Source: Xylanibacter ruminicola Ga6B6 (GTDB lineage: Bacteria > Bacteroidota > Bacteroidia > Bacteroidales > Bacteroidaceae). Taken from it: a stretch of 64,000 nt of DNA. The stretch covers positions 186,001 through 250,000 of the forward strand of contig NZ_JHXD01000003.1 of the NCBI RefSeq assembly GCF_000687715.1. Reading direction: 5' to 3'. The number at the start of each line of letters is the position of its first letter. The stretch's first letter is position 1. Below, one piece after another: positions 1 through 64,000 of the stretch. The position numbers and the translations under genes were made by a program. The notes below the pieces were generated by a model that was given only the letters and a program-made list of their open reading frames with translations, was not told the DNA's origin and did not search any database.

Positions 1-584
1 CCGAACTGGTATTCTATACCTGTAAGACTATTGGCGACGTTATCATCTCTCGTACAGGTTATACTGGCGAGGATGGCTTTGAGATTTATGCCAACCACGA
101 CTATATCCGTGAGTGCTGGGATAAGCTGATTGCAGCAGGTGTTCAGGCATGTGGACTGGGTTGTCGCGATACCCTGCGCTTCGAGGTGGGCTTGCCACTT
201 TATGGCGACGAACTCTCTGAGGAGATTACCCCAATCATGGCAGGCTTGGGCATGTTCGTTAAGTTGGATAAGACCGAGTTTATTGGTAAGGAGGCACTGG
301 CCAAGCAAAAGGCCGAAGGCCCTGCTAAGAAACTGGTGGGTATCGAACTGATGGATAAGGCCATCCCCCGTCATGGTTACACCGTGCTGGACATGGCAGG
401 CGAACCTATCGGTGAGGTGACAACTGGCTATCACACGTTATCTACTGATAAGAGCGTGTGCATGGCACTCATTGATGCCTCATACGCCAAACTGGATACC
501 GAAGTGCAGATTCAGATTCGCAAAAAGGTATTCCCAGGCAAGGTGGTAAAGAAGCAGTTCTATAATAAGAGCTACAAGAAATAA
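1..584 (+). CDS. gcvT: Glycine cleavage T protein (aminomethyltransferase), 5' end outside the window
   Basis: The frame is open from base 3 and gives 193 residues up to the TAA at 584, about the C-terminal half of a protein that is usually near 360 residues. It transfers the methylene group from the aminomethyl-lipoyl arm of GcvH to tetrahydrofolate and releases ammonia. The visible part has the family motif SRTGYTGEDGFEIY, then CRDTLRFEVGLPLYGDEL, and ends in the small C-terminal barrel (PGKVVKKQFYNKSYKK). The gene is cut only by the window edge. It lies 35 bp upstream of gcvH and opens the operon gcvT-gcvH-gcvPA-gcvPB-lpd. The promoter is outside the window. Confidence 0.96.
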   Translation, partial: ELVFYTCKTIGDVIISRTGYTGEDGFEIYANHDYIRECWDKLIAAGVQACGLGCRDTLRFEVGLPLYGDELSEEITPIMAGLGMFVKLDKTEFIGKEALAKQKAEGPAKKLVGIELMDKAIPRHGYTVLDMAGEPIGEVTTGYHTLSTDKSVCMALIDASYAKLDTEVQIQIRKKVFPGKVVKKQFYNKSYKK

Positions 585-619
585 CAAAATAAATTGTAAT
601 TCCTAAAATTGTAAAAGAT

Positions 620-1000
620 ATGGCTAAAGTAATTGAAGGACTCTACTACTCAGAGTCTCATGAATTTGTTAGAGTAGAAGGTGATTTTGGTTTTGTAGGT
701 ATTACCGACTACGCTCAGAATGCTCTGGGCAATGTGGTTTATGTAGATATGCCTGATGTTGACGACGAGGTTGAAGCAGGTGAGGAGTTTGGCGCCGTTG
801 AGAGCGTAAAGGCTGCATCGGATCTGATCTCGCCCGTTAGTGGCACCGTTGTAGAGGTTAACGAAGCTCTCGACGACCAGCCTGAACTCATCAACCAGGA
901 TGCCTTTGAGAACTGGATTATCAAAGTACAGCTCAGCGATCCTTCTGAGGTTGAAAACCTGATGGATGCCAAGGCCTACGCTGCTTTCTGCGAGAAGTAA
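620..1000 (+). CDS. gcvH: Glycine cleavage H protein (lipoyl carrier)
   Basis: A 126-residue soluble carrier, normal length for GcvH. Its lipoylated lysine shuttles the aminomethyl group between P, T and L proteins. The lipoyl attachment site ESVKAASDLISPVSG is present, with the modified lysine at about residue 64. The N-terminus (YYSESHEFVRVEGDFGFVGITDYAQNALG) is typical. The start at 620 follows an A-rich leader without a clear Shine-Dalgarno site, which is normal in Bacteroidota. It sits between gcvT and gcvPA (24 bp gap). Identification is secure. Confidence 0.98.
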   Translation: MAKVIEGLYYSESHEFVRVEGDFGFVGITDYAQNALGNVVYVDMPDVDDEVEAGEEFGAVESVKAASDLISPVSGTVVEVNEALDDQPELINQDAFENWIIKVQLSDPSEVENLMDAKAYAAFCEK

Positions 1001-1024
1001 TTCGTGCCCTCCAAACAATAATCT

Positions 1025-2341
1025 ATGGATTACAAATACTTTCCGCATACAAGCGACGACTTGCAGGCGATGATGGAGAAGGTAGGGGTGACAGACTTGG
1101 ATGGTCTGTATGCCCAGATACCCGATGCCATCCGCTTTAAGGGCGACTACCAGTTGCCCTCGGAGATGAGTGAGTTGGAAGTGCGCCAACTGTTTGATAA
1201 GTTGGGCTCGCAGAACCAACAGCTTACCTGCTTTGCTGGCTATGGTGTTTACGATCACTATATGCCATCTGTTATCCCCAGTTTGTTGCAGCGTTCAGAG
1301 TTCCTTACTTCGTATACTCCGTACCAGGCTGAGATATCACAGGGCACTTTGCACTATATCTTTGAGTATCAGAGCATGATGGCCGAACTGACAGGTATGG
1401 ACATCTCTAACGCTTCGATGTACGATGGTACTACCGCTACTGCCGAGGCTATGATGATGGCTGTTGCCGCAGGTAAGAAACAGAACAAGGTGCTGGTATC
1501 AGCAGGTCTGAATCCCAAGACCCGCAAGGTGCTCGATACCTATGCCCTGCATCAAGGAATCGAACTCGAAACCATCCCTCTGAAGGATGGTGCTACCGAT
1601 CTCTCAATGCTCAAATCTCAACTCGCAAATGGTGGTGTGGCTGGTGCTATTGTGCAACAGCCTAACGTGTATGGTATTGTTGAAGACTTTACCGGTTTTG
1701 CTGAGGCTTGTCATGAGCAGAAGGCTCTGTTTGTCATGAACAGTGTGATTGCCGACTTGGCTGTGCTGAAGACACCAGGCGAGTGGTGTGCTGATATTGC
1801 TGTGGGCGATGGTCAGAGCTTGGGTATCCCCATGCAGTTTGGTGGTCCTTACGTAGGCTATATGTGTTGCACCGAGAAGTTGATTCGTAAGATGCCAGGA
1901 CGCATTGTGGGTATGACCAAGGATAATCGCGATCAGCGTGCCTTTGTACTCACTCTTCAGGCTCGCGAACAGCATATCCGTCGTCAGAAAGCCACTTCAA
2001 ATATCTGTTCAAACCAGAGTCTGATGGCGCTCTTTGTTACCATGTATCTGTCGTTGATGGGTAAGCAGGGAGTGAAAGAGGCCGCAGAGCTCTCGTATGC
2101 CGGTGCACATTATCTGTGCGACGAACTGGTTAAAACTGGTAAGTTCCATCTGGCTTTCGACAAACCATTCTTTAATGAGTTCTTCGTAAAGTATGATGGC
2201 AATGTTGATACTTTCTCTAAGCACTTGCTGGATGCAGGTATATTGGGTGGCGTAAAGCTGGGTGATGGCATTCTGTTTGCCGTTACCGAGAAGCGTACCA
2301 AGGAAGAAATTGATAACCTCGTAAACATTGCTGCCCTATGA
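1025..2341 (+). CDS. gcvPA: Glycine dehydrogenase (decarboxylating) subunit 1
   Basis: A 438-residue first half of the split P protein, which decarboxylates glycine with pyridoxal phosphate and loads the aminomethyl group onto GcvH. The N-terminal FPHTSDDLQAMMEKVGV, the CFAGYGVYDHYMPSVIP block and YTPYQAEISQGTLHYIFEYQ are characteristic of the alpha subunit. The PLP lysine is on the partner subunit. It overlaps gcvPB by the ATGA at 2338-2341, so the two chains are probably made by coupled translation. Many bacteria and all eukaryotes carry one fused chain; the two-gene form here is the other common arrangement. Confidence 0.97.
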   Translation: MDYKYFPHTSDDLQAMMEKVGVTDLDGLYAQIPDAIRFKGDYQLPSEMSELEVRQLFDKLGSQNQQLTCFAGYGVYDHYMPSVIPSLLQRSEFLTSYTPYQAEISQGTLHYIFEYQSMMAELTGMDISNASMYDGTTATAEAMMMAVAAGKKQNKVLVSAGLNPKTRKVLDTYALHQGIELETIPLKDGATDLSMLKSQLANGGVAGAIVQQPNVYGIVEDFTGFAEACHEQKALFVMNSVIADLAVLKTPGEWCADIAVGDGQSLGIPMQFGGPYVGYMCCTEKLIRKMPGRIVGMTKDNRDQRAFVLTLQAREQHIRRQKATSNICSNQSLMALFVTMYLSLMGKQGVKEAAELSYAGAHYLCDELVKTGKFHLAFDKPFFNEFFVKYDGNVDTFSKHLLDAGILGGVKLGDGILFAVTEKRTKEEIDNLVNIAAL

Positions 2342-3747
2342 ACAACCGATTATATGGAAATCTGATCTTTGAGCTCTCAAAGGAGGGCCGCAAAGGCTAT
2401 AGTCTGCCTAAGAATCATTTTGGCAGTTACGAGATACCTGCAGAGATGAAACGTGCCGAAGAGGCTCAGTTGCCTGAGTGCGACGAGCTCACCGTGGTGC
2501 GCCATTATACCAACCTCTCTAATAATAACTTTGGTGTTGATACGGGCTTCTATCCGCTGGGTTCATGTACCATGAAGTACAATCCCAAAATCAACGAGGA
2601 GATGTCCGCTCTGCCCCAGTTCCAGAATCTGCACCCTGAGCAACCTGTCGAAACGGTACGTGGTGCGCAGGCTTTGGTAACCCTGTTGGAAAAGTCGCTC
2701 TGCGCACTCACAGGTCTGGCTCACTTCACCTTTAAGCCCTATGCTGGTGCCCATGGTGAGTTAACGGGACTGATGACTATCGACAACTATCATCGTAGTC
2801 GTGGTGATATGGCGCGCAAAAAGGTGATTGTGCCTGACAGTGCCCATGGTACCAATCCTGCCTCGGCCGCAGTGTGTGGCTTGGAGATTGTTGAGGTGAA
2901 ATCGCTGGCTAATGGTCAGGTTGATTTCGAGGATCTGCAACGCTTGGTAGCTGAGCAGGGAACTGAGATTGCCGCTATGATGATGACCAATCCTAACACC
3001 CTCGGACTGTTTGAAACCCGTATTCCTGAGATTGCCCAACTGATTCATGCCTGTGGTGGTTTGATGTATTACGATGGTGCCAACCTGAACCCGATGCTGG
3101 GCGCTTGTCGTCCTGGTGATATGGGCTTTGATGTGATGCATATTAACCTGCATAAGACCTTCTCAACGCCTCATGGCGGTGGTGGTCCTGGTGCTGGTCC
3201 TGTAGGTGTTCGCGAGGGATTGCAGGATTGCTTCCCCTTTGTGTCGCCCTATCAGGGTAACTATGGTGTGATGATGCGTGCCTATGCTTACATCCTCTCG
3301 TTGGGTCGTGAACATGTCAAGGAGGTTGGTCCGTTAGCCACCTTGAATGCCAACTATATCAAGGAGTCGCTCAAGGATGTGTACGAACTGCCTATCGACA
3401 CCATCTGTTGTCATGAGTTTGTGTTCGACGGACTGAAGGATAAATCGACGGGTGTTACCACGATGGATGTGGCTAAGCGATTGCTCGATTACGGCTATCA
3501 TGCGCCAACCATCTACTTCCCCTTGTTGTTCCACGAGAGCTTGATGATCGAGCCTACGGAGAACGAGTCGAAGGAAACGCTGGATGGCTTTATTGCCGTG
3601 ATGCGACAGATTGCCGAGGAGGCTAAGACCGATCCCGAACTGGTGAAGGGCGCTCCACACAATACGCCTATTGGCCGTGTCGACGATGTCCTCGCCGCTA
3701 AGCATCCTGTCACAACCTATAAGCAGTTAAAGAATGAACAAAACTGA
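2338..3747 (+). CDS. gcvPB: Glycine dehydrogenase (decarboxylating) subunit 2
   Basis: A 469-residue second half of the split P protein. It carries the PLP-binding lysine in NLHKTFSTPHGGGGPG, at about residue 273, and the conserved GSCTMKYNPK and YDGANLNPMLG segments. Together with gcvPA it forms the active glycine decarboxylase. It starts in the ATGA overlap with gcvPA, and its last 14 bp overlap the start of lpd. The chain of overlaps indicates one polycistronic unit. Confidence 0.97.
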   Translation: MNNRLYGNLIFELSKEGRKGYSLPKNHFGSYEIPAEMKRAEEAQLPECDELTVVRHYTNLSNNNFGVDTGFYPLGSCTMKYNPKINEEMSALPQFQNLHPEQPVETVRGAQALVTLLEKSLCALTGLAHFTFKPYAGAHGELTGLMTIDNYHRSRGDMARKKVIVPDSAHGTNPASAAVCGLEIVEVKSLANGQVDFEDLQRLVAEQGTEIAAMMMTNPNTLGLFETRIPEIAQLIHACGGLMYYDGANLNPMLGACRPGDMGFDVMHINLHKTFSTPHGGGGPGAGPVGVREGLQDCFPFVSPYQGNYGVMMRAYAYILSLGREHVKEVGPLATLNANYIKESLKDVYELPIDTICCHEFVFDGLKDKSTGVTTMDVAKRLLDYGYHAPTIYFPLLFHESLMIEPTENESKETLDGFIAVMRQIAEEAKTDPELVKGAPHNTPIGRVDDVLAAKHPVTTYKQLKNEQN

Positions 3748-4954
3748 TCTCATTATCATCGGCGCGGGCCCAGGTGGTTACCGCGCCGCTGAATATGCCG
3801 CTAAGCAAGGCTTAAAGGTGGTTATCTTCGAAGGCTCAGAGGTGGGGGGGGCCTGTTTGAATGTGGGTTGTATACCCACCAAGACCTATGTGCATAGTGC
3901 TACCTTTGCTGAGGCTCGCGAACGCATGGCAACAGTTGTTGGTCAGCTTCGTCAGGGTGTTGAGGGCATCCTTTCGCATCCCAATATCACGTTGGTTCGT
4001 GAGAAGGGCGTGTTTACAGATGCTCATACCGTTGGCGATTATACTGCCGACAACATCATCATTGCTACCGGCTCCGAAACCAAATGGCTCCCTATTAAAG
4101 GAAAGGAAGACCCTCGTGTGGTAGATTCTACTGGTTTGTTGAGTCTCGAAACCCAGCCCAAGCGCTTGGCAATTATTGGTGCCGGTGTGATAGGTATGGA
4201 GTTCGCCTCGGTGTTCAATCGCTTTGGTACTGAGGTAACGGTGATTGAATATCTGAAGGAGTGCTTGCCAGCCCTTGATAGCGATATCGCTAAGCGTCTG
4301 CGTAAGTATCTTGAGAAAGGCGGTATTACTTTCAAGATGAAGACTGCTGTAGAAGATATCGCCGATATCGATGCCGATGTTGTCCTGATGGCTACAGGTA
4401 GAAAACCTCGTGTGCAGGCTGACTTTGCCAATGCCGGTATTGAGTACGATGAGCGCAAGGGCATTGCCGTAGATGATCACTTCAAGACCACCGTGAATGG
4501 CATCTACGCCATTGGCGATGTAAATGGCAAACAGATGCTGGCTCATGCCGCTGAGATGCAGGCCATCCATGTGGTGAATCAGATTATCGGCAAACCCGAC
4601 AATATCCGTTTTGATATCATGCCTGCGGCCATCTTTACACAGCCCGAAGCCGCTTGTGTGGGTCCAACCGAAGACCAACTTAAGGTCGATGGTATTGCTT
4701 ACGAATGCAAGAAGTCGTTCTGGCGTGCTAATGGCAAGGCTATGGCGATGGGTGAAACAGAGGGTATGTTGAAGTTGTTTGTATCACCCGAGGATGGCCT
4801 AATCTTAGGTTGTCATGCCTATGGTGCCCATTCGGCTGATATTGTACAGGAGGTGAGTGTGCTGATGTGCAAACATACCACTATCGCCGAACTGGCCGAT
4901 ATGGTACATATCCATCCGACACTGTCAGAAATATTAAAGTCCGCTGTAGAGTAA
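3734..4954 (+). CDS. lpdA: Dihydrolipoyl dehydrogenase (L protein), short form
   Basis: A 406-residue flavoprotein disulfide reductase that reoxidises the dihydrolipoyl arm of GcvH with NAD. Visible features are the N-terminal FAD dinucleotide fold (IIGAGPGGYRAAEYAA), the redox-active cysteines in GGACLNVGCIPTK, a second NAD fold (IIGAGVIGMEF), the GIYAIGDV FAD contact and the catalytic HIHPTLSE near the C-terminus. The usual length is 450-470. The shortfall appears to lie just after the CIPTK motif, where about 25 residues of the FAD domain are missing relative to typical proteins. It overlaps gcvPB by 14 bp and is the last gene of the operon. Confidence 0.93.
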   Translation: MNKTDLIIIGAGPGGYRAAEYAAKQGLKVVIFEGSEVGGACLNVGCIPTKTYVHSATFAEARERMATVVGQLRQGVEGILSHPNITLVREKGVFTDAHTVGDYTADNIIIATGSETKWLPIKGKEDPRVVDSTGLLSLETQPKRLAIIGAGVIGMEFASVFNRFGTEVTVIEYLKECLPALDSDIAKRLRKYLEKGGITFKMKTAVEDIADIDADVVLMATGRKPRVQADFANAGIEYDERKGIAVDDHFKTTVNGIYAIGDVNGKQMLAHAAEMQAIHVVNQIIGKPDNIRFDIMPAAIFTQPEAACVGPTEDQLKVDGIAYECKKSFWRANGKAMAMGETEGMLKLFVSPEDGLILGCHAYGAHSADIVQEVSVLMCKHTTIAELADMVHIHPTLSEILKSAVE

Positions 4955-4966
4955 CAACGGACTTTA
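4935..4966. terminator. Hairpin between convergent lpdA and purN
   Basis: Perfect 9-bp arms TAAAGTCCG (4935-4943) and CGGACTTTA (4958-4966) enclose a 14-nt loop. The left arm lies in the last codons of lpdA and the right arm just before the purN stop. It is symmetrical and could end transcription from both sides. The following U-run is short, so this is a moderate call. Confidence 0.5.
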
Positions 4967-4971
4967 TAACT

Positions 4972-5538
4972 TTACAGCTTGTTTAATACTTCCTCAACAA
5001 CCTTGGGGAAGTATTTCATTTCCAATAGGTGTTCTTTTTCTGCGATGTCGTCAACGGTGTCTTCGGGCGAGAGGGCCACTTTGTATTGGGCGATAATCTC
5101 ACCAGAATCGCACACAGGAGTTACCCAGTGTACTGTCATACCCGTCTCGGTTTCGCCAGCCTCTTTCACCGCCTCGTGCACATGGCGCCCCCACATGCCT
5201 TTTCCACCATACTTTGGCAAAAGAGCGGGGTGGATGTTGATAATGCGGTGTGGATAAGCGTCGATCAAGAAGGTTGGCACCAGAGGCAGAAAGCCTGCCA
5301 ATACGATAAAATCAATGTCGTACTTCTTCAGCAGAGGTAGCATTACTTTAGGGTCGTTCAGTTCGGCTTTAGGTGTTACAGCTGTTGGCACATTCAAACG
5401 CTCGGCACGAACCAGAGCGTAGGCATCAAACTTATTGCTGACTACGAGCGCGCAATTCACACGCTCGGAGCCAGCAAAATATTTAATCAGGTTTTCGCAG
5501 TTGGTACCGCCACCTGATACGAAAATCGCAATGTTCAT
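4972..5538 (-). CDS. purN: Phosphoribosylglycinamide formyltransferase (GAR transformylase)
   Basis: A 188-residue enzyme of purine synthesis that formylates glycinamide ribonucleotide with 10-formyltetrahydrofolate. The N-terminal phosphate loop VSGGGTNCENLI, the folate-binding segment INIHPALLPKYGGKGMWG and the catalytic region GMTVHWVTPVCDSGEII (with the family's Asn-His-Asp set) are present. It begins exactly one base after the ddh stop, so the two are almost certainly co-transcribed. A purine and one-carbon enzyme beside the glycine cleavage operon makes metabolic sense, since that operon supplies methylene-tetrahydrofolate. Confidence 0.95.
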   Translation of the reverse strand: MNIAIFVSGGGTNCENLIKYFAGSERVNCALVVSNKFDAYALVRAERLNVPTAVTPKAELNDPKVMLPLLKKYDIDFIVLAGFLPLVPTFLIDAYPHRIINIHPALLPKYGGKGMWGRHVHEAVKEAGETETGMTVHWVTPVCDSGEIIAQYKVALSPEDTVDDIAEKEHLLEMKYFPKVVEEVLNKL

Positions 5539-6438
5539 TTATACCAGATGCTCAATAAGGTCGGCACGGTCACCAGGCAGCATATCAATGACAGGAATCT
5601 CTACCATTGTGTAGCATCCGGGTTGCAGACGCATAGAGGCACGAGCAACGTTTACCAGAACCTGACCAGTGAGTGCAGGGTTGTTAATGCTCATGTTGAA
5701 TTCCAGACGCTGGTTCTGAGTCTTACCGCTCACACCCTTGCGTACCAGATTTACACCATGTCCCATATCGCGAACGTCGTCAACGCTCTCTACCTGGAAC
5801 ACGTGAGTCTCGTCAGAAGCGAAGTATGGATCGGCCTTGATAGCCTTTGTTACCTCTTCGAGCTTAGCGCCCTCTTCCAGCTCTACATATACCATACGGC
5901 GGTGGATACCCTCGCCCAAGGGGATAGTCATGCTCAGTGCATTCTTAACACCCTCCTTAGAACGTACGCATACACTGTGGCCCATCGACATACCAGGACC
6001 GAAGTTGGTGTAGCTCAGACCCTTTGGAGCCAAGCTCTGCATCAGGGTGCGTACGATTGAATCAGAACCTGGATCCCATCCTGCGGCAATCACACTAACA
6101 GTGTTTGTCTCTTTGTTCAACTTCATCAGACGCTCACGATAGCCACGAATCTGTGTGTGGATATCGAAAGAGTCAACAGTGTTGATGCCCAATGGCAGAA
6201 TCTGGTTAGCATATTCCTCACAGCTACGTGTTGGGGTAGCGAGGATAGCTACGTCTACATCCTTCAGGTCGCGAATATCCTTCACAACCTCATACTGTGC
6301 CAGCTCGGCGGGCTTGTTCTCAGCGCCATTACGACGCACGATACCAGCTACTTCAAAGTCGGGAGCGGTCTCGAGAGCCTCAAGCGCATACTTACCGATG
6401 TTGCCGTAACCTACTACGGCTGCTCTGATTTTCTTCAT
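5539..6438 (-). CDS. ddh: meso-Diaminopimelate D-dehydrogenase
   Basis: A 299-residue NADP-dependent enzyme that makes meso-diaminopimelate directly from tetrahydrodipicolinate and ammonia in the lysine and peptidoglycan pathway. It has the N-terminal dinucleotide fold AAVVGYGNIGKYALEAL, the specific AGWDPGSDSIVRTL segment and the central NFGPGMSMGHSV motif of the family. Length is normal. It is head of the ddh-purN pair, with no gap to purN. dapL at the far end of the window encodes an alternative route to the same product. Confidence 0.94.
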   Translation of the reverse strand: MKKIRAAVVGYGNIGKYALEALETAPDFEVAGIVRRNGAENKPAELAQYEVVKDIRDLKDVDVAILATPTRSCEEYANQILPLGINTVDSFDIHTQIRGYRERLMKLNKETNTVSVIAAGWDPGSDSIVRTLMQSLAPKGLSYTNFGPGMSMGHSVCVRSKEGVKNALSMTIPLGEGIHRRMVYVELEEGAKLEEVTKAIKADPYFASDETHVFQVESVDDVRDMGHGVNLVRKGVSGKTQNQRLEFNMSINNPALTGQVLVNVARASMRLQPGCYTMVEIPVIDMLPGDRADLIEHLV

Positions 6439-6482
6439 GTTTTATTTATTCTTTTGATGATTATTTTCTATGTTTGCGGTTG

Positions 6483-6490
6483 CAAAAGTA
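6483..6490 (-). promoter_or_regulatory. -7 box upstream of ddh
   Basis: On the minus strand this reads TACTTTTG, an exact TAnnTTTG match, 45 bp upstream of the ddh start. No TTTG was found at the expected -33 position, so the promoter may need an activator or be weak. Confidence 0.5.
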
Positions 6491-6641
6491 ATGCTTTTAT
6501 CTCGAATTACGTAACTATTTGACGTGAAAATTATCTAAAAACTTTCAATTTGTGACGAATTGAAACTTTCTTGCCTTAAAATACAATAAATTGTAAGGTT
6601 TCTACGTTTATTTAGATGTATATATACAAAATAGTAAGTTT

Positions 6642-7244
6642 ATGATTGAATACATTAAGGGAGAACTGACCGAGTTAACCCCTGCTTTAGCAACTGTCGA
6701 GGCGTGTGGTGTAGGCTATGGTCTGAACATATCACTGAATACATTCAGTGCGATACAGGGAAAGAAGGAAGTTAAACTCTACGTTTACGAGGCTATTCGC
6801 GAGGATGCGCACGTGTTGTTTGGCTTTGTAAACAAGAAGGAGCGCGAGATGTTCCTGTTGTTGATAACTGTGAGTGGCGTGGGTGCCAACACAGCACGTA
6901 TGATGCTCTCGGGCATGAGTGTGGCCGAGCTTTGTAATGCCATTTCAACGGGTAATGCCAAGTTGATACAAGGCATTAAGGGCATTGGTAAGATGACGGC
7001 CCAGCGTATCATCGTTGATCTGAGGGATAAGATAGTAACGTTGGGTATCTCGGACGAGATTCCTGCAGGTGGACAGATAGCGGCACCTGTCAACAATCAG
7101 GTAAAGGACGAGGCCATTGCGGCACTCACTATGCTTGGCTTTGCCCCAGCACCCACTCAGAAGGTGGTGCTCCAAATCCTCCAGTCGCAACCCAATGCCC
7201 CTGTTGAGGAAGTCGTAAAACTCGCCCTTAAGCAAATCAAGTGA
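6642..7244 (+). CDS. ruvA: Holliday junction branch migration protein RuvA
   Basis: A 200-residue RuvA. It binds four-way junctions as a tetramer and loads the RuvB motor. The N-terminal OB fold ([24 protein letters not shown]), the double helix-hairpin-helix region ([17 protein letters not shown] and [17 protein letters not shown]) and a C-terminal RuvB-binding domain after a flexible linker are all visible. It is followed by a dispersed hairpin repeat and then sprA; ruvA next to sprA is a recurrent arrangement in Bacteroidota. Confidence 0.97.
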
Positions 7245-7252
7245 TAAATATA

Positions 7253-7326
7253 GGCACGAATTACACGAATTAACACGAATAATTATATTCGCGACATAAA
7301 TTCGTGAAATTCGTGTAATTCGTGCC
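7253..7326. repeat. ATTCGTGTA-family hairpin repeat, copy 1
   Basis: A 74-bp inverted repeat filling the ruvA-sprA gap. The outer arms are perfect over 19 bp (7253-7271 against 7308-7326), and after a small bulge a further 7 bp pair (7274-7280 against 7300-7306), leaving a 19-nt AT-rich loop. Each arm is built from 9-bp units reading TACACGAAT or ATTCGTGTA, capped by GGCACGAAT or ATTCGTGCC. Related copies are at 22460-22523 and 41811-41838. Confidence 0.85.
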
Positions 7327-7334
7327 AATTATCT

Positions 7335-10300
7335 TTGGATATGAAGCGGATTGTAGGATTACTGATGGTGGCTTTGTTCGCGTGCGCGGGAGCGTATGCG
7401 CAGACGAAGAACTATCTGAAGATGCCCGACAATATCCGCGAAACGGTGGAGTATAACGATTCGCTGAACGTTTACTACATCGGACAGAAAATGGGTGATT
7501 CGTATCTGAATGTGCCCACACTGATGACACCCGAGGAGTATCGTCAGTATGTTGAGAAACGTGCCCTGCACGATTTCTTTCACAAGAAAAACGAAGAGAA
7601 CACTCAGAATGCCGGTAAGGATAAGTTCGACCTGATGGATATGCATTTCGACCTGGGACCAGCCGAGAAGATTTTTGGTCCTGGTGGTGTGCGTATCAAA
7701 ACCCAGGGTACCGCCGAACTGAAGATTGGTGGTAACATCAAGAAGATTGATAACCCCTCACTGCCCATCCGTAACCGTAAAACCACCTCGTTTGATTTCG
7801 ACGAGAAGGTGAATCTGAACCTGAACGGAAAAGTGGGTGATAAGGTGAACATGAACCTGAACTACAATACCGATGCCACGTTTGATTTCGATGCCCAGAA
7901 CCTGAAGTTGAAGTACGAGGGTAAGGAGGACGAGATTATCAAACTGGTCGAGGCTGGTAACATCACCTTCCCCAGCAACAACTCGTTGGTAAAAGGTGCC
8001 AGCAGTTTGTTTGGTGTGCGTACCGATATGCAGTTCGGCCGACTGAAACTCCAGACCGTGCTCTCGCAGAAGAAATCATCATCCAAGAGCGTCTCATCGA
8101 AAGGTGGCACACAAACCACTGCTTTCGAACTGGATGTGGCCGATTACGAGGAGAACCGTCATTTCTTCCTGTCGCATTACTTTCGCAACCGTTACGATCA
8201 GGCCATGAGCACCCTGCCAAACCTCACTACCGGTATCGAGATAACCCGTGTGGAGATTTGGGTAACCAATAAGACCGGAACCACCTCGAATACCCGTAAC
8301 ATTGTGGCGGTAGCCGACTTGGGTGAGGGTTCGCAGCGTGTGCCTGATAATGCCGCTAACAACTTGTATAATGCCCTGACCACCCAGTATGCCGATGCAC
8401 GTGATATCGACCAGACCAATAGCGTACTGGCCGGTATGCCTGATTTTGAGAGTGGTCGCGATTACGAGAAACTGGCCAGTGCCCGCTTGCTCACCTCGTC
8501 GGAATACTCAGTAAACAAGGCCTTGGGTTATATCTCACTGAAGAGCGGACTCCAGACCGATCAGGTGCTGGCCGTGGCTTACGAGTTCACCTCGGGGGGC
8601 GTGACCTATAAGGTGGGCGAGTTTGCCGCAGATATCACTGAGACCTCCAAGGCACTCTTTGTAAAGTCGCTGAAGAATACCTCGAATAATCCTTCGCAAT
8701 CCAACTGGAAGCTGATGATGAAAAACGTGTATTATCTGGCTTCGAAGGTCGAGAAAACCAAGTTCCGTCTGGATATCAAGTTCCAGAGCGATACCGCAGG
8801 TGTGTATCTCACCTATATCCCCGACCAGCGTGTGAAAAACACCACGCTTTTAAAAATGCTGGGTTGCGACCGTCTGGATAATAACAACAAACTGCATTCT
8901 AACGGCTACTTCGACTTTGTTGAGGGCTACACCGTAAGCGATGGTCGTGTATTCCTGCCTTCTGCCGAACCTTTCGGTGCCTACCTGCGCCAACAGTTGC
9001 AGAAGAACGGTTTGCCAGCATCCGAGGCCGAGAAATATGTGTTCAGCGAACTGTACGACTCAACCAAGACGGTGGCCAAGCTGATAGCCGAGAAGGATAA
9101 GTACATGCTGGTGGGCCAGTATAAAGGCTCGTCGGCCAATGTCATTTCGTTGGGTGCCATGAACGTGCCCCATGGTTCGGTGGTGGTAACGGCAGGTGGC
9201 GTGGTACTTACCGAAGGCTCCGATTATTCGGTAGATTATTCGGCTGGTGAGGTAACCATCCTGAACCAGAGTATTATCGATGCGGGCACCAACGTGAACG
9301 TGTCGCTCGAGTCGGACACCGAATACGGTATGCAGCGCAAAACCATGTTAGGCGTCAACTGGGAGTACGAACTCTCCAAGAGTCTCACTATCGGTGGTAC
9401 GCTGATGCACCTCAGTGAGCAGGCCCTCACCTCGAAGGTAACCATGGGCGAGGAACCCCTGAGCAACACTATCTGGGGCCTGAGCGTAAACTGGAAACAG
9501 GAGAGTCAGTGGCTCACCACCATGCTCAACAAAATACCTTTCCTGCATGTAAAAGAACCCTCGCACATATCGTTTACAGGCGAGTTTGCCCAGTTGATAG
9601 CCGGTCGTGCCCGTGGCACACAGGACAACGCCTCGTATGTGGATGATTTCGAGAATACCAAGAGCTATCTGGATATGAGTAACCCCAAGGAGTGGACACT
9701 CTCGAGTGTGCCCTCGATGTTCCCCGAGAGTGGCGATAAAACGGGCGTTACCAGTGGCTATAACCGTGCCCTGCTGGCTTGGTATAATGTCGATCCTATC
9801 TTCACCCGTCGCAGTTCTACGCTCACCCCTGCCCATATCAAGAGCGACCTGAATCAGCTCTCCAACCACTATGTGCGCGAGGTGTACGTCAAGGAACTCT
9901 ATCCTAACCGCGACCAGAGCACCTATAATGGCGCCACCTCAACACTGCCTATTCTTAACCTGGCTTACTACCCCCAGGAGCGTGGTCCTTACAACCTCTC
10001 GTTGGGCTTGAACAGCGATGGTACCCTGCAACAGCCCGAAACCAAGTGGGGTGGTATGATGCGTAAGATTGATACCAACGACTTTGAGCAGGCCAACATC
10101 GAGTATATCGAGTTCTGGTTGCTCGATCCGTTCATCTACACCCGTGAGGAGGGTAGGGCCTCGGATTATGCTGGCGACTTGTATTTTAACCTGGGTGAGA
10201 TATCCGAGGATATCCTGCGTGATGGCAAGAAATTCTACGAGAGTGGCATGCCCGTGGATGGCAGTAACAATTTTACCACTATCCAGTGGGGAAAGATACC

Positions 10301-13300
10301 CGTGCAGGCCACCCAGACCTATGCCTTTGCCACCACCACCGGCTCGCGTAAAAAGCAGGATGTGGGTTACAACGGCTTAACGGATGAAGAGGAGCAACAG
10401 TATGGTGCCTACCACGATTGGTTGAATGCCGTGGGTGGTATCGTCACCAACGACAGTACTCTGCAAGCCTGGCGACAGGACCCTGCAGGCGACGATTATC
10501 ACTACTATCGTGGCACCGATTTCGACAACGAGCGCAAGAGCATCCTCGAACGTTACAAGCGAATCAACAACCCACAGGGTAACTCGCCCGAGACTGAGGA
10601 CCAGACCGAGAGTTATGATACCAGCTATAAGAGTGGCCCCGATGTAGAGGATATCAACCAGGACTACACCCTGAACGAGTACGAGCGCTACTACCAGTAC
10701 AAGGTGCGCATCAGTCCCGAGATACTCGATGCCTATCGCAATGGTGTACCCCCCGCCGATTGCTTTATTACCGATATGCGTACCAGTAGTGTGAAGTTGC
10801 GTAACGGCGATACCACCAGCGTTAACTGGTACCAGTTCCGCATTCCGCTTACCGAGTACGAGCGTAAGGTGGGTAGCATCAGCGATTTTACCAGTGTACG
10901 TTTTATGCGTATGTTTATGACGGGGTTCCAGAAACCTATCGTACTGCGATTCGGTTCGCTCGATCTGGTACGTGGCGAGTGGCGTGTGTATAAGCAGAGT
11001 TTGGGCACAGGTGCCGAAGGTGGAACCATCGAGGTGAGTGCCGTGAATATCGAGGAGAACAACGATAAAACACCCGTTAACTACGTGTTGCCCCCAGGTA
11101 TCAGTCGTGTTACCGACCCCTCACAGCCCCAGTTGGTTGAGAACAACGAGCAGTCGCTCGATATGGTGGTGAAGGATTTGCAGCATGGCGAGTCGAAGGC
11201 CGTTTACCGTAATATGAACCTCGACCTGCGCCAGTACAAGCACATGCAGATGTTTGTGCATGCCAACCACCTGGTGCCCGATGCCACCCAGTTGCAGAAC
11301 GGCCAGTTGGCCGTGTTTGTGCGTATGGGTAGCGACTACAAGAATAACTACTACGAATACGAGATTCCCCTCTCGCTCACCCCCGATCGTAGCGATTATA
11401 GCAAGTATGCCACGGCCGATCGACGGATGGTGTGGCCCGAAGAGAACATGCTGGATATCAATCTTGATGTGTTCACCAAGCTGAAGAAAGCCCGCAACCA
11501 GGCCAAGGCACAGGGCATCGGTAGCTTTAATCAGGTATATTCCGAGCCCGACCCACGAAAACCTAACAACACGGTGCGTGTGCAGGGTAACCCCACCTTG
11601 GGCGAGGTGAAGGTGATGATGATTGGTGTGCGTAACATCTCCGACCAGGTGAAGTCGGGCGAGGTATGGGTGAACGAACTCCGCCTGATGGATGCCAACA
11701 ACAATGGCGGTTGGGCGGCATCGGGCACCATGAACGTGCAACTGTCTGATTTCGGTACCGTGAACCTCTCGGGCCGATATATCAGTGATGGCTTTGGCGG
11801 ACTGGAGGAGAGTGTGATGCAACGCTCTACCGACACCCAGAAAGAGTACTCGTTTACCGCCCAGTTAGAGTTGGGTAAGTTCTTCCCTGATAAGGCCAAG
11901 GTGAGCGCGCCATTGTATTATTCGGTGAGTCACGAGGAGGTGCGCCCACGTTATAACCCGCTCGATTCGGATATGCGCCTGAGTGATGCCTTGGAGAGTG
12001 CCGCCAACCAGCACGAGCGTGATAGTATCGAGAGCATTGCCGTTACCAAAACACGTAACACCAACTTCTCGTTGTCGAACCTGCGCTGGGGCTTGAAAAC
12101 CAAGCGTCACCCCATGCCTTACGACCCCGCCAACTTCTCGTTCTCGTATAGTCATGCTCATCGTAACACCTCGGGTAAGACCACCGTTTACGAGAAGGAA
12201 GATCAGTGGCGTGGCGCCCTGAATTACACTTACTCGCCAGTATATAAAACCTGGGAGCCATTTAAGAAGCTCAAGGGTAAGTCGAAGTGGCTCAACTTCC
12301 CCAAATCGATAGGCTTGAATTACCTGCCCCAGAGCATCTCGTTCAATACCGAGATGACGCGTAACTACTACGAACTGCAGGAGCGCGATCTGGAGAGTCT
12401 GGAGAATCAGAACCTGCCACTTACATTCTCCGAGCAGTTCCTGTGGAACCGTGATTTCTCCCTGCGATGGGACTTTACCAAGAACCTGCATTTTACCTTC
12501 CAGTCGGCCACCCGTGCCGAGATCGAAGAGCCCTATACGCCGATTAACAAGGACTTGTATCCCGATCAGTATGTGGCCTGGAAGGACTCGGTGAAACAGA
12601 GCATCCGCAACTGGGGTACACCGCTCGATTACCAGCAACAGGTAACCGCCTCGTACCAGTTCCCGCTCAACAAACTGCCCATCTTCGATTGGGTAAATGC
12701 CGATGCCTCGTATAGCGGTCGCTATACCTGGGTGCGTGGTACCGAGTTAGAGGATGGTACCAGCCTTGGTAACACCATCACCAGCAACCGTCAGGTAAAC
12801 ATGAATGTGGCGCTTAATTTCGTCACCCTCTATAACCACATCCCCGCTCTGCAAAAGGCCAACAAGAGCAACAAAGGCCCCCTGCGTGTGCTTATGATGC
12901 TACGTAGTATGAACATCAGCTATCGCACTCAGTATTCGATGCTGTTGCCAGGCTTTATGCCCAATGTGGGCGATATGTTGGGTCAGAACCGTACCGATGG
13001 ATTGCTGACACCAGGACTGGATTTTGCCTTTGGACTGATGGGCGATGGCTATATCGATAAAGCTCTCGGTCGTAACTGGCTGTTGCAGATTGATAGCGTA
13101 TCCACCCCTGCCAATATCAACACCAGTAAGGATCTGCAGATAAAGGCGGTACTCGAGCCTATCCGCGACCTGAAGATCGACCTCACGGCCTCGCGTACCG
13201 ATACCCGTGCCAAGAGTGTGCAGTACATGTACGATGGCATGCCCACCACCTTGAGTGGTACGTTTAATATCACCACCATTTCGTTGCGAGGGGCACTGGC

Positions 13301-14192
13301 AGGCATGGGCAATGCCAACAACGGCTATCGTTCGGCCGCTTTCGAGCATTTCCGCGAGCTCATTCCTGAGTTCCAGCAAAGGGTAGGCGAGGAGTATTCG
13401 CCCCAGGTGCTTATCCCGGCTTTCCTGTCGTCCTATACCTCGGGTGCAGGCAAGTCGTTGGCCATCTTCCCGTCGCTCGCTCGCTTGTTACCCAACTGGA
13501 GTGTGCGTTATGGCGGACTGTCGAAACTGGCCTGGGTAAAGGAGCACCTGAAGAGTCTGAACCTGAACCATGCGTATAAGAGCGTGTACAGTGTGGGTAG
13601 CTACGTCAACACCAGCTATTCTACCGTGAGCATCAACGAGGCCTTCTCGCCCCTGTTGGGTGTTGATGCCACCTTCCAGAACGACCTCACGGCAAAGCTG
13701 GAGTACCGCACCACCCGTGTGCTCAACCTCTCGATGACCAGCATTCAGCTCAACGAGTCGCTCAGTAAGGACTGGGTGGTTGGTCTGGCTTATAAAATTC
13801 GCGACTTTAACTTGTTTGGCGCCAAGGGTAACCGCACCATCAGCAAAGCCCAGAACCCAAGAAAGTCGAATAATTCTAGTAGCTCTAGCCAGACTAGAAC
13901 TTCTAGTTCCTCTAGGAAAACCGGTGTAAACCACGACCTGAACCTGCGCCTCGATATCTCGTTGCGCAAGCAGGCGGCTATCACCCGCGATATCGCCTCG
14001 GGTGTGTCGTCGGCATCCAGTGGTAACTCTGCCTTCAAACTCTCGTTTATGGCCGATTACACACTCTCGCGCTTGCTCACCCTCACGGCTTATTACGATA
14101 CACAAACAAATACGCCGTTGTTGTCAAGCAATAGCTATCCCACAACGACGCACGATTTTGGCTTATCGATGAAGTTCTCGTTAACCCGATAA
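7335..14192 (+). CDS. sprA: Cell-surface protein SprA, type IX secretion translocon
   Basis: A 2285-residue outer-membrane protein. SprA is the very large beta-barrel through which type IX substrates cross the outer membrane, and it is confined to Bacteroidota. The N-terminus has a signal peptide (MKRIVGLLMVALFACAGAYAQ; the ATG at 7341 gives the better signal, 7335 is two codons longer). It is followed by the family segment YIGQKMGDSYLNVPTLMTPE and EYRQYVEKRALHDFFHKKN. The length matches known SprA proteins, and the adjacent ruvA supports the call. Near the C-terminus (about residues 2177-2195) there is a Ser/Thr-rich stretch encoded by a 9-bp CTAG repeat. No frameshift is seen over 6.8 kb. 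The other type IX genes are not in this window. Confidence 0.95.
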   Translation: MDMKRIVGLLMVALFACAGAYAQTKNYLKMPDNIRETVEYNDSLNVYYIGQKMGDSYLNVPTLMTPEEYRQYVEKRALHDFFHKKNEENTQNAGKDKFDLMDMHFDLGPAEKIFGPGGVRIKTQGTAELKIGGNIKKIDNPSLPIRNRKTTSFDFDEKVNLNLNGKVGDKVNMNLNYNTDATFDFDAQNLKLKYEGKEDEIIKLVEAGNITFPSNNSLVKGASSLFGVRTDMQFGRLKLQTVLSQKKSSSKSVSSKGGTQTTAFELDVADYEENRHFFLSHYFRNRYDQAMSTLPNLTTGIEITRVEIWVTNKTGTTSNTRNIVAVADLGEGSQRVPDNAANNLYNALTTQYADARDIDQTNSVLAGMPDFESGRDYEKLASARLLTSSEYSVNKALGYISLKSGLQTDQVLAVAYEFTSGGVTYKVGEFAADITETSKALFVKSLKNTSNNPSQSNWKLMMKNVYYLASKVEKTKFRLDIKFQSDTAGVYLTYIPDQRVKNTTLLKMLGCDRLDNNNKLHSNGYFDFVEGYTVSDGRVFLPSAEPFGAYLRQQLQKNGLPASEAEKYVFSELYDSTKTVAKLIAEKDKYMLVGQYKGSSANVISLGAMNVPHGSVVVTAGGVVLTEGSDYSVDYSAGEVTILNQSIIDAGTNVNVSLESDTEYGMQRKTMLGVNWEYELSKSLTIGGTLMHLSEQALTSKVTMGEEPLSNTIWGLSVNWKQESQWLTTMLNKIPFLHVKEPSHISFTGEFAQLIAGRARGTQDNASYVDDFENTKSYLDMSNPKEWTLSSVPSMFPESGDKTGVTSGYNRALLAWYNVDPIFTRRSSTLTPAHIKSDLNQLSNHYVREVYVKELYPNRDQSTYNGATSTLPILNLAYYPQERGPYNLSLGLNSDGTLQQPETKWGGMMRKIDTNDFEQANIEYIEFWLLDPFIYTREEGRASDYAGDLYFNLGEISEDILRDGKKFYESGMPVDGSNNFTTIQWGKIPVQATQTYAFATTTGSRKKQDVGYNGLTDEEEQQYGAYHDWLNAVGGIVTNDSTLQAWRQDPAGDDYHYYRGTDFDNERKSILERYKRINNPQGNSPETEDQTESYDTSYKSGPDVEDINQDYTLNEYERYYQYKVRISPEILDAYRNGVPPADCFITDMRTSSVKLRNGDTTSVNWYQFRIPLTEYERKVGSISDFTSVRFMRMFMTGFQKPIVLRFGSLDLVRGEWRVYKQSLGTGAEGGTIEVSAVNIEENNDKTPVNYVLPPGISRVTDPSQPQLVENNEQSLDMVVKDLQHGESKAVYRNMNLDLRQYKHMQMFVHANHLVPDATQLQNGQLAVFVRMGSDYKNNYYEYEIPLSLTPDRSDYSKYATADRRMVWPEENMLDINLDVFTKLKKARNQAKAQGIGSFNQVYSEPDPRKPNNTVRVQGNPTLGEVKVMMIGVRNISDQVKSGEVWVNELRLMDANNNGGWAASGTMNVQLSDFGTVNLSGRYISDGFGGLEESVMQRSTDTQKEYSFTAQLELGKFFPDKAKVSAPLYYSVSHEEVRPRYNPLDSDMRLSDALESAANQHERDSIESIAVTKTRNTNFSLSNLRWGLKTKRHPMPYDPANFSFSYSHAHRNTSGKTTVYEKEDQWRGALNYTYSPVYKTWEPFKKLKGKSKWLNFPKSIGLNYLPQSISFNTEMTRNYYELQERDLESLENQNLPLTFSEQFLWNRDFSLRWDFTKNLHFTFQSATRAEIEEPYTPINKDLYPDQYVAWKDSVKQSIRNWGTPLDYQQQVTASYQFPLNKLPIFDWVNADASYSGRYTWVRGTELEDGTSLGNTITSNRQVNMNVALNFVTLYNHIPALQKANKSNKGPLRVLMMLRSMNISYRTQYSMLLPGFMPNVGDMLGQNRTDGLLTPGLDFAFGLMGDGYIDKALGRNWLLQIDSVSTPANINTSKDLQIKAVLEPIRDLKIDLTASRTDTRAKSVQYMYDGMPTTLSGTFNITTISLRGALAGMGNANNGYRSAAFEHFRELIPEFQQRVGEEYSPQVLIPAFLSSYTSGAGKSLAIFPSLARLLPNWSVRYGGLSKLAWVKEHLKSLNLNHAYKSVYSVGSYVNTSYSTVSINEAFSPLLGVDATFQNDLTAKLEYRTTRVLNLSMTSIQLNESLSKDWVVGLAYKIRDFNLFGAKGNRTISKAQNPRKSNNSSSSSQTRTSSSSRKTGVNHDLNLRLDISLRKQAAITRDIASGVSSASSGNSAFKLSFMADYTLSRLLTLTAYYDTQTNTPLLSSNSYPTTTHDFGLSMKFSLTR
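13876..13915 (+). repeat. 9-bp CTAG tandem repeat inside sprA
   Basis: CTAG occurs at 13876, 13885, 13894, 13903 and 13912, exactly every 9 bp. The repeats encode a Ser/Thr/Arg-rich surface loop (SSSSSQTRTSSSSRK). Because 9 bp is three codons, unit loss or gain would keep the frame. Confidence 0.8.
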
Positions 14193-14196
14193 ACTT

Positions 14197-14571
14197 TTAC
14201 GGTTTCATAAATACAAAGTACACCGCCATCACCAGACAGAGTGCCGCGGCGGCGTGGTTCCAGTGCAGTTGCTCGTGCTGGAAAAAGAAGTTGGCAATCA
14301 CGGCAAACACTACCAGCGATATGCACTCCTGGATTACCTTCAGTTGTACCAGGTTGAACGGACCGCCATTGTCAATAAATCCGATGCGGTTGGCAGGTAC
14401 CTGACAGCAGTACTCAAAGAAAGCTATCGCCCACGAAAAGGCAATCACTAAGTACAGTGGCCAGTTGCTCGAAATGCCCGACTGTTGCAGGCGCAGATGA
14501 CCATACCAGGCGAAGGTCATAAACACATTGCTCAGAATGAGCAGTACGATGGTATATATTCCGTTTGTCAT
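14197..14571 (-). CDS. DUF486 small membrane protein (DMT-like)
   Basis: A 124-residue, four-helix integral membrane protein of the DUF486 family, related to small drug/metabolite transporters. Seen: hydrophobic segments at about residues 5-23, 37-55, 76-95 and 103-120, the motif FMTFAWYGHLR, and CCQVPANRIGF. The substrate is unknown. It begins 7 bp after the stop of the upstream barrel-protein gene, so the two form an operon. Its 3' end faces sprA with a 4-bp gap. The family call is fairly sure; the function is open. Confidence 0.85.
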   Translation of the reverse strand: MTNGIYTIVLLILSNVFMTFAWYGHLRLQQSGISSNWPLYLVIAFSWAIAFFEYCCQVPANRIGFIDNGGPFNLVQLKVIQECISLVVFAVIANFFFQHEQLHWNHAAAALCLVMAVYFVFMKP

Positions 14572-14578
14572 AATGTTT

Positions 14579-15289
14579 TTAGAATGCTTTTAACGTAAAT
14601 CCAAATACAAAATAGGCGTGCTCGCTGGCTGGATTGCCTGTAATCTGGGCAAACACGGGCAGACTGAAGTGGTCGGTAATCTTGATGTCGCGATCGGCAC
14701 GCAGTGTCACATTATTTATAATAAATCCCTCGGCATCGTAAAAGGTGGTGTAGAAGGGCACGGCACCTACTGTGGCCTGCCAGTCGCAACCACCCAGCTT
14801 AAAGGGAGCCGTAGCCTCTATGTAACTGCTGTAGGCGCGATGATCGCAGCAGGTAAAGCCATCGTTACCCGCAATGTTGGTGTACCACTGCAATGCCAAC
14901 GGACCGAAGTCGTAACCTATGTTGGCCTCGAACACATGATTGGTTGAGTGTGCATTGTAACGGAAATAGCGGTTCTGCGGGTCAAGACCCTCGTTAAACC
15001 AATAGTCGCCAATGCCGAAATTAAATCCGCCGGTGGTGTATTTCAAGGTCACGTCAAACTCGCGTGTGTCGTTACTATCGGTCAGTCCTACGCTGCCCCA
15101 TGCTTCGAGTGTTAATCCCTTGTAACTCACGGCCAGTGTGGGCTGTAACGATACATGTCCCAAGTCCATACCACGCCAGATATACTGACTTACCACGTCG
15201 GCCTCTACTGTTGTTTCTACCTTGTCCTGCGCTTGGATGGTAACGGTGCCAAAAAGGCACGCAAAAGCAATAAATATGTACTTTTTCAT
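14579..15289 (-). CDS. Predicted outer-membrane beta-barrel protein (TorF-like), paralog 1
   Basis: About 236 residues from the ATG at 15289, which gives a clean signal peptide (MKKYIFIAFACLFGTVTIQA). A second ATG at 15301 is possible but would lie almost on the predicted transcription start. The mature part is rich in alternating aromatic strands (VSQYIWRGMDLG, LTLEAWGSVGL, YWFNEGLDPQNRYF, YAYFVFGFTLKAF-type C-terminus), ending in Phe as outer-membrane barrels do. It resembles proteins annotated as TorF-family putative porins. It is closely similar along its whole length to the protein at 60405-61112. The substrate is not evident. Confidence 0.75.
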   Translation of the reverse strand: MKKYIFIAFACLFGTVTIQAQDKVETTVEADVVSQYIWRGMDLGHVSLQPTLAVSYKGLTLEAWGSVGLTDSNDTREFDVTLKYTTGGFNFGIGDYWFNEGLDPQNRYFRYNAHSTNHVFEANIGYDFGPLALQWYTNIAGNDGFTCCDHRAYSSYIEATAPFKLGGCDWQATVGAVPFYTTFYDAEGFIINNVTLRADRDIKITDHFSLPVFAQITGNPASEHAYFVFGFTLKAF

Positions 15290-15311
15290 CTCAATATTCA
15301 TTTTTCGGCTG

Positions 15312-15344
15312 CAAAATTACAACATTTTGGCATAATTAAGCAAA
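15312..15344 (-). promoter_or_regulatory. Promoter for barrel protein-DUF486 operon
   Basis: On the minus strand, TTTG (15341-15344) is followed after 21 bp by TAATTTTG (15312-15319), matching the Bacteroidota housekeeping consensus. Confidence 0.7.
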
Positions 15345-15363
15345 CTTTCGTACTTATTTAATT

Positions 15364-15385
15364 GCACAAATTGCTCGATTTGTGC
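15364..15385. promoter_or_regulatory. Dyad between divergent promoters, candidate operator
   Basis: GCACAAAT (15364-15371) and ATTTGTGC (15378-15385) form a perfect 8-bp dyad with a 6-bp spacer, lying between the two divergent promoters of this region and about 30 bp upstream of the etf -33 element. The symmetry and size suit a CRP/FNR-type dimer, but the binding protein is unknown. Confidence 0.4.
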
Positions 15386-15412
15386 ACATTCGGCGTATTT
15401 TTGTGCATTTTA

Positions 15413-15444
15413 TTTGGCTGTATGCTCAAAAAAGTGTATTTTTG
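15413..15444 (+). promoter_or_regulatory. Promoter of the etf operon
   Basis: TTTG at 15413-15416, a 20-bp spacer and TATTTTTG at 15437-15444 match the consensus exactly. The predicted start of transcription is near 15451, which excludes the in-frame ATG at 15414 and supports translation from 15483. Confidence 0.8.
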
Positions 15445-15482
15445 CAGCCGATTTTGAAATTTCATTCACATTATTAATAAAT

Positions 15483-16355
15483 ATGGCTTTAAAGATTGTT
15501 GTGCTGGCCAAGCAAGTGCCAGACACCCGTAACGTGGGTAAGGATGCAATGACTGCCGAAGGCACCGTAAACCGTGCAGCCCTTCCCGCCATCTTCAATC
15601 CAGAAGATTTGAATGCCCTGGAGCAGGCCCTTCGCTTGAAGGAGCAGAACCCAGGCTCAACAGTAGGAATCCTCACGATGGGTCCTCCACGTGCAGGTGA
15701 GATTATCCGTCAGGGATTATATCGTGGCGCTGATACTGGTTGGTTGCTTACCGACCGTCTCTTCGCTGGTGCTGATACCCTCGCTACTTCTTATGCGTTG
15801 GCTACTGCCATCAAGAAGATTGGCGATGTCGACATCGTAATCGGTGGCCGTCAGGCTATCGACGGTGATACCGCTCAGGTAGGTCCTCAGGTGGCTCAGA
15901 AGCTGGGTCTCAACCAGGTAACTTACGCTGAGGAGGTTCTCTCAGTAAAGGATGGTAAGGCAACCATCAAGCGTGTGATCGACGGTGGTGTTGAGACCGT
16001 AGAGGCTCCTCTGCCTGTTGTTATCACAGTTAACGGAAGCGCTGCTCCTTGTCGCCCCCAGAATTCTAAGCTGGTGATGAAGTACAAGCGCGCTACCTGT
16101 CCTATGGAGCGTCCTGCCGAGGGTACTGCCTACGACTATCTGTACGAGCAGCGCCCTGAGCTCACACTCAACCAGTGGAGCGTGGCCGACGTGGATGGCG
16201 ATGTAAACCAGTGCGGTTTGAGTGGCTCACCTACCAAGGTTAAGGCCATCAAGAACATCGTGTTCCAGGCTAAGGAGTCGAAGACTTTGACGGCTTCTGA
16301 TGCTGATATCGAGGGAATGATCAAAGAATTGTTGGATGAGAAGATTATTGGCTAA
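15483..16355 (+). CDS. etfB: Electron transfer flavoprotein subunit beta
   Basis: A 290-residue beta subunit that, with EtfA, carries electrons from acyl-CoA dehydrogenase. The start at 15483 gives MALKIVVLAKQVPDTRNVG, the normal N-terminus; a longer frame to 15414 begins upstream of the promoter and is rejected. The AMP-binding region DGDTAQVGPQVAQKLG and the downstream ITV segment are present. It is the first gene of etfB-etfA-small ORF-acyl-CoA dehydrogenase, 9 bp upstream of etfA. Codon use is strongly biased, as expected for an abundant protein. Confidence 0.95.
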   Translation: MALKIVVLAKQVPDTRNVGKDAMTAEGTVNRAALPAIFNPEDLNALEQALRLKEQNPGSTVGILTMGPPRAGEIIRQGLYRGADTGWLLTDRLFAGADTLATSYALATAIKKIGDVDIVIGGRQAIDGDTAQVGPQVAQKLGLNQVTYAEEVLSVKDGKATIKRVIDGGVETVEAPLPVVITVNGSAAPCRPQNSKLVMKYKRATCPMERPAEGTAYDYLYEQRPELTLNQWSVADVDGDVNQCGLSGSPTKVKAIKNIVFQAKESKTLTASDADIEGMIKELLDEKIIG

Positions 16356-16364
16356 AAAAGAGAT

Positions 16365-17387
16365 ATGAACAACGTATTTGTATATTGCGAAATTGAAGGT
16401 ACTCAGGTACAGGAAGTATCTCAGGAGCTGTTGACCAAGGGTCGCAAGCTCGCCAATGAACTCAAGGTTGAGCTCCACGCCATTGTTGCTGGTACTGGCA
16501 TCAAGGGTAAGGTCGAGGATCAGATTCTGCCTTACGGTGTTGACAAGCTGTTTGTTTTCGACGCTAAGGACCTGTTCCCTTACACCTCAGCTCCCCACAC
16601 TGATATTCTGGTTAACCTCTTCAAGGAGGAGCAGCCTCAGATCTGCCTGATGGGTGCTACCGTTATCGGTCGCGACCTCGGTCCACGTGTATCGTCATCT
16701 CTGACCTCTGGTCTGACTGCCGACTGCACAGAGCTGGAGATTGGTCCTTTCGAGGATAAGAAGAACAACAAGACATACGAGAATCTGCTTTATCAGATTC
16801 GTCCTGCTTTCGGTGGTAACATCGTAGCTACCATCGTTAACCCCGACCACCGTCCACAGATGGCTACTGTACGCTCTGGCGTTATGCAGAAGGCCCTGTA
16901 CGATGGCGAGTGCCGCAAGGAGGTTGTTTATCCTGAGGTAAGCAAGTATGTAAGCCCTGAGGCTTTCGTAGTAAAGGTTCTCGATCACCATGTTGAGGCT
17001 GCTAAGCACAACCTGAAGGGTGCACCTATCGTTGTAGCCGGTGGTTATGGTATGGGTAGCAAGGAAAACTTCGACCAGCTGTTCGAGTTGGCTAAGGTGC
17101 TGCATGGTGAGGTTGGTGGTTCTCGTGCCGCTGTTGACGCTGGCTGGTTGGATCACGACCGTCAGATTGGTCAGACAGGTGTTACCGTTCACCCCAAGGT
17201 GTACATCGCCTGTGGTATCTCTGGACAGATTCAGCACATCGCTGGTATGCAGGATTCTGGTATCATTATCTCTGTAAACAGCGATCCCGATGCTCCTATC
17301 AACAAGATTGCCGACTACGTGATTGTTGGTACCGTTGAGGAGGTTGTTCCAAAGTTGATCAAGTATTACAAGCAGAACTCAAAGTAA
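16365..17387 (+). CDS. etfA: Electron transfer flavoprotein subunit alpha
   Basis: A 340-residue alpha subunit holding the FAD. The N-terminal domain starts MNNVFVYCEIEGTQVQEVSQ. The C-terminal FAD domain is clear: VVAGGYGMGSKENF, GGSRAAVDAGWLDHDRQIGQTG, then YIACGISGQIQHIAGM and the SDPDAPINKIADYVIVG signature. It follows etfB and is followed after 1 bp by a small membrane protein gene and then the acyl-CoA dehydrogenase it presumably serves. Confidence 0.96.
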   Translation: MNNVFVYCEIEGTQVQEVSQELLTKGRKLANELKVELHAIVAGTGIKGKVEDQILPYGVDKLFVFDAKDLFPYTSAPHTDILVNLFKEEQPQICLMGATVIGRDLGPRVSSSLTSGLTADCTELEIGPFEDKKNNKTYENLLYQIRPAFGGNIVATIVNPDHRPQMATVRSGVMQKALYDGECRKEVVYPEVSKYVSPEAFVVKVLDHHVEAAKHNLKGAPIVVAGGYGMGSKENFDQLFELAKVLHGEVGGSRAAVDAGWLDHDRQIGQTGVTVHPKVYIACGISGQIQHIAGMQDSGIIISVNSDPDAPINKIADYVIVGTVEEVVPKLIKYYKQNSK

Positions 17388-17388
17388 G

Positions 17389-17577
17389 ATGAAAGCTTTA
17401 GATTATTTCCTCATTCTCTGTACCATCATACTGCTCGGTATATCCTATTACATGATGACGATAGACCAGAATGAAGTTGCTGCACTGGTAAACCTCTGTG
17501 CTTATGCTTGCGGCATCCCTGTTGGTGTAAGAATAGGAGGTAGAATATATAAGAAGAATCAAGAAAACAAAGAATAA
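17389..17577 (+). CDS. Small two-helix membrane protein between etfA and acyl-CoA dehydrogenase
   Basis: A 62-residue protein that I do not recognise. It has two hydrophobic segments (about residues 5-22 and 31-48) and a Lys/Asn-rich tail (RIYKKNQENKE). It starts one base after the etfA stop, ends 2 bp before the next gene and lies in the same operon, so it is almost certainly translated. Its place between an electron-transfer flavoprotein and its dehydrogenase suggests a membrane tether or accessory factor, but that is inference only. Confidence 0.7.
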   Translation: MKALDYFLILCTIILLGISYYMMTIDQNEVAALVNLCAYACGIPVGVRIGGRIYKKNQENKE

Positions 17578-17579
17578 TT

Positions 17580-19307
17580 ATGGCAAACTATTATAGCGAT
17601 CATCCTGAGATCGGGTTCTACTTGAACCACCCCCTGATGGCTCGTATCGTTGAGCTGAAGGAAAAAGGCTTTGCTGATGCAAAGGAATATGACTATGCTC
17701 CCGTTGACTTGGGCGATGCCATCGAGAACTACAAGCAGATTCTCGACATCACTGGCGACGTGGCTGCCAATATCATCGAGCCAAACTCTGAGAGCGTCGA
17801 CCTCGAAGGTCCACACCTCGAGAACGGTCGTATGATCTACGCCTCTAAGACTTACGAGAACCTCGACGCCACCCGTAAGGCTGGTCTGTGGGGTGTATCA
17901 ATGCCTCGCCGTTACGGCGGTCTGAACCTGCCTAACGCAGTATTCTCAATGCTCTCTGAGATGATTTCTGCTGCTGATGCCGGTTTCCAGAACATCTGGA
18001 GCCTGCAGAGCTGTATCGACACTCTGTACGAGTTCGGTTCAGAGGAGCAGCGCCAGAAGTACATCCCACGCGTTTGCGCTGGTGAGGGTATGAGTATGGA
18101 CCTGACCGAGCCTGATGCTGGTTCCGACCTGCAGCGCGTGATGCTGAAGGCCACCTTCGACGAGAAGGAGAACTGCTGGCGCCTGAACGGTGTTAAGCGC
18201 TTCATCACCAACGGTGATAGCGACATCCACCTCGTGCTGGCCCGTTCTGAGGAGGGCACTAAGGACGGACGTGGTCTGTCAATGTTCATCTACGACAAGC
18301 GCCAGGGCGGTGTTGATGTTCGTCACATCGAGCACAAGCTGGGTATCCACGGCTCACCTACCTGTGAGCTCACCTATAAGAACGCTAAGGCCGAGCTCTG
18401 CGGTAGCACACGTCTGGGTCTGATCAAGTACGTGATGGCTCTGATGAACGGTGCCCGTCTGGGTATCGCCGCACAGAGTGTAGGTGTTGAGCAGGAGGCT
18501 TACAACGAGGGCTTGGCTTACGCTAAGGAGCGTCAGCAGTTCGGTGACAAGATCATCAACTTCCCCGCTGTTTACGATATGCTCTCTCGCATGAAGGCTA
18601 AGCTCGATGCTGGTCGTTCACTGCTGTATGAGACAGCCGCTTACGTTGATATCTACAAGTGCTTGGAGGATATCGAGCGCGACCGCAAGCTCACTCCCGA
18701 GGAGAAGCAGGAGCTGAAGAAGTACCAGCGCCTGGCCGATGCATTCACACCACTGGCCAAGGGTATGAACTCAGAGTACGCTAACCAGAACGCTTACGAT
18801 GCTATCAGCATCCACGGTGGTTCAGGTTTCATCATGGAGTACAAGAGCCAGCGCCTGTTCCGCGACGCACGTATCTTCTCTATCTACGAGGGTACCACTC
18901 AGTTGCAGGTTGTAGCTGCTATCCGCTACATCACCAACGGCACTATGCTCAACAACATCAAGGACATGCTGGCTGCACTGCCTGCTGAGGCTAACGCTGC
19001 TCTCAAGGCACGTGTTGAGAAGCTCATCCCCGTTTACGAGGAGGCTCTCGCCGCTGTTAAGGCTCTCGACAATCAGGATGCTCACGACTTCCTGGCTCGC
19101 CGTCTCTACGACATGACAGCCGAGCTCGTGATGTGTCTGCTCATCCTTCGCGATGCTGCTAAGGCTCCTGAGCTGTTCGCAAAGAGCGCTAACGTATATG
19201 TTCGCATGGCCGAGGAGGATATCCTTGGTAAGGCCGCTTACATCAAGGCTTTCCAGGTTGAGGACCTCGAGAACTTCCGTGCTAACGACGAGGAGACTGC
19301 TGAGTAA
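17580..19307 (+). CDS. Acyl-CoA dehydrogenase family protein
   Basis: A 575-residue flavoenzyme that passes electrons to the ETF encoded just upstream. Seen: N-terminal helical domain, the FAD/substrate segment MDLTEPDAGSDLQRVML, WRLNGVKRFITNGD, the C-terminal helical domain with QQFGDKIINFPAVYDML, and SIYEGTTQLQ, which carries the family's usual catalytic glutamate region. It is about 190 residues longer than short-chain enzymes, the extra part being a C-terminal extension (after residue 450). The acyl substrate cannot be told from the sequence. It closes the etf operon and is followed by an intrinsic terminator. Confidence 0.9.
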   Translation: MANYYSDHPEIGFYLNHPLMARIVELKEKGFADAKEYDYAPVDLGDAIENYKQILDITGDVAANIIEPNSESVDLEGPHLENGRMIYASKTYENLDATRKAGLWGVSMPRRYGGLNLPNAVFSMLSEMISAADAGFQNIWSLQSCIDTLYEFGSEEQRQKYIPRVCAGEGMSMDLTEPDAGSDLQRVMLKATFDEKENCWRLNGVKRFITNGDSDIHLVLARSEEGTKDGRGLSMFIYDKRQGGVDVRHIEHKLGIHGSPTCELTYKNAKAELCGSTRLGLIKYVMALMNGARLGIAAQSVGVEQEAYNEGLAYAKERQQFGDKIINFPAVYDMLSRMKAKLDAGRSLLYETAAYVDIYKCLEDIERDRKLTPEEKQELKKYQRLADAFTPLAKGMNSEYANQNAYDAISIHGGSGFIMEYKSQRLFRDARIFSIYEGTTQLQVVAAIRYITNGTMLNNIKDMLAALPAEANAALKARVEKLIPVYEEALAAVKALDNQDAHDFLARRLYDMTAELVMCLLILRDAAKAPELFAKSANVYVRMAEEDILGKAAYIKAFQVEDLENFRANDEETAE

Positions 19308-19334
19308 GCAATCCCCCCAACGCTATTATAAATA

Positions 19335-19363
19335 GAGCATCCTGCATAAGGGTGCTCTTTTTT
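19335..19363 (+). terminator. Intrinsic terminator of the etf operon
   Basis: GAGCATCC (19335-19342) pairs with GGGTGCTC (19350-19357), one T-G wobble, followed by a run of six T. Confidence 0.85.
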
Positions 19364-19433
19364 ATTTGTTAATCTTCATTAACTATCGCTCGCCGCATTT
19401 TACTTTTTGCCCTCTCGGGTGTCAAACAAGTAA

Positions 19434-20696
<1,263 letters not shown>

Positions 20697-20709
20697 TCCC
20701 CATAAAAAG

Positions 20710-20745
20710 TCGCAACAGATAAAAATTCTGTTGCGATTTTTTTTT
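20710..20745 (+). terminator. Intrinsic terminator after the esterase gene
   Basis: TCGCAACAGA (20710-20719) and TCTGTTGCGA (20727-20736) are perfect arms around a 7-nt loop, followed by nine T. The same stem core recurs in the terminator at 27180-27214. Confidence 0.9.
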
Positions 20746-20764
20746 ATGTTACTGTGATACTGCG
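20744..20764. repeat. 21-bp repeat, left copy bounding the accessory block
   Basis: This 21-bp sequence, containing TTACTGTGATACTGCG, is identical and in the same orientation at 26195-26215, and inverted at 26047-26067. It sits between the esterase terminator and the stop codon of the DUF3987 gene. Confidence 0.85.
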
Positions 20765-20765
20765 A

Positions 20766-23171
20766 TTAACACATGGCACCAACCTTCCTGTAGATGGCTT
20801 TTGTGGTACCGTTGTCAACAAACTCATCTGTCTTTTCAATCAGATGGTCTTTCATCAGTCGGCTGATTTTTACACGGGCTACCGTGGGGTTCGAGATGGC
20901 AAAGCAAGTCATCACGTCGTCAACCGCAAACTCCTCGGGCAAACGGTTAAAACCGTCGTAGGTTTTCTGTCTTCTATGCGTGGTAGTTAAGGCATCACGC
21001 ATCTGGTCGTCGAAATACTTCTCAGCCAAAGCCAGGAAGTAGTGCCGCTGACAGGCGTACTGTATGTTGACGATTAGCTCAGCCAACTTCCAATCTACCT
21101 CGTCGGTCTCAAACTCGCCGCAGTAGTAGGCACCATCCTGATGCATCTGCTCCCAGTGGCGTATCACGATGAATGGGGCGGCAAAGTTCAGTCCGTGGTA
21201 GGCACAACGCTTCAGCAGCATCTCCTCGGCTTTGCTGTTGTTCTCCTTGGCATCGGCCATGCGACGTGCCGTCCAGTCATACAGCTCATCCACAATCTTC
21301 TCTACACTCAGCACACCCTTCGTACGGTCCAGCTTCTCACCCCATTCCTTCAGGCGATGGTCGCTCTCACAGTCAACCACGCTTTCACGAGTCATCATTT
21401 CAAAGTTAGTGGGCGGCAATGGGATGCAGGTTAATCGTGTGGCCAGTCCGCTACCGAAGTTTCGCTCGTTAATCTTTGCTTTCAATGCCAGGGGCGTGCC
21501 AGTGTATATAAAGTTCCAGGTTACGGAGAAGTTCTCAATCACCGAGTCCATGTTCGAGTAAGCCTGGCCATCCTCCTCATTGTGGAAAGCTTTCAGCTCC
21601 AACGATTGCTTATCAATCCACGAGCCACCTTTCTGTATGCTCAGGGTGTTGTCCAACTCGGTGTCGAAGGTAAACATATGCAACTGCATGGGTTCGCCAT
21701 CCACCTCTTCTACAGCGTTCACCATGTCCTGAATAAACTGGGCGTTACTGGTGCGGGCTGGGTGCACACGTACCACCACTTTAGGCTTCTTAGGCTTTTC
21801 CTTGTTGGCGCCTTTGGTTTTCATCTGTTCGCGATAGGCGTTGATGGCATCCTTGCCTATGCGATCGGCGGCGATAATCGGGGCTATCAGCAGTTTATAC
21901 AAGCGCGTGGCAAAACTCTTACCGCTGGCAGGATCGCCAATCACCATCACCTCGCAGTTCAGGCGTCGCAGTTCTTCTGGTCGATGATAAAAGCGGTAGC
22001 GGCATCGCGTCATCAGTGTCATCATAAAACCGCCACTCACAAACAAGGCCGAGGCATACTGGTTGCGCTTCAATCCCTTGCAAATGTCGCGCAGTATCGG
22101 GAAGTCGTCAAACAGCCCCTCAATCTGCTCGCCCCAATCCCACAGCCATTGGTCGATATCGTGTTCAGATTGTTCAGACGGATTCTTATTACCCTCCAGC
22201 ACACTCCTCATGGCTTTTGACAGACCTTTTGGTGTCTCCTTGCAGGCGCTCTCCACAATACTGCGCACCTCCTCTTCGCTTAGTCCCAGGCGTGGCATAA
22301 TCTCCATCAGCAACTGTCGGTTGTTGTCGCAAATGGCCCTCAAACTCACCGCCAACTGGTACAGTTTCACATTCCTCTCGCCCTCCTGTGGCAGTCCTCC
22401 ATTCTGCCGCCACCACTCATCAATAATCTCCGAATACGCAACCCCTTTGAATTGTTTTTGGCACGAATTACACGAATTATCACGAATTTTATTTTCTTCG
22501 CGTAAATTCGCGTAATTCGTGCCTAATTCATCCTCTCTCGTAGCCTGGCTACGACCGTCTCGATATAGAGCAGTATATCGCTCAGCAAATTCCTTGTTCT
22601 CATAGGTAAAAAGTTCTTTATCCAAATACAAAATGTCAGATTCTTTACAAATAAAACTCATTCTGCTAGCGTCCTTGCAACTCTCGTCAACCTCCACCCC
22701 AAGCACCTTGGCCATGGCATGCTGGTTGTCAATCAGGTTGCCTACTGCCACATCAGCTTTAAACACAACTTTCAGCCCTTTCCCGCTAGGCGTTATATAC
22801 ACCAAAAGTATTCTCCCAGCCGCGTCTTTATTTATAAAGCCGTGTTCATCCGTGCCTAATCTCCATTGGTCGAATACCTCACGAGGTTTTTCGACATGGT
22901 CGATGTCCATCACCACCAATCCCGTTAATTGCGTGGCACTCTGTTTGCGCCAGGCACCAGTTTTGCCCGCTTTCGATGTGGTTTCGCAAAACATAGCCTG
23001 GAAGATAAAGGCAGGCAACTTGCGTTTCAAGGCTGCATCGCCAGTTTCGCGGTACTTGTCAATGTTCTCGTTCCATCGGGTCGCCTTGACGAGGGCCCAA
23101 AACTGGGCCTCGTCTACAGGCAACGTAGGATTACTAAAGTTTTTCTGATAACAAAATCCCATAATTAGCAA
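20766..23171 (-). CDS. BT4734/VirE-N primase-like and DUF3987 P-loop protein
   Basis: An 801-residue protein typical of Bacteroidales. The N-terminal part (about residues 50-190) matches the BT4734-like/VirE N-terminal domain and has the acidic DxD in LVVMDIDHV and SGKGLKVVFK, resembling primase-polymerase motifs. Residues of about 245-310 look like a primase C-terminal helical region (WWRQNGGLPQEGERN). The rest is DUF3987, with a Walker A motif GDPASGKS at about residues 412-419. The family is linked to mobile or integrated elements; the biochemical role is not established. Residues 217-238 are encoded by a dispersed hairpin repeat (22460-22523). An ATG at 23162 is an alternative start, because 23171 overlaps the upstream gene by 7 bp. 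Confidence 0.8.
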   Translation of the reverse strand: MLIMGFCYQKNFSNPTLPVDEAQFWALVKATRWNENIDKYRETGDAALKRKLPAFIFQAMFCETTSKAGKTGAWRKQSATQLTGLVVMDIDHVEKPREVFDQWRLGTDEHGFINKDAAGRILLVYITPSGKGLKVVFKADVAVGNLIDNQHAMAKVLGVEVDESCKDASRMSFICKESDILYLDKELFTYENKEFAERYTALYRDGRSQATREDELGTNYANLREENKIRDNSCNSCQKQFKGVAYSEIIDEWWRQNGGLPQEGERNVKLYQLAVSLRAICDNNRQLLMEIMPRLGLSEEEVRSIVESACKETPKGLSKAMRSVLEGNKNPSEQSEHDIDQWLWDWGEQIEGLFDDFPILRDICKGLKRNQYASALFVSGGFMMTLMTRCRYRFYHRPEELRRLNCEVMVIGDPASGKSFATRLYKLLIAPIIAADRIGKDAINAYREQMKTKGANKEKPKKPKVVVRVHPARTSNAQFIQDMVNAVEEVDGEPMQLHMFTFDTELDNTLSIQKGGSWIDKQSLELKAFHNEEDGQAYSNMDSVIENFSVTWNFIYTGTPLALKAKINERNFGSGLATRLTCIPLPPTNFEMMTRESVVDCESDHRLKEWGEKLDRTKGVLSVEKIVDELYDWTARRMADAKENNSKAEEMLLKRCAYHGLNFAAPFIVIRHWEQMHQDGAYYCGEFETDEVDWKLAELIVNIQYACQRHYFLALAEKYFDDQMRDALTTTHRRQKTYDGFNRLPEEFAVDDVMTCFAISNPTVARVKISRLMKDHLIEKTDEFVDNGTTKAIYRKVGAMC
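22460..22523. repeat. ATTCGTGTA-family hairpin repeat, copy 2, inside a coding region
   Basis: A 64-bp inverted repeat with outer arms of about 20 bp (one mismatch), same ends (GGCACGAATTA and TAATTCGTGCC) as the ruvA-sprA copy. It is read in frame and encodes residues 217-238 of the DUF3987 protein, including NSCNSC, in the linker between the primase-like and helical domains. Confidence 0.85.
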
Positions 23172-23509
23172 AATTCTTTAAGTTCCAAATCAATCAGCGC
23201 ATCGTTGGCCTCGGCTACATGCTGGTTAAAGATGGCTATGGTTTGCGCTGTTCCCAGATCCTGTGGTACGCTCACTCGCAGAATGTTGTTGCGAATACTC
23301 TGTTTAAGCGCTCCCCATGGTAGTTTCTTAATCAGCATGGGCTTAGTGCGCTGGTAGTAGCCGGGGTGATACTTGGCCAGGTTGTAGGGTTTGAACGTCA
23401 GTTGGTGCGTGTTCTTGTCGATAAACATGACGCCCTCAATGGTAAGGCCTCTCGATGCGCGGTTCATGACTGCAGTGATGTCCTGAATGTTGATAAATTT
23501 CTTTTTCAT
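23165..23509 (-). CDS. Hypothetical protein of the accessory block (114 aa)
   Basis: I do not recognise this family. The 114-residue protein is soluble and basic in its N-terminal half (MKKKFINIQDITAVMNRASRG) with an acidic C-terminus (EANDALIDLELKEFC). Its first helix could suit DNA binding, but there is no clear motif. It overlaps the downstream DUF3987 gene by 7 bp and follows the 111-residue gene after 7 bp, so it belongs to the same transcription unit. Confidence 0.65.
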   Translation of the reverse strand: MKKKFINIQDITAVMNRASRGLTIEGVMFIDKNTHQLTFKPYNLAKYHPGYYQRTKPMLIKKLPWGALKQSIRNNILRVSVPQDLGTAQTIAIFNQHVAEANDALIDLELKEFC

Positions 23510-23516
23510 AAGTTAG

Positions 23517-23852
23517 TTAAAAATCAATATTATAAGTTTTATGTTCTTTTAGATAGTTCTTTCGCATCTCTTCGATCGGGGTGAGGGTGATGTTGTAACC
23601 TTGGGCTATCCACTTTTGTTCGTCCTGTGCTATCTCCATGGCATAGCGCAGATAGGGTTTGGTATGGATGTTGCCATATGGTGTTCCTGCGAACCTTAGA
23701 GCTTTGCTCATGCGCCATTTGTTGCAGTAGCCTTTCTCGTTGTTTCGGAACAGGGTACAGATGCGGTTGCCCTCACCATCGTACATTTTCCACTTACATG
23801 AGATACAGCCCTTCTTGACTGTTATTCCCCTTTTGTTCTTCTTTGCTTTCAT
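23517..23852 (-). CDS. Hypothetical cysteine-containing protein (111 aa), possible zinc binder
   Basis: A 111-residue basic protein, not recognised. It has CISC at residues of about 16-19, then further cysteines in RICTLF and GYCNKW, a spacing compatible with one zinc site. The start at 23852 overlaps the end of the upstream gene (stop 23794) by 59 bp in another frame, an unusually long overlap. A later start is conceivable but would cut away the first two cysteines. Confidence 0.6.
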   Translation of the reverse strand: MKAKKNKRGITVKKGCISCKWKMYDGEGNRICTLFRNNEKGYCNKWRMSKALRFAGTPYGNIHTKPYLRYAMEIAQDEQKWIAQGYNITLTPIEEMRKNYLKEHKTYNIDF

Positions 23853-24120
23853 GCAGCGCGTTCTTTAAATTAAACACTTGTGATTTCAGTTCGTTTACCT
23901 CTTTCTGCAGCTTGCGCTCCAGACTTCCATCGCCCATGGCCTTCAGTATCGCATCGCGTCCATACTTGGTGGTTGGACTCTTACGTCCCAATCCTACGTG
24001 AATGCAAACACCCTTAACCAGATCCAACGTGTTAAAGTATAAATACTCTTTCTCGTTTACTGTCAACGCATAGCCGTTGGGCTTGGTTTCAATCGTGATT
24101 TTTTCTTCAATCTTTCTCAT
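23794..24120 (-). CDS. Hypothetical protein with C-terminal coiled coil (108 aa)
   Basis: Translated from the ATG at 24120 (MRKIEEKITIETKPNGY). A longer frame reaches 24411, but its extra 97 residues run through a repeat array and antisense to the neighbouring gene and are rejected. The N-terminal half is beta-rich (ALTVNEKEYLYFNTLDLVKG), and residues of about 72-100 form a coiled coil (LERKLQKEVNELKSQVFNL). Family and role unknown. A TATCTTTG box at 24152-24159 lies 32 bp upstream. Confidence 0.6.
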   Translation of the reverse strand: MRKIEEKITIETKPNGYALTVNEKEYLYFNTLDLVKGVCIHVGLGRKSPTTKYGRDAILKAMGDGSLERKLQKEVNELKSQVFNLKNALHESKEEQKGNNSQEGLYLM

Positions 24121-24151
24121 ACTTGTTCGTATTAATTTCTTTTTGACGATG

Positions 24152-24159
24152 CAAAGATA
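24152..24159 (-). promoter_or_regulatory. -7 box upstream of the 108-aa gene
   Basis: TATCTTTG on the minus strand, an exact TAnnTTTG match; no TTTG at the -33 position. Confidence 0.45.
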
Positions 24160-24188
24160 GATAGAAGTAAATACGTAGGGCGGCTGAT

Positions 24189-24261
24189 GCGTCAGTGCGT
24201 CAGAATCGCGTCGAAAAATGCGTCGATGGGCGATAAATGGCGTCAGTTCTGCGTCAGAATC
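24189..24261. repeat. Iteron-like GCGTCA/G array
   Basis: GCGTC followed by A or G occurs six times in 73 bp (starting at 24189, 24197, 24208, 24220, 24240 and 24251). A 12-bp unit TGCGTCAGAATC is repeated exactly at 24196 and 24250. The array covers the spacer between two accessory genes and the stop codon of the 215-residue gene. Confidence 0.6.
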
Positions 24262-24890
24262 TGTTGCATCAGTATGTTCCAATAGGTGTCGCAAAGCTCG
24301 CTCCAAGGGTTCTGCTCCATATCGTAGTAGGCTTCCAGTCGGTCTTCGTAGGGCACGCATCGGCCAAAGTTGCTCAGTGTGCGTTCGCCAATCTGCAGTT
24401 CTTGGGGCCACCAGTCGCGGGTTAGATCCATCATCAGCTTGGTGAATCGGGTTTTGCTAATTCTGCCATTCACCCTGTCCTTGATTACCAGGTAGATGCC
24501 TATCCAGTCATTTTTCGAGTTGAATAGGTTGCGGCAATGGGATAGTAGTAAGTTCAGGCTGTTGGTTACCACCTGTTTCCGGCAGTCCAGGTTCATGGCT
24601 TTGTAGCGCTTTCTTGCCAGATCGGTGGGGCTGCTTTGGTTGCAGGTGGCGTTTTGTGCCATCTCTTTGGCTATGGGTATAGGCATCACGTGGTAAAAAT
24701 CGCGTATCTCGTTTACCTTATATATATAATCGCCGATACCGTTGTTAAGGCCGTGAGCCATCAGCGAAAACAGATAGCCTTTAGCCGATTCGTAACTGCC
24801 TGCATTCTTAGCCATGCTAATCAGCAGGTTTTCGGGGATGGTAGCCCCGTCGTGCCAGATGTACTGCACTTCATTGTTGTTCTGTTTCAT
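24243..24890 (-). CDS. Hypothetical protein of the accessory block (215 aa)
   Basis: Not recognised. A 215-residue soluble protein with no signal peptide or membrane segment. Its sequence suggests mostly helices (RKQVVTNSLNLLLSHCRNLFNSKNDW) and aromatic-rich ends. It has its own promoter (24966-24997) with a leader of about 70 nt, so it is not simply co-transcribed with the 296-residue gene upstream. It ends inside the GCGTC repeat array. Confidence 0.65.
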   Translation of the reverse strand: MKQNNNEVQYIWHDGATIPENLLISMAKNAGSYESAKGYLFSLMAHGLNNGIGDYIYKVNEIRDFYHVMPIPIAKEMAQNATCNQSSPTDLARKRYKAMNLDCRKQVVTNSLNLLLSHCRNLFNSKNDWIGIYLVIKDRVNGRISKTRFTKLMMDLTRDWWPQELQIGERTLSNFGRCVPYEDRLEAYYDMEQNPWSELCDTYWNILMQQILTQN

Positions 24891-24965
24891 TGTTGTTAAA
24901 GTTTAAGAAACAGAATGGGCCCATGCCTGTCTCAGGTTTTTAATTATTGTTTTGCAATGCGGTCG

Positions 24966-24997
24966 CAAAAATATAGCATTCGGTCGATATGCGCAAA
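24966..24997 (-). promoter_or_regulatory. Promoter for the 215-aa gene
   Basis: On the minus strand TTTG (24994-24997), a 20-bp spacer and TATTTTTG (24966-24973) fit the consensus exactly. Confidence 0.7.
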
Positions 24998-25081
24998 TAA
25001 AATAACTGGTCATTTCAGCCCAGTGCCGATTTGACCAGAATAGTTGTGATAAATTCAAAAAAGTTAAGTGTTTTGGGACGT

Positions 25082-25972
25082 TTAAATGACTACTTCCTTA
25101 ATCTGTTTGAATCTGATGTAGGCGTTTTTGTAGAGTTCGTATTTCTTGTATCCGTTATAGTTTGGGTTGGTATAAGTGCTATACTGCTCTTTTGATATCA
25201 GATTGCCACAGTTAAACACCGTTATAAAATCGTTGTAGCTTGGTTTTACAATCACCCCCGCATCCATCGCCGCCCGCAGTCCGCACATCAGCGCTTTCCT
25301 ATCCTTTCTGCCTTTGGTAAGTTCGTAGAGCAACGATATAACCATACTGGCTTTACGTTGGTCGGTTAGTGCGCTGGTAAACAGTTGTGCTGCTAATATG
25401 GCATTTTCGTCGTAATCATGTTTCATCGCGTCGCATGTACCAAACTGCAGGTTGAGCGATTCTTCAAGTTGCTGGTTGATGATGGCACAAGCCGACATCA
25501 GGGCGAAGTTATCGGTTTGCTTGATGAGGTTGTAATCGGAGCCTATAAATAGTTGATGGCTCGACAGAGTTTGGTTAAGCCCCCTGCACAGTATCTTTAC
25601 CACGTCTTCAACCCTATCAAATGCACGTTCGTTATCCTCAACATAGAAACAAGTACCTTCCTTTCTACTGACTATGACGATAACTGTAAATAGCCGGTCT
25701 TCCCAAGGCCGTTTCTTCCAGAATTCTTCGTCATCACTATCTACGTACCTATTTGCTAGTTTAAGCACGGCTATGCCATCCTTTGGCAGGTATATGTATT
25801 TGTGCGAATAGATGTGGTTGCCACTTTTGTCAGTGAATAGTAATTTCTTGGTTTGTCGTAGGAAGTCATCTCGCGTCACTGTCGCCAGGACTTCCTGTGG
25901 TTGAAACCCATCGGGCTGGGTGTACCATTTCTCGCTGCTTGCTATCCTGAATGGGCATATGTAATATTCCAT
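25082..25972 (-). CDS. Hypothetical protein of the accessory block (296 aa)
   Basis: Not recognised. Taken from the ATG at 25972 (MEYYICPFRIASSEKWY), because the promoter at 25977-26009 lies downstream of the in-frame ATG at 26020. The protein is soluble, with an N-terminal mixed region and a helical C-terminal half (AAQLFTSALTDQRKASMVISLLYELTKGR, split here by no motif I know). The predicted transcription start falls at or within a few bases of the ATG, so the message may be leaderless. It is the first gene of the block from the right-hand boundary. Confidence 0.65.
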   Translation of the reverse strand: MEYYICPFRIASSEKWYTQPDGFQPQEVLATVTRDDFLRQTKKLLFTDKSGNHIYSHKYIYLPKDGIAVLKLANRYVDSDDEEFWKKRPWEDRLFTVIVIVSRKEGTCFYVEDNERAFDRVEDVVKILCRGLNQTLSSHQLFIGSDYNLIKQTDNFALMSACAIINQQLEESLNLQFGTCDAMKHDYDENAILAAQLFTSALTDQRKASMVISLLYELTKGRKDRKALMCGLRAAMDAGVIVKPSYNDFITVFNCGNLISKEQYSTYTNPNYNGYKKYELYKNAYIRFKQIKEVVI

Positions 25973-25976
25973 ATTG

Positions 25977-26009
25977 CAAAGGTATTGCAAAATTCTTAAA
26001 TATACAAGA
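25977..26009 (-). promoter_or_regulatory. Promoter for the 296-aa gene, box 4 nt from the ATG
   Basis: On the minus strand TCTTG (26005-26009), a 20-bp spacer and TACCTTTG (25977-25984). Only four bases separate the box from the ATG at 25972. Confidence 0.6.
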
Positions 26010-26020
26010 TTTATGCGCAA

Positions 26021-26345
26021 TTTTTGTTCTTATGTATCTGTTTCCACGCAGTATCACAGTAACATAAGGATACTGCGAGTAGGTTAGGCGGCGATAGGTG
26101 GTAATATATATAATTATAGTATTATAAATATTATATATATTTAATATATATAATATTCAATATAGCTAGTTTTTCTGCAGAATACGCAATTAGGTTATGT
26201 TACTGTGATACTGCGTGTCCGGAACGAGGCGGCACTTATCGTGTCGATTTCCGTTAGATCGTAAATCATGAAGTTACGGATGGTGTGGCACGAAGTGGTA
26301 GGTGATTTCTGTTAACACTGTTTAACTAAGTGGAGGCCTAAAAAG
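26021..26345. other. Gene-free stretch between the accessory block and the HU-like gene
   Basis: This holds the MITE-like element (26045-26217) with a strongly AT-rich core of about 75 bp near 26101-26175, and then about 130 bp of ordinary composition. No open frame, tRNA or other gene was seen. Confidence 0.6.
26045..26217. repeat. MITE-like element: 23-bp inverted repeats around an AT-rich core
   Basis: Positions 26045-26067 and 26195-26217 are perfect 23-bp inverted copies, each containing the 21-bp sequence also found at 20744-20764. Between them lie 127 bp, mostly A and T (TATATA and TTTAATATATA tracts). The element is too small to code for a transposase. No clear target duplication is visible at its ends. 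Confidence 0.7.
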
Positions 26346-26377
26346 TTTGTAGATTACATTCTATAGTAGTACCTTTG
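26346..26377 (+). promoter_or_regulatory. Promoter of the HU-like gene
   Basis: TTTG at 26346-26349, a 20-bp spacer and TACCTTTG at 26370-26377, an exact consensus match, 46 bp before the ATG. Confidence 0.8.
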
Positions 26378-26423
26378 CATCGTAAAACTTAATAATTAAC
26401 CCATTTAAAACCTTTTACACATT

Positions 26424-26984
26424 ATGGCAAAGATCTTTTATCTGTTAAAGCAAAACAACATCAAGAATTCGAAGATTTTCGGTAAGTGGTTTGCCCACAG
26501 CAAGACCGTCGAGACCCTGAACACTCGTAAGATGGCCAACCACATTGCCGAGCACGGCAGTATCTACACTCCCGACGTGGTGTTCGGAGTGCTGGAGAAG
26601 TTCCGTAGCTGTCTGTTGGAGATGCTCCTGAACTCTAAGCGCGTCAAGATCGATGGTCTGGGCATCTTCTTTACCACCTTGGAGAACGAGAAGGGTGGCG
26701 CCCAGAAGAAGGAGGAGTTCTTGCCCCAGAAGAACCTGAAGGCCCTCCACATCCGATTCCTGCCCGATCAGGAGGCCGAGACCAACATCTCCAGTCGTGA
26801 GTTTATCAAGAAGGCCGAGTTTGTAAATGCCGAGGTGTTGGCCGGTCAGTTGACCGAGGAGGATAAGCCTGGTACTACGGGTGGTAATACCGGTGGTGGC
26901 GGCTCGAGCAGTCAGGGCGGCAACACCGGCGGTAACACCGGTGGAGGTAACAATCCCGGAAGCGGAGGAAGCGACATGAATTAG
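26424..26984 (+). CDS. HU-like DNA-binding protein with Gly-rich tail
   Basis: A 186-residue member of the Bacteroidales HU-like group. Residues of about 1-130 resemble an HU fold (TRKMANHIAEHGSIYTPDVV, SKRVKIDGLGIFFTTLEN and an arm region KALHIRFLPDQ). The last 40 residues are a Gly/Asn/Ser-rich tail (GGNTGGGG, GGNTGGNTGGG) that is probably disordered. These proteins typically occur beside BT4734-type genes and the smalltalk microprotein, as here. It has a strong promoter. A role in DNA bending or protection of the element is possible but unproven. Confidence 0.85.
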   Translation: MAKIFYLLKQNNIKNSKIFGKWFAHSKTVETLNTRKMANHIAEHGSIYTPDVVFGVLEKFRSCLLEMLLNSKRVKIDGLGIFFTTLENEKGGAQKKEEFLPQKNLKALHIRFLPDQEAETNISSREFIKKAEFVNAEVLAGQLTEEDKPGTTGGNTGGGGSSSQGGNTGGNTGGGNNPGSGGSDMN

Positions 26985-27010
26985 TGGTTAGGGGCTACGG
27001 CCCCACCACT
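26983..27010 (+). terminator. Hairpin after the HU-like gene
   Basis: AGTGG/CCACT and GGGGC/GCCCC stack around a TACG tetraloop. Only three T follow, so it may be a weak terminator or an mRNA-stabilising hairpin ahead of the microprotein gene. Confidence 0.45.
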
Positions 27011-27054
27011 TTACCATGAAACACAAAGTATTAACCATATAACCTAAAACCATT

Positions 27055-27156
27055 ATGAGTAAGAAAGAAACACTGAAGTTCATCGTCCAGATGATTGCAT
27101 CCATCGCCACAGCCATCGTCACCGCCCTCGGCGCCACCAGCTGTGTTGCATCGTAG
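27055..27156 (+). CDS. Smalltalk microprotein (33 aa)
   Basis: A 33-residue protein reading MSKKETLKFIVQMIASIATA and ending GATSCVAS. A short basic start, one hydrophobic helix (about residues 8-26) and a terminal Thr-Ser-Cys match the 'smalltalk' family, which occurs widely in Bacteroidales beside HU-like genes and usually before an N-acetylmuramoyl-L-alanine amidase gene. No amidase follows here; a terminator and a Fic gene do. The cysteine near the end could be lipidated or disulfide-bonded, but the protein lacks a proper lipobox. Function unknown. Confidence 0.8.
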   Translation: MSKKETLKFIVQMIASIATAIVTALGATSCVAS

Positions 27157-27179
27157 AGAACTCAACCCCCAAGTAACGA

Positions 27180-27214
27180 ATCGCAATAGGCCAAAAACCT
27201 GTTGCGATTTTTTT
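27180..27214 (+). terminator. Intrinsic terminator after the microprotein gene
   Basis: ATCGCAATAGG (27180-27190) pairs with CCTGTTGCGAT (27198-27208), one wobble, followed by seven T. Confidence 0.85.
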
Positions 27215-27221
27215 GTGCTTT

Positions 27222-27254
27222 TTTGTTTATATTCCAGAAAAAGTTGTATCTTTG
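27222..27254 (+). promoter_or_regulatory. Promoter of the Fic gene, box 5 nt from the ATG
   Basis: TTTG at 27222-27225, a 21-bp spacer and TATCTTTG at 27247-27254. The ATG follows only 5 nt later, so a leaderless transcript is likely. Confidence 0.7.
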
Positions 27255-27259
27255 CAGCG

Positions 27260-28039
27260 ATGTTTGAAGATGAAATAAAAGAATACGAGAGCATCCGAAA
27301 GGAGTATCAACAGAAGATTGCCGACAGGATGGGCAAGAAGCAGTGGATGGAATATAACGAGATTCTGTTCTCTGCGCATTCATGTGCTATCGAGGGAAAC
27401 TCGTTTACGGTTGATGATACTCGTATTCTGCGTGAACAGGGCATGGCCATGATTCCTGTTGGTCGTTCATTGTTAGAGTGTACCGAAATGGCCGACCATT
27501 TCCGTGCATTCGACTATATGGTTGAAACCCTGGAGCATCCCTTTGATGAGACTCTACTGAAGGAGGTTAACCGTTTGGTAACCGAGCACACCATTGCTTA
27601 TCGTGCTCAGGGTGCCATTGCAGGCGAATATACTACTGAGGATATGGCGGCAGGCGACACGGTATTTGGCGACCACGAAACGCTGATAGCACGTGTGCCT
27701 AGTTTGATGGAATCTACCCAAAAGGCTATCAACAATAATCAGCATCCGATGATAGTTGCAGCGAAGTTTCATGGCTATTACGAATATCTGCATCCTTTCC
27801 GTGATGGCAATGGACGTACAGGACGTTTGCTGTCGAACTTCATCTTGCTTCGTGCCGGTCATCCTTTGTTGATTGTGAAGCTTGAGGATCGTTCGGCCTA
27901 CATCTCTGCATTAAAGAAAATCCGTACAGAGGGTACTGACGAGTTTTTGGTGTCGTTCTTTTTCCAGACCGCTATCAAGCGTATGAAAGACGAACTTGCC
28001 CAAAAACGCAAAAATAGCATCCCAACCATGTTTTTCTAA
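27260..28039 (+). CDS. Fic domain protein (class II, N-terminal inhibitory helix)
   Basis: A 259-residue Fic protein, an enzyme type that attaches AMP or another nucleotide to target proteins. The active loop HPFRDGNGRTGR is at about residues 178-189 with the catalytic His and a complete phosphate-binding set. The inhibitory motif [S/T]xxxE[G/N] is present near the N-terminus as SCAIEGN (Ser41, Glu45), so the enzyme should be autoinhibited (class II). The start at 27260 is used because a longer frame begins upstream of the promoter and terminator. The target is unknown. No antitoxin gene is adjacent, consistent with built-in inhibition. Confidence 0.92.
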   Translation: MFEDEIKEYESIRKEYQQKIADRMGKKQWMEYNEILFSAHSCAIEGNSFTVDDTRILREQGMAMIPVGRSLLECTEMADHFRAFDYMVETLEHPFDETLLKEVNRLVTEHTIAYRAQGAIAGEYTTEDMAAGDTVFGDHETLIARVPSLMESTQKAINNNQHPMIVAAKFHGYYEYLHPFRDGNGRTGRLLSNFILLRAGHPLLIVKLEDRSAYISALKKIRTEGTDEFLVSFFFQTAIKRMKDELAQKRKNSIPTMFF

Positions 28040-28053
28040 AAAGAATAAGGCTT

Positions 28054-28428
28054 ATGGAACAGAAAAAAGTGACGCCGGAGCGGATAACGGAGCTTGGTGA
28101 GAACGAGGTGTTTGTGTTTGGTAGTAACCTGGCTGGGGCGCATGGTGGCGGGGCCGCCTTGTTGGCCTACCGTAAGTTTGGTGCTATCTGGGGGCAGGGC
28201 GTTGGTCTGCAAGGACAGAGCTACGGCATTCCCACCATGCACGGGGGCGTAGATGCCATCAAACCCTATGTGGATGAGTTCATTGAGTTTGCTAAAACCC
28301 GACCTGACCTGACGTTCCTGGTAACTCGTGTAGGTTGCGGTATCGCAGGTTTTACCAACGAGGAGATATCGCCCTTGTTTGCCAAAGCTCACGAAGTGGA
28401 GAACATCGTGCTGCCATCAGGGTGGTAG
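28054..28428 (+). CDS. Small conserved protein (A1S_2505-like, sometimes called phage non-structural)
   Basis: A 124-residue protein with GENEVFVFGSNLAGAHGGGAA, GVGLQGQSYGIPTMHGG and VTRVGCGIAGF. This is a widely distributed family, annotated in some genomes as an A1S_2505-type phage non-structural protein. The glycine-rich loops resemble macro-domain or ADP-ribose-binding folds, but I cannot confirm that. It lies 14 bp after the Fic gene and could be co-transcribed. A link to Fic-type modification is only a guess. Confidence 0.6.
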   Translation: MEQKKVTPERITELGENEVFVFGSNLAGAHGGGAALLAYRKFGAIWGQGVGLQGQSYGIPTMHGGVDAIKPYVDEFIEFAKTRPDLTFLVTRVGCGIAGFTNEEISPLFAKAHEVENIVLPSGW

Positions 28429-28443
28429 GACGTTTTATATAAT

Positions 28444-28451
28444 AAAGGAGG
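28444..28451 (+). promoter_or_regulatory. Strong Shine-Dalgarno site before ade
   Basis: AAAGGAGG lies 7 nt before the ATG at 28459. Such strong sites are uncommon in Bacteroidota and fix the start of ade. Confidence 0.7.
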
Positions 28452-28458
28452 AAAAGCT

Positions 28459-30123
28459 ATGAACAGCGTGAAAGGACATATTGTTGACGTGGTGCGACGC
28501 GAGATTTTCGACGGCGAACTGGTTATCAATAACGGCATAATAGCTGAAGTGAAACGCTGCACACTGCCTGAACAGGAGAAGCCTTGGGGATACGTGATGC
28601 CGGGCTTTATAGATAGTCACGTGCATATTGAGAGTAGCATGATGGTGCCTCATAAGTTTGCGCGCATAGCGGTGAGTCATGGTACGATAGGTGTTGTGGC
28701 CGATCCGCATGAGATAGGCAACGTGCTGGGCATAAAAGGCATAGACTATATGATTCGCTCGGGAAAGGAGGCACGGTTCAACTTCTTGTTCGGTGCACCC
28801 AGTTGTGTGCCTGCCGTGGGTGGCGACATAGAAACGAGTGGTGCTGTGATAGATGCAAAGGATATCGAGGTGCTGATGGCCCGCGAGGATATAGGTTTTC
28901 TGGCGGAGATGATGAACTATCTAGGTGTGCTGGCGGGTGAAAAGGAGGTGATGCAGAAGATAGATGCAGCACGACGCCATGGCAAGCCTGTGGACGGACA
29001 TGCACCTGGATTGACCGGTAGCCAGCGCAAGCAGTATGCCGATGCGGGTATTAGCACCGACCACGAGTGCTCTACGCTGGACGAGGGGCGTGCCTGCATA
29101 GATGCGGGTATGAAGGTGATTATACGCGAGGGTAGTGCCGCCAAGGATTATCAGGCTTTGAGCAAGTTGATAGCTGAGAGGCCAGATATGGTGATGTTGT
29201 GTACGGATGATTGTCACCCTGATGATTTTGTGCGTGGACATATCAACCAGATAGTGAAACGTGCCTTGGTAGATGGCTACGACTTGTGGGATGTGCTACA
29301 GGTGGCCTGCGTGAATGCCCAGAAGCATTACAACGTGAACTGGGGATTGCTACAGGTGGGCGATCCTGCCACGTTTATCACCATCGATAGATTGACACCT
29401 CACTTCCGCGTGGAGAGTACGGTGATACGCGGTGTAGAGGCGTTTAACTATAATGCCTGTCTGCTATCCAATCACAGCGATCTGGACGAACATATCCTGG
29501 ATTTCGAATTTCCTAATGACTTCGTGGCTATGCCCATCACAGCCGAGGATATCGACATCGTCCTGAAGCCTGGCGATAATGTTCACATCATCCATACCTC
29601 GGATGGCAGTCTGCTAACGGAGCACGAGGAGGTGAAGTTGACGGGTAACCCGCTGTTTGACTCGCATTATCCTTGGACCGAGGTGCAGAAGATTGTGGTG
29701 TACAACCGTTATGTGCCTGGTGCCAAACCCATAGTAGGACTGGTGCGCGGTTTTGATGTTAAGGAGGGTGCCATAGCCAGTTCGGTGGCTCACGACTGTC
29801 ATAACATCGTGGCTATCGGTTCGAGCGATGAGTACATCGTGCAGGCCGTTAACCGTATTGTAGAGATGCAGGGCGGACAGGTGGTGGTAAGCGCAGATGA
29901 GATGATGGACATACCTCTGCCTATAGCCGGCCTGATGGCACCGATGGGTGGACATGAGATAGCCTTCCGTACGCTGTGCATACAGGAGATGGTGAAGAAG
30001 ATTGGATGCCAGATGAAGTCGCCATTTATCACGATGGCATTTATGTGTTTGCCTGTTATCCCCGACATCAAGATGACCGACAAGCACCTGATGGATACAA
30101 AGAATTTTAAAGCAATATATTAA
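28459..30123 (+). CDS. ade: Adenine deaminase
   Basis: A 554-residue metal-dependent amidohydrolase that converts adenine to hypoxanthine and ammonia in purine salvage. The metal-binding HxH is in GFIDSHVHIESSMM. Further motifs are GVVADPHEIGNVLG, DGHAPGLTG, CTDDCHPDDF and the C-terminal domain (GLMAPMGGHEIAFRTLC). Length is typical. The stop overlaps the start of the next gene by one base. A strong Shine-Dalgarno site precedes it. Confidence 0.95.
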   Translation: MNSVKGHIVDVVRREIFDGELVINNGIIAEVKRCTLPEQEKPWGYVMPGFIDSHVHIESSMMVPHKFARIAVSHGTIGVVADPHEIGNVLGIKGIDYMIRSGKEARFNFLFGAPSCVPAVGGDIETSGAVIDAKDIEVLMAREDIGFLAEMMNYLGVLAGEKEVMQKIDAARRHGKPVDGHAPGLTGSQRKQYADAGISTDHECSTLDEGRACIDAGMKVIIREGSAAKDYQALSKLIAERPDMVMLCTDDCHPDDFVRGHINQIVKRALVDGYDLWDVLQVACVNAQKHYNVNWGLLQVGDPATFITIDRLTPHFRVESTVIRGVEAFNYNACLLSNHSDLDEHILDFEFPNDFVAMPITAEDIDIVLKPGDNVHIIHTSDGSLLTEHEEVKLTGNPLFDSHYPWTEVQKIVVYNRYVPGAKPIVGLVRGFDVKEGAIASSVAHDCHNIVAIGSSDEYIVQAVNRIVEMQGGQVVVSADEMMDIPLPIAGLMAPMGGHEIAFRTLCIQEMVKKIGCQMKSPFITMAFMCLPVIPDIKMTDKHLMDTKNFKAIY

Positions 30124-30605
30124 TGATGACAGATAAGGAATTAGACGAGAGAGTTAATCGTGCAGTAGATAATTTTATGCAAGGGTATGGCTGTTGCCAG
30201 AGTGTGGTGGCGGCATTTGCCGACCTGTATGGGCTTGACGATACCTTGGCAAAGAAGATTGCCGCTGGATTTGGCGGTGGCGTGGGACGCCTACGTATGA
30301 TGTGCGGTGCCGTATCGGGAATTGTGATGCTGGTGGGGCTGGACTGTGGACAGACCGAAGGTAGCGACCGCGAGGGCAAATCGGCCTGCTATAAGGTGGT
30401 GCAGGATTTGCTGGCCAAATCGAAGGAGGAGAATGGAAGCTTGATTTGTGCGGAGATTCTCGGACTGAAAGGCTATGAGAAGGCGAACTCGAGTTATGTG
30501 GCTTCTGCCCGTACTGCCGAGTATTATAAGACCCGCCCATGCGCAGCTAAGGTGGAGAGTGCAGCAAGGATATTTGCTAATTATCTGAAGGCAAAAGGCT
30601 GCTGA
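30123..30605 (+). CDS. C_GCAxxG_C_C family protein
   Basis: A 160-residue cysteine-rich protein of the C_GCAxxG_C_C family. Seen: YGCCQSVVAAF, then GFGGGVGRLRMMCGAVSGIVMLVG and a later cysteine in SLICAEILG and RPCAAKV. The spaced cysteines suggest a redox or metal role, but the function is not known. The first ATG overlaps the ade stop by one base; an in-frame ATG lies 3 bp downstream. Its last 29 bp overlap the 3' end of mutY on the other strand. Confidence 0.85.
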   Translation: MMTDKELDERVNRAVDNFMQGYGCCQSVVAAFADLYGLDDTLAKKIAAGFGGGVGRLRMMCGAVSGIVMLVGLDCGQTEGSDREGKSACYKVVQDLLAKSKEENGSLICAEILGLKGYEKANSSYVASARTAEYYKTRPCAAKVESAARIFANYLKAKGC

Positions 30606-31578
30606 GCAGTTTCTCAATAAGTCGGGGCTTGGCGTAATCGTCGAGCTCCGATTCTTTTATCCATATATAATCAGCAGGTAGCTTCGGGCGCTCATCTACT
30701 TCTAAAAGATAGAAGTCGGCATAGAGCACTCGGTGGGTAAGCACATGCTTCACATTCTTACGCAGTATCACAGTATCATGAGGGATTTGGGTTGGTGATT
30801 CTACCAGCCAGGGTTCCCACAACCCTTGCCAGATGTCGCCGGGACCACGGCGATGGATGGCGGTTTGACCATTGCACCGGATATAGACATAGGCCAGATG
30901 ACGCTCGGTAACTTTGAGCGTTTTGAGTTTTACAGGGAGTTCGGCAACCGTACCTGAACGGAAGGCAACACACGACTCTACGAGCGGACAAAACATGCAG
31001 TTGGGCGATGCGGGGGTACACTGGATGGCACCGAAGTCCATGATGGCCTGATTGTATGCAGAGGCAGAGGCGGGGAGAAGCTCCTGGGCCAGCGCTGCAA
31101 ACACCTTTTTGCCCTCGGTGGTGTTGATGGGAGTGTCGATGCCGAAGTGACGTGCGAGTACACGATAAACGTTGCCATCGACCACTGCGGCAGGGATGCC
31201 AAAGGCAAAGCTGGCAATGGCCGCGGCAGTGTAATCACCCACGCCTTTCAGCTTCTTGATATCCTCTAACGTATCGGGAAAATGCCCCATGGCCACAATC
31301 TGCTTGGCGGCAAAATGCAGGTTGCGGGCACGACTGTAGTAGCCCAGGCCCTGCCACTCGCGCAGCACCTCATCCTCGGTAGCCGACGCTAGCGCCTCTA
31401 CAGTGGGCCAGCGGTGCATAAAGCGGGTCCAGTAATCCCAGCCCTGCTTTACCTGCGTTTGCTGTAGGATGATTTCGGAGAGCCATATGGCGTATGGATC
31501 GTGAGTTTGCCGCCAGGGCAAATCACGACCATATTCCTTGTACCAATTAAGTAGTGTAGTAGAAAAATCCGCGTTCAT
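30577..31578 (-). CDS. mutY: A/G-specific adenine glycosylase MutY
   Basis: A 333-residue base-excision enzyme that removes adenine paired with 8-oxoguanine. Visible: the N-terminal segment with LPWRQTHDPYAIWLSEIILQ (catalytic Glu), the helix-hairpin-helix LKGVGDYTAAAIASFAFG, the catalytic aspartate in VVDGNVYRV and a [4Fe-4S] cluster motif C-x6-C-x2-C-x5-C (CTPASPNCMFCPLVESC). The C-terminal NUDIX-like domain recognises 8-oxoguanine. It directly follows serB with no gap. A short copy of the ACTGTGATACTGCG repeat lies within its C-terminal domain. Confidence 0.96.
   Translation of the reverse strand: MNADFSTTLLNWYKEYGRDLPWRQTHDPYAIWLSEIILQQTQVKQGWDYWTRFMHRWPTVEALASATEDEVLREWQGLGYYSRARNLHFAAKQIVAMGHFPDTLEDIKKLKGVGDYTAAAIASFAFGIPAAVVDGNVYRVLARHFGIDTPINTTEGKKVFAALAQELLPASASAYNQAIMDFGAIQCTPASPNCMFCPLVESCVAFRSGTVAELPVKLKTLKVTERHLAYVYIRCNGQTAIHRRGPGDIWQGLWEPWLVESPTQIPHDTVILRKNVKHVLTHRVLYADFYLLEVDERPKLPADYIWIKESELDDYAKPRLIEKLLSSLLPSDN
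30761..30781. repeat. Partial copy of the 21-bp repeat inside mutY
   Basis: The first 15 bp (CGCAGTATCACAGTA) match the 21-bp element of the accessory block exactly; the remaining 6 bp differ. It is read as part of HDTVILRK in MutY. Confidence 0.45.
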
Positions 31579-32808
31579 TTACATCACACCTTGGTCGCCA
31601 AGATACGAATCCTTGAATCCTAAGAAGTAGAGTACGCCATCAAGACCGATGGTGTTAATGCTCTGTTCGGCATTGGCCACCACACGGGGCTTGGCGTGGA
31701 AAGCGATACCCAGACCGGCCTCTGAGATCATAGGCAGGTCGTTGGCACCATCGCCCACGGCAATGGTCTGTGCCAGGTTCACCTTCTCAACCTGGGCAAT
31801 CAACTTCAGCAGTTCGGCCTTACGATGACCGTCTACTATCTCGCCCACATAACGACCTGTGAGCTTGCCATCGGGGCCAATCTCCAGTTCGTTGGCATAT
31901 ACATAATCGATGCCATAACGGCGCTGTAAGTATTCGCCAAAGTAAGTGAATCCTCCGGATAGGATGGCAATCTTATAACCATAACGCTTCAGGGTGGTCA
32001 TCAGGCGATCTACACCCTCGGTGATAGGCAGTTTCTCGGCTATCTCCTGCATCACGCTCACATCAAGCCCCTTGAGCAGACTGACACGACGGGTGAAACT
32101 CTCCTTAAAGTCGATCTCGCCACGCATGGCGCTCTCGGTGATGGCGCGTACCTGGGCACCAACGCCATTGCGCTCGGCCAGCTCGTCGATACACTCGGTC
32201 TGAATCAGCGTAGAGTCCATATCGAAACAAATCAGACGGCGCATGCGGCGGAACATATCATCGAGCTGGAACGAGAAGTCGATCTCCATCTCGCTCGACA
32301 GTTTCATCAGTTTCGACTGCATTTCCTGACGGTCCTTGGGCTCGCCACGTAGCGAGAACTCGATACAGGCACGGGTGTGCTTGGCGGGGTTCTTGATGCT
32401 CTTACGACCGGTAAGACGGATAATTGAGTCGATATTCAATCCCTGCTCGGCAATCACCGAGGTAGCGGCCTCAATCTGACGTGCCTCTAACTGGCGACCC
32501 ATCACGGTGAGAATATAACGGTTCTTACCCTGATGGCCAACCCAGTCCTCATACTCATTGTCGCCAATGGGTGAGAAACCTATCTGCACACCCAGCTCGG
32601 TGGCCTTGAAGAGCAACTCCTTCATTACCTGACCTGAGTTGGTCTCGTCCATACGGATGAGGATACCCAGCGACAGGGTAGAGTGGATATCGGCCTGGCC
32701 GATGTCGAGAATCTGTGCATCGTATTTTGCGAGGATGCCCATTACTGAGGCGGTAAGGCCTGGGCGATCCTGACCTGTAATTCTAACTAGTATCTGTTCC
32801 TTCTTCAT
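31579..32808 (-). CDS. serB: Phosphoserine phosphatase with N-terminal ACT domains
   Basis: A 409-residue enzyme that makes L-serine from phosphoserine. The N-terminal half has two ACT-type regulatory domains (MKKEQILVRITGQDRPGLTA and RYILTVMGRQLEARQI). The C-terminal HAD phosphatase has the nucleophile motif DMDSTLIQ (Asp196 and Asp198), SGGFTYFGEYLQ and VGDGANDLPMISEAG. Serine-pathway regulation by amino-acid binding is likely. It abuts mutY with zero spacing and follows dacB across a low-complexity spacer. Confidence 0.95.
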   Translation of the reverse strand: MKKEQILVRITGQDRPGLTASVMGILAKYDAQILDIGQADIHSTLSLGILIRMDETNSGQVMKELLFKATELGVQIGFSPIGDNEYEDWVGHQGKNRYILTVMGRQLEARQIEAATSVIAEQGLNIDSIIRLTGRKSIKNPAKHTRACIEFSLRGEPKDRQEMQSKLMKLSSEMEIDFSFQLDDMFRRMRRLICFDMDSTLIQTECIDELAERNGVGAQVRAITESAMRGEIDFKESFTRRVSLLKGLDVSVMQEIAEKLPITEGVDRLMTTLKRYGYKIAILSGGFTYFGEYLQRRYGIDYVYANELEIGPDGKLTGRYVGEIVDGHRKAELLKLIAQVEKVNLAQTIAVGDGANDLPMISEAGLGIAFHAKPRVVANAEQSINTIGLDGVLYFLGFKDSYLGDQGVM

Positions 32809-32815
32809 GATAATC

Positions 32816-32858
32816 GTTAATCTTTTAATGTTTAATCTTTAATCTTTAATGTTTAATC
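32816..32858. repeat. TTTAATCT/TTTAATGT low-complexity spacer
   Basis: A run of 7- to 8-bp units (TTTAATCT, TTTAATGT) fills the dacB-serB gap up to the dacB stop. A similar run (TTAATGTTCAATGTTCAA) sits between amtB and glnK. Probably slippage-derived spacer. Confidence 0.55.
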
Positions 32859-34086
32859 ACTTGCACATCGCTGTGCATACTTTATCCTGAAAGTAACGTC
32901 CTTGATCGTTCTTCATGACTCCTTGATTAATGATGGCAAATGCCAACACATGGTTGTTGGTGGCTACGGCATAGCCAGCCAACGACGATATACCGGTGAG
33001 GGTACCCGTTTTGGCACGCACACTGATTTGTGCAGGGGTATCCTTCATGCGTTTCTTCAGTGTGCCATCCTCGCCCGCTACTGGTAGCGACACGTACAGG
33101 TAGCGATAGATGCTGGGGTGGCGATAGGCATAAACCAGCAGTTTGGTGAGCAACTCGGGGGTTACATAGTTGTAAAGCGAGAGTCCGCTACCATCGGCTA
33201 TCTTATAGTGTGAACCTGTGATGCCGGCCTTATGCAGGGTGCGCTTGATGGCATTGCGGGCGTGCGACGACTTGGCTGGGCGCGCACCTGTGGCGGCACC
33301 AATCTGATAGAATACCGACTCGGCATAAAGGTTGTTGCTATCCTTCATCATCGGTATGAGCACATCCTCTAATGAGTGACTACGCTGGCACAGCAGAACG
33401 GCATCCTTGGGCAGGGCTGCATATTCGGCGGGACCATCGGGGAAAATACTGTCCTTATCGAGCTGTTGAGCCAGTTGACTGATGAAATCGTCCTTGCCAT
33501 TGATGAGCAGCGAGGTGAGCGATGGATTGTCATCATCCCAGCACCATCCTTCGCCAAGCAGGTCCTCGTCCTTAAAGGTATTTACTGCTACCAGTTTGCC
33601 TTTCAATGTATGGATGCCTAATGCCTTAACGCTGGCCGAAAAGGCCTGCATATCAGTTGAGTCGAACAGAGGATCCATACTGCCTACACAATACAGATCG
33701 CCTACCAGCACACTGTCGACCACCTCGCCTGTGTAATAAAGTGAGGTGCGAAACTTGTGCTTGATGCCTAACTGATCGAGTGCGGTAATGGCCGTGAGCA
33801 GCTTCATGGTTGAGGCTGGGCGCAGTATCTGTTTGGCACCGTAGGTGTAAAGGGTTGAATCGGCAGTGATATCGTACACCATCAGGCCCAGTTGGGTATA
33901 GTCGAACATGCGGTCGCTGGTAAGCGTGTCTAGCCGGGCCTGCAGGTTCTGTGGCCAGGGCAGTTCAACGATGGTATCTGTGGCACAGGTATCTACTACG
34001 AGTGTGTCGGCCGTCTGCGCCTGCAAACTGCCTACCGTACCTGCCAATAAGAGTGAAAAAATCCAATTCCTTATATTCTGCTTCAT
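32857..34086 (-). CDS. dacB: D-alanyl-D-alanine carboxypeptidase/endopeptidase (PBP4 type)
   Basis: A 409-residue periplasmic peptidoglycan hydrolase. A signal peptide (MKQNIRNWIFSLLLAGTVGSLQA) is followed by the SxxK motif at Ser92-Lys95 (RPASTMKLLTA), the SxN motif in SNNLYAESVF and the KTG motif in AKTGTLTG. It trims or cleaves D-Ala cross-links during wall growth. It lies 17 bp downstream of the carboxypeptidase-regulatory-domain gene and upstream of serB on the same strand. Confidence 0.94.
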   Translation of the reverse strand: MKQNIRNWIFSLLLAGTVGSLQAQTADTLVVDTCATDTIVELPWPQNLQARLDTLTSDRMFDYTQLGLMVYDITADSTLYTYGAKQILRPASTMKLLTAITALDQLGIKHKFRTSLYYTGEVVDSVLVGDLYCVGSMDPLFDSTDMQAFSASVKALGIHTLKGKLVAVNTFKDEDLLGEGWCWDDDNPSLTSLLINGKDDFISQLAQQLDKDSIFPDGPAEYAALPKDAVLLCQRSHSLEDVLIPMMKDSNNLYAESVFYQIGAATGARPAKSSHARNAIKRTLHKAGITGSHYKIADGSGLSLYNYVTPELLTKLLVYAYRHPSIYRYLYVSLPVAGEDGTLKKRMKDTPAQISVRAKTGTLTGISSLAGYAVATNNHVLAFAIINQGVMKNDQGRYFQDKVCTAMCK

Positions 34087-34103
34087 TTTAAATTTCTACC
34101 TAA

Positions 34104-35318
34104 TCAATTGCGCTGGTATGTTGATACCAGTTTGCGTATCGCTTTATCCAGCGATTCAGAGGGTTCTATAATATTGTAGTTGCTCCAGTATTCTGGATCC
34201 ATAAAGTATTCTACCTTGTCGTAATAGGCATCGTGCGAGTCGAACGAGTTGCGACTGACGATGGGCTGTACACCTTCGGACTGGCTATCGGTAACGGCCA
34301 TCTCGCAGGTGGCGGTAAACGATGTGCTGAACAGACGTTTCTTCCAGTCGCAGTTAAACTTAAAGGTGTTACGCAGATAGCTGATGCGTGTAACACCGTC
34401 GGTATAGCGATAATCGACTACACACGACAGCTCGCGTGGCTTGAATTTTACACCGAACGGCTTGCGTACCAGCATGGTACGGGTGGCTTTCTCCTTATCG
34501 CTCATGTCGAGACTGAGCTCGATGCGGGTAAATGCCAGGCGCTCGTTGTCGATATACAGTTTGCCGTGATACAGCGCATACTCCCTGCTGAAGAGAGGCT
34601 CAATCAGAACCACCATCTGCAGGCGGTCGTTAATCATCTCGGGTGTGCCCCAACTGTAGCTGTAGGCATCCATCTCCTCCTGGTTGAGCAGTAACTCGGT
34701 GTTTTTAACTACATCGAGCTGTACTGGCAGTACCGGTCCGCCCATAACCTTTAGGCCCAGGGTGTCGCCCTGTTTCTGACTGAGCAGTCGGCGACCTTTG
34801 ATGATAGCCACTCTGTCGCGACCTACACCGCGTGTGTAGCTGGTTTTGTACATGTCCTCCACACCTTCGGCCACATAGATGAAGTGCTTGCGCTTCATGG
34901 CTGTTTCGCGATAGAACGCCTTGAGCAGCTCGGGCTGGCGACTGTAGTTCTCGGGAATCTTCTTGATGGCGATCTCTACAATGTCGCGTGGATTACCAGT
35001 ACGTATCACCACCTCGCGCAGTTGTATGGTGGTGGGTTGAAGTTTTATCTTCAGGTTCTCGGTCTCGCCTGTGCGCAATGTCACCTTCTTGGTTTTGTAA
35101 CCTAAGTGCGATACCGTGATGTTTGCGGGCTTATCGCCCAGTTTTAGAAGGAAGGCACCATCCTCGTTTGTGACCACAGAGATGCGGCCTGCTGAAACAC
35201 TCACCTGAGGCAATGGGCGCCCCGATTTCTCGTCGATAACGGTTCCACCTACGGTAGTCTGTTGTGCCAGTGCCACCATCGGAACCATCAGCATGATTAT
35301 AAGCGCTAGTTGTTTCAT
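34104..35318 (-). CDS. Exported protein with carboxypeptidase-regulatory-like domain
   Basis: A 404-residue secreted or outer-membrane-associated protein. After a signal peptide (MKQLALIIMLMVPMVALAQ), residues of about 22-95 form a CarboxypepD_reg-like beta-sandwich (GTVIDEKSGRPLPQVSVSAG, ISHLGYKTKKVTL-type end). The remaining 300 residues are rich in beta strands and lack known catalytic motifs. Such proteins are frequent in Bacteroidota and often sit at the outer membrane. It is the first gene of a probable unit with dacB, serB and mutY, from the promoter at 35347-35377. Confidence 0.78.
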   Translation of the reverse strand: MKQLALIIMLMVPMVALAQQTTVGGTVIDEKSGRPLPQVSVSAGRISVVTNEDGAFLLKLGDKPANITVSHLGYKTKKVTLRTGETENLKIKLQPTTIQLREVVIRTGNPRDIVEIAIKKIPENYSRQPELLKAFYRETAMKRKHFIYVAEGVEDMYKTSYTRGVGRDRVAIIKGRRLLSQKQGDTLGLKVMGGPVLPVQLDVVKNTELLLNQEEMDAYSYSWGTPEMINDRLQMVVLIEPLFSREYALYHGKLYIDNERLAFTRIELSLDMSDKEKATRTMLVRKPFGVKFKPRELSCVVDYRYTDGVTRISYLRNTFKFNCDWKKRLFSTSFTATCEMAVTDSQSEGVQPIVSRNSFDSHDAYYDKVEYFMDPEYWSNYNIIEPSESLDKAIRKLVSTYQRN

Positions 35319-35346
35319 TGTTGTAAATATTGAGGATTATACTGCG

Positions 35347-35377
35347 CAAAGTTACAAAAAAATTGATAAGATGCAAA
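35347..35377 (-). promoter_or_regulatory. Promoter of the dacB-serB-mutY unit
   Basis: On the minus strand TTTG (35374-35377), a 19-bp spacer and TAACTTTG (35347-35354), about 29 bp before the start of the first gene. Confidence 0.7.
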
Positions 35378-35396
35378 GAATATTGGAAATTTTAAG

Positions 35397-35404
35397 TAAT
35401 TTTG
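35397..35404 (+). promoter_or_regulatory. -7 box of the nadB-dnaG-cls unit
   Basis: TAATTTTG, an exact TAnnTTTG match, 33 bp before the nadB start. No TTTG at the -33 position was found. Confidence 0.55.
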
Positions 35405-35437
35405 CAGCAGATTTGTGACAAAATATAACATCAGCAC

Positions 35438-37024
35438 ATGGTATACAAATATGATTTCCTGGTGATAGGAGCTGGCGTGGCCGGTATGAGCTACGCACTG
35501 AAGGTGGCTCGCGCCAACAAGGGTAGGGTGTGTATGATATGCAAGACCTCGTTGGACGAGGCCAACACATCGTTTGCCCAGGGGGGCGTGGCATCGGTTA
35601 CCAATCTCGAACTGGATAACTTCGAGAAACACATAGAAGACACGATGATTGCGGGCGACTATATCAGCGACCCCAAAGCCGTAGAACAAGTAGTAAGAAT
35701 GGCGCCCGAACAGATTAAAGAACTGGTTAACTGGGGCGTGAACTTTGATAAGAACCACGATGGCAAATTTGATTTGCATCGCGAGGGCGGACACTCTGAG
35801 TTCCGTATTCTGCACCACAAGGACGACACGGGTGCCGAGATACAGCGCGGACTGATGGAGGCTGTGCGCAACAATCCCAATATCGACATCAAGGAGAACC
35901 ACTTTGCGGTGGAGATTATCACCCAGCACCACTTAGGTGCCAGAATTACACGTCGTTCGCCATACATTAACTGCTATGGTGCCTACGTGCTGAATCCTGA
36001 TACCCAGAAGGTGGATACCTATCTGGCAAAGATGACCGTGATGTGTACCGGTGGTTGCGGTGCTGTGTATCTGACCACATCGAACCCCGTGATTGCTACT
36101 GGCGACGGTATCGCGATGGTGTATCGTGCCAAGGGTACGGTGGCCGATATGGAGTTTGTACAGTTCCACCCCACGGTGCTGCATAACCCTAACGAAACGC
36201 ACCCCGCCTTCTTGATTACCGAGGCAATGCGTGGTTATGGTGGCATACTGAAGTTGCCCAATGGCGAGACGTTTATGGAGAAGTACGACGAGCGTCTGTC
36301 GTTGGCACCACGTGATATCGTGGCACGTGCTATCGATAAGGAGATGAAGATTCACGGCTTGGATCACGTATGTCTGGATGTAACCCATAAGGATCCCGCC
36401 GAGACACGCAAGCACTTCCCCAATATCTACCAGAAGTGCCTGTCGATGGGTATCGATATCACTACTGATTATATCCCCGTTCGTCCTGCCGCCCACTATA
36501 TGTGCGGTGGTATCAAGGTGGACCTGAACGGACAGACCAGCATAGAACAGCTTTATGCCCTTGGTGAGTGCTCGTGCACTGGTTTGCACGGTGGTAACCG
36601 CCTGGCCAGCAACTCGCTGATTGAGGCTGTGGTTTATGCAGAGACGGCCGCTAAGCACTCGCTGGAGCATGTGGATTTCTACGACTTCAACGAGAAGGTG
36701 CCTGAGTGGAACGACGAGGGTACGCTGACCAACGAGGAGAAGGTGCTGATTACCCAGAGCGTAAAGGAGGTGAACCTGATTATGTCGAACTACGTAGGTA
36801 TTGTGCGTAGCGACCTGCGCTTGCACCGTGCCTGGGACCGTCTGGATATGCTTTACGAGGAGACCGAGCGCTTGTTTAAGCGTGTAAAGGCCTCGAAGGA
36901 TATCTGCGAATTGCGTAACATGATTAACGTGGGCTATCTGATTACCCGTTGGGCATTGGAGCGCAAGGAGTGTCGCGGTTTGCACTATACTACTGATTAT
37001 CCTGTTCACGCTTACGATAAGTAG
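35438..37024 (+). CDS. nadB: L-aspartate oxidase
   Basis: A 528-residue flavoprotein that oxidises L-aspartate to iminoaspartate, the first step of NAD synthesis. The FAD fold LVIGAGVAGMSYALKVA, the ANTSFAQGGVASV segment and the active-site region HREGGHSEFRILHHKDDTG are present, with the helical C-terminal domain of the succinate-dehydrogenase-type family. ATG at 35438 follows the TAATTTTG box. It is separated from dnaG by a single base, so the genes are co-transcribed. Confidence 0.94.
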   Translation: MVYKYDFLVIGAGVAGMSYALKVARANKGRVCMICKTSLDEANTSFAQGGVASVTNLELDNFEKHIEDTMIAGDYISDPKAVEQVVRMAPEQIKELVNWGVNFDKNHDGKFDLHREGGHSEFRILHHKDDTGAEIQRGLMEAVRNNPNIDIKENHFAVEIITQHHLGARITRRSPYINCYGAYVLNPDTQKVDTYLAKMTVMCTGGCGAVYLTTSNPVIATGDGIAMVYRAKGTVADMEFVQFHPTVLHNPNETHPAFLITEAMRGYGGILKLPNGETFMEKYDERLSLAPRDIVARAIDKEMKIHGLDHVCLDVTHKDPAETRKHFPNIYQKCLSMGIDITTDYIPVRPAAHYMCGGIKVDLNGQTSIEQLYALGECSCTGLHGGNRLASNSLIEAVVYAETAAKHSLEHVDFYDFNEKVPEWNDEGTLTNEEKVLITQSVKEVNLIMSNYVGIVRSDLRLHRAWDRLDMLYEETERLFKRVKASKDICELRNMINVGYLITRWALERKECRGLHYTTDYPVHAYDK

Positions 37025-37025
37025 G

Positions 37026-38957
37026 ATGATTGACAGACAAACGATAGACAAGATACTTGATGCCACGAACATCGTTGACGTGGTGGGCGAGTTTGTAACG
37101 CTGCGAAAATCGGGCGTTAACTATAAAGGCTTGTGCCCGTTCCACGACGATAAAACGCCATCGTTCATGGTGTCGCCAACCAAGCAGATATGCAAGTGCT
37201 TCTCGTGTGGTGAGGGCGGAACGGCCATCAACTTCCTGATGAAGCACGAGCAGATTACCTATCCCGAGGCCCTGCGATGGCTGGCCAAGAAATACAATAT
37301 CGAGATACAGGAAAAAGAACTGACTGAGGAGGAGAAACGTGAGCAGAGCGACCGCGAGTCGATGTTCATCGTTAACGAGTGGGCCATGAACTACTTTAAG
37401 GATGTGCTGAACAACGATCCCGACGGTGTGGCCATTGGGCGTCAGTACTTCCGTAGTCGTGGTATCCGCGATGATATTGTGGAGAAGTTCAACCTGGGTT
37501 TCTCGCTCTCAAAGCGCGATGCCCTTGATATAGCCGCTAAGAAAGCGGGGTATCAGGAGGAGTTCCTGATTAAGACGGGCTTGTGTATCAAAGGCGAGAA
37601 GGGTGTGTACGATCGCTATGCGGGTCGTGTTATCTTCCCCTGGTTCAACGTAAGTGGAAAGGTGGTGGCCTTTGGTGGGCGACTGTTGGATGCGCGTACC
37701 AAGGGGGTGCAACAGAAATATGTGAACTCGCCTGACTCGGAAATCTACCATAAGGAGCGCGAGCTGTATGGCCTGTACCAAGGTAAGAAAGCCATTGCCA
37801 AGGAAGACTGTGTGTATATGGTTGAAGGCTATACCGATGTGATTGCCATGCACCAGTGCGGACTGGAGAATGTTGTGGCCAACAGTGGTACGGCTCTCTC
37901 GAAATATCAGATAAAACTACTGCGACGATTTACGCCTAACATCATCCTGCTGTATGATGGCGACGAGGCCGGTATCCATGCCGCCATGCGAGGAACAGAT
38001 ATGCTGTTGGCCGAAGGCATGAAAGTAAAAGTGCTGTTACTGCCCGATGGCGACGACCCGGATTCGTTCTCACGTAAGCATACCGCCCAGGAGTTCAAGG
38101 CGTATATCGAAGAGCATGCCGAGGACTTTATCTCGTTCAAAACCAAACTGACGGTAGAGAACGTGAGCGACCCCGTGAAGCGTTCGGAGGCTATCGGTGG
38201 TATCGTGAAGAGTATCTCGGTGGTAGATGATAACCTGTTGCGCGATGAGTATCTGACCCAGTTGTCGCGCCGTTTGGGCATCAAGGAGGAAACCCTGCTC
38301 CAATCGATGAACGGCATGATTAGTCGCGACCGCGAGGAGAAGGAAAAGGAATACAATCGCGAGCAGGCACAGAACGCCATCCAGCAGGAACGCGAGGCGC
38401 AGGGCAAGCCCATGGCTATCGGTCTGCATACCATCAGCGATCAGATTCAGCAGGTAGAGGACCTGCTGATCAAAACCATTGTTCGCGATGGCGAGAAGAT
38501 TATCTACGAAAACCTTCAGACCGAAGACGGGCAAACCATCAACCTCTCGGTAGCACAGTTTATCAGCTACGATATGGGGGAGGATGGCCTGAGTTTCAGT
38601 AAGCCTGTATATAACAAGATTCTGCAAGAGGTGGTGGCCCATTGTGGCGAAGAAGGTTTTAAGGCCGAGGAATACCTGACGCGCCATACCGATTACGAAA
38701 TCAGTTCGATTGCGGCCAGCATGGCTGTGGATTCATATCAACTGGGTAAGGGATTCCAACTGAAAGAACGTGAGGGTGGCTTGCGGTCGCACGTGGAGCA
38801 TATAGTGCTTGACTTCCGTTATTACTGCCTGGGTGCCAAGGTGAAGGAACTGTTGGCCTCTATCAAGAAAGGCGAGGGCGATGTGATGGCAACGCTGGCC
38901 GAGTATCAACATGTTGACTTGATATATAAGGAAGTGGCAAAGAAATTAGGACGATGA
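37026..38957 (+). CDS. dnaG: DNA primase
   Basis: A 643-residue primase that lays RNA primers at the replication fork. The N-terminal CHC2 zinc-finger is clear (GLCPFHDDKTPS then CKCFSCGEGG), followed by the catalytic core with the TOPRIM elements VEGYTDVIAMHQCG and LLYDGDEAGIHAAMR. The C-terminal third is the helicase-binding region, including a Glu/Arg-rich coiled segment (SRDREEKEKEYNREQ). It sits between nadB and cls, and its stop overlaps the cls start in ATGA. Confidence 0.96.
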   Translation: MIDRQTIDKILDATNIVDVVGEFVTLRKSGVNYKGLCPFHDDKTPSFMVSPTKQICKCFSCGEGGTAINFLMKHEQITYPEALRWLAKKYNIEIQEKELTEEEKREQSDRESMFIVNEWAMNYFKDVLNNDPDGVAIGRQYFRSRGIRDDIVEKFNLGFSLSKRDALDIAAKKAGYQEEFLIKTGLCIKGEKGVYDRYAGRVIFPWFNVSGKVVAFGGRLLDARTKGVQQKYVNSPDSEIYHKERELYGLYQGKKAIAKEDCVYMVEGYTDVIAMHQCGLENVVANSGTALSKYQIKLLRRFTPNIILLYDGDEAGIHAAMRGTDMLLAEGMKVKVLLLPDGDDPDSFSRKHTAQEFKAYIEEHAEDFISFKTKLTVENVSDPVKRSEAIGGIVKSISVVDDNLLRDEYLTQLSRRLGIKEETLLQSMNGMISRDREEKEKEYNREQAQNAIQQEREAQGKPMAIGLHTISDQIQQVEDLLIKTIVRDGEKIIYENLQTEDGQTINLSVAQFISYDMGEDGLSFSKPVYNKILQEVVAHCGEEGFKAEEYLTRHTDYEISSIAASMAVDSYQLGKGFQLKEREGGLRSHVEHIVLDFRYYCLGAKVKELLASIKKGEGDVMATLAEYQHVDLIYKEVAKKLGR

Positions 38958-40372
38958 GTTGGCTGAATATCATATTCATAGTGTACCAGATCATTGCTAT
39001 CATGGCGGTGGTACACGTGATTATGGACAACCGTCAACCTGCTAAGACGATGGCTTGGGCGCTGGTGATTTATTTTGTGCCAGTGGTGGGCATCGTCTTT
39101 TATTTGTTTTTTGGCATAAACCATCGCAAGGAGCGCTATGTGAGCGAACGTTCGATGAACCAGCTTACCAAGCGTTCGATGCTGGAGTTTGCCGAGCAAC
39201 AGAACCTGCGACTGCCCGAGCGCCACAAACCATTGATCGATTTGTTTATTAACCAGAACCTGTCGCTACCTTTTAAGGATAACCTGGTGGATATCTGTAC
39301 CGATGGCTATCAGTTTATAGCCGAATTGATGGAAGATATCGGCAAGGCCAAGGATCACATACATCTGGATATGTATATTTTTGCCGACGATGCCTTAGGC
39401 ATGTTGGTGGCCGATGCCTTGATTGACAAGGCCCGCGAGGGTGTTGAGGTAAAGGTGATTTACGATGATGTGGGGTGTTGGAATGTGCACCATCGCTTTT
39501 TTGAACGGATGCGCGAGGCGGGTATCGAGGTGCGCTCGTTTATGCCTGTGCGATTCCCGTCGTTTACCAGTAAGGTGAACTATCGCAACCACCGCAAGAT
39601 TATTGTGATTGATGGTCTGGTGGGCTATATCGGTGGTATGAATATTGCCCAGCGCTACGTAAAAGGTACTGGCGATATGCCTTGGCGCGACACCATGCTG
39701 AGGGTAAGCGGAGGTGGTGTGCATGCCTTACAGCGTGCGTTCCTGGTTGACTGGTATTTTGTGGATCGTACCTTGTTGTCGGATAAAAAGTACTATCCAC
39801 GATGCGAGGATATCAACAATAACTGTCTGGCACAGGTGGTTACCAGCGGTCCTACCACACCTTACCCTGAGATTATGCAGGGTTATGTGCGCATTATCTT
39901 AGGTGCCAAGCGTTATCTGTATCTCGAAACACCTTATTTCCTGCCTAACGATTCGGTGCTGTTTGCCCTGAAAACAGCCGCTTTGGGTGGTGTGGATGTG
40001 CGAGTGATTTGTCCGTTACGCAGTGATGCCAAGTTTGTGGAGTGGGCCAGCAGGAGCTATCTGCGCGAGGTGCTTGAGGCAGGTGTACAGGTTAGCTTGT
40101 ACGAGGCTGGTTTCCTGCATTCAAAAATGCTGGTGTGCGATGATGCTATCACCACCTGTGGTTCGACCAATCTCGATTTCCGTAGTTTCGAGAATAACTT
40201 CGAAGCCAACATCTTCTTCTTCGACGAAGGTGTGGCTATGCGAATGAAAACCATTTTCTTACGCGACCTTGAGCAGAGTGTACTGCTGAAGGACTTGAAG
40301 AAACGCATGCGTAACAATTTCCTGGTACGCCTGTGGGAGAGTGTTACAAGGATGCTGTCGCCTCTTTTCTGA
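38954..40372 (+). CDS. cls: Cardiolipin synthase (phospholipase D family)
   Basis: A 472-residue membrane enzyme that joins two phosphatidylglycerol molecules into cardiolipin. Two N-terminal transmembrane helices (about residues 4-24 and 34-55) precede two HKD motifs, NHRKIIVIDG and LHSKMLVCDD, each followed by the conserved Gly-Ser/Gly-Gly-Asn region (YIGGMNIAQRY, CGSTNLDFRSFENN). The start is the ATGA overlap with dnaG. Its last 29 bp overlap rsmD on the opposite strand. Confidence 0.94.
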   Translation: MSWLNIIFIVYQIIAIMAVVHVIMDNRQPAKTMAWALVIYFVPVVGIVFYLFFGINHRKERYVSERSMNQLTKRSMLEFAEQQNLRLPERHKPLIDLFINQNLSLPFKDNLVDICTDGYQFIAELMEDIGKAKDHIHLDMYIFADDALGMLVADALIDKAREGVEVKVIYDDVGCWNVHHRFFERMREAGIEVRSFMPVRFPSFTSKVNYRNHRKIIVIDGLVGYIGGMNIAQRYVKGTGDMPWRDTMLRVSGGGVHALQRAFLVDWYFVDRTLLSDKKYYPRCEDINNNCLAQVVTSGPTTPYPEIMQGYVRIILGAKRYLYLETPYFLPNDSVLFALKTAALGGVDVRVICPLRSDAKFVEWASRSYLREVLEAGVQVSLYEAGFLHSKMLVCDDAITTCGSTNLDFRSFENNFEANIFFFDEGVAMRMKTIFLRDLEQSVLLKDLKKRMRNNFLVRLWESVTRMLSPLF

Positions 40373-40895
40373 AAATCGAAAAGTTTACGCTACCATAGCT
40401 GCGATGCTCTACAAAGTGTGGGGCATCCGAGAAGTCGTTCTCCTTACCATGCTCGAACACCAGGATTCCGCCATCCTTCAACAAGTTCTTCTCGAAAATC
40501 AGTCCAGGGATGGTGGGCAGTTCCTTGAGGGCGTAAGGGGGATCGGCAAAAATAAAGTCGAACTGCTGTTTGCACGATTTGATATAGCGGAACACATCGC
40601 CGCGCAAGGGCAGGCATACATCGGTATTAAGCTTTTTCAGGCATTCGGTAATAAACTTGTGGTGGTCGCGGTCCATCTCAACGCTTACCACATGTTCGCA
40701 ACCACGCGATACCAGTTCGAGCGAGATACTACCAGTACCCGAAAACAGGTCGAGGGCGTTGATACCTTCGAAATCGATATAGCTGTTCAGTACATTAAAA
40801 ATGTTCTCCTTGGCAAAATCGGTGGTAGGGCGTGCCTTGAACGAGCGGGGAATATCAAAATGTCGCCCCTTATAGATACCTGTAATAATTCTCAT
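40344..40895 (-). CDS. rsmD: 16S rRNA (guanine966-N2) methyltransferase
   Basis: A 183-residue Rossmann-fold methyltransferase. The N-terminal MRIITGIYKGRHFDIP, the SAM-binding LDLFSGTGSISLELVSRG and the catalytic FIFADPPYAL motif identify RsmD, which methylates G966 of 16S rRNA. It starts in an ATGA overlap with the DUF3822 gene, an association seen in many Bacteroidales, and ends 29 bp inside cls in the convergent direction. Confidence 0.94.
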   Translation of the reverse strand: MRIITGIYKGRHFDIPRSFKARPTTDFAKENIFNVLNSYIDFEGINALDLFSGTGSISLELVSRGCEHVVSVEMDRDHHKFITECLKKLNTDVCLPLRGDVFRYIKSCKQQFDFIFADPPYALKELPTIPGLIFEKNLLKDGGILVFEHGKENDFSDAPHFVEHRSYGSVNFSIFRKEATASL

Positions 40896-41692
40896 CGTCC
40901 GCGTGATATAAAGGTTATTAAATCGTAGGGCATACCCTTGATGCTGGTAGCAGGCGAATCGGGAAATTCGGCCGTAGCATTAATCAGGTAGGCGTTGTGC
41001 AGGAATCGCTTTAACTCCTGCAGCAACCACTCTTCTTCGGGTATGTTGCCTAGGATATGCAGTTCGTCGTGCTCTGGCTCCAGTCGCAATTGCTTCCACA
41101 CATACATCAGATAGTAAAGAGCATCGTGTGCATGGGCAGCATCAAACGTGTTGCAGAACTTAAAGCGGTTCTGCTGGAAACTGAAGATGTGAAGCTTCTT
41201 GCTGTTGAAGTAGCCATACAGCTTGTTGCGATGACCTGTAAAGCTACGCTGATGCAGTTGGCGCCAGACTGGTGTAAGGGCATGCACAAAGTTATAGCCA
41301 CTCTCAAAACGGTCCTTGATAACCGTATCCAGATTCTTGTTGATGGCGAAGACGCAAACGGCCTTCAGGTCGGGCAATACATTGTACAGTATCACACGCT
41401 TTTCCTGACCAGGAGGGTACGAATACGAAAAGAGCGCTTCCATGTCGTTCTCGTCGAACTGTTCGATGGGTACCAGCAACGAAGGGGTATCTACCATGAT
41501 AAAAACCTTGGCAGTATCCTCGTCTACATAGTCGCCTGTCTTGAATGCCTCGCGCAGATTGGCCGACATCGAGATACCGCCACGAACCACGTACGGACGA
41601 TAGTCGATGGGGTGCACGGTGTTGGCAACATCGAGTGCGGTGAATGAGAGCGTGTTGCGCCCTATGCGTATGATTGTTGTCTTCGCGTCCAT
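40892..41692 (-). CDS. DUF3822 family protein
   Basis: A 266-residue protein of the DUF3822 family, typical of Bacteroidales and usually next to rsmD. It looks like an actin-like/ASKHA fold: N-terminal IRIGRNTLSFTALD, central DAAHAHDALYYLMYVWKQL and C-terminal segment with LITFISRGR. No catalytic motif is evident and the function is unknown. It overlaps rsmD by 4 bp and follows a 31-residue microprotein by its start. Confidence 0.85.
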   Translation of the reverse strand: MDAKTTIIRIGRNTLSFTALDVANTVHPIDYRPYVVRGGISMSANLREAFKTGDYVDEDTAKVFIMVDTPSLLVPIEQFDENDMEALFSYSYPPGQEKRVILYNVLPDLKAVCVFAINKNLDTVIKDRFESGYNFVHALTPVWRQLHQRSFTGHRNKLYGYFNSKKLHIFSFQQNRFKFCNTFDAAHAHDALYYLMYVWKQLRLEPEHDELHILGNIPEEEWLLQELKRFLHNAYLINATAEFPDSPATSIKGMPYDLITFISRGR

Positions 41693-41788
41693 CTACTTCA
41701 CGTTCATCACACTGGCCACGCACAGCGCAAGCAAGCACGCAGCTATCACAGCCAGCACAATATTCACTAATTTGTTGTTGATATGCAT
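41693..41788 (-). CDS. Membrane microprotein (31 aa) ahead of the DUF3822 gene
   Basis: Reads MHINNKLVNIVLAVIAACLL and ends ALCVASVMNVK. One hydrophobic helix covers most of the 31 residues. It is framed by a TAATTTTG promoter box 10 bp upstream and the DUF3822 start one base downstream, so it heads that unit. The ATG position and spacing make translation likely. No family is known to me. Longer frames in this register would run through a repeat and are rejected. Confidence 0.55.
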   Translation of the reverse strand: MHINNKLVNIVLAVIAACLLALCVASVMNVK

Positions 41789-41797
41789 ATCTGGGTG

Positions 41798-41805
41798 CAA
41801 AATTA
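41798..41805 (-). promoter_or_regulatory. -7 box of the microprotein-DUF3822-rsmD unit
   Basis: TAATTTTG on the minus strand, exact TAnnTTTG. Its -33 region falls inside the ATTCGTGTA repeat, and no TTTG is present there. Confidence 0.55.
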
Positions 41806-41810
41806 ATAAA

Positions 41811-41838
41811 AATTCGTGTAATTCGTGTAATTCGTGCC
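41811..41838. repeat. ATTCGTGTA repeat, half element between divergent promoters
   Basis: Three 9-bp units in tandem, ATTCGTGTA, ATTCGTGTA, ATTCGTGCC, the right arm of the hairpin family at 7253 and 22460 without its left partner. It fills the space between two divergent -7 boxes. Confidence 0.75.
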
Positions 41839-41848
41839 TAAAAAAGTG

Positions 41849-41856
41849 TAACTTTG
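41849..41856 (+). promoter_or_regulatory. -7 box of the helicase gene, 8 nt from the ATG
   Basis: TAACTTTG, exact TAnnTTTG, 8 nt before the ATG at 41865. Transcription should start just at or before the ATG. Confidence 0.6.
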
Positions 41857-41864
41857 TGGCCGAA

Positions 41865-43289
41865 ATGATTAGCGACGAGTTTAAATTCCGCATTCGGGAG
41901 GCTATGGGCATGGTGCCTACGGCCGAACAAGAGCACGCCATCGACGTGTTCTCGCTCTTTATGACCGACCGCGACGACCATGTGGTGATGATTCTGCGTG
42001 GTTCGGCAGGTACGGGTAAAACCACCTTGGCGGGTGCCATCGTAAGGGCGATGAATGTGTTGAAACAGAAGATGATTCTGCTGGCCCCGACAGGTCGTGC
42101 AGCAAAGGTGTTTGCACTCAATGCTGGTCATCCGGCTTACACCATCCATCGTCGCATATACAGGCAGAAGTCGGCCGGTGATATCTCTAGCTTTAATCTG
42201 AACTATAACAATAACCGCGATACCTTGTTTATGATAGATGAGGCATCGATGATTGCCAATCAGGGCTATGGCGAGAGCGCGTTTGGTAGCGGTTGCCTGC
42301 TTGACGACCTGATGCAGTTTGTGTATAGTGGACAGAATTGTCGTATGGTGTTGGTGGGCGATAAGGCTCAGTTGCCACCTGTGGGCGAGGATGAGAGTCC
42401 GGCGCTGATGAGCGATGTGCTACGTGCCTACGGTATGAAAGTGTACGAGTGCGACCTGAATCAGGTGCTGCGCCAGAGTGAGGACTCGGGTATCTTGTGG
42501 AATGCTACCCGCATCAGAACGCTGATTGACGATTGGGTTCTGCCAAAAATCCGATTCCAGGGATTTGCTGATATTGTGCGTGTGCCAGGCGATGAGCTGA
42601 TAGAATCGTTGGCCACCAGCTACAGTAGGGTGGGGATGGACGAGACGATGGTGATTACCCGTAGTAACAAGCGCGCTAACATCTACAATCAGGGTATCCG
42701 CAATACGGTGTTGGATCGCGAAGACGAACTCTGTCGTGGCGACCAACTGATGATTGTGAAGAATAACTATTACTGGACTGAACAATCCAAGGAAATTTCG
42801 TTCCTGGCCAACGGCGATATCGCTGTGGTGCAGCGTGTACGCAATGTACAAGAACTGTTCGGGTTCCGCTTTGCTGATGTGACGATGACGCTACCCGATT
42901 ACGATAGCTACGAACTCACGGCTACCGTGATTCTCGATTCGCTGACTACCGAATCGCCTGCTCTGTCGCGCGAACAACAGGAACAACTGTATAATGCGGT
43001 AATGGAGGATTATGCCGATATCCCCCTGAAGGCCGACCGCATTAAGCAACTGAAGAAAGATAAATACTTTAATGCCTTGCAGATAAAGTTTGCCTATGCC
43101 GTTACCTGTCACAAGGCGCAGGGCGGACAGTGGGCGCACGTGTATATCGACCAAGGTTATATGACGGACGATATGTTGACGCCCGACTATATCCACTGGC
43201 TTTACACCGCTTTTACACGTGCTACCGAAAAACTGTTTTTGGTAAACTGGCCTACCACTCAGATAGAGGAGAGTACAAACGTAACATGA
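41865..43289 (+). CDS. RecD-like ATP-dependent DNA helicase (SF1B)
   Basis: A 474-residue helicase. Walker A RGSAGTGKTTLA, motif Ia region LLAPTGRAAKVF, Walker B LFMIDEASMI, motif III VLVGDKAQLPPVGE and the C-terminal UvrD-like segment AVTCHKAQGGQWAHVYID are all present in order. It resembles the C-terminal helicase half of RecD and its single-protein relatives. The start at 41865 was chosen because the longer frame runs into the repeat (NSCNSC) and starts upstream of the promoter. Its 3' end overlaps the histidine kinase gene by 31 bp on the opposite strand. Confidence 0.88.
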   Translation: MISDEFKFRIREAMGMVPTAEQEHAIDVFSLFMTDRDDHVVMILRGSAGTGKTTLAGAIVRAMNVLKQKMILLAPTGRAAKVFALNAGHPAYTIHRRIYRQKSAGDISSFNLNYNNNRDTLFMIDEASMIANQGYGESAFGSGCLLDDLMQFVYSGQNCRMVLVGDKAQLPPVGEDESPALMSDVLRAYGMKVYECDLNQVLRQSEDSGILWNATRIRTLIDDWVLPKIRFQGFADIVRVPGDELIESLATSYSRVGMDETMVITRSNKRANIYNQGIRNTVLDREDELCRGDQLMIVKNNYYWTEQSKEISFLANGDIAVVQRVRNVQELFGFRFADVTMTLPDYDSYELTATVILDSLTTESPALSREQQEQLYNAVMEDYADIPLKADRIKQLKKDKYFNALQIKFAYAVTCHKAQGGQWAHVYIDQGYMTDDMLTPDYIHWLYTAFTRATEKLFLVNWPTTQIEESTNVT

Positions 43290-44122
43290 CAACCTGGGAG
43301 ATTCTTTTCTGCCAGATCCAGCATGCCACCTTGTTGTATCATCATTCGTCGGCTTAACGACAAGCCGATACCGCTACCTGTGCGCTTGGTGGTAAAGAAA
43401 GGCACAAACAGCGACTGGCGGTTTTCGGCTGGGATAGGACTGCCATCGTTGCCGATAAGAATGGTCTTGGGGGATGGGGCCTGGGTGTTGGTGAGTTCGA
43501 TGATGATTTTGGTAGCCTCGGCCTCGATGGCGTTCTTGATAAGGTTCATCAATATCTGGCGCAGCATGCCCTTATCGGCTTTTAAGATGGTATCGGCAGG
43601 CACATCAATAGTCCATGCCAATTGCTGATAGGTTTTGCAGAGCTCGTCGAGCATAGGGCGCAGGGGCACTTCGGAAAGGACTGGCTTTTCGAGTTCCGAC
43701 ATCTTACGATAGTTGGTTACAAAATCGCTCAGATGGCGCGAGGTGTCGTAGATGGCTTTGATACCATCTTCGAGGAGTGTGCCCTTTACGTCGGGACGGC
43801 TCAGCAACGACTGACTGATGCTGGTGATAGGTGCAGTGGCGTTCATCATCTCGTGGGTAAGCACACGGGTTAATCGCTCCCACGATTCTACCTCGTTCTT
43901 GTTCATCTGTTGACGGATATTCTCGCCCAGCTCGTTGAGCGCCTCCTGCATGGCACGCTCGCCAGGTAACAGATTGTTGGTGGGCAGGCGGAACGAGAAA
44001 TCCTGATTACGAATGGCCTCCTTCATGATGTGGGCACGCAATCGCAACTTGTGCTGGTGGTGCACAATGGCTATCACCAACACTACCAGTACCACACCTA
44101 TTATAATGAAGAGCCAAGTCAT
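43259..44122 (-). CDS. Sensor histidine kinase with a single transmembrane helix
   Basis: A 287-residue kinase. One N-terminal transmembrane segment (residues 4-20) leaves almost nothing outside the membrane. A linker (21-80) leads to the HisKA domain with His90 in LTHEMMNATAPI, then HATPase_c with the N-box LMNLIKNAIEA and the G boxes (GNDGSPIP, TKRTGSGIGLSLS). No sensor domain is visible. It overlaps the response regulator gene in an ATGA, so the two are translationally coupled and form a pair. The gene converges on the helicase with a 31-bp overlap. Confidence 0.9.
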   Translation of the reverse strand: MTWLFIIIGVVLVVLVIAIVHHQHKLRLRAHIMKEAIRNQDFSFRLPTNNLLPGERAMQEALNELGENIRQQMNKNEVESWERLTRVLTHEMMNATAPITSISQSLLSRPDVKGTLLEDGIKAIYDTSRHLSDFVTNYRKMSELEKPVLSEVPLRPMLDELCKTYQQLAWTIDVPADTILKADKGMLRQILMNLIKNAIEAEATKIIIELTNTQAPSPKTILIGNDGSPIPAENRQSLFVPFFTTKRTGSGIGLSLSRRMMIQQGGMLDLAEKNLPGCHVTFVLSSI

Positions 44123-44643
44123 AAGCGTTTCATCTTGTTGTAAAGAGTCTGACGGGTGATACCCAACAATTGGGCGGCTTGAGTGAGATTACCATGACAG
44201 TGGTCGATGGTGCGACGGATATGCTCCTGTTCCACTTCGTCGAGACTAACGATTTCGTTCTGCATGTCGAGCACATCCTTCAGTTTGCGTAGCAGTTCGT
44301 CGTTATCCCAAGGCTTGGTGATAAAATCGGCGGCACCGTTCTTCAGTCCCTTTACCGCCAGGTTAATGTCGGCATAGGCTGTGAGCAGTACCACAGGTGT
44401 TTCGGGGTGCTGTTTGCGGATGGTGCGAAGCCAGAAAAGCCCCTCGTTACCATTGTTTACACCAAGGGTAAAGTTCATGTCGAGTACTACGATGTCGATG
44501 GTTTGCTGAGCCATCAGTTTCAGAATGTCATCGGGGTTGGTCGAGGTCAGCACCTGTTCGAAAGTGCCGTCAAGCAGATAACGCATAGCGGTAAGGATGG
44601 CCGCGTTATCATCAACGATTAATATGGTTCCGTACTTGTTCAT
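44119..44643 (-). CDS. Response regulator: receiver plus Fis-type HTH, no AAA+ domain
   Basis: A 174-residue regulator from the ATG at 44643; an in-frame ATG at 44694 lies upstream of the promoter. The receiver domain has acidic Asp11-Asp12, the phosphoacceptor Asp55 (VVLDMNF), the Thr in LLTAYAD and the Lys in ITKPWD. A short linker leads to a Fis-type helix-turn-helix (HIRRTIDHCHGNLTQAAQLL and GITRQTLYNKMKRL). NtrC-type relatives carry a sigma-54 ATPase domain between these parts; here it is absent, as in RegA/PrrA-type regulators. It is divergent from the TolC gene, and the cassettes in front of the ABC units are its likely targets. Confidence 0.9.
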   Translation of the reverse strand: MNKYGTILIVDDNAAILTAMRYLLDGTFEQVLTSTNPDDILKLMAQQTIDIVVLDMNFTLGVNNGNEGLFWLRTIRKQHPETPVVLLTAYADINLAVKGLKNGAADFITKPWDNDELLRKLKDVLDMQNEIVSLDEVEQEHIRRTIDHCHGNLTQAAQLLGITRQTLYNKMKRL

Positions 44644-44660
44644 AATGTAATTTTTGTGTG

Positions 44661-44668
44661 CAAAGATA
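44661..44668 (-). promoter_or_regulatory. -7 box of the regulator-kinase operon
   Basis: TATCTTTG on the minus strand, 17 bp before the regulator ATG. The -33 region of this promoter is covered by the first dyad of the cassette at 44677-44716, which suggests autoregulation. Confidence 0.6.
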
Positions 44669-44676
44669 CGAAGAAT

Positions 44677-44716
44677 TGTATAAAAGTCATACAAAAGGGT
44701 GTATAAATTTTAGACA
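44677..44716 (+). promoter_or_regulatory. Tandem dyad operator cassette 1 (before TolC)
   Basis: Two 17-bp dyads: TGTATAA-AAG-TCATACA (44677-44693) and TGTATAA-ATT-TTAGACA (44700-44716), separated by 6 bp. The second ends 49 bp before a TATCTTTG box at 44766. The same layout recurs at 52198, 52901 and 55401. Confidence 0.75.
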
Positions 44717-44741
44717 ATCAGCCTTTGGAGCCCTATTTTTG

Positions 44742-44773
44742 CTTGGCAGGTAATATTTATTACCCTATCTTTG
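44742..44773 (+). promoter_or_regulatory. Promoter of the TolC-HlyD-permease operon
   Basis: CTTG at 44742-44745 takes the place of TTTG, followed by a 20-bp spacer and TATCTTTG at 44766-44773. Same geometry as at 52263, 52966 and 55466. Confidence 0.7.
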
Positions 44774-44811
44774 CAATAAAAATTGCGACCAAAATTTAAA
44801 AATAACGCGAT

Positions 44812-46182
44812 ATGAAAAAGTCGATCATCCTCTGTATCTCAGTATCTCTGTGTTTGAATTCGGTTCAGGCGCAACAGATGACCATGCAGCAATGCATGCA
44901 GTATGCGGTGCAGCATAACCACGAGGTGAAACAGGCCGAGTTGGAACTCGACAACTATAAGGCATCGAAGACCGGTGCTATCGGTAAATTCCTGCCATCT
45001 GTGGATGGATACATCGGTGCCCAGTATAACTTTGGACGTGCCATCGACCCAGAGACCAACGGCTATACCGATGTGAGTACCTTTTATAATGGCTATCAAC
45101 TCTCGGCATCGTTGCCAGTATTCGACGGATTCAGTCGTCTGCATGCCCTCAAGGCCGCTAAGGCCAGCGAGATGATGGGACGCGCCAGTCTGCGCCAGCG
45201 TCAGGATCAGACGGCACTCGACGTACTGCAGGCCTATACCAGCGTGGCTTATTACGATGGATTAGTAAAGATGGCCGAGGAGAAAGTTGAAGAGACGTTG
45301 TTGTTGCTCAAGCAGGTAAAAGTGCTTGAAGAGGTGGGGCGAAAGAGTGCTGCTGATGTGGCTCAGGTGGAATCGCAACAGGCTGAGGCCGATTACGAAC
45401 TGACACGTCAGCAGAACCTTTATGCCTCGGCTATATTGGAACTGAAAAAGGCCATGAACTATCCCTTGGGTGATAGTCTGAGCCTGGAATATATTCCCAA
45501 CGTGGGAATGTTTGATTCCCAGTGTGGGAACAATTCATTCCCAACGTGGGAAATCGGCTCGCCGCTTGCTACCAACGGGACGCAAGAAAAAAATCTGGAT
45601 AACGAGCGCCATCCAGAACTTCAGGTGGCCCGCTATCGCATGCAGACATCGAAACATGAGTGGCATCAGGCTCGCGCTTCTCTTTACCCATCACTCTCTC
45701 TCAGTGCGGGTCTGAGCACCACTTATTACAAAACGCTACATAACGATGCTGCGGAGACATTCCGCAATCAGATGAAGAATAATATGGGTGAATACTTTGG
45801 CGTATCAGTCAACATCCCCCTGTTCAACCGTTTGCAAACCCTTACCAGCATCCGCAAGGCCAAGAACAACTACAAGATTGCCCAGGAGGCTTACGACCAG
45901 AAACAACTGGAACTGGCCAAACTGAGCAGCGAGGCTTGGCAGGACTGGCAGGGCTATCAGAAGCAGACCATACAGATGGAGAAGAAGGTTGAGGCCGATA
46001 GCATCGCCTATCAGCTTACCCGTCGACAGTTCGAAGAGGGCCTTGCAACAGCCATCGATCTGCACACCACATCGGCACAGCTACTCAACTCAAAAGCCAC
46101 CCTGCTGCAATGTCAGCTCATGGCTATGGTAAAGGAACAATTAGTAAGATATTATAAAGGAGAAACAATATGGACAGAGTAA
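44812..46182 (+). CDS. TolC-family outer-membrane efflux protein
   Basis: A 456-residue outer-membrane channel protein. A signal peptide (MKKSIILCISVSLCLNSVQA) is followed by two internal repeats of long coiled helices (QQCMQYAVQHNHEVKQAELELD and the second half from about residue 260). The region between them (residues 228-247) is encoded by three palindromic 17-bp repeats, which adds a variable loop. With HlyD and the ABC permeases it would form a trans-envelope export route. It overlaps the HlyD start by 13 bp and opens the first operon of the array. Confidence 0.9.
   Translation: MKKSIILCISVSLCLNSVQAQQMTMQQCMQYAVQHNHEVKQAELELDNYKASKTGAIGKFLPSVDGYIGAQYNFGRAIDPETNGYTDVSTFYNGYQLSASLPVFDGFSRLHALKAAKASEMMGRASLRQRQDQTALDVLQAYTSVAYYDGLVKMAEEKVEETLLLLKQVKVLEEVGRKSAADVAQVESQQAEADYELTRQQNLYASAILELKKAMNYPLGDSLSLEYIPNVGMFDSQCGNNSFPTWEIGSPLATNGTQEKNLDNERHPELQVARYRMQTSKHEWHQARASLYPSLSLSAGLSTTYYKTLHNDAAETFRNQMKNNMGEYFGVSVNIPLFNRLQTLTSIRKAKNNYKIAQEAYDQKQLELAKLSSEAWQDWQGYQKQTIQMEKKVEADSIAYQLTRRQFEEGLATAIDLHTTSAQLLNSKATLLQCQLMAMVKEQLVRYYKGETIWTE
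45493..45553. repeat. Three 17-bp palindromes, 22-bp period, inside the TolC gene
   Basis: ATTCCCAACGTGGGAAT (45493-45509), a variant with AGTGTGGGAAC (45515-45531) and ATTCCCAACGTGGGAAA (45537-45553). The period is exactly 22 bp, which is not a multiple of three, so the three copies are read in different frames. Confidence 0.8.
46156..46162 (+). promoter_or_regulatory. Shine-Dalgarno site for the HlyD gene
   Basis: AAAGGAG lies 7 nt before the ATG at 46170, inside the last codons of TolC, and supports the overlapping start. Confidence 0.6.
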
Positions 46183-47423
46183 TCGAAAAAACTAAGAGTC
46201 AGCAACTGAAGAAGTATTGGCCATACGCTGCAGGCGGTAGCTTGTTGTTAGTAATGCTGGTTTGGCTGATTTTTGGCAACCATGCCTCGACGCTCAAGGT
46301 GAGCAAGGACGAGATGACCATCAGCGAAGCACAGCGTGCCGAGTTCAAAGACTATGTACGTACCAACGGCCAGGTGCTGCCCATCCAGATAGTACAGATT
46401 TCGCCCGAAGAAGGTGGTATCGTGATGGAGAAGGTGGTTGAAGAAGGTACGATGGTGCACAAGGGCGATGTGATTGTTCGATTGAGCAACTCGAACCTCG
46501 ACCTGCAGATTCTGAATGCCGAGGCCGAACTGGCTGAGAAGCAGAACCTGCTGCGTAACACCCAGGTGGCTATGCAACAGGACCGTTTGAACAACCAGAC
46601 CGAACAGGCTCAGTTGGATATGGACACCCATCGCAAACAGCGTACCTACGATCAGAACAAGCGCTTGTATGCCGAAAAGCTGATTAGCAAGGAGGATTAC
46701 ATCAAGTCGCAGGAGGATTACCAGCTTTCTGCCAAGAAGCGCTCGCTCATTACCAAGCGCCTGAAGCAGGACTCTATCTATCGCACCGTTCAGATGGACC
46801 AGATGGAGGACAATCTGCAGAACATGCGTAAGAACGTGGTGCTGGTTCGCCAGCGTAAGGATAAGCTCGAGATACGTTCGGCTATCGATGGCGAACTGGG
46901 ACTGCTGGATGTGGAGTTAGGACAGAGCATTCAGCCTGGTCAGAAGATTGGTCAGTTGAACGACCTCTCGGATTACAAGGTGCAGGCCAGCATCGACGAG
47001 CATTATATCGACCGCGTTCGTCCAGGTCTTTCAGCTACCTTCACCCGTGGCGACAAGCAGTACCAGTTGCAGGTTCGCAAGGTATACCCCGAGGTGCGCG
47101 ATGGTAAGTTCCGTTGTGATTTCGTATTCAAAGGCGAGCGTCCTGAGAACATCCGCTCTGGTCAGACCTATTATATCGACCTGGAACTGGGTCAGCCCGA
47201 GCAGGCCATCATCATTCCTCGTGGCACCTTCTTCCAGACCACAGGAGGCCAGTGGATATTTGTGCTCGATAAGAGTGGCTCGAAGGCTTATCGTCGTAAC
47301 ATCCGTGTAGGTCGTCAGAACCCTCAGTACTACGAGATTCTCGAAGGTTTGGAGCCAGGCGAGCGCGTGGTTACCAGTGGTTACGAAGCATTCAAGGATA
47401 ACGAAGTGTTAGTGATTAAGTAA
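46170..47423 (+). CDS. HlyD/MacA-family periplasmic adaptor subunit
   Basis: A 417-residue inner-membrane-anchored adaptor that links ABC permeases to TolC. A cytosolic N-terminus and one transmembrane helix (residues 19-35) are followed by the split lipoyl/biotinyl-type domain (EEGTMVHKGDVIVRLSNSNL), a long coiled coil (about residues 100-235), and beta-barrel domains. The start overlaps TolC, and the stop is 6 bp before permease 1. Adaptors of this type work with MacB-like transporters. Confidence 0.92.
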   Translation: MDRVIEKTKSQQLKKYWPYAAGGSLLLVMLVWLIFGNHASTLKVSKDEMTISEAQRAEFKDYVRTNGQVLPIQIVQISPEEGGIVMEKVVEEGTMVHKGDVIVRLSNSNLDLQILNAEAELAEKQNLLRNTQVAMQQDRLNNQTEQAQLDMDTHRKQRTYDQNKRLYAEKLISKEDYIKSQEDYQLSAKKRSLITKRLKQDSIYRTVQMDQMEDNLQNMRKNVVLVRQRKDKLEIRSAIDGELGLLDVELGQSIQPGQKIGQLNDLSDYKVQASIDEHYIDRVRPGLSATFTRGDKQYQLQVRKVYPEVRDGKFRCDFVFKGERPENIRSGQTYYIDLELGQPEQAIIIPRGTFFQTTGGQWIFVLDKSGSKAYRRNIRVGRQNPQYYEILEGLEPGERVVTSGYEAFKDNEVLVIK

Positions 47424-47429
47424 AGCGTT

Positions 47430-49808
47430 ATGAAAAGCTATTTTAAGTTTCTTGGTCGCCATCGCCTGTTTACCATTATAAATATTGTGGGCCTGTGCCT
47501 GTCGATGGCCTTCCTGTTGCTGTTGGGCGATTTGATCTACCGTCAGACATCAGTAGAGAACTACCAGACCCGTGGCGAGCGTATCTTCGCATTGGGCAAT
47601 GAGGAGTTTACCATGTCGCACTTCCGCGTAGGTCAGAAGTTGCAGGACCGTTTCCCCGAAATAGAGGCGTGGTGTTCTGTCTCTGGTTATAATGCCATGT
47701 TTGATATCCGTGGCATGGAGGTGCAAACCGAGATTCTGGTGGTGGCACCTAACTTCTTTGAATTCTTCGATTACCAGTTGTTGACTGGCGACAAGCATAA
47801 AGTGCTCGAAGCCCCCAACCAGATGGTGGTGAGCAAGAAGTTTGCCGAACGCTATTGGCCCGAGGGCGATGCCGTTGGCAAGGAGGTTGTGCTGGGTGAT
47901 AAGAACGATCCCGACGGGCATGTTACCTATACCATCAGTGGCATCATGGACGATTTCGACCGCTCGGTTATCCCCAGCAGTCACGAGTGCGTGGTGAACC
48001 TCGAAAGTCATAAGCATTTTAACTATTCGGCTTATACCGAAGAGATGAACAATGCCGGTAGTAGCGTGCTGTTCCTGATGCAGCGCGAGGGTGCCGACCT
48101 GCGTAGCAAGGCCGATGCGATGCGCGAGTATATGAAGACCTTCTTCTGGCTCTATCGTATGGATGCAGTAAAGCAGGTTACGCTTACCCCGCTCTCTGCG
48201 CTCTACTACGATGCCAAGGAATGCTCATTCCAGTCGGGCGACCTGAACCACGGCAATCGCGATATGGCTCACCTCTATGTGGTGATAGCCCTGTTGGTGC
48301 TGGTGTTCGCTATTTTTAATTATGTCAACCTGAGTGTGTCGCTTACCACAGAGCGCTCGAAGGAGATGGCCACACGCCGATTGTTAGGTCTGTCGCGTTT
48401 GCAGGTATTCCTGAAGCTGATTGGCGAGAGCATCTTCTTTACAGCCATCGCTTTTGGTGTGGCTTATCTGGTAGCCCTTGCCCTGCAGGATAAGGCTATC
48501 GAGATGGCCGCCTGTCCGATGGATCTGTTGAAGGATACTGGCATCGTTACAATCATCGGCTTTGTGCTTATCATTGCTGTGGTAGGTGCGTTGGCAGGTT
48601 TTGTGCCCGCCTCGATACTCAGTGGCTATCAGCCTATCGATATCGTTCGTGGCACCTTCCGCCGTCGTGTTCGTCAGCGTTGGAGCCATGTGCTGATGGT
48701 GATTCAGACTGTGTTTGCCATCGTGATGCTCACTGTAACCTTGTTGCTCAGTAGCAATATCCGCGAAAAGATGCATCAGCCTCTGGGTTACGATTACGAG
48801 AATATTCTGGAAACCTGGGGACTTCATAACCTGAGTCTGACGCAGCGCCAGACCTATCGCCAGCAGCTGTTGCAACTGCCCGAGGTTGATGCTGTGGGAT
48901 TTGGTTATGGTACGCCGCTCGATTTCTTGGAGAACAACACCACCCAGGCCGACGACGGTACGGTGGTAAGTATGCGCTACCTGATGGGCGACAGCTGTTT
49001 CTTCAATATTCTGAACCTGCATCCTGAGAAGACTTATTCGGATAATGGAGTAGGTGTGAACTACCAGTTACTGCGCCAGTTTGGTAAGAGTGATGATACC
49101 CGAGAGATAGTGAACACCAAAGGCCATATGAATATGACTATTTCGGCTGTTTATCCCGATATTATCTATCAGACTGTGATGAACGAGGAGAAGCACCCCA
49201 CGCCCATCGTGATATTGAGAACCGATGAATATCTTAACGACACCACCAGTTTTGCTCAGCGACAATATGGCTCGCCCCGTATGGCAATCGTGAAATATCA
49301 TGGTAATCGCGAAAAGGTGGAGGGCCAGATGAAAGCCCTGTTCCAGGAATTCACGGGTCATGAAGCCCCCGAGGCCCATTCGCTTGAACAGAAACATCAG
49401 GAATGGTACGAGGATTACGAGCGATTCCTGAGTGTGCTCACCGTGTTTACGTTTGTAGCTTTGCTCATAGCTATCCTGGGACTGATGGCGATGAACAGTT
49501 ACTTCGTAGGTCAGCGTAGGCGTGAGATTGCTGTGCGCCGTGTGTTTGGTGCCGAAGTAAGCAGTATCACCCTGCACTTGTTGCGAACGGTGTTTGTACA
49601 GTCGTTGGTAGCCGCCATTATCGCTATCCCGTTGGCCTACTGGCTGGCACCTACGGCAGGCAGTATATCAGGTTTGCATGTAGAGATGCAGTTCACGCCT
49701 TTGGTACTCTCGCTGATCATCGTGCTGGTAGTAAATGTGCTTACTGCCGCCCTGCAGGGATGGCGCGCCGCAACCGAGAACCCTATCAACAACATTAAGA
49801 ACGAATAA
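47430..49808 (+). CDS. ABC transporter permease, MacB/FtsX type (array member 1)
   Basis: A 792-residue permease with two MacB-like halves: an N-terminal transmembrane segment (residues 13-33), a large periplasmic domain, three transmembrane helices ending near residue 410, a second helix at about 425-445, another periplasmic domain, and a C-terminal FtsX unit of three helices. It has no ATPase domain and must use a separate one. The protein ends NPINNIKNE, a signature shared by the other members. It begins MKSYFKFLGRHRLFT and shows similarity to, but not near-identity with, members 2 and 3. Confidence 0.9.
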   Translation: MKSYFKFLGRHRLFTIINIVGLCLSMAFLLLLGDLIYRQTSVENYQTRGERIFALGNEEFTMSHFRVGQKLQDRFPEIEAWCSVSGYNAMFDIRGMEVQTEILVVAPNFFEFFDYQLLTGDKHKVLEAPNQMVVSKKFAERYWPEGDAVGKEVVLGDKNDPDGHVTYTISGIMDDFDRSVIPSSHECVVNLESHKHFNYSAYTEEMNNAGSSVLFLMQREGADLRSKADAMREYMKTFFWLYRMDAVKQVTLTPLSALYYDAKECSFQSGDLNHGNRDMAHLYVVIALLVLVFAIFNYVNLSVSLTTERSKEMATRRLLGLSRLQVFLKLIGESIFFTAIAFGVAYLVALALQDKAIEMAACPMDLLKDTGIVTIIGFVLIIAVVGALAGFVPASILSGYQPIDIVRGTFRRRVRQRWSHVLMVIQTVFAIVMLTVTLLLSSNIREKMHQPLGYDYENILETWGLHNLSLTQRQTYRQQLLQLPEVDAVGFGYGTPLDFLENNTTQADDGTVVSMRYLMGDSCFFNILNLHPEKTYSDNGVGVNYQLLRQFGKSDDTREIVNTKGHMNMTISAVYPDIIYQTVMNEEKHPTPIVILRTDEYLNDTTSFAQRQYGSPRMAIVKYHGNREKVEGQMKALFQEFTGHEAPEAHSLEQKHQEWYEDYERFLSVLTVFTFVALLIAILGLMAMNSYFVGQRRREIAVRRVFGAEVSSITLHLLRTVFVQSLVAAIIAIPLAYWLAPTAGSISGLHVEMQFTPLVLSLIIVLVVNVLTAALQGWRAATENPINNIKNE

Positions 49809-49821
49809 ACCATAAAACCGT

Positions 49822-52188
49822 ATGAAAAGTTACTTTCGATTTCTATCACGCAACAAGCTCTACACATTAATCAATGTGGTAGGGCTTGTCGTGTCGTTAA
49901 TGTTTATCATCCTGCTGGGCGACTACACCTGGCGCCAGTACAGCATCGACTCGTGGCACAAGAATGCCGATCGTATCGTGCTGGTGGGCAGCGAGTCGTC
50001 ATTTGCCTTGTGGCCAGATGCTGCCGCTCAGATAAAAGATATGTGTCCTGAGATTGAGCAGAAATGCTGTGTAATGAGTTCAAAGTGTAAAATCAGATAT
50101 CATCAGCTGGAGGTAAAAGACGATGACAAGGGAAATGGTTCCGTCTTGCTGGTCGACTCGACATTCTTCCAGTTCTTCGATTTCGAGTTGGAGGCAGGCG
50201 ACCGTCGTACGGCTTTAGACGCCCCCAACAAATGTGTAATTACTGAACGCTTGGCCAAACGCCTCTTCGGCGATAAGGACCCTATAGGCGAGCCCTTGCA
50301 GATTATGGGCGATCGCGAAGTTGATCCAAGCAATACCATCTACGATAGCACCTTGGTGTATACCGTTAGTGCTGTTGCCAAGAATTTTGACTACACGGCA
50401 CTGCCTAATGAAACGCAGGTTATTGCCAGTGTAGAGCGCTATCCACAGATAGAGGGCTATAAGTTTGATAATTACGGGTTTGCTTTCAGCTCTTCAGGTG
50501 CTTGCAAGGGCTTTTTTATGCTTCGTCCAGGCATGACGCTCGACAGCAAGAAGAAAGCCATTAATGACCTTATTGTCAAGAATTTTCCTCCTATTTTTGA
50601 AGAATATAAGGTAAGCATCATACCTCTTAAAGATATGATGTTTGCGCCTCAGAACGATGGTAAGGGAGTGATGAAAGGCGACAAGACGCGACTTCGCATC
50701 ATGCTGGCTGCTGTGCTAGCCATCCTCTTCTTTGCCATCACCAACTATATTAATCTGACTGTAGCCAATACGGGATTTCGTTCCAAGGAGATGGCTACAC
50801 GACGGCTCTTCGGTAGCAGTCAGCGCACCATATCGCTGAAACTTATTGCAGAATCGACGCTGATGGTGGCCGTCTCTTTTACTATCGGACTGGCCTTGGC
50901 GCTCAGTTTTCAGCAAGATGCCGCCAACCTGTTCAAGGGGAAGATAGCATTGGTAGATGATATCAATATAGGTAGCATATGTATTTGTCTTGGTTTCATC
51001 CTGCTGGTAGGTTTCGTCTCGGGCATCCTACCCTCATGGCACATTTCCCGCTATCAGCCCATCGACATCGTGAAGGGTAATTTCCGTTTCCATTCTAAGA
51101 TGGTTTTAGGACGTCTGTTCATTATCTTGCAGAATGTCATCACTATCACAATGCTTACAGCCAGTCTTGTCATCTGGCTACAACTGAACCACCTCATTCA
51201 TGCGCCGTTAGGCTACAACACCAAGAACCTGTACTATGTGGGAACGCCAGAAGGTAAGAGCCAGACAGTCAGGAATAAGTTGGAGAAGATGCCCTTTGTG
51301 GAGCGCATTGGTGAGTATAGCGGAACGCCCTTTACTGACAGCGGCGGTGGCGTCATGGTGGGCGCCATGCACAACGGTAATTGGATAAGTATGTTCGTAA
51401 CTGCTATGGATTCGACTGCCTTCGATCTCTATGGACTGGAGATTCTCAAAGATTATGGTAATACCCGTGATGGCTACTATCTGAATGAGGAAGCCAAGCG
51501 TAAGTTTGGGTTGAGGGATGAGGACCGCGAGATACCCATGGGCATGGGTGAAAAGGCACCAGTTAACGGTATCCTCAAAGAATTCCATCACATAAACGTG
51601 CTCCGTGAAGCAGATCCTTTTGGCATTCAGTTGCAGGAACATATTGGAAATCCCTGTTACCTTGTTAGGACAAATGGCGATAAAAAGGCGAAGGCCGCTT
51701 TCTTCGACTTAATGAGAGAATTGGATGTTTCTGAGGAACAATTGGAATGGTATGTTTCTAGCATGGAGAAGGATGTAGCCAAGACCTTCGTTGAGCAGCA
51801 GAACACGTTGAAGATTATCACCATCTTCACCATCATTGCCATTATCATCTCTATCCTAGGCACCATCGGCATGTCGCTCTTCTTCATCCGTCAGCGACAG
51901 AAGGAAATCTCCATCCGTAAAGTGATGGGCTCTACATCGGGCGAAGTACTGATGTTAATGCTCCGTATCTTCTCAATACCATTGCTGATTGCGTTTGTCA
52001 TTGCCGTACCCCTCTCGTGGTATGTGATGACCGACTGGCTCAGCAATTTCAGTTATCGTATCACGCTCAGTGCCTGGATATTCGTAGCGGCTGGGTTTAC
52101 CTGCTTCATCATCTCGCTGCTTACCGTTGTTTTCCAGAGCTGGCGCGCTGCATCTGAGAACCCTGTGAACAATATCAAAACCGAATAA
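49822..52188 (+). CDS. ABC transporter permease, MacB/FtsX type (array member 2)
   Basis: A 788-residue permease with the same two-half layout as member 1 and the ending NPVNNIKTE. The first 45 residues are nearly identical to member 3 (MKSYFRFLSRNKLYTLINVV), and the nucleotide sequence over this stretch is also almost the same, pointing to a duplication or gene conversion. It follows member 1 after 13 bp and shares its operon. The transported substrate is unknown. Confidence 0.9.
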   Translation: MKSYFRFLSRNKLYTLINVVGLVVSLMFIILLGDYTWRQYSIDSWHKNADRIVLVGSESSFALWPDAAAQIKDMCPEIEQKCCVMSSKCKIRYHQLEVKDDDKGNGSVLLVDSTFFQFFDFELEAGDRRTALDAPNKCVITERLAKRLFGDKDPIGEPLQIMGDREVDPSNTIYDSTLVYTVSAVAKNFDYTALPNETQVIASVERYPQIEGYKFDNYGFAFSSSGACKGFFMLRPGMTLDSKKKAINDLIVKNFPPIFEEYKVSIIPLKDMMFAPQNDGKGVMKGDKTRLRIMLAAVLAILFFAITNYINLTVANTGFRSKEMATRRLFGSSQRTISLKLIAESTLMVAVSFTIGLALALSFQQDAANLFKGKIALVDDINIGSICICLGFILLVGFVSGILPSWHISRYQPIDIVKGNFRFHSKMVLGRLFIILQNVITITMLTASLVIWLQLNHLIHAPLGYNTKNLYYVGTPEGKSQTVRNKLEKMPFVERIGEYSGTPFTDSGGGVMVGAMHNGNWISMFVTAMDSTAFDLYGLEILKDYGNTRDGYYLNEEAKRKFGLRDEDREIPMGMGEKAPVNGILKEFHHINVLREADPFGIQLQEHIGNPCYLVRTNGDKKAKAAFFDLMRELDVSEEQLEWYVSSMEKDVAKTFVEQQNTLKIITIFTIIAIIISILGTIGMSLFFIRQRQKEISIRKVMGSTSGEVLMLMLRIFSIPLLIAFVIAVPLSWYVMTDWLSNFSYRITLSAWIFVAAGFTCFIISLLTVVFQSWRAASENPVNNIKTE

Positions 52189-52197
52189 TCAGGGTAG

Positions 52198-52237
52198 TGT
52201 AAATAAATCATACGATAGTGTGTATAAAGATTAGACG
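52198..52237 (+). promoter_or_regulatory. Tandem dyad operator cassette 2 (before the DUF3836-like gene)
   Basis: Dyads TGTAAAT-AAA-TCATACG (52198-52214) and TGTATAA-AGA-TTAGACG (52221-52237), 6 bp apart; 49 bp then lead to TAACTTTG at 52287. Confidence 0.75.
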
Positions 52238-52262
52238 AACGGCCTCCGGGCACTCCAAAAAG

Positions 52263-52294
52263 CTTGCATAGAACTTAGAATGATCGTAACTTTG
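52263..52294 (+). promoter_or_regulatory. Promoter of the DUF3836-like gene
   Basis: CTTG at 52263-52266, a 20-bp spacer and TAACTTTG at 52287-52294. CAAAAAGCTTGCA spans the CTTG, identical to the promoter at 55466. Confidence 0.7.
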
Positions 52295-52344
52295 CAATGT
52301 GAAAAGAAAAAAGCAAAGTATTAACAATTTAAATAAGTACGATT

Positions 52345-52899
52345 ATGAAAAAGTTTATGATTAGCTCGATGATGTGCCTGATGGCTCTGACCTCAAATGC
52401 ACAAGTGATGACATCTGCAACTGTGGATAAGATTTTCGACACAGTCTCTCAAGCTAACGACGCAGAGTTTGTTTACAATGCTGATCGTGATGCCGATGGT
52501 AAGATTGCTACGATGGTGGTATATCAGGAACAGCCCCAGCGCAAGGGTAACTTCACCCTGAAGCCCATCTACCGCTACCAGTACAACTATGCTGCCGATG
52601 GTAAGCTCACCAGTCGTACTAAGTTCGTATGGAACAAGAACCAGTGGCTGTGTGCGGGTCGCCACAACTACTTGTTGGATGGCGGATTGTATATCGCTAC
52701 CTATAGTCGCTGGAACAAGAAGAAGGCGCAGTTTGATGAGCCCGTAGGCCAAATCACCTATACTCTGCTGCCCGATGAGAGCATTGCCAGCGTGGCCTGT
52801 TACAGTCGTGAGCGTGGTCATGCCGACTTGCAACTGGAGTGGCAGGCACCTGTTGAAAAAGGTACCTTGTACACCGATCATTACCTTACTCTGAAATGA
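52345..52899 (+). CDS. Small exported protein, DUF3836-like
   Basis: A 184-residue secreted protein. A signal peptide (MKKFMISSMMCLMALTSNAQ) precedes a beta-rich body with repeated Tyr/Trp segments (YRYQYNYAADGKLTSRTKFV and IATYSRWNKKKAQFD). This pattern resembles the DUF3836 family of Prevotella and Bacteroides; I am not certain. It is a single-gene unit with its own cassette and terminator, inside the efflux array, so it may be a cargo, sensor or accessory of the transporter. Confidence 0.7.
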   Translation: MKKFMISSMMCLMALTSNAQVMTSATVDKIFDTVSQANDAEFVYNADRDADGKIATMVVYQEQPQRKGNFTLKPIYRYQYNYAADGKLTSRTKFVWNKNQWLCAGRHNYLLDGGLYIATYSRWNKKKAQFDEPVGQITYTLLPDESIASVACYSRERGHADLQLEWQAPVEKGTLYTDHYLTLK

Positions 52900-52900
52900 T

Positions 52901-52940
52901 TGTCAAGGAATCATACGCCGAGGTGTCTAATAATTAGACA
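52901..52940 (+). promoter_or_regulatory. Tandem dyad operator cassette 3 (before permease 3)
   Basis: Dyads TGTCAAG-GAA-TCATACG (52901-52917) and TGTCTAA-TAA-TTAGACA (52924-52940), 6 bp apart; the second is a perfect palindrome. 49 bp lead to TATTTTTG at 52990. Confidence 0.78.
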
Positions 52941-52943
52941 ATC

Positions 52944-52984
52944 CGCATCCGCCAGGGTGTAAAACCTTGGCGGATGCGTTTTTT
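52944..52984 (+). terminator. Terminator of the DUF3836-like gene, interleaved with the next promoter
   Basis: A 14-bp stem (52944-52957 with 52965-52978, one G-T wobble) around a 7-nt loop, followed by six T. Its right arm contains the CTTG element of the next promoter (52966-52969). Confidence 0.85.
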
Positions 52985-52997
52985 AGATGTATTTTTG
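52966..52997 (+). promoter_or_regulatory. Promoter of permease 3
   Basis: CTTG at 52966-52969, a 20-bp spacer and TATTTTTG at 52990-52997. The ATG at 52987 lies before the predicted transcription start, so the gene is taken from 53026. Confidence 0.7.
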
Positions 52998-53025
52998 CAT
53001 CAGAAATCATAAATTGAATAATGAT

Positions 53026-55389
53026 ATGAAGAGTTATTTCCGTTTTCTCTCACGCAACAAGCTCTACACATTAATCAATGTAGTAGGGCTTGTAGTGTCA
53101 CTCATGTTTATCATCCTGCTGGGCGACTACACCTGGCGCCAGTACAGTATTGACTCGTGGCATAAGCAGGCCGAACGAATCGTTCTGGTAGGTGATCAGA
53201 GCAATTTCTTTATGTGGCCGCAGGCTGCCGACGATATCAAGGCACGATGCCCTGAGGTGGGGCAGACGTGCGCCGTGATGAGCCAGAGTGGAAAGATAAA
53301 GTATGGCGAAAGGGTGATAGAAGATGGCGACGACAAGAGCAGTATCCTGTTGGTTGATTCTTCTTTCTTCAACATCTTCGACTATGAGTTGACACAGGGT
53401 AACAAGCGTTATGCGCTTGATAAACCCGATAAGTGCGTGATTACAGAGCGACTGGCCAAGCGCTTGTTTGGCGATAAGAACCCTATGGGTGAGTCGATTC
53501 AGATTACTGGCGAGCGCCATGTGACGATTGGAACCGAGGACCCTTACGACAGTACGTCGGTATATACCGTGAGTGCCGTGGCTAAGGACTTCGATCATAC
53601 CGTGCTGCCCAACGAAACACAGATTATCGTAAACATGGCACGCTATCCGCAGGTGATGGGCTACAAGCTCGAGAACTATACAATGGCCTACGGCCCCCAT
53701 GGTTGTAGTAAGGTGTTCTTGATGCTGCGCCCAGGTGCAAACCTCGACAGCAAGAAAGCTGTTATCGCTGATTACCTGGCCAAGAACTATTATGGTAAGT
53801 GGGAGGCGCAGAACCTGACCTTTACGCCACTCAAGGACATCATGTTTGCGCCACAGAACAATGGAGCGGGCATGCAGAAAGGCGACAAAACACGGCTCCA
53901 CATCTTGTTGGCTGCTGTGCTGGCCATCCTCTTCTTTGCCATCAGCAACTACATCAACCTGACGGTTGCCAACACAGGCTTCCGTGCCAAGGAGATGGCC
54001 ACCCGAAAACTCTTCGGTAGTAGTCAGAAGGATATCTCGTTGAAGTTGATTGCCGAATCAACCCTGATGGTGGCCGTATCGTTTGCCATCGGTCTGGCTT
54101 TAGCCTTTGCCTTGCAGGATGAGGCTATCGATTTGTTTAAGGGTAAGATCGACCTTGCTGGCGACATCAGTCTGGGCACCGTTAGTGTCAGCATCGCTTT
54201 CATCCTGTTGGTGGGTATCATCTCGGGCATCATGCCTTCGTGGCAGATCTCACGCTTCCAGCCTATCGACATCGTGAAGGGCAGTTTCCGTTTCCGTTCC
54301 AAGATGGTGCTGGGTAAGATCTTTATCATTCTGCAGAATGTAGTTACGGTAGTGATGCTTACCTCGGCGCTTGTTATCTGGTTGCAGTTGAATCATCTCA
54401 TTCATGCCCCGCTGGGCTACAACACCGAGAATATGTTTGTAATAAACGCGCTCGACGGTAAGGATCAGACGGTAAGAAACCTCCTGGAGAAGATGCCTTT
54501 TGTTGAGAAGATAGGTACATTCTCGCATACCTCGCTGGCAACTGGTAGCTGTAGCATGCGAAGCATTAAGCGCGATGGTAAAATGGTTACCATTATGCTA
54601 TTAGACCTTGATAAAACCGCCTACGATCTTTATGGATTTAAGAAAAAGAAAGACTATGGACCAACCAGCGACGGTTACTACTTGACGGAGGAAACCATGC
54701 GCCAGATGGAATATACCGACACTACCAGGACGATTGCCTGGGGTACAGAGAATAAGAATCCTATCGCAGGAGTTCTTTACGATATCCATCGTATCAACGT
54801 GCTGAAAGGTGTTGATCCGTTTGCCATCCGATTAACGGATACATTCGAATATCCTTCGTTCCTGGTGAAGACCAATGGCGACAAGCAGGCTAAGGCTGCC
54901 TTTATTGCCATGCAAAAGGAGCTGGGCATACCTGAGGCTGATATGGAGTGGTATGTGCAGCCGCTGGAGGAAAATATTGCCAAAACCTTCGAGGACCAGC
55001 AGAACACGCTGAAGATCATCTCGCTCTTTACCATTGTGGCTATCGTTATTTCGGTGATGGGCTTCATCGGTATGTCGCTCTTCTTTATCCGTCAGCGACA
55101 GAAGGAGATTGGTATCCGTAAGATTATGGGTTCAACCTCGCACGAGGTGATGACGCTCATGCTGCGCACCTTCTGTGCACCATTGCTGGTATCGTTTGTC
55201 ATCGCCATCCCGCTGTCGTGGTACGTGATGACCGACTGGTTGAGCAACTTCAGCTATCGCATCAGCCTGAGTCCTTGGATATTCGCTGTTACCTGTGCCT
55301 TTGCCCTGCTGGTAGCTGTGCTCTCGGTTAGCATCCAGATTATCAAAGCCGTGCGTACCAACCCGGTTGAGAGCATTAAAACCGAGTAA
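53026..55389 (+). CDS. ABC transporter permease, MacB/FtsX type (array member 3)
   Basis: A 787-residue permease with the same two-half structure and the ending NPVESIKTE. The start is 53026 (MKSYFRFLSRNKLYTLINVV), not the upstream in-frame ATG at 52987, which overlaps the promoter. Its N-terminus and much of its length closely match member 2. It is the only gene of its transcription unit and has no ATPase of its own, so it must share the one at 57904. Confidence 0.9.
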   Translation: MKSYFRFLSRNKLYTLINVVGLVVSLMFIILLGDYTWRQYSIDSWHKQAERIVLVGDQSNFFMWPQAADDIKARCPEVGQTCAVMSQSGKIKYGERVIEDGDDKSSILLVDSSFFNIFDYELTQGNKRYALDKPDKCVITERLAKRLFGDKNPMGESIQITGERHVTIGTEDPYDSTSVYTVSAVAKDFDHTVLPNETQIIVNMARYPQVMGYKLENYTMAYGPHGCSKVFLMLRPGANLDSKKAVIADYLAKNYYGKWEAQNLTFTPLKDIMFAPQNNGAGMQKGDKTRLHILLAAVLAILFFAISNYINLTVANTGFRAKEMATRKLFGSSQKDISLKLIAESTLMVAVSFAIGLALAFALQDEAIDLFKGKIDLAGDISLGTVSVSIAFILLVGIISGIMPSWQISRFQPIDIVKGSFRFRSKMVLGKIFIILQNVVTVVMLTSALVIWLQLNHLIHAPLGYNTENMFVINALDGKDQTVRNLLEKMPFVEKIGTFSHTSLATGSCSMRSIKRDGKMVTIMLLDLDKTAYDLYGFKKKKDYGPTSDGYYLTEETMRQMEYTDTTRTIAWGTENKNPIAGVLYDIHRINVLKGVDPFAIRLTDTFEYPSFLVKTNGDKQAKAAFIAMQKELGIPEADMEWYVQPLEENIAKTFEDQQNTLKIISLFTIVAIVISVMGFIGMSLFFIRQRQKEIGIRKIMGSTSHEVMTLMLRTFCAPLLVSFVIAIPLSWYVMTDWLSNFSYRISLSPWIFAVTCAFALLVAVLSVSIQIIKAVRTNPVESIKTE

Positions 55390-55400
55390 CTGGTGGCAAG

Positions 55401-55440
55401 TGTATAAAAATCATACAGTGAACCGTATAATGTTTAGACA
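55401..55440 (+). promoter_or_regulatory. Tandem dyad operator cassette 4 (before permease 4)
   Basis: Dyads TGTATAA-AAA-TCATACA (55401-55417) and CGTATAA-TGT-TTAGACA (55424-55440), 6 bp apart; 49 bp lead to TATCTTTG at 55490. Confidence 0.75.
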
Positions 55441-55465
55441 TACCGCCTACGGGCCGTGCAAAAAG

Positions 55466-55497
55466 CTTGCAGATATAGGTTAATAGCCGTATCTTTG
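55466..55497 (+). promoter_or_regulatory. Promoter of the permease 4-ATPase operon
   Basis: CTTG at 55466-55469, a 20-bp spacer and TATCTTTG at 55490-55497. The longer frame from 55456 begins upstream and is rejected. Confidence 0.7.
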
Positions 55498-55518
55498 CAG
55501 CGTAAACATCAACAAATA

Positions 55519-57876
55519 ATGCATATGAACGTTATCAAATCTCTCAATCAGCGTGGTCAGCACAATTGGATCAAGATTCTCTGTCTGGCTGTTGGTCTGG
55601 CTACAGGTGTAGTATTGATAGGTAAGGCTGGTTTCGAACAGTCGTGGGATAAAGACTTCGACACGAGCGACCGCATCTATGTGCTCTATGAGGATATCAT
55701 CCGCGATGGTGAATACACGCATTATTCACAGACCTCGGGTGCTATCGCTCACGGCTTGAAGCGTTACTGCCCCCAGGTCGAGGCGGCTACCCGCTATACA
55801 GGCTTTGGTTGGGACCTGCCACTGGTTACCGAAGACGATAAGCGCATACGTACCAATTTCTTCTTTACCGATAGCTGTTTCTTCGATGTGTTTCCCTACC
55901 GTATTCTGGCAGGTAATCCTAAGAAAACGCTCAGTCAGCCCAACTACTGCATGATTCCGCAGTCGATAGCCGAGAAACTGGGTGGCGACGTGATTGGTAA
56001 GAAGGTGTATTATAATAAGCGTGGCAATCTGGCACTCACTATTGGCGGTATCTACGAGGATATCCCGCTGAACAGCCGTCTGCACGACTTGGAGGTGCTG
56101 GTATCGATGTCCACACTGCCCCAGATAACCTGGGACGGTCGCGACAACTGGGTGGGTAACGACCGCTACTTCGGCTATGTGCGATTGGCCAAAGGCATCA
56201 CCCCCGACGACCTGAAACCGCAGATAAAGAAGATGCGCCATGATAACCTGCCTGCCGACGAACTGAAGAAGGCCGGTGTGGATCTCGATTACTCGCTGCG
56301 CCCGTTGGCCGACTATCATACACAGGACGATGCTACACGTCGCATGATATGGATTATCTCGTTGCTGGCCATAGTGCTGATTGGCTGTGCGGTGATGAAC
56401 TATCTGTTGCTGGTGGTTGGTGGCATCGGTCGCCGAGCCCGCGAGATGGCTGTACACCGTTGCTATGGTGCCGAGGCACGTAACATCTACGGTCGCGTAA
56501 TGATCGAGAGTGTGCTGCACCTGCTGTTATCGCTGGCACTGGCCGCAGGCTTGCTGTTCATCTTCCAGGATACCATTCAGGATCTTACGGGCACGCCACT
56601 ACCGGTCATCCTTACTACAGGTCATAACATCTGGTTCATCGCCCTTACTTGTTTGGTGGTGCTGGTTATCACTGGTCTGGTGCCCGGTTGGGCTTACACC
56701 CACATCCCCATGACTGCTGCCTTTAAGCATTACAACCATTCGCACCGTGCGTGGAAAATGCTGTTGTTGGGTTTGCAGTTTGCTTCGGCCACCTTCCTCT
56801 TCGTATTACTGCTGGTGGTAGGTCGCCAGTATCAGCTGATGGTGAACGATAATCCAGGTTACGACTATTCGACCCTGGCCGATCTCAATACCGACGAGCT
56901 CTCGTTGACACAGAAACGACTGGTGGTTAGTGAGCTCAAAAAGCTGTCGGGTGTGAAAGGTGTTACCACATCTTATGCCTACCTGCCCGAGATGCAGAGT
57001 GGCGATAACATCTTCCTGCCAGGCGATGACAAGGAATACATGAATGTGGCCGACCTGTTTGATGTGGGCGACGATTACTTCGAGGTGATGGGTATCCCCG
57101 TGATTGCCGGTCGTACCTTTACGCAGCAGACCGACACCATGCGCGAGGCGATGGTAAGTCGTAAGTTCGAGGAGAAGATGAAACAGCTGGCTGGTTGGGA
57201 TCAGGCTGTAGGCAAGCAGGTCATCTGCACATCATATAATGGTCCTTACACCATCGTGGGTGTGTTCGACGATCCCCGCATCGGTAGTATCACCTATCCC
57301 GATACCCGTCCAAGCATCTGTTTCTACGACCAGCATATGAGGTACACCCACCATATCACCGTGCGTTTCCACGATATGGATGCACTCGATGCCGCTAACA
57401 AGCGCTTGCACGAGTTGATTCCCGAGAATCCCGATATAACCATGCGCCCCTATACCATGCTGATGACGCAGCTTTATACCGACGCCCACCGCTTCCGCAG
57501 TACTGTGATGATTGGTGGCTTGGTAGCACTCATCATCGCCCTGATCGGACTGATTGGTTATCTGGCAGGTGAGTTGGCTCGCCGACAGAAGGAGATTGCC
57601 GTGCGCAAGGTGAACGGTGCCCATATCATCGATGTGCTGCAGCTCTTTATCCGCGACATTCTGCGCCTGGCTTTGCCTGCAGTGGTTATCGGTGCCATCG
57701 GCGGCTGGTATGTATCGCGCTTGTGGTTAGAGCAGTTCAGCGAGAAGGCTGTTCTGCCGCCAGTACTCTTCGGCCTTTGCGCCCTGGCGGTAGTGGTGGT
57801 TATCCTCTCGGTGGTTTGCATCGGCTGTTATCGTGTGGCCAGCAGCAATCCAGTTGATTATCTTAAGAACGAATAA
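55519..57876 (+). CDS. ABC transporter permease, MacB/FtsX type (array member 4)
   Basis: A 785-residue permease with the same domain plan and the ending NPVDYLKNE, but a clearly different N-terminus (MHMNVIKSLNQRGQHNWIKI) and only moderate similarity to members 1-3. The start is 55519, or 55525 two codons later. It precedes the ATP-binding gene by 27 bp, so this permease and the ATPase are co-expressed. Confidence 0.9.
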   Translation: MHMNVIKSLNQRGQHNWIKILCLAVGLATGVVLIGKAGFEQSWDKDFDTSDRIYVLYEDIIRDGEYTHYSQTSGAIAHGLKRYCPQVEAATRYTGFGWDLPLVTEDDKRIRTNFFFTDSCFFDVFPYRILAGNPKKTLSQPNYCMIPQSIAEKLGGDVIGKKVYYNKRGNLALTIGGIYEDIPLNSRLHDLEVLVSMSTLPQITWDGRDNWVGNDRYFGYVRLAKGITPDDLKPQIKKMRHDNLPADELKKAGVDLDYSLRPLADYHTQDDATRRMIWIISLLAIVLIGCAVMNYLLLVVGGIGRRAREMAVHRCYGAEARNIYGRVMIESVLHLLLSLALAAGLLFIFQDTIQDLTGTPLPVILTTGHNIWFIALTCLVVLVITGLVPGWAYTHIPMTAAFKHYNHSHRAWKMLLLGLQFASATFLFVLLLVVGRQYQLMVNDNPGYDYSTLADLNTDELSLTQKRLVVSELKKLSGVKGVTTSYAYLPEMQSGDNIFLPGDDKEYMNVADLFDVGDDYFEVMGIPVIAGRTFTQQTDTMREAMVSRKFEEKMKQLAGWDQAVGKQVICTSYNGPYTIVGVFDDPRIGSITYPDTRPSICFYDQHMRYTHHITVRFHDMDALDAANKRLHELIPENPDITMRPYTMLMTQLYTDAHRFRSTVMIGGLVALIIALIGLIGYLAGELARRQKEIAVRKVNGAHIIDVLQLFIRDILRLALPAVVIGAIGGWYVSRLWLEQFSEKAVLPPVLFGLCALAVVVVILSVVCIGCYRVASSNPVDYLKNE

Positions 57877-57903
57877 ATAGTAAATCTTTAAATAATAAAA
57901 CTT

Positions 57904-58578
57904 ATGATTAAGTTAGAAAACATTCAGAAGGTGTTCCGTACCGAAGAGGTGGAGACCGTTGCATTGGGCGGTGTATCGCTCGAAGTAAAGAAAGGCGAGT
58001 TCGTGGCCATCATGGGTCCATCGGGCTGTGGTAAATCAACCTTACTTAACATTCTGGGTTTGCTCGATAATCCTACCAGCGGTCAGTATCTGCTGGATGG
58101 TCAGGATGTGGGCTCGCTCAAGGAGAGCCAGCGTACCAAGGTTCGCAAGGGCCAGATTGGTTTTGTGTTCCAGAGCTTTAACCTGATTGATGAATTGAAT
58201 GTTGAAGAGAATGTAGAGTTGCCTCTTACTTATCTGGGTGTGCCCAAGAAGGAGCGCAAGGCAAGGGTCGAGGAGGTACTGCGCCGCATGGCCATCAGTC
58301 ATCGTTCCCACCACTTCCCACAGCAGCTTTCTGGAGGTCAGCAGCAGCGTGTGGCCATCGCCCGTGCCGTAGTGATGAATCCTAAGATTATCCTTGCCGA
58401 CGAGCCCACTGGTAACCTCGACTCAAAGAACGGTTTGGAGGTGATGCAGCTTCTTACCCAGCTCAACCAGGAGGGTACCACCGTGGTAATGGTAACCCAC
58501 TCGGAGCGCGATGCCGGTTATGCCCAGCGCACCATCAACCTGCTCGACGGTCAGGTAGTACCCGAGGTTACGCTGTAA
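57904..58578 (+). CDS. ABC transporter ATP-binding protein (LolD/MacB type)
   Basis: A 224-residue ATPase. Walker A GPSGCGKST is at residues 38-46, the Q-loop in FVFQSFNLID, the signature LSGGQQQR near residue 143, and Walker B IILADEP before the D-loop. This is the class that pairs with MacB/FtsX-type permeases. It is the only ATPase gene in the array and may serve all four permeases. An intrinsic terminator follows. Confidence 0.94.
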   Translation: MIKLENIQKVFRTEEVETVALGGVSLEVKKGEFVAIMGPSGCGKSTLLNILGLLDNPTSGQYLLDGQDVGSLKESQRTKVRKGQIGFVFQSFNLIDELNVEENVELPLTYLGVPKKERKARVEEVLRRMAISHRSHHFPQQLSGGQQQRVAIARAVVMNPKIILADEPTGNLDSKNGLEVMQLLTQLNQEGTTVVMVTHSERDAGYAQRTINLLDGQVVPEVTL

Positions 58579-58603
58579 GCGCCGCATTGTCATAACAGAA
58601 AAA

Positions 58604-58639
58604 CGACCCTTCCTCCGAAAAGGAAGGGCCGCTTTTTTT
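58604..58639 (+). terminator. Intrinsic terminator of the ABC array
   Basis: CCCTTCCT (58607-58614) pairs with AGGAAGGG (58621-58628), followed by seven T at 58633-58639. Confidence 0.85.
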
Positions 58640-58711
58640 AATAGGCCTGCTCATGCACGCCTTTAAACGTGAGGACGTTCCGTTAATAGGCCTGCTCATG
58701 CACGCCTTTAA
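58638..58711. repeat. Duplicated 3' end of asnB
   Basis: A 29-bp sequence containing TTAATAGGCCTGCTCATG occurs at 58638-58666 and again at 58683-58711, offset by 45 bp. The second copy is the end of asnB (codons VKGVHEQAY and stop); the first is an untranslated duplicate just beyond it. Confidence 0.8.
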
Positions 58712-60347
58712 CGGCACGACCCGAGGGGTCGTTTAAGTTCTTGAAGGCCTCGTCCCATTCCAGGGCGATGGCGGTAGAGCATGCTACGCTGGCCTCGCTG
58801 GGCACACTCAGGGCAGCTGAATCGCTGGGGAAGTGCTCGGCAAAGATAGAGCGGTAGTAATACTCCTCTTTATTTTTGGGTGGGTTGATTGGGAATCGCT
58901 CGGCGGCGTGGGCCATCTGTTCGTCGGTAACGGCCTCGGATGTGATTTGCTTCAGGGTGTCGATCCACGAGTAGCCTACACCATCGCTGAACTGCTCCTT
59001 CTGGCGCCAGGCAACGGCCTCGGGCAGCATGTCGGCAAAGGCCTCGCGTACAATCTTCTTCTCAACGGTTTTGCCTGGGCACATCTTGGCTTCGGGGTTG
59101 GTGCGCATGGCCACATCCAGGAACTCCTTGTCGAGGAATGGCACACGACCCTCAACACCCCATGCCGAAAGGCTCTTGTTGGCACGCAGACAGTCGTAGA
59201 GGTGCAGCTTAGAGAGCTTGCGAACGGTTTCCTCATGAAAGTCCTTGGCCGTTGGGGCTTTGTGGAAGTACAGGTAGCCACCGAAAATCTCGTCGGCACC
59301 TTCGCCGCTGAGTACCATCTTGATACCCATCGACTTGATGACACGCGCCAGCAGATACATAGGTGTTGAGGCACGTACGGTGGTCACGTCGTAGGTCTCG
59401 ATAAAGTAGATCACGTCGCGGATGGCATCCAAGCCCTCCTGTATGGTGTAGTTGATTTCGTGGTGAACGGTACCGATGTGGTCGGCCACCAGCTTGGCCT
59501 TGGCCAGGTCGGGTGCACCCTTCAGTCCTACGGCAAACGAGTGCAGGCGGGGCCAGTAGGCTTTGGTTTTCGAGTCGTCCTCGATACGCATCTCGCTGTA
59601 TTTCTCGGCGATGGCCGAGATAACACTCGAGTCGAGTCCACCCGACAGCAGTACACCGTAAGGCACGTCGCTCATCAGCTGGCGTTTCACCGCACCTTCG
59701 AGTGCATCGTGGATAGCTTCAACCGATGCGGGGTTGTCCTTCACGGCATCGTACTCCATCCAGTCGCGCTTGTAGTAGCGCTTCTGTCCTGGGTCAGCAC
59801 TCCAGTAGTAATGGCCGGGCAAGAAAGGCTCGTAGTGCTCGCACTGGCCCTCGAGGGCTTTCAGCTCCGAGGCTACGTACACCTTTCCGTCGGCATCGCA
59901 ACCAATGTACAGTGGGATAACGCCAATAGGGTCGCGAGCAATCAGGAATTCGTCGGCTTCTTGGTCGTAAAGGGCAAAGGCAAAGATACCGCTCAGGTCC
60001 TCCAGAAAGTCGATACCTTTCTCGCGGTACAGGGCCAGGATTACCTCGCAGTCGCTACCCGTCTGGAAATCGTACTTACCGGCATAGCGGCGACGTATCT
60101 CCTGATGGTTGTAAATCTCGCCGTTAACGGCAAGCACCTGTTTGTGGTCGGGCGAGAACAGGGGCTGACCACCCGACTCTGGATCAACAATACTTAATCG
60201 CTCGTGGGCTAAGATAGCCGAGCCGCCACAGTAGATACCACTCCAATCGGGTCCACGATGGCGAATTTTCTGACTCATCTTCAAAGCCTTCTGTCGCATT
60301 TGCTGCGACTGCTCTTTTACGTTGAAAATACCTACTATTCCACACAT
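58683..60347 (-). CDS. asnB: Asparagine synthase B (glutamine-hydrolysing)
   Basis: A 554-residue enzyme that makes asparagine from aspartate with glutamine or ammonia. The N-terminal Cys2 nucleophile (MCGIVGIFNVK), the glutaminase motif region (SIVDPESGGQPL) and the synthetase P-loop LLSGGLDSSVIS are present, and the C-terminus has SGRAVKGVHEQAY. Length is typical. It lies downstream of a porin-like gene and amtB/glnK on the same strand, so it belongs to a nitrogen-assimilation cluster. Its 3' end is duplicated beyond the stop. Confidence 0.95.
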   Translation of the reverse strand: MCGIVGIFNVKEQSQQMRQKALKMSQKIRHRGPDWSGIYCGGSAILAHERLSIVDPESGGQPLFSPDHKQVLAVNGEIYNHQEIRRRYAGKYDFQTGSDCEVILALYREKGIDFLEDLSGIFAFALYDQEADEFLIARDPIGVIPLYIGCDADGKVYVASELKALEGQCEHYEPFLPGHYYWSADPGQKRYYKRDWMEYDAVKDNPASVEAIHDALEGAVKRQLMSDVPYGVLLSGGLDSSVISAIAEKYSEMRIEDDSKTKAYWPRLHSFAVGLKGAPDLAKAKLVADHIGTVHHEINYTIQEGLDAIRDVIYFIETYDVTTVRASTPMYLLARVIKSMGIKMVLSGEGADEIFGGYLYFHKAPTAKDFHEETVRKLSKLHLYDCLRANKSLSAWGVEGRVPFLDKEFLDVAMRTNPEAKMCPGKTVEKKIVREAFADMLPEAVAWRQKEQFSDGVGYSWIDTLKQITSEAVTDEQMAHAAERFPINPPKNKEEYYYRSIFAEHFPSDSAALSVPSEASVACSTAIALEWDEAFKNLNDPSGRAVKGVHEQAY

Positions 60348-60386
60348 AATATTATTGTTTTTTAGTTGTTTTGAATGTTTGCTTTT

Positions 60387-60406
60387 TTAAAAGAGTCCTT
60401 GGACTC
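60387..60406 (-). terminator. Hairpin between the porin-like gene and asnB
   Basis: On the minus strand GAGTCC and GGACTC are separated by only 2 nt and followed by four T and an A-rich run. The stop of the porin-like gene lies in the hairpin. It may be a weak terminator or attenuator limiting read-through into asnB. Confidence 0.4.
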
Positions 60407-61112
60407 ACGGCTGAAGCGTGAATCCAAAGACGAAGTATGCCTTTTGGGCACAGGGGTTAGCAGCCACCTGGGCGAACACTGGGATGCTAAACGAATCGGT
60501 TACTTTAATATCCTTTGTAGCTTTGAGTGCCAGGTTGGTGATGGCAAAGCCATCGGTACCATAGAAACTGGTGGCGTAAGGCACAGCACCTACGGTTGCG
60601 CTCCAATCTACTGCGGCTACTTTGAAGGGCACGCCCAGCTCTACGTACGAGCTGTAGGCACGCTTACCATCCTTGTTTACACCGTCGTTACCCGAGAGGT
60701 TGGTAAACCACTGGATGCTGGCGGCACCAAAGTCGTAACCGATGTTTGCCTCGAAGATATGGTTGGTGCCATGGGCGTCGTACTTAAAGTAGCGACCCTC
60801 AGGATCCAGTCCGGCGTTGAACCAGTAGTCGGTCAAGCCGATGTTGAAACCACCTGCAGTGTAGGCCAGTGTCAGGTCGAACTCCTTGGCATCGTTGGTG
60901 TCAACCAGTCCGTAGCTGCCCCATGCTGTGAGTGAGAGGCCTTTGTAGCCAATGCCCAGTGTGGGCTGGATGGCTGCACTTCCGCAATCCTGGCCACGCC
61001 AGATATACGAGCTTACTACATCTGCAGCAACTGTGGTTTCTACTCCTTCATCCTGTGCCGAAGCACCCATTCCTGCGGCGAACATAAGCGCCATTAAAAC
61101 AATCTTTTTCAT
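60405..61112 (-). CDS. Predicted outer-membrane beta-barrel protein (TorF-like), paralog 2
   Basis: A 235-residue protein with signal peptide MKKIVLMALMFAAGMGASAQ. The mature part has strand motifs near-identical to the protein at 14579-15289: VVSSYIWRGQDCG, AWGSYGLVDTNDAKEFD, DYWFNAGLDPEGRYF, ANIGYDFG. The C-terminus ends in the hydrophobic FGFTLQP. It is the third gene of glnK-amtB-barrel-asnB, which hints at a role in taking up a nitrogen compound across the outer membrane. That is inference; the family label is tentative. Confidence 0.75.
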   Translation of the reverse strand: MKKIVLMALMFAAGMGASAQDEGVETTVAADVVSSYIWRGQDCGSAAIQPTLGIGYKGLSLTAWGSYGLVDTNDAKEFDLTLAYTAGGFNIGLTDYWFNAGLDPEGRYFKYDAHGTNHIFEANIGYDFGAASIQWFTNLSGNDGVNKDGKRAYSSYVELGVPFKVAAVDWSATVGAVPYATSFYGTDGFAITNLALKATKDIKVTDSFSIPVFAQVAANPCAQKAYFVFGFTLQP

Positions 61113-61172
61113 AATTCGTTCTCTTTTAATTTTTAACTAATGGTAAAATCTCTCTCTTTATATAATTATGTC

Positions 61173-62429
61173 TTAGTTGTAGCACATCTCTCCGTGCTCG
61201 TAGATATCCAAGCCCTCTTCCTCGATACGCTTGCTAACGCGCAGGCCGTGAATCTTCTTAATGCTGTAGAACAATACTACACCACATAAAGCAGCCCAGA
61301 GGTCGATAACCAGAATACCGAACAGCTCAGCACCGAAGAAACCGAAACCGTGGCCGTAGAAAGCACCGTTTGAGGTTGACAGCAGACCGGTCATCAGGGT
61401 ACCCAGGATACCGCAAACACCGTGTACTGACGAAGCACCTACAGGGTCGTCGATGTGCAGCTTGTGATCGATAAACTCGATGGCGTAAACCAGTACGATA
61501 CCGCAAACAAGACCGATGATAACTGCGCCGAAGGGTGATACCAGGTCGCAACCGGCGGTGATACCTACCAATCCTGCCAGCACACCGTTAAGGGTGAGTG
61601 AGAGTGATGGTTTGCCATACTTGATATAGGTAAGGAACATGGTAGCAGTTCCACCTGCTACAGCAGCCAGGTTAGTGGTAAGGAATACGTGGCTGATGGC
61701 AATGCGGTTAACCTCGCCGCTGGCAGCCAGCTGTGAACCGGGGTTGAATCCGAACCATCCCAACCACAGGATGAATACGCCCAGAGCAGCCATGGCCAGG
61801 TTATGTCCAGGAATAGCGCGGCTCTTGCCGTCCTCACCATACTTGCCTACACGGGGACCAAGGGCGATAGCACCTACCAGGGCCAGCACACCACCTACGC
61901 TGTGTACGATAGCCGAACCGGCAAAGTCGTGGAACACGTCACCAAAGGTAGTCATCATAAAGCTATCGGCAGCATCGTTGCAGAGCCAGCCGCCACCCCA
62001 TGTCCAGTGACCCTCTACAGGGTAGATAATCAGTGAGATAACTGCACTGTAAACCAGATACATCGAGAACTTTGTGCGCTCGGCCATAGCACCACTAACG
62101 ATGGTTGCGGCAGTGGCACAGAATACGGTTTCGAAAATCAGGAAACCCTCTACAGGCAGGTCGCTCTCGTAAAAGCTCAGGTCGCCCCAGTTAGGCATAC
62201 CGATAAAACCGCCCAGCACGTCGCCACCAAACATAAAGCCGAAGCCAAGGAAGAAGAACAGCAGCGAGCCGAACATAAAATCTACAAAGTTCTTCATCAG
62301 GATGTTAGCGGTGTTCTTACTGCGTGTAAATCCAGCTTCACACAGCGCAAAACCTGGCTGCATCCAGAAAACCAACATAGCTGCCAATAGCATCCATACG
62401 GTATCGAGTGAAATTCCAATTTCGTTCAT
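61173..62429 (-). CDS. amtB: Ammonium transporter
   Basis: A 418-residue Amt/MEP/Rh-family channel with eleven predicted transmembrane helices. The N-terminal WMLLAAMLVFWMQPGFALCE, the conserved HSVGGVLALVGA, ASSVHGVCGILGTLMTG and the ammonium-pore residues FNPGSQLAA are in place. No signal peptide is evident. It sits 47 bp downstream of glnK, the classical partner that plugs the channel when nitrogen is plentiful. Confidence 0.96.
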   Translation of the reverse strand: MNEIGISLDTVWMLLAAMLVFWMQPGFALCEAGFTRSKNTANILMKNFVDFMFGSLLFFFLGFGFMFGGDVLGGFIGMPNWGDLSFYESDLPVEGFLIFETVFCATAATIVSGAMAERTKFSMYLVYSAVISLIIYPVEGHWTWGGGWLCNDAADSFMMTTFGDVFHDFAGSAIVHSVGGVLALVGAIALGPRVGKYGEDGKSRAIPGHNLAMAALGVFILWLGWFGFNPGSQLAASGEVNRIAISHVFLTTNLAAVAGGTATMFLTYIKYGKPSLSLTLNGVLAGLVGITAGCDLVSPFGAVIIGLVCGIVLVYAIEFIDHKLHIDDPVGASSVHGVCGILGTLMTGLLSTSNGAFYGHGFGFFGAELFGILVIDLWAALCGVVLFYSIKKIHGLRVSKRIEEEGLDIYEHGEMCYN

Positions 62430-62476
62430 AATCCTGAAAATTTTAATTTAATTCTTAATGTTCAATGTTCAAAGAA

Positions 62477-62824
62477 CTATTTCTTATCTCTCAATACGGT
62501 GTCGCCGTTCTCGCCTGTGCGAATGCTCCAAGTGTCAATCACATCGCTTACAAAGATACGACCGTCGCCGATTTCACCAGTGTGTGCTACCTGCAGAATG
62601 ACCTTTACGGTTGGATCGAGAAACATATCGCGGCACACAATGGTGATGGCCACGCGCTCGATTACGTCGGTACTGTACTGTACACCACGATAGATGCGCT
62701 CCTGACGGCTCTGACCAATGCCGTGAACGTCGTGGTACTCAAACCAGTCGATGTCGGATGATAGCAAAGCAGCTTTCACCTCCTCGAACTTAGTCTTTCG
62801 GATAATCGCTTCAATCTTTTTCAT
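62477..62824 (-). CDS. glnK: Nitrogen regulatory protein PII
   Basis: A 115-residue PII trimer subunit that senses energy and 2-oxoglutarate and controls AmtB. The N-terminus is MKKIEAIIRKTKFEEVKAAL. The T-loop, about residues 40-55, holds RIYRGVQYSTD with a tyrosine at the usual uridylylation position, though the preceding loop (DVHGIGQSRQE) differs from the common GRQKG-type. The signature TGEIGDGRIFVSDV closes the family call. As first gene of the cluster it should respond to nitrogen limitation. Confidence 0.95.
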   Translation of the reverse strand: MKKIEAIIRKTKFEEVKAALLSSDIDWFEYHDVHGIGQSRQERIYRGVQYSTDVIERVAITIVCRDMFLDPTVKVILQVAHTGEIGDGRIFVSDVIDTWSIRTGENGDTVLRDKK

Positions 62825-62869
62825 ACCTCTTAAACTTTTACCTAATTATTATAATAAATTGTTAAATTG

Positions 62870-62884
62870 ATGACACTTTGTCAT
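62870..62884. promoter_or_regulatory. Palindrome in the glnK leader, candidate operator
   Basis: ATGACA-CTT-TGTCAT is a perfect 6-bp dyad, lying between the -7 box (62895) and the glnK start (62824). It could bind a repressor or form a small leader hairpin. Confidence 0.4.
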
Positions 62885-62894
62885 TTCTTGGGTG

Positions 62895-62925
62895 CAAAGT
62901 TAATGCATTTTGTAAGTAAAACAAG
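62895..62925 (-). promoter_or_regulatory. Promoter of the glnK-amtB cluster
   Basis: On the minus strand CTTG (62922-62925), a 19-bp spacer and TAACTTTG (62895-62902). The imperfect -33 element suggests activator dependence. Confidence 0.5.
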
Positions 62926-63078
62926 TGCTTTTTGTTTCATTTTGTTATAAAAGATTTTAAGTCGTTATCTTTTTGTTAGCGTTAACAGTGTTTTACTTTT
63001 AAATTGTAAGCAAAACAACTATTAATGCTTACGAATTGTTACTTTTCATTAAATCGAAGGTGATTATGCTAAGTATTT

Positions 63079-63110
63079 TTTGAATTTTCTTTCAAAAAGT
63101 GCTACCTTTG
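63079..63110 (+). promoter_or_regulatory. Promoter of dapL
   Basis: TTTG at 63079-63082, a 20-bp spacer and TACCTTTG at 63103-63110, exact consensus, 28 bp before the start. Confidence 0.8.
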
Positions 63111-63138
63111 CACCCGAAATTAAATAGGTTTATATTAT

Positions 63139-64000
63139 ATGGCATTAGTAAACGACCACTTCTTGAAGCTGCCGAACAATTATCTGTTCGCCGACATTGC
63201 AAAAAAGGTAAACGCCTTTAAGGCCATGCATCCCAAGGTGGATGTCATTTCGCTGGGTATAGGCGATGTAACGCAACCACTGGCGCCAGCCGTTATCGAG
63301 GCTATCCACAAGGCTGCCGACGAAATGGCCACCCGTCAAGGGTTCCGTGGCTACGGACCTGAGCAGGGCTACGATTTCTTGCGCGATGCTATCTTGAAGA
63401 ACGATTTCCTGCCACGTGGTATCCATCTGGATCGCGACGAGGTGTTTATCAACGATGGTGCCAAGAGCGATACGGGTAACATTCAGGAACTGGTGCGCTG
63501 GGATAACTCTATCGGCGTTACCGATCCTATCTATCCTGTTTACATCGATTCGAACGTGATGATTGGTCGTGCGGGAGTTCAGGAGAATGGTCGTTGGTCT
63601 AATGTGCTGTATATGCCTTGTAATGCCGAGAACGGTTTTGTGCCCCAGCTGCCCGACCGCCGTGTCGACGTGATCTACCTGTGCTATCCTAACAACCCCA
63701 CAGGTACCGTTATCTCTAAGGCCGAGCTGCGCAAGTGGGTAAACTACGCGCTTAAGAACGATACCCTCATCTTCTACGATGCTGCTTATCAGGCTTACAT
63801 CCAGGACGATGAGATTCCCCATAGCATCTACGAGATTCGTGGTGCCCGCAAGTGCGCTATCGAGTTCCACTCGTACTCCAAGACGGCAGGCTTTACTGGT
63901 GTGCGCTGCGGCTACACCATCGTGCCTAAGGAGGTTACGGCTGCCACTCTCGATGGCGAGCGCATCCCTCTTAACCCCCTGTGGAACCGTCGCCAGTGTA
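63139..64000 (+). CDS. dapL: LL-diaminopimelate aminotransferase, 3' end outside the window
   Basis: The visible 287 residues belong to a fold-type I PLP aminotransferase of about 410 residues. Markers are the N-terminal NYLFADIAKKVNAF, ISLGIGDVTQPL, GYGPEQGYDFLRDAI, CYPNNPTGTVIS and the PLP lysine in SYSKTAGFTGVRCGY. DapL converts tetrahydrodipicolinate directly to LL-diaminopimelate in lysine synthesis. The window ends before the stop codon. It has a consensus promoter and is divergent from glnK. Confidence 0.93.
   Translation, partial: MALVNDHFLKLPNNYLFADIAKKVNAFKAMHPKVDVISLGIGDVTQPLAPAVIEAIHKAADEMATRQGFRGYGPEQGYDFLRDAILKNDFLPRGIHLDRDEVFINDGAKSDTGNIQELVRWDNSIGVTDPIYPVYIDSNVMIGRAGVQENGRWSNVLYMPCNAENGFVPQLPDRRVDVIYLCYPNNPTGTVISKAELRKWVNYALKNDTLIFYDAAYQAYIQDDEIPHSIYEIRGARKCAIEFHSYSKTAGFTGVRCGYTIVPKEVTAATLDGERIPLNPLWNRRQC

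Follow-up and report, generated by a model that had tools for sequence, protein, structure and literature searches.

A probable change of sigma class in the regulon of an FtsX/TolC export array of Xylanibacter ruminicola

Each of the four transcription units of an ABC export array in Xylanibacter ruminicola Ga6B6 is preceded by a promoter cassette of one fixed geometry, and the response regulator encoded beside the array lacks the AAA+ domain of its relatives. We consider it very likely that the loss of this domain turned an enhancer regulon of sigma-54 into a sigma-A regulon with Fis-like class I activation, the promoters changing class too. Comparison of the loci at the level of their DNA shows that the short regulator equals the receiver and the Fis-type helix-turn-helix (HTH) of the NtrC-type regulators standing near orthologous arrays. 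It also shows that similar tandem 17-bp dyads are followed by a sigma-54 box where the regulator is long and by a housekeeping −33/−7 promoter where it is short. The spacing is specific to the class: 21–22 bp from dyad to dyad and usually 53–56 bp to the −24 box in the former, 23 bp and 49 bp to the −7 box in the latter.

The export array and its host genome

The window, that is, the whole stretch of 64,000 nucleotides that was analysed, is part of contig C3 of a genome of 3.47 Mb. The named loci closest to it come from the Prevotella (Xylanibacter) ruminicola group: X. ruminicola D31d has a regulator 99% identical to the one here, and its record aligns piecewise with the array region at 76–97% DNA identity. 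The minus strand carries a sensor histidine kinase (43259..44122; Pfam HATPase_c; its sequence shows a single hydrophobic stretch, at the N-terminus) and the response regulator (44119..44643), in which Pfam recognises a receiver and an HTH_8 domain of Fis type. No PAS match was obtained for this kinase at E ≤ 0.05, and PAS matches were found in three kinases of long-regulator loci, one of them under Pfam's cut-off. A strict tie between the loss of the kinase PAS domain and that of the AAA+ domain was considered and rejected, since some long-regulator loci (L050, L199, L201) have kinases of about 270–300 aa.

The plus strand carries the array itself. According to Pfam and NCBIfam, unit 1 (44812..52188) encodes a TolC homolog (44812–46182), an HlyD/RND adaptor (46170–47423) and two FtsX/MacB permeases, FtsX1 and FtsX2 (47430–49808 and 49822–52188). 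Unit 2 is a DUF3836 gene (52345–52899; Pfam), and unit 3 is the FtsX/MacB-type permease FtsX3 (53026..55389), which has 787 aa from the likely ATG at 53026; its mechanical open reading frame begins further upstream, at 52987. Unit 4 (55525..58578; Pfam) consists of FtsX4, running from a likely ATG at 55525 to 57876, and an ABC ATPase (57904–58578). In NCBIfam the adaptor, the ATPase and (weakly) the permease are related to darobactin-export and MacAB-type exporters, all Dar models scoring below cut-off. The array probably serves envelope or antimicrobial-peptide stress.

Layout of the four cassettes

When the positions were read one by one, each of the four cassettes was found to consist of two 17-bp dyads with 6 bp between them, followed in 4/4 by TAnnTTTG at 49 bp and, at a gap of 20 bp ahead of this box, by CTTG in 4/4. 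All of them lie on the plus strand. In cassette 1 the dyads occupy 44677..44716 (44677–44693 and 44700–44716) and the sigma-A promoter 44742..44773 (CTTG 44742–44745, TATCTTTG 44766–44773), before TolC-HlyD-FtsX1-FtsX2. The dyads of cassette 2 (52198..52237, starting at 52198 and 52221) are followed by the promoter at 52263..52294 (CTTG 52263–52266, TAACTTTG 52287–52294) before the DUF3836 gene. Cassette 3 has its dyads at 52901..52940 (starts 52901 and 52924) and its promoter at 52966..52997 (CTTG 52966–52969, TATTTTTG 52990–52997) before FtsX3, and cassette 4, before FtsX4 and the ABC ATPase, has them at 55401..55440 (starts 55401 and 55424) and 55466..55497 (CTTG 55466–55469, TATCTTTG 55490–55497). 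This layout with its 6-, 49- and 20-bp spacings had been described in the first-pass annotation, every coordinate of which proved exact, as did the −33 element CTTG in all four. The text available of PMC7366714 gives TAnnTTTG as the −7 consensus of the Bacteroidetes housekeeping sigma factor (sigma-ABfr), and the four window cassettes all match it.

Folding of the 52 nt past the dyads of cassette 3 gave a hairpin at 52944..52984 on the plus strand (15-bp stem followed by T6; −30.9 kcal/mol). It looks like the intrinsic terminator of the upstream gene, placed between the dyads and the −7 box, and the CTTG of the cassette sits in its 3′ arm. The FtsX-type cassettes of relatives have the same hairpin. 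In addition, relatives show a conserved block like ATCnGCnTC right after the proximal dyad, and AAA ahead of CTTG. In FtsX-type cassettes this block is partly the 5′ arm of the terminator-like hairpin, and it occurs without a hairpin too.

The regulator has a divergent promoter of its own on the minus strand, whose −7 box (TATCTTTG, 44659..44666) ends 15 bp ahead of the start codon. Because the upstream dyad overlies the −33 region of this promoter in the window, autoregulation is likely; that is to say, the arrangement suggests that the regulator acts on its own gene, and the sign may be negative. Among relatives, TAnnTTTG stands on the divergent strand 8–9 bp from the upstream dyad in 61/129 readings.

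Occurrence in the own genome and in relatives

The core TCATACR-N6-YGTNTAA-N3-TTAGACR was searched with up to 3 mismatches in the whole 3.47-Mb genome and found at 4 places, all in the array, two of the four sites matching on the reverse strand too; the same pattern read backwards as a control gave 1 match. Across the genus, 108/398 genomes (own included) contain the core with up to 2 mismatches, a count in which some two-mismatch matches are chance, the backwards control also matching now and then. Among the matches listed, at least 52 genomes have a perfect core; of these 52, the short regulator is present in 48, and the remaining 4 are 66–76% complete. The cassettes had been read in the first-pass annotation as one local regulon of the array, and this is supported: in the own genome the pattern is confined to the array rather than scattered at random, and in relatives it is present before the orthologous units.

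For the geometry, the window was compared together with 80 named loci (the best 80 of 345), and at least one dyad pair was found in all 81. In this set the offset was 23 bp in 132/142 dyad pairs, against 0/9 in the reversed-sequence control. The first TAnnTTTG followed at exactly 49 bp in 120/135 cassette readings, at 48 or 50 bp in 3 and elsewhere or not at all in 12, with 3 symmetric pairs counted twice in the 135. An array gene lies downstream of 116 of the 120 cassettes with a 49-bp box (69 TolC, 14 DUF3836, 12 FtsX4, 9 FtsX3, 5 FtsX2, 4 HlyD, 2 FtsX1 and 1 ATPase), and none was recognised in the other 4. Since the 80 loci were picked around the regulator, exclusivity was judged from the whole-genome searches only.

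CTTG is preferred in relatives and not invariant: it occurs in 78/110 unique cassettes versus 17/253 other TAnnTTTGCA boxes of the same loci. The housekeeping promoter class has TTTG at about −33; the looser nTTG is found in 92/110 unique cassettes, and TTTG itself in 35/253 of the other boxes. Some short-regulator loci use other half-sites (TGTATGA, TGTAAAA), so the recognition sequence drifts. Many of the relatives behind these counts are metagenome assemblies that are not complete, and genomes related to each other do not count as independent cases. The array cassettes are themselves paralogous, and part of their likeness may stem from recent duplication.

A regulator of NtrC type without its AAA+ domain

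Judged from its amino acid sequence, the product of 44119..44643 belongs to the NtrC-type enhancer-binding proteins but has lost the AAA+ domain. The Pfam scan found the receiver (PF00072) and HTH_8 (PF02954, E 4.4e-16), and PF00158, the AAA+ sigma-54 interaction domain, was absent from it. In the long ortholog of locus L048, PF00158 is matched at E 7.6e-68 within a protein composed of receiver, sigma-54 activation domain, AAA+ lid and HTH_8, and its gene adjoins kinase, TolC, HlyD and FtsX genes. When 100 genomes were searched with the regulator, the matches past the short ones were mostly long frames of about 450 aa. The short regulator occurs in 102/398 genus genomes (E ≤ 1e-50, open frames of 126–276 aa) and the full-length ortholog in 62/398 (E ≤ 1e-90); in 34 of these 62 genomes it reaches at least 56% identity, and 10 of the 34 carry a short one as well.

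The phospho-acceptor D55 is invariant in 35/35 short and 37/37 long regulators, and the signalling residues of the receiver do not vary among the 35 short ones. Residue 150, which aligns with Fis Arg71, is H in 34/35 and R in 1/35 of the short regulators; in the 37 long ones it is E (16), D (9), G (6), N (3), C (1) or another residue (2). In a FastTree phylogeny of 81 sequences (one method, 173 receiver and HTH columns, midpoint root) the 35 short regulators formed a single clade with support 1.0; 37 long orthologs, those of other families included, neighboured this clade, and 9 other NtrC-type proteins fell outside. The simplest reading of this tree is that the AAA+ domain was lost once. Loss of sigma-54 was rejected as the cause of the switch, since rpoN is retained in the own genome; it is present in 93/100 genomes searched (own included).

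Promoter class follows regulator type

Tandem pairs that passed a score threshold were sorted according to the element that follows them, the dyad and sigma-54 scores being simple weights of our own. In the 98 loci with short regulators only, 119 unique pairs have an offset of 23, and TAnnTTTG lies at 48–50 bp on at least one side in 115 of them; 13 more pairs have other offsets, 4 of these with such a TAnnTTTG. A sigma-54 score of at least 11 within 75 bp was reached in 1/135 short cassettes. Opposite the sigma-A box, two short pairs show sigma-54-like scores (12.7 in window cassette 3, 12.2 in L087), and these are at chance level. In shuffled sequence the best sigma-54 score per 130 bp reached 13.2 at most, with 12.2 as the 99th percentile; a lone sigma-54 box near 12 is therefore no proof.

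The 45 loci with long regulators only contain no offset-23 pair. They hold 20 unique pairs at an offset of 21–22, and 18 of the 20 have a sigma-54 box scoring at least 12, one of the 18 with TAnnTTTG on the other side also. The ortholog search had supplied 30 long-regulator loci. A dyad pair is present in 14, all 14 with a sigma-54 −24/−12 box and before a TolC homolog, and is absent within the 1.5-kb flanks of the other 16; several long loci are closely related, so the 14 are not 14 independent cases. The box, for example TGGCACGGnnTTGGCA, lies 54–56 bp past the dyads in 13/14 and at 43 bp in L187, where another candidate stands at 54 bp. Moreover, 13/14 of these boxes score 13.2–14.2, and their distance is nearly constant. 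Long loci from other families (L045, L049 and L050) are laid out alike, with a box at 53 bp that scores lower (12.2, 12.7 and 11.2, respectively), and their cassettes precede FtsX-type genes.

Both forms can be found side by side. In L039, a single 20-kb stretch, the TolC unit of the long regulator has 21 bp and a sigma-54 promoter, and the FtsX unit of the short regulator has 23 bp and a sigma-A promoter with CTTG. In L193–L196 the short regulator is divergent from a sigma-A cassette, after which come ATPase, FtsX and the gene of a long regulator; a long kinase is also visible in two of the four, and around the long regulators these stretches yielded no sigma-54 cassette.

The idea that short regulators are confined to the genus was given up after 393 genomes of the order, the own one among them, had been searched: they were found, 57–67% identical, in 3 genomes of another family. 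The out-of-family loci agreed with the prediction made beforehand, namely dyads at 23 bp with TAnnTTTG at 49 bp (3/3), and CTTG stands 20 bp ahead of the box in 3/3 as well. Their neighbours are TolC-HlyD-FtsX in two cases and, within the stretch fetched, an ATPase in the third. The reading of CTTG[GC] as a relic of the −24 box left in place was also rejected, because it lies 25 bp past the dyads versus 53–56 bp for −24 boxes (43 bp for the best one in L187). It had escaped the first-pass annotation that the regulator is of NtrC type without AAA+, and that the cassette corresponds, on the sigma-A side, to a sigma-54 enhancer/promoter unit at orthologous arrays.

Proposed mechanism and rival explanations

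On the assumption of a transcription start some 12 bp past the first base of TAnnTTTG, the dyad centres lie near −70 and −93. The phosphorylated short regulator would bind both dyads as dimers at these positions, and the bound dimers would recruit sigma-A RNA polymerase through the C-terminal domain of its alpha subunit (alpha CTD), as Fis can, whereby the non-consensus −33 element CTTG would be offset. The output would be coordinated expression of the MacAB/TolC-like export array. Fis is the namesake of the HTH family to which the regulator belongs, and the Fis-like site positions together with the pattern at residue 150 make recruitment of sigma-A polymerase the likely mechanism; the bias to CTTG relative to other boxes fits a promoter that needs help. 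The sites had been called far for a class I activator in the first-pass annotation, a view that is not supported: for class I activators such as CRP, positions near −70 and −93 are nothing unusual. The Fis sites of rrnB P1 are placed at −71, −102 and −143 in the accessible text of PMC2885671, where Fis is also stated to be able to activate through alpha CTD. In the part available of PMC4784862, Arg71 of Fis switches to alpha CTD when Fis activates, and its substitutions except Lys strongly cut DNA curvature. A site near −70 and the residue found where Fis has Arg71 would both allow such a contact. Residue 150 is His and not Arg or Lys, which counts against the analogy with Arg71.

The regulator could instead bind these sites to repress or silence sigma-A promoters that are otherwise constitutive; the layout would then reflect cooperativity of tandem dimers rather than polymerase contact. 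Such a role would suit the −7 boxes, which fit the consensus, and the place of the dyads at the regulator's own gene, over the −33 region, from which a bound protein represses. However, centres near −70 and −93 leave the −33 and −7 elements of the array free, and upstream repression needs no 49-bp distance kept to the base as in the 120 of 135 readings above. The non-consensus CTTG, much commoner in cassettes than before other boxes, also speaks against it. The sites of the long-regulator relatives are, moreover, laid out as activator enhancer sites. Repression is thus unlikely.

That another transcription factor reads the dyads, with the neighbouring regulator as a bystander, is very unlikely. 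The half-site is simple, which would allow it, but the sites go with the regulator in 48 of the 52 perfect-core genomes among the matches listed, geometry and promoter class go with regulator type even inside the one 20-kb stretch of L039, and 17-bp dyads are of a size that suits an NtrC/Fis HTH. The adjacent response regulator, as had been supposed from the start, very probably reads the cassettes, on the strength of these associations. Like dyads at the sigma-54 promoters of long-regulator relatives could also mean that the dyads here are functionless remains of ancestral sigma-54 enhancers lying before ordinary constitutive promoters. This is highly improbable: the dyads and the 23- and 49-bp spacings are kept in 110 unique cassettes, with several kinds of half-site and in another family, and the spacing of 23 is unlike the 21–22 of the sigma-54 form, so that it was changed and then fixed. 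The preferred reading remains activation of the sigma-A promoters by the short regulator.

Comparison with known systems

The NtrC-type regulons of sigma-54 have in common with the cassette system a receiver, a Fis-type HTH and tandem 17-bp upstream dyads, and their transporter genes are alike. The cassette system differs in being without AAA+ and −24/−12, in having sigma-A at 49 bp, and in dyads spaced 23 bp and not 21–22. ActR, PrrA and RegA are known receiver-Fis response regulators without AAA+, and in this they have the same domains as the regulator here. The 184-aa response regulator 3rqi, presumably a member of that family, matches regulator residues 7–172. NCBIfam NF033791 (ActR/PrrA/RegA) gives the regulator 75.6 bits, below its cut-off of 250. 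A further difference is that the short clade groups with Bacteroidales NtrC-type regulators, in a tree made up of short regulators, long orthologs and other NtrC-type proteins.

Fis resembles the regulator in its homologous HTH, in the −71 site and in the alpha-CTD contact at promoters that it activates. It differs in being no response regulator and in its three rrnB P1 positions, and the alpha-CTD contact here would follow Fis by analogy. The excerpt available of PMC10274813 describes NtrC of Rhodobacter capsulatus, NtrC of Caulobacter and VspR of Vibrio cholerae as bEBPs without the GAFTGA loop that work on sigma-70 promoters. As is proposed here, proteins of the NtrC family act on housekeeping promoters after losing contact with sigma-54; however, those three retain AAA+, whereas the regulator here has lost the entire domain, and here the target promoters can be compared in both states.

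It has been reported in a computational study of 2025 that COG0577 FtsX-like permeases, enriched in Bacteroidia among others, are predicted to be under sigma-54 control, which the accessible part of the study terms first evidence (PMC12316311). As far as that part goes, the prediction agrees with the presumed ancestral state of the array. Porphyromonas HaeR was tried as a parallel and dropped: NtrC is not mentioned in the portion available of PMC3764172, which offers nothing of use on domains or motifs either. In a literature search that covered titles and the beginnings of abstracts, with subscription papers mostly outside it, no AAA+-less NtrC-type regulators in Bacteroidetes were recognised, nor, in the same scope, any description of sigma-class switching or of this array. 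No description of AAA+ loss coupled to promoter rebuilding was found in the literature searched.

Evolution of the regulon and its meaning

A change of sigma class by the whole regulon is likely: an NtrC-type activator would have lost its AAA+ domain once, and its promoters would have been rebuilt, which left a Fis-like class I activator. Duplication of the activator probably preceded the loss. In the rebuilding from sigma-54 to sigma-A, the enhancer dyads would have come about 20 bp closer and been re-spaced from 21–22 to 23 bp. Some genomes hold both systems, and in several of them the genes downstream of the short regulator's sigma-A cassette include that of the full-length regulator. We infer this order of steps from the arrangements seen in present-day loci.

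Activation at sigma-54 promoters is ATP-driven remodelling and that of the sigma-70 type is recruitment, so the two are mechanistically different. Here related regulators and their corresponding promoters are at hand in both states, sometimes in one genome, so that the crossing of a regulon between sigma classes can be put to a direct test. Such a test could ask which changes in spacing the switch requires, whether the HTH by itself is enough to recruit polymerase, and whether one change in the HTH is of help. The work also provides a transporter array that is widespread in rumen Prevotella with a precise operator and promoter, and it suggests a reason why FtsX arrays of the short-regulator type would escape a search for sigma-54 promoters.

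Conserved Elements and Gene Starts of the Cassettes

Immediately 3′ of the proximal dyad, the cassettes in front of the array units carry an ATCnGCnTC-like conserved block (44717-44731, 52238-52252, 52941-52955 and 55441-55455), and their second conserved element is AAA, located 2 bases upstream of CTTG; across 110 unique cassettes, both are conserved almost as well as the -33 element itself. Within cassette 3, a terminator-like hairpin with a 15-bp stem followed by T6 (52944-52984, fold -30.9 kcal/mol) separates the dyads from the -7 box, and its 3′ arm includes the -33 CTTG. Such a hairpin is also present in the FtsX-type cassettes of relatives, and this single stretch seems to play a double role, terminating transcription of the preceding gene and supplying the -33 region of cassette 3. 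The mechanical ORF starts of FtsX3 (52987) and FtsX4 (55456) fall within the promoter region, and the real starts are likely ATG 53026 and ATG 55525, respectively.

Short- and Long-Regulator Systems

The histidine kinase (43259-44122, minus strand) beside the short regulator, which has a receiver and a Fis-type HTH without AAA+, lacks (no Pfam match at E ≤ 0.05) the PAS region that was matched, in one case below Pfam's cut-off, in the kinases of three loci with full-length NtrC-type (long) regulators. It seems to be a product of shortening, but short kinases are found in some long-regulator loci too. Among 11 translated long regulators (loci L039 and L041-L050), the GAFTGA of the sigma-54 contact loop is replaced by GAFTDA in ten and by GAFTHA in one, and despite this, good sigma-54 boxes occur near several of them.

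In four genomes (L193, L194, L195 and L196), a gene run with a full-length NtrC-type regulator stands behind the sigma-A cassette of a short regulator, an arrangement possibly reflecting a regulatory hierarchy or a duplication. The TGTATGA or TGTAAAA half-sites (L039 15734-15773, L193 9249-9288, L208 7845-7884) belong to short regulators outside the window's clade, and the long-regulator half-sites of L039 are TGTCTAA/TGTCCAA. Such distinct half-sites could insulate the short from the long systems in genomes with both.
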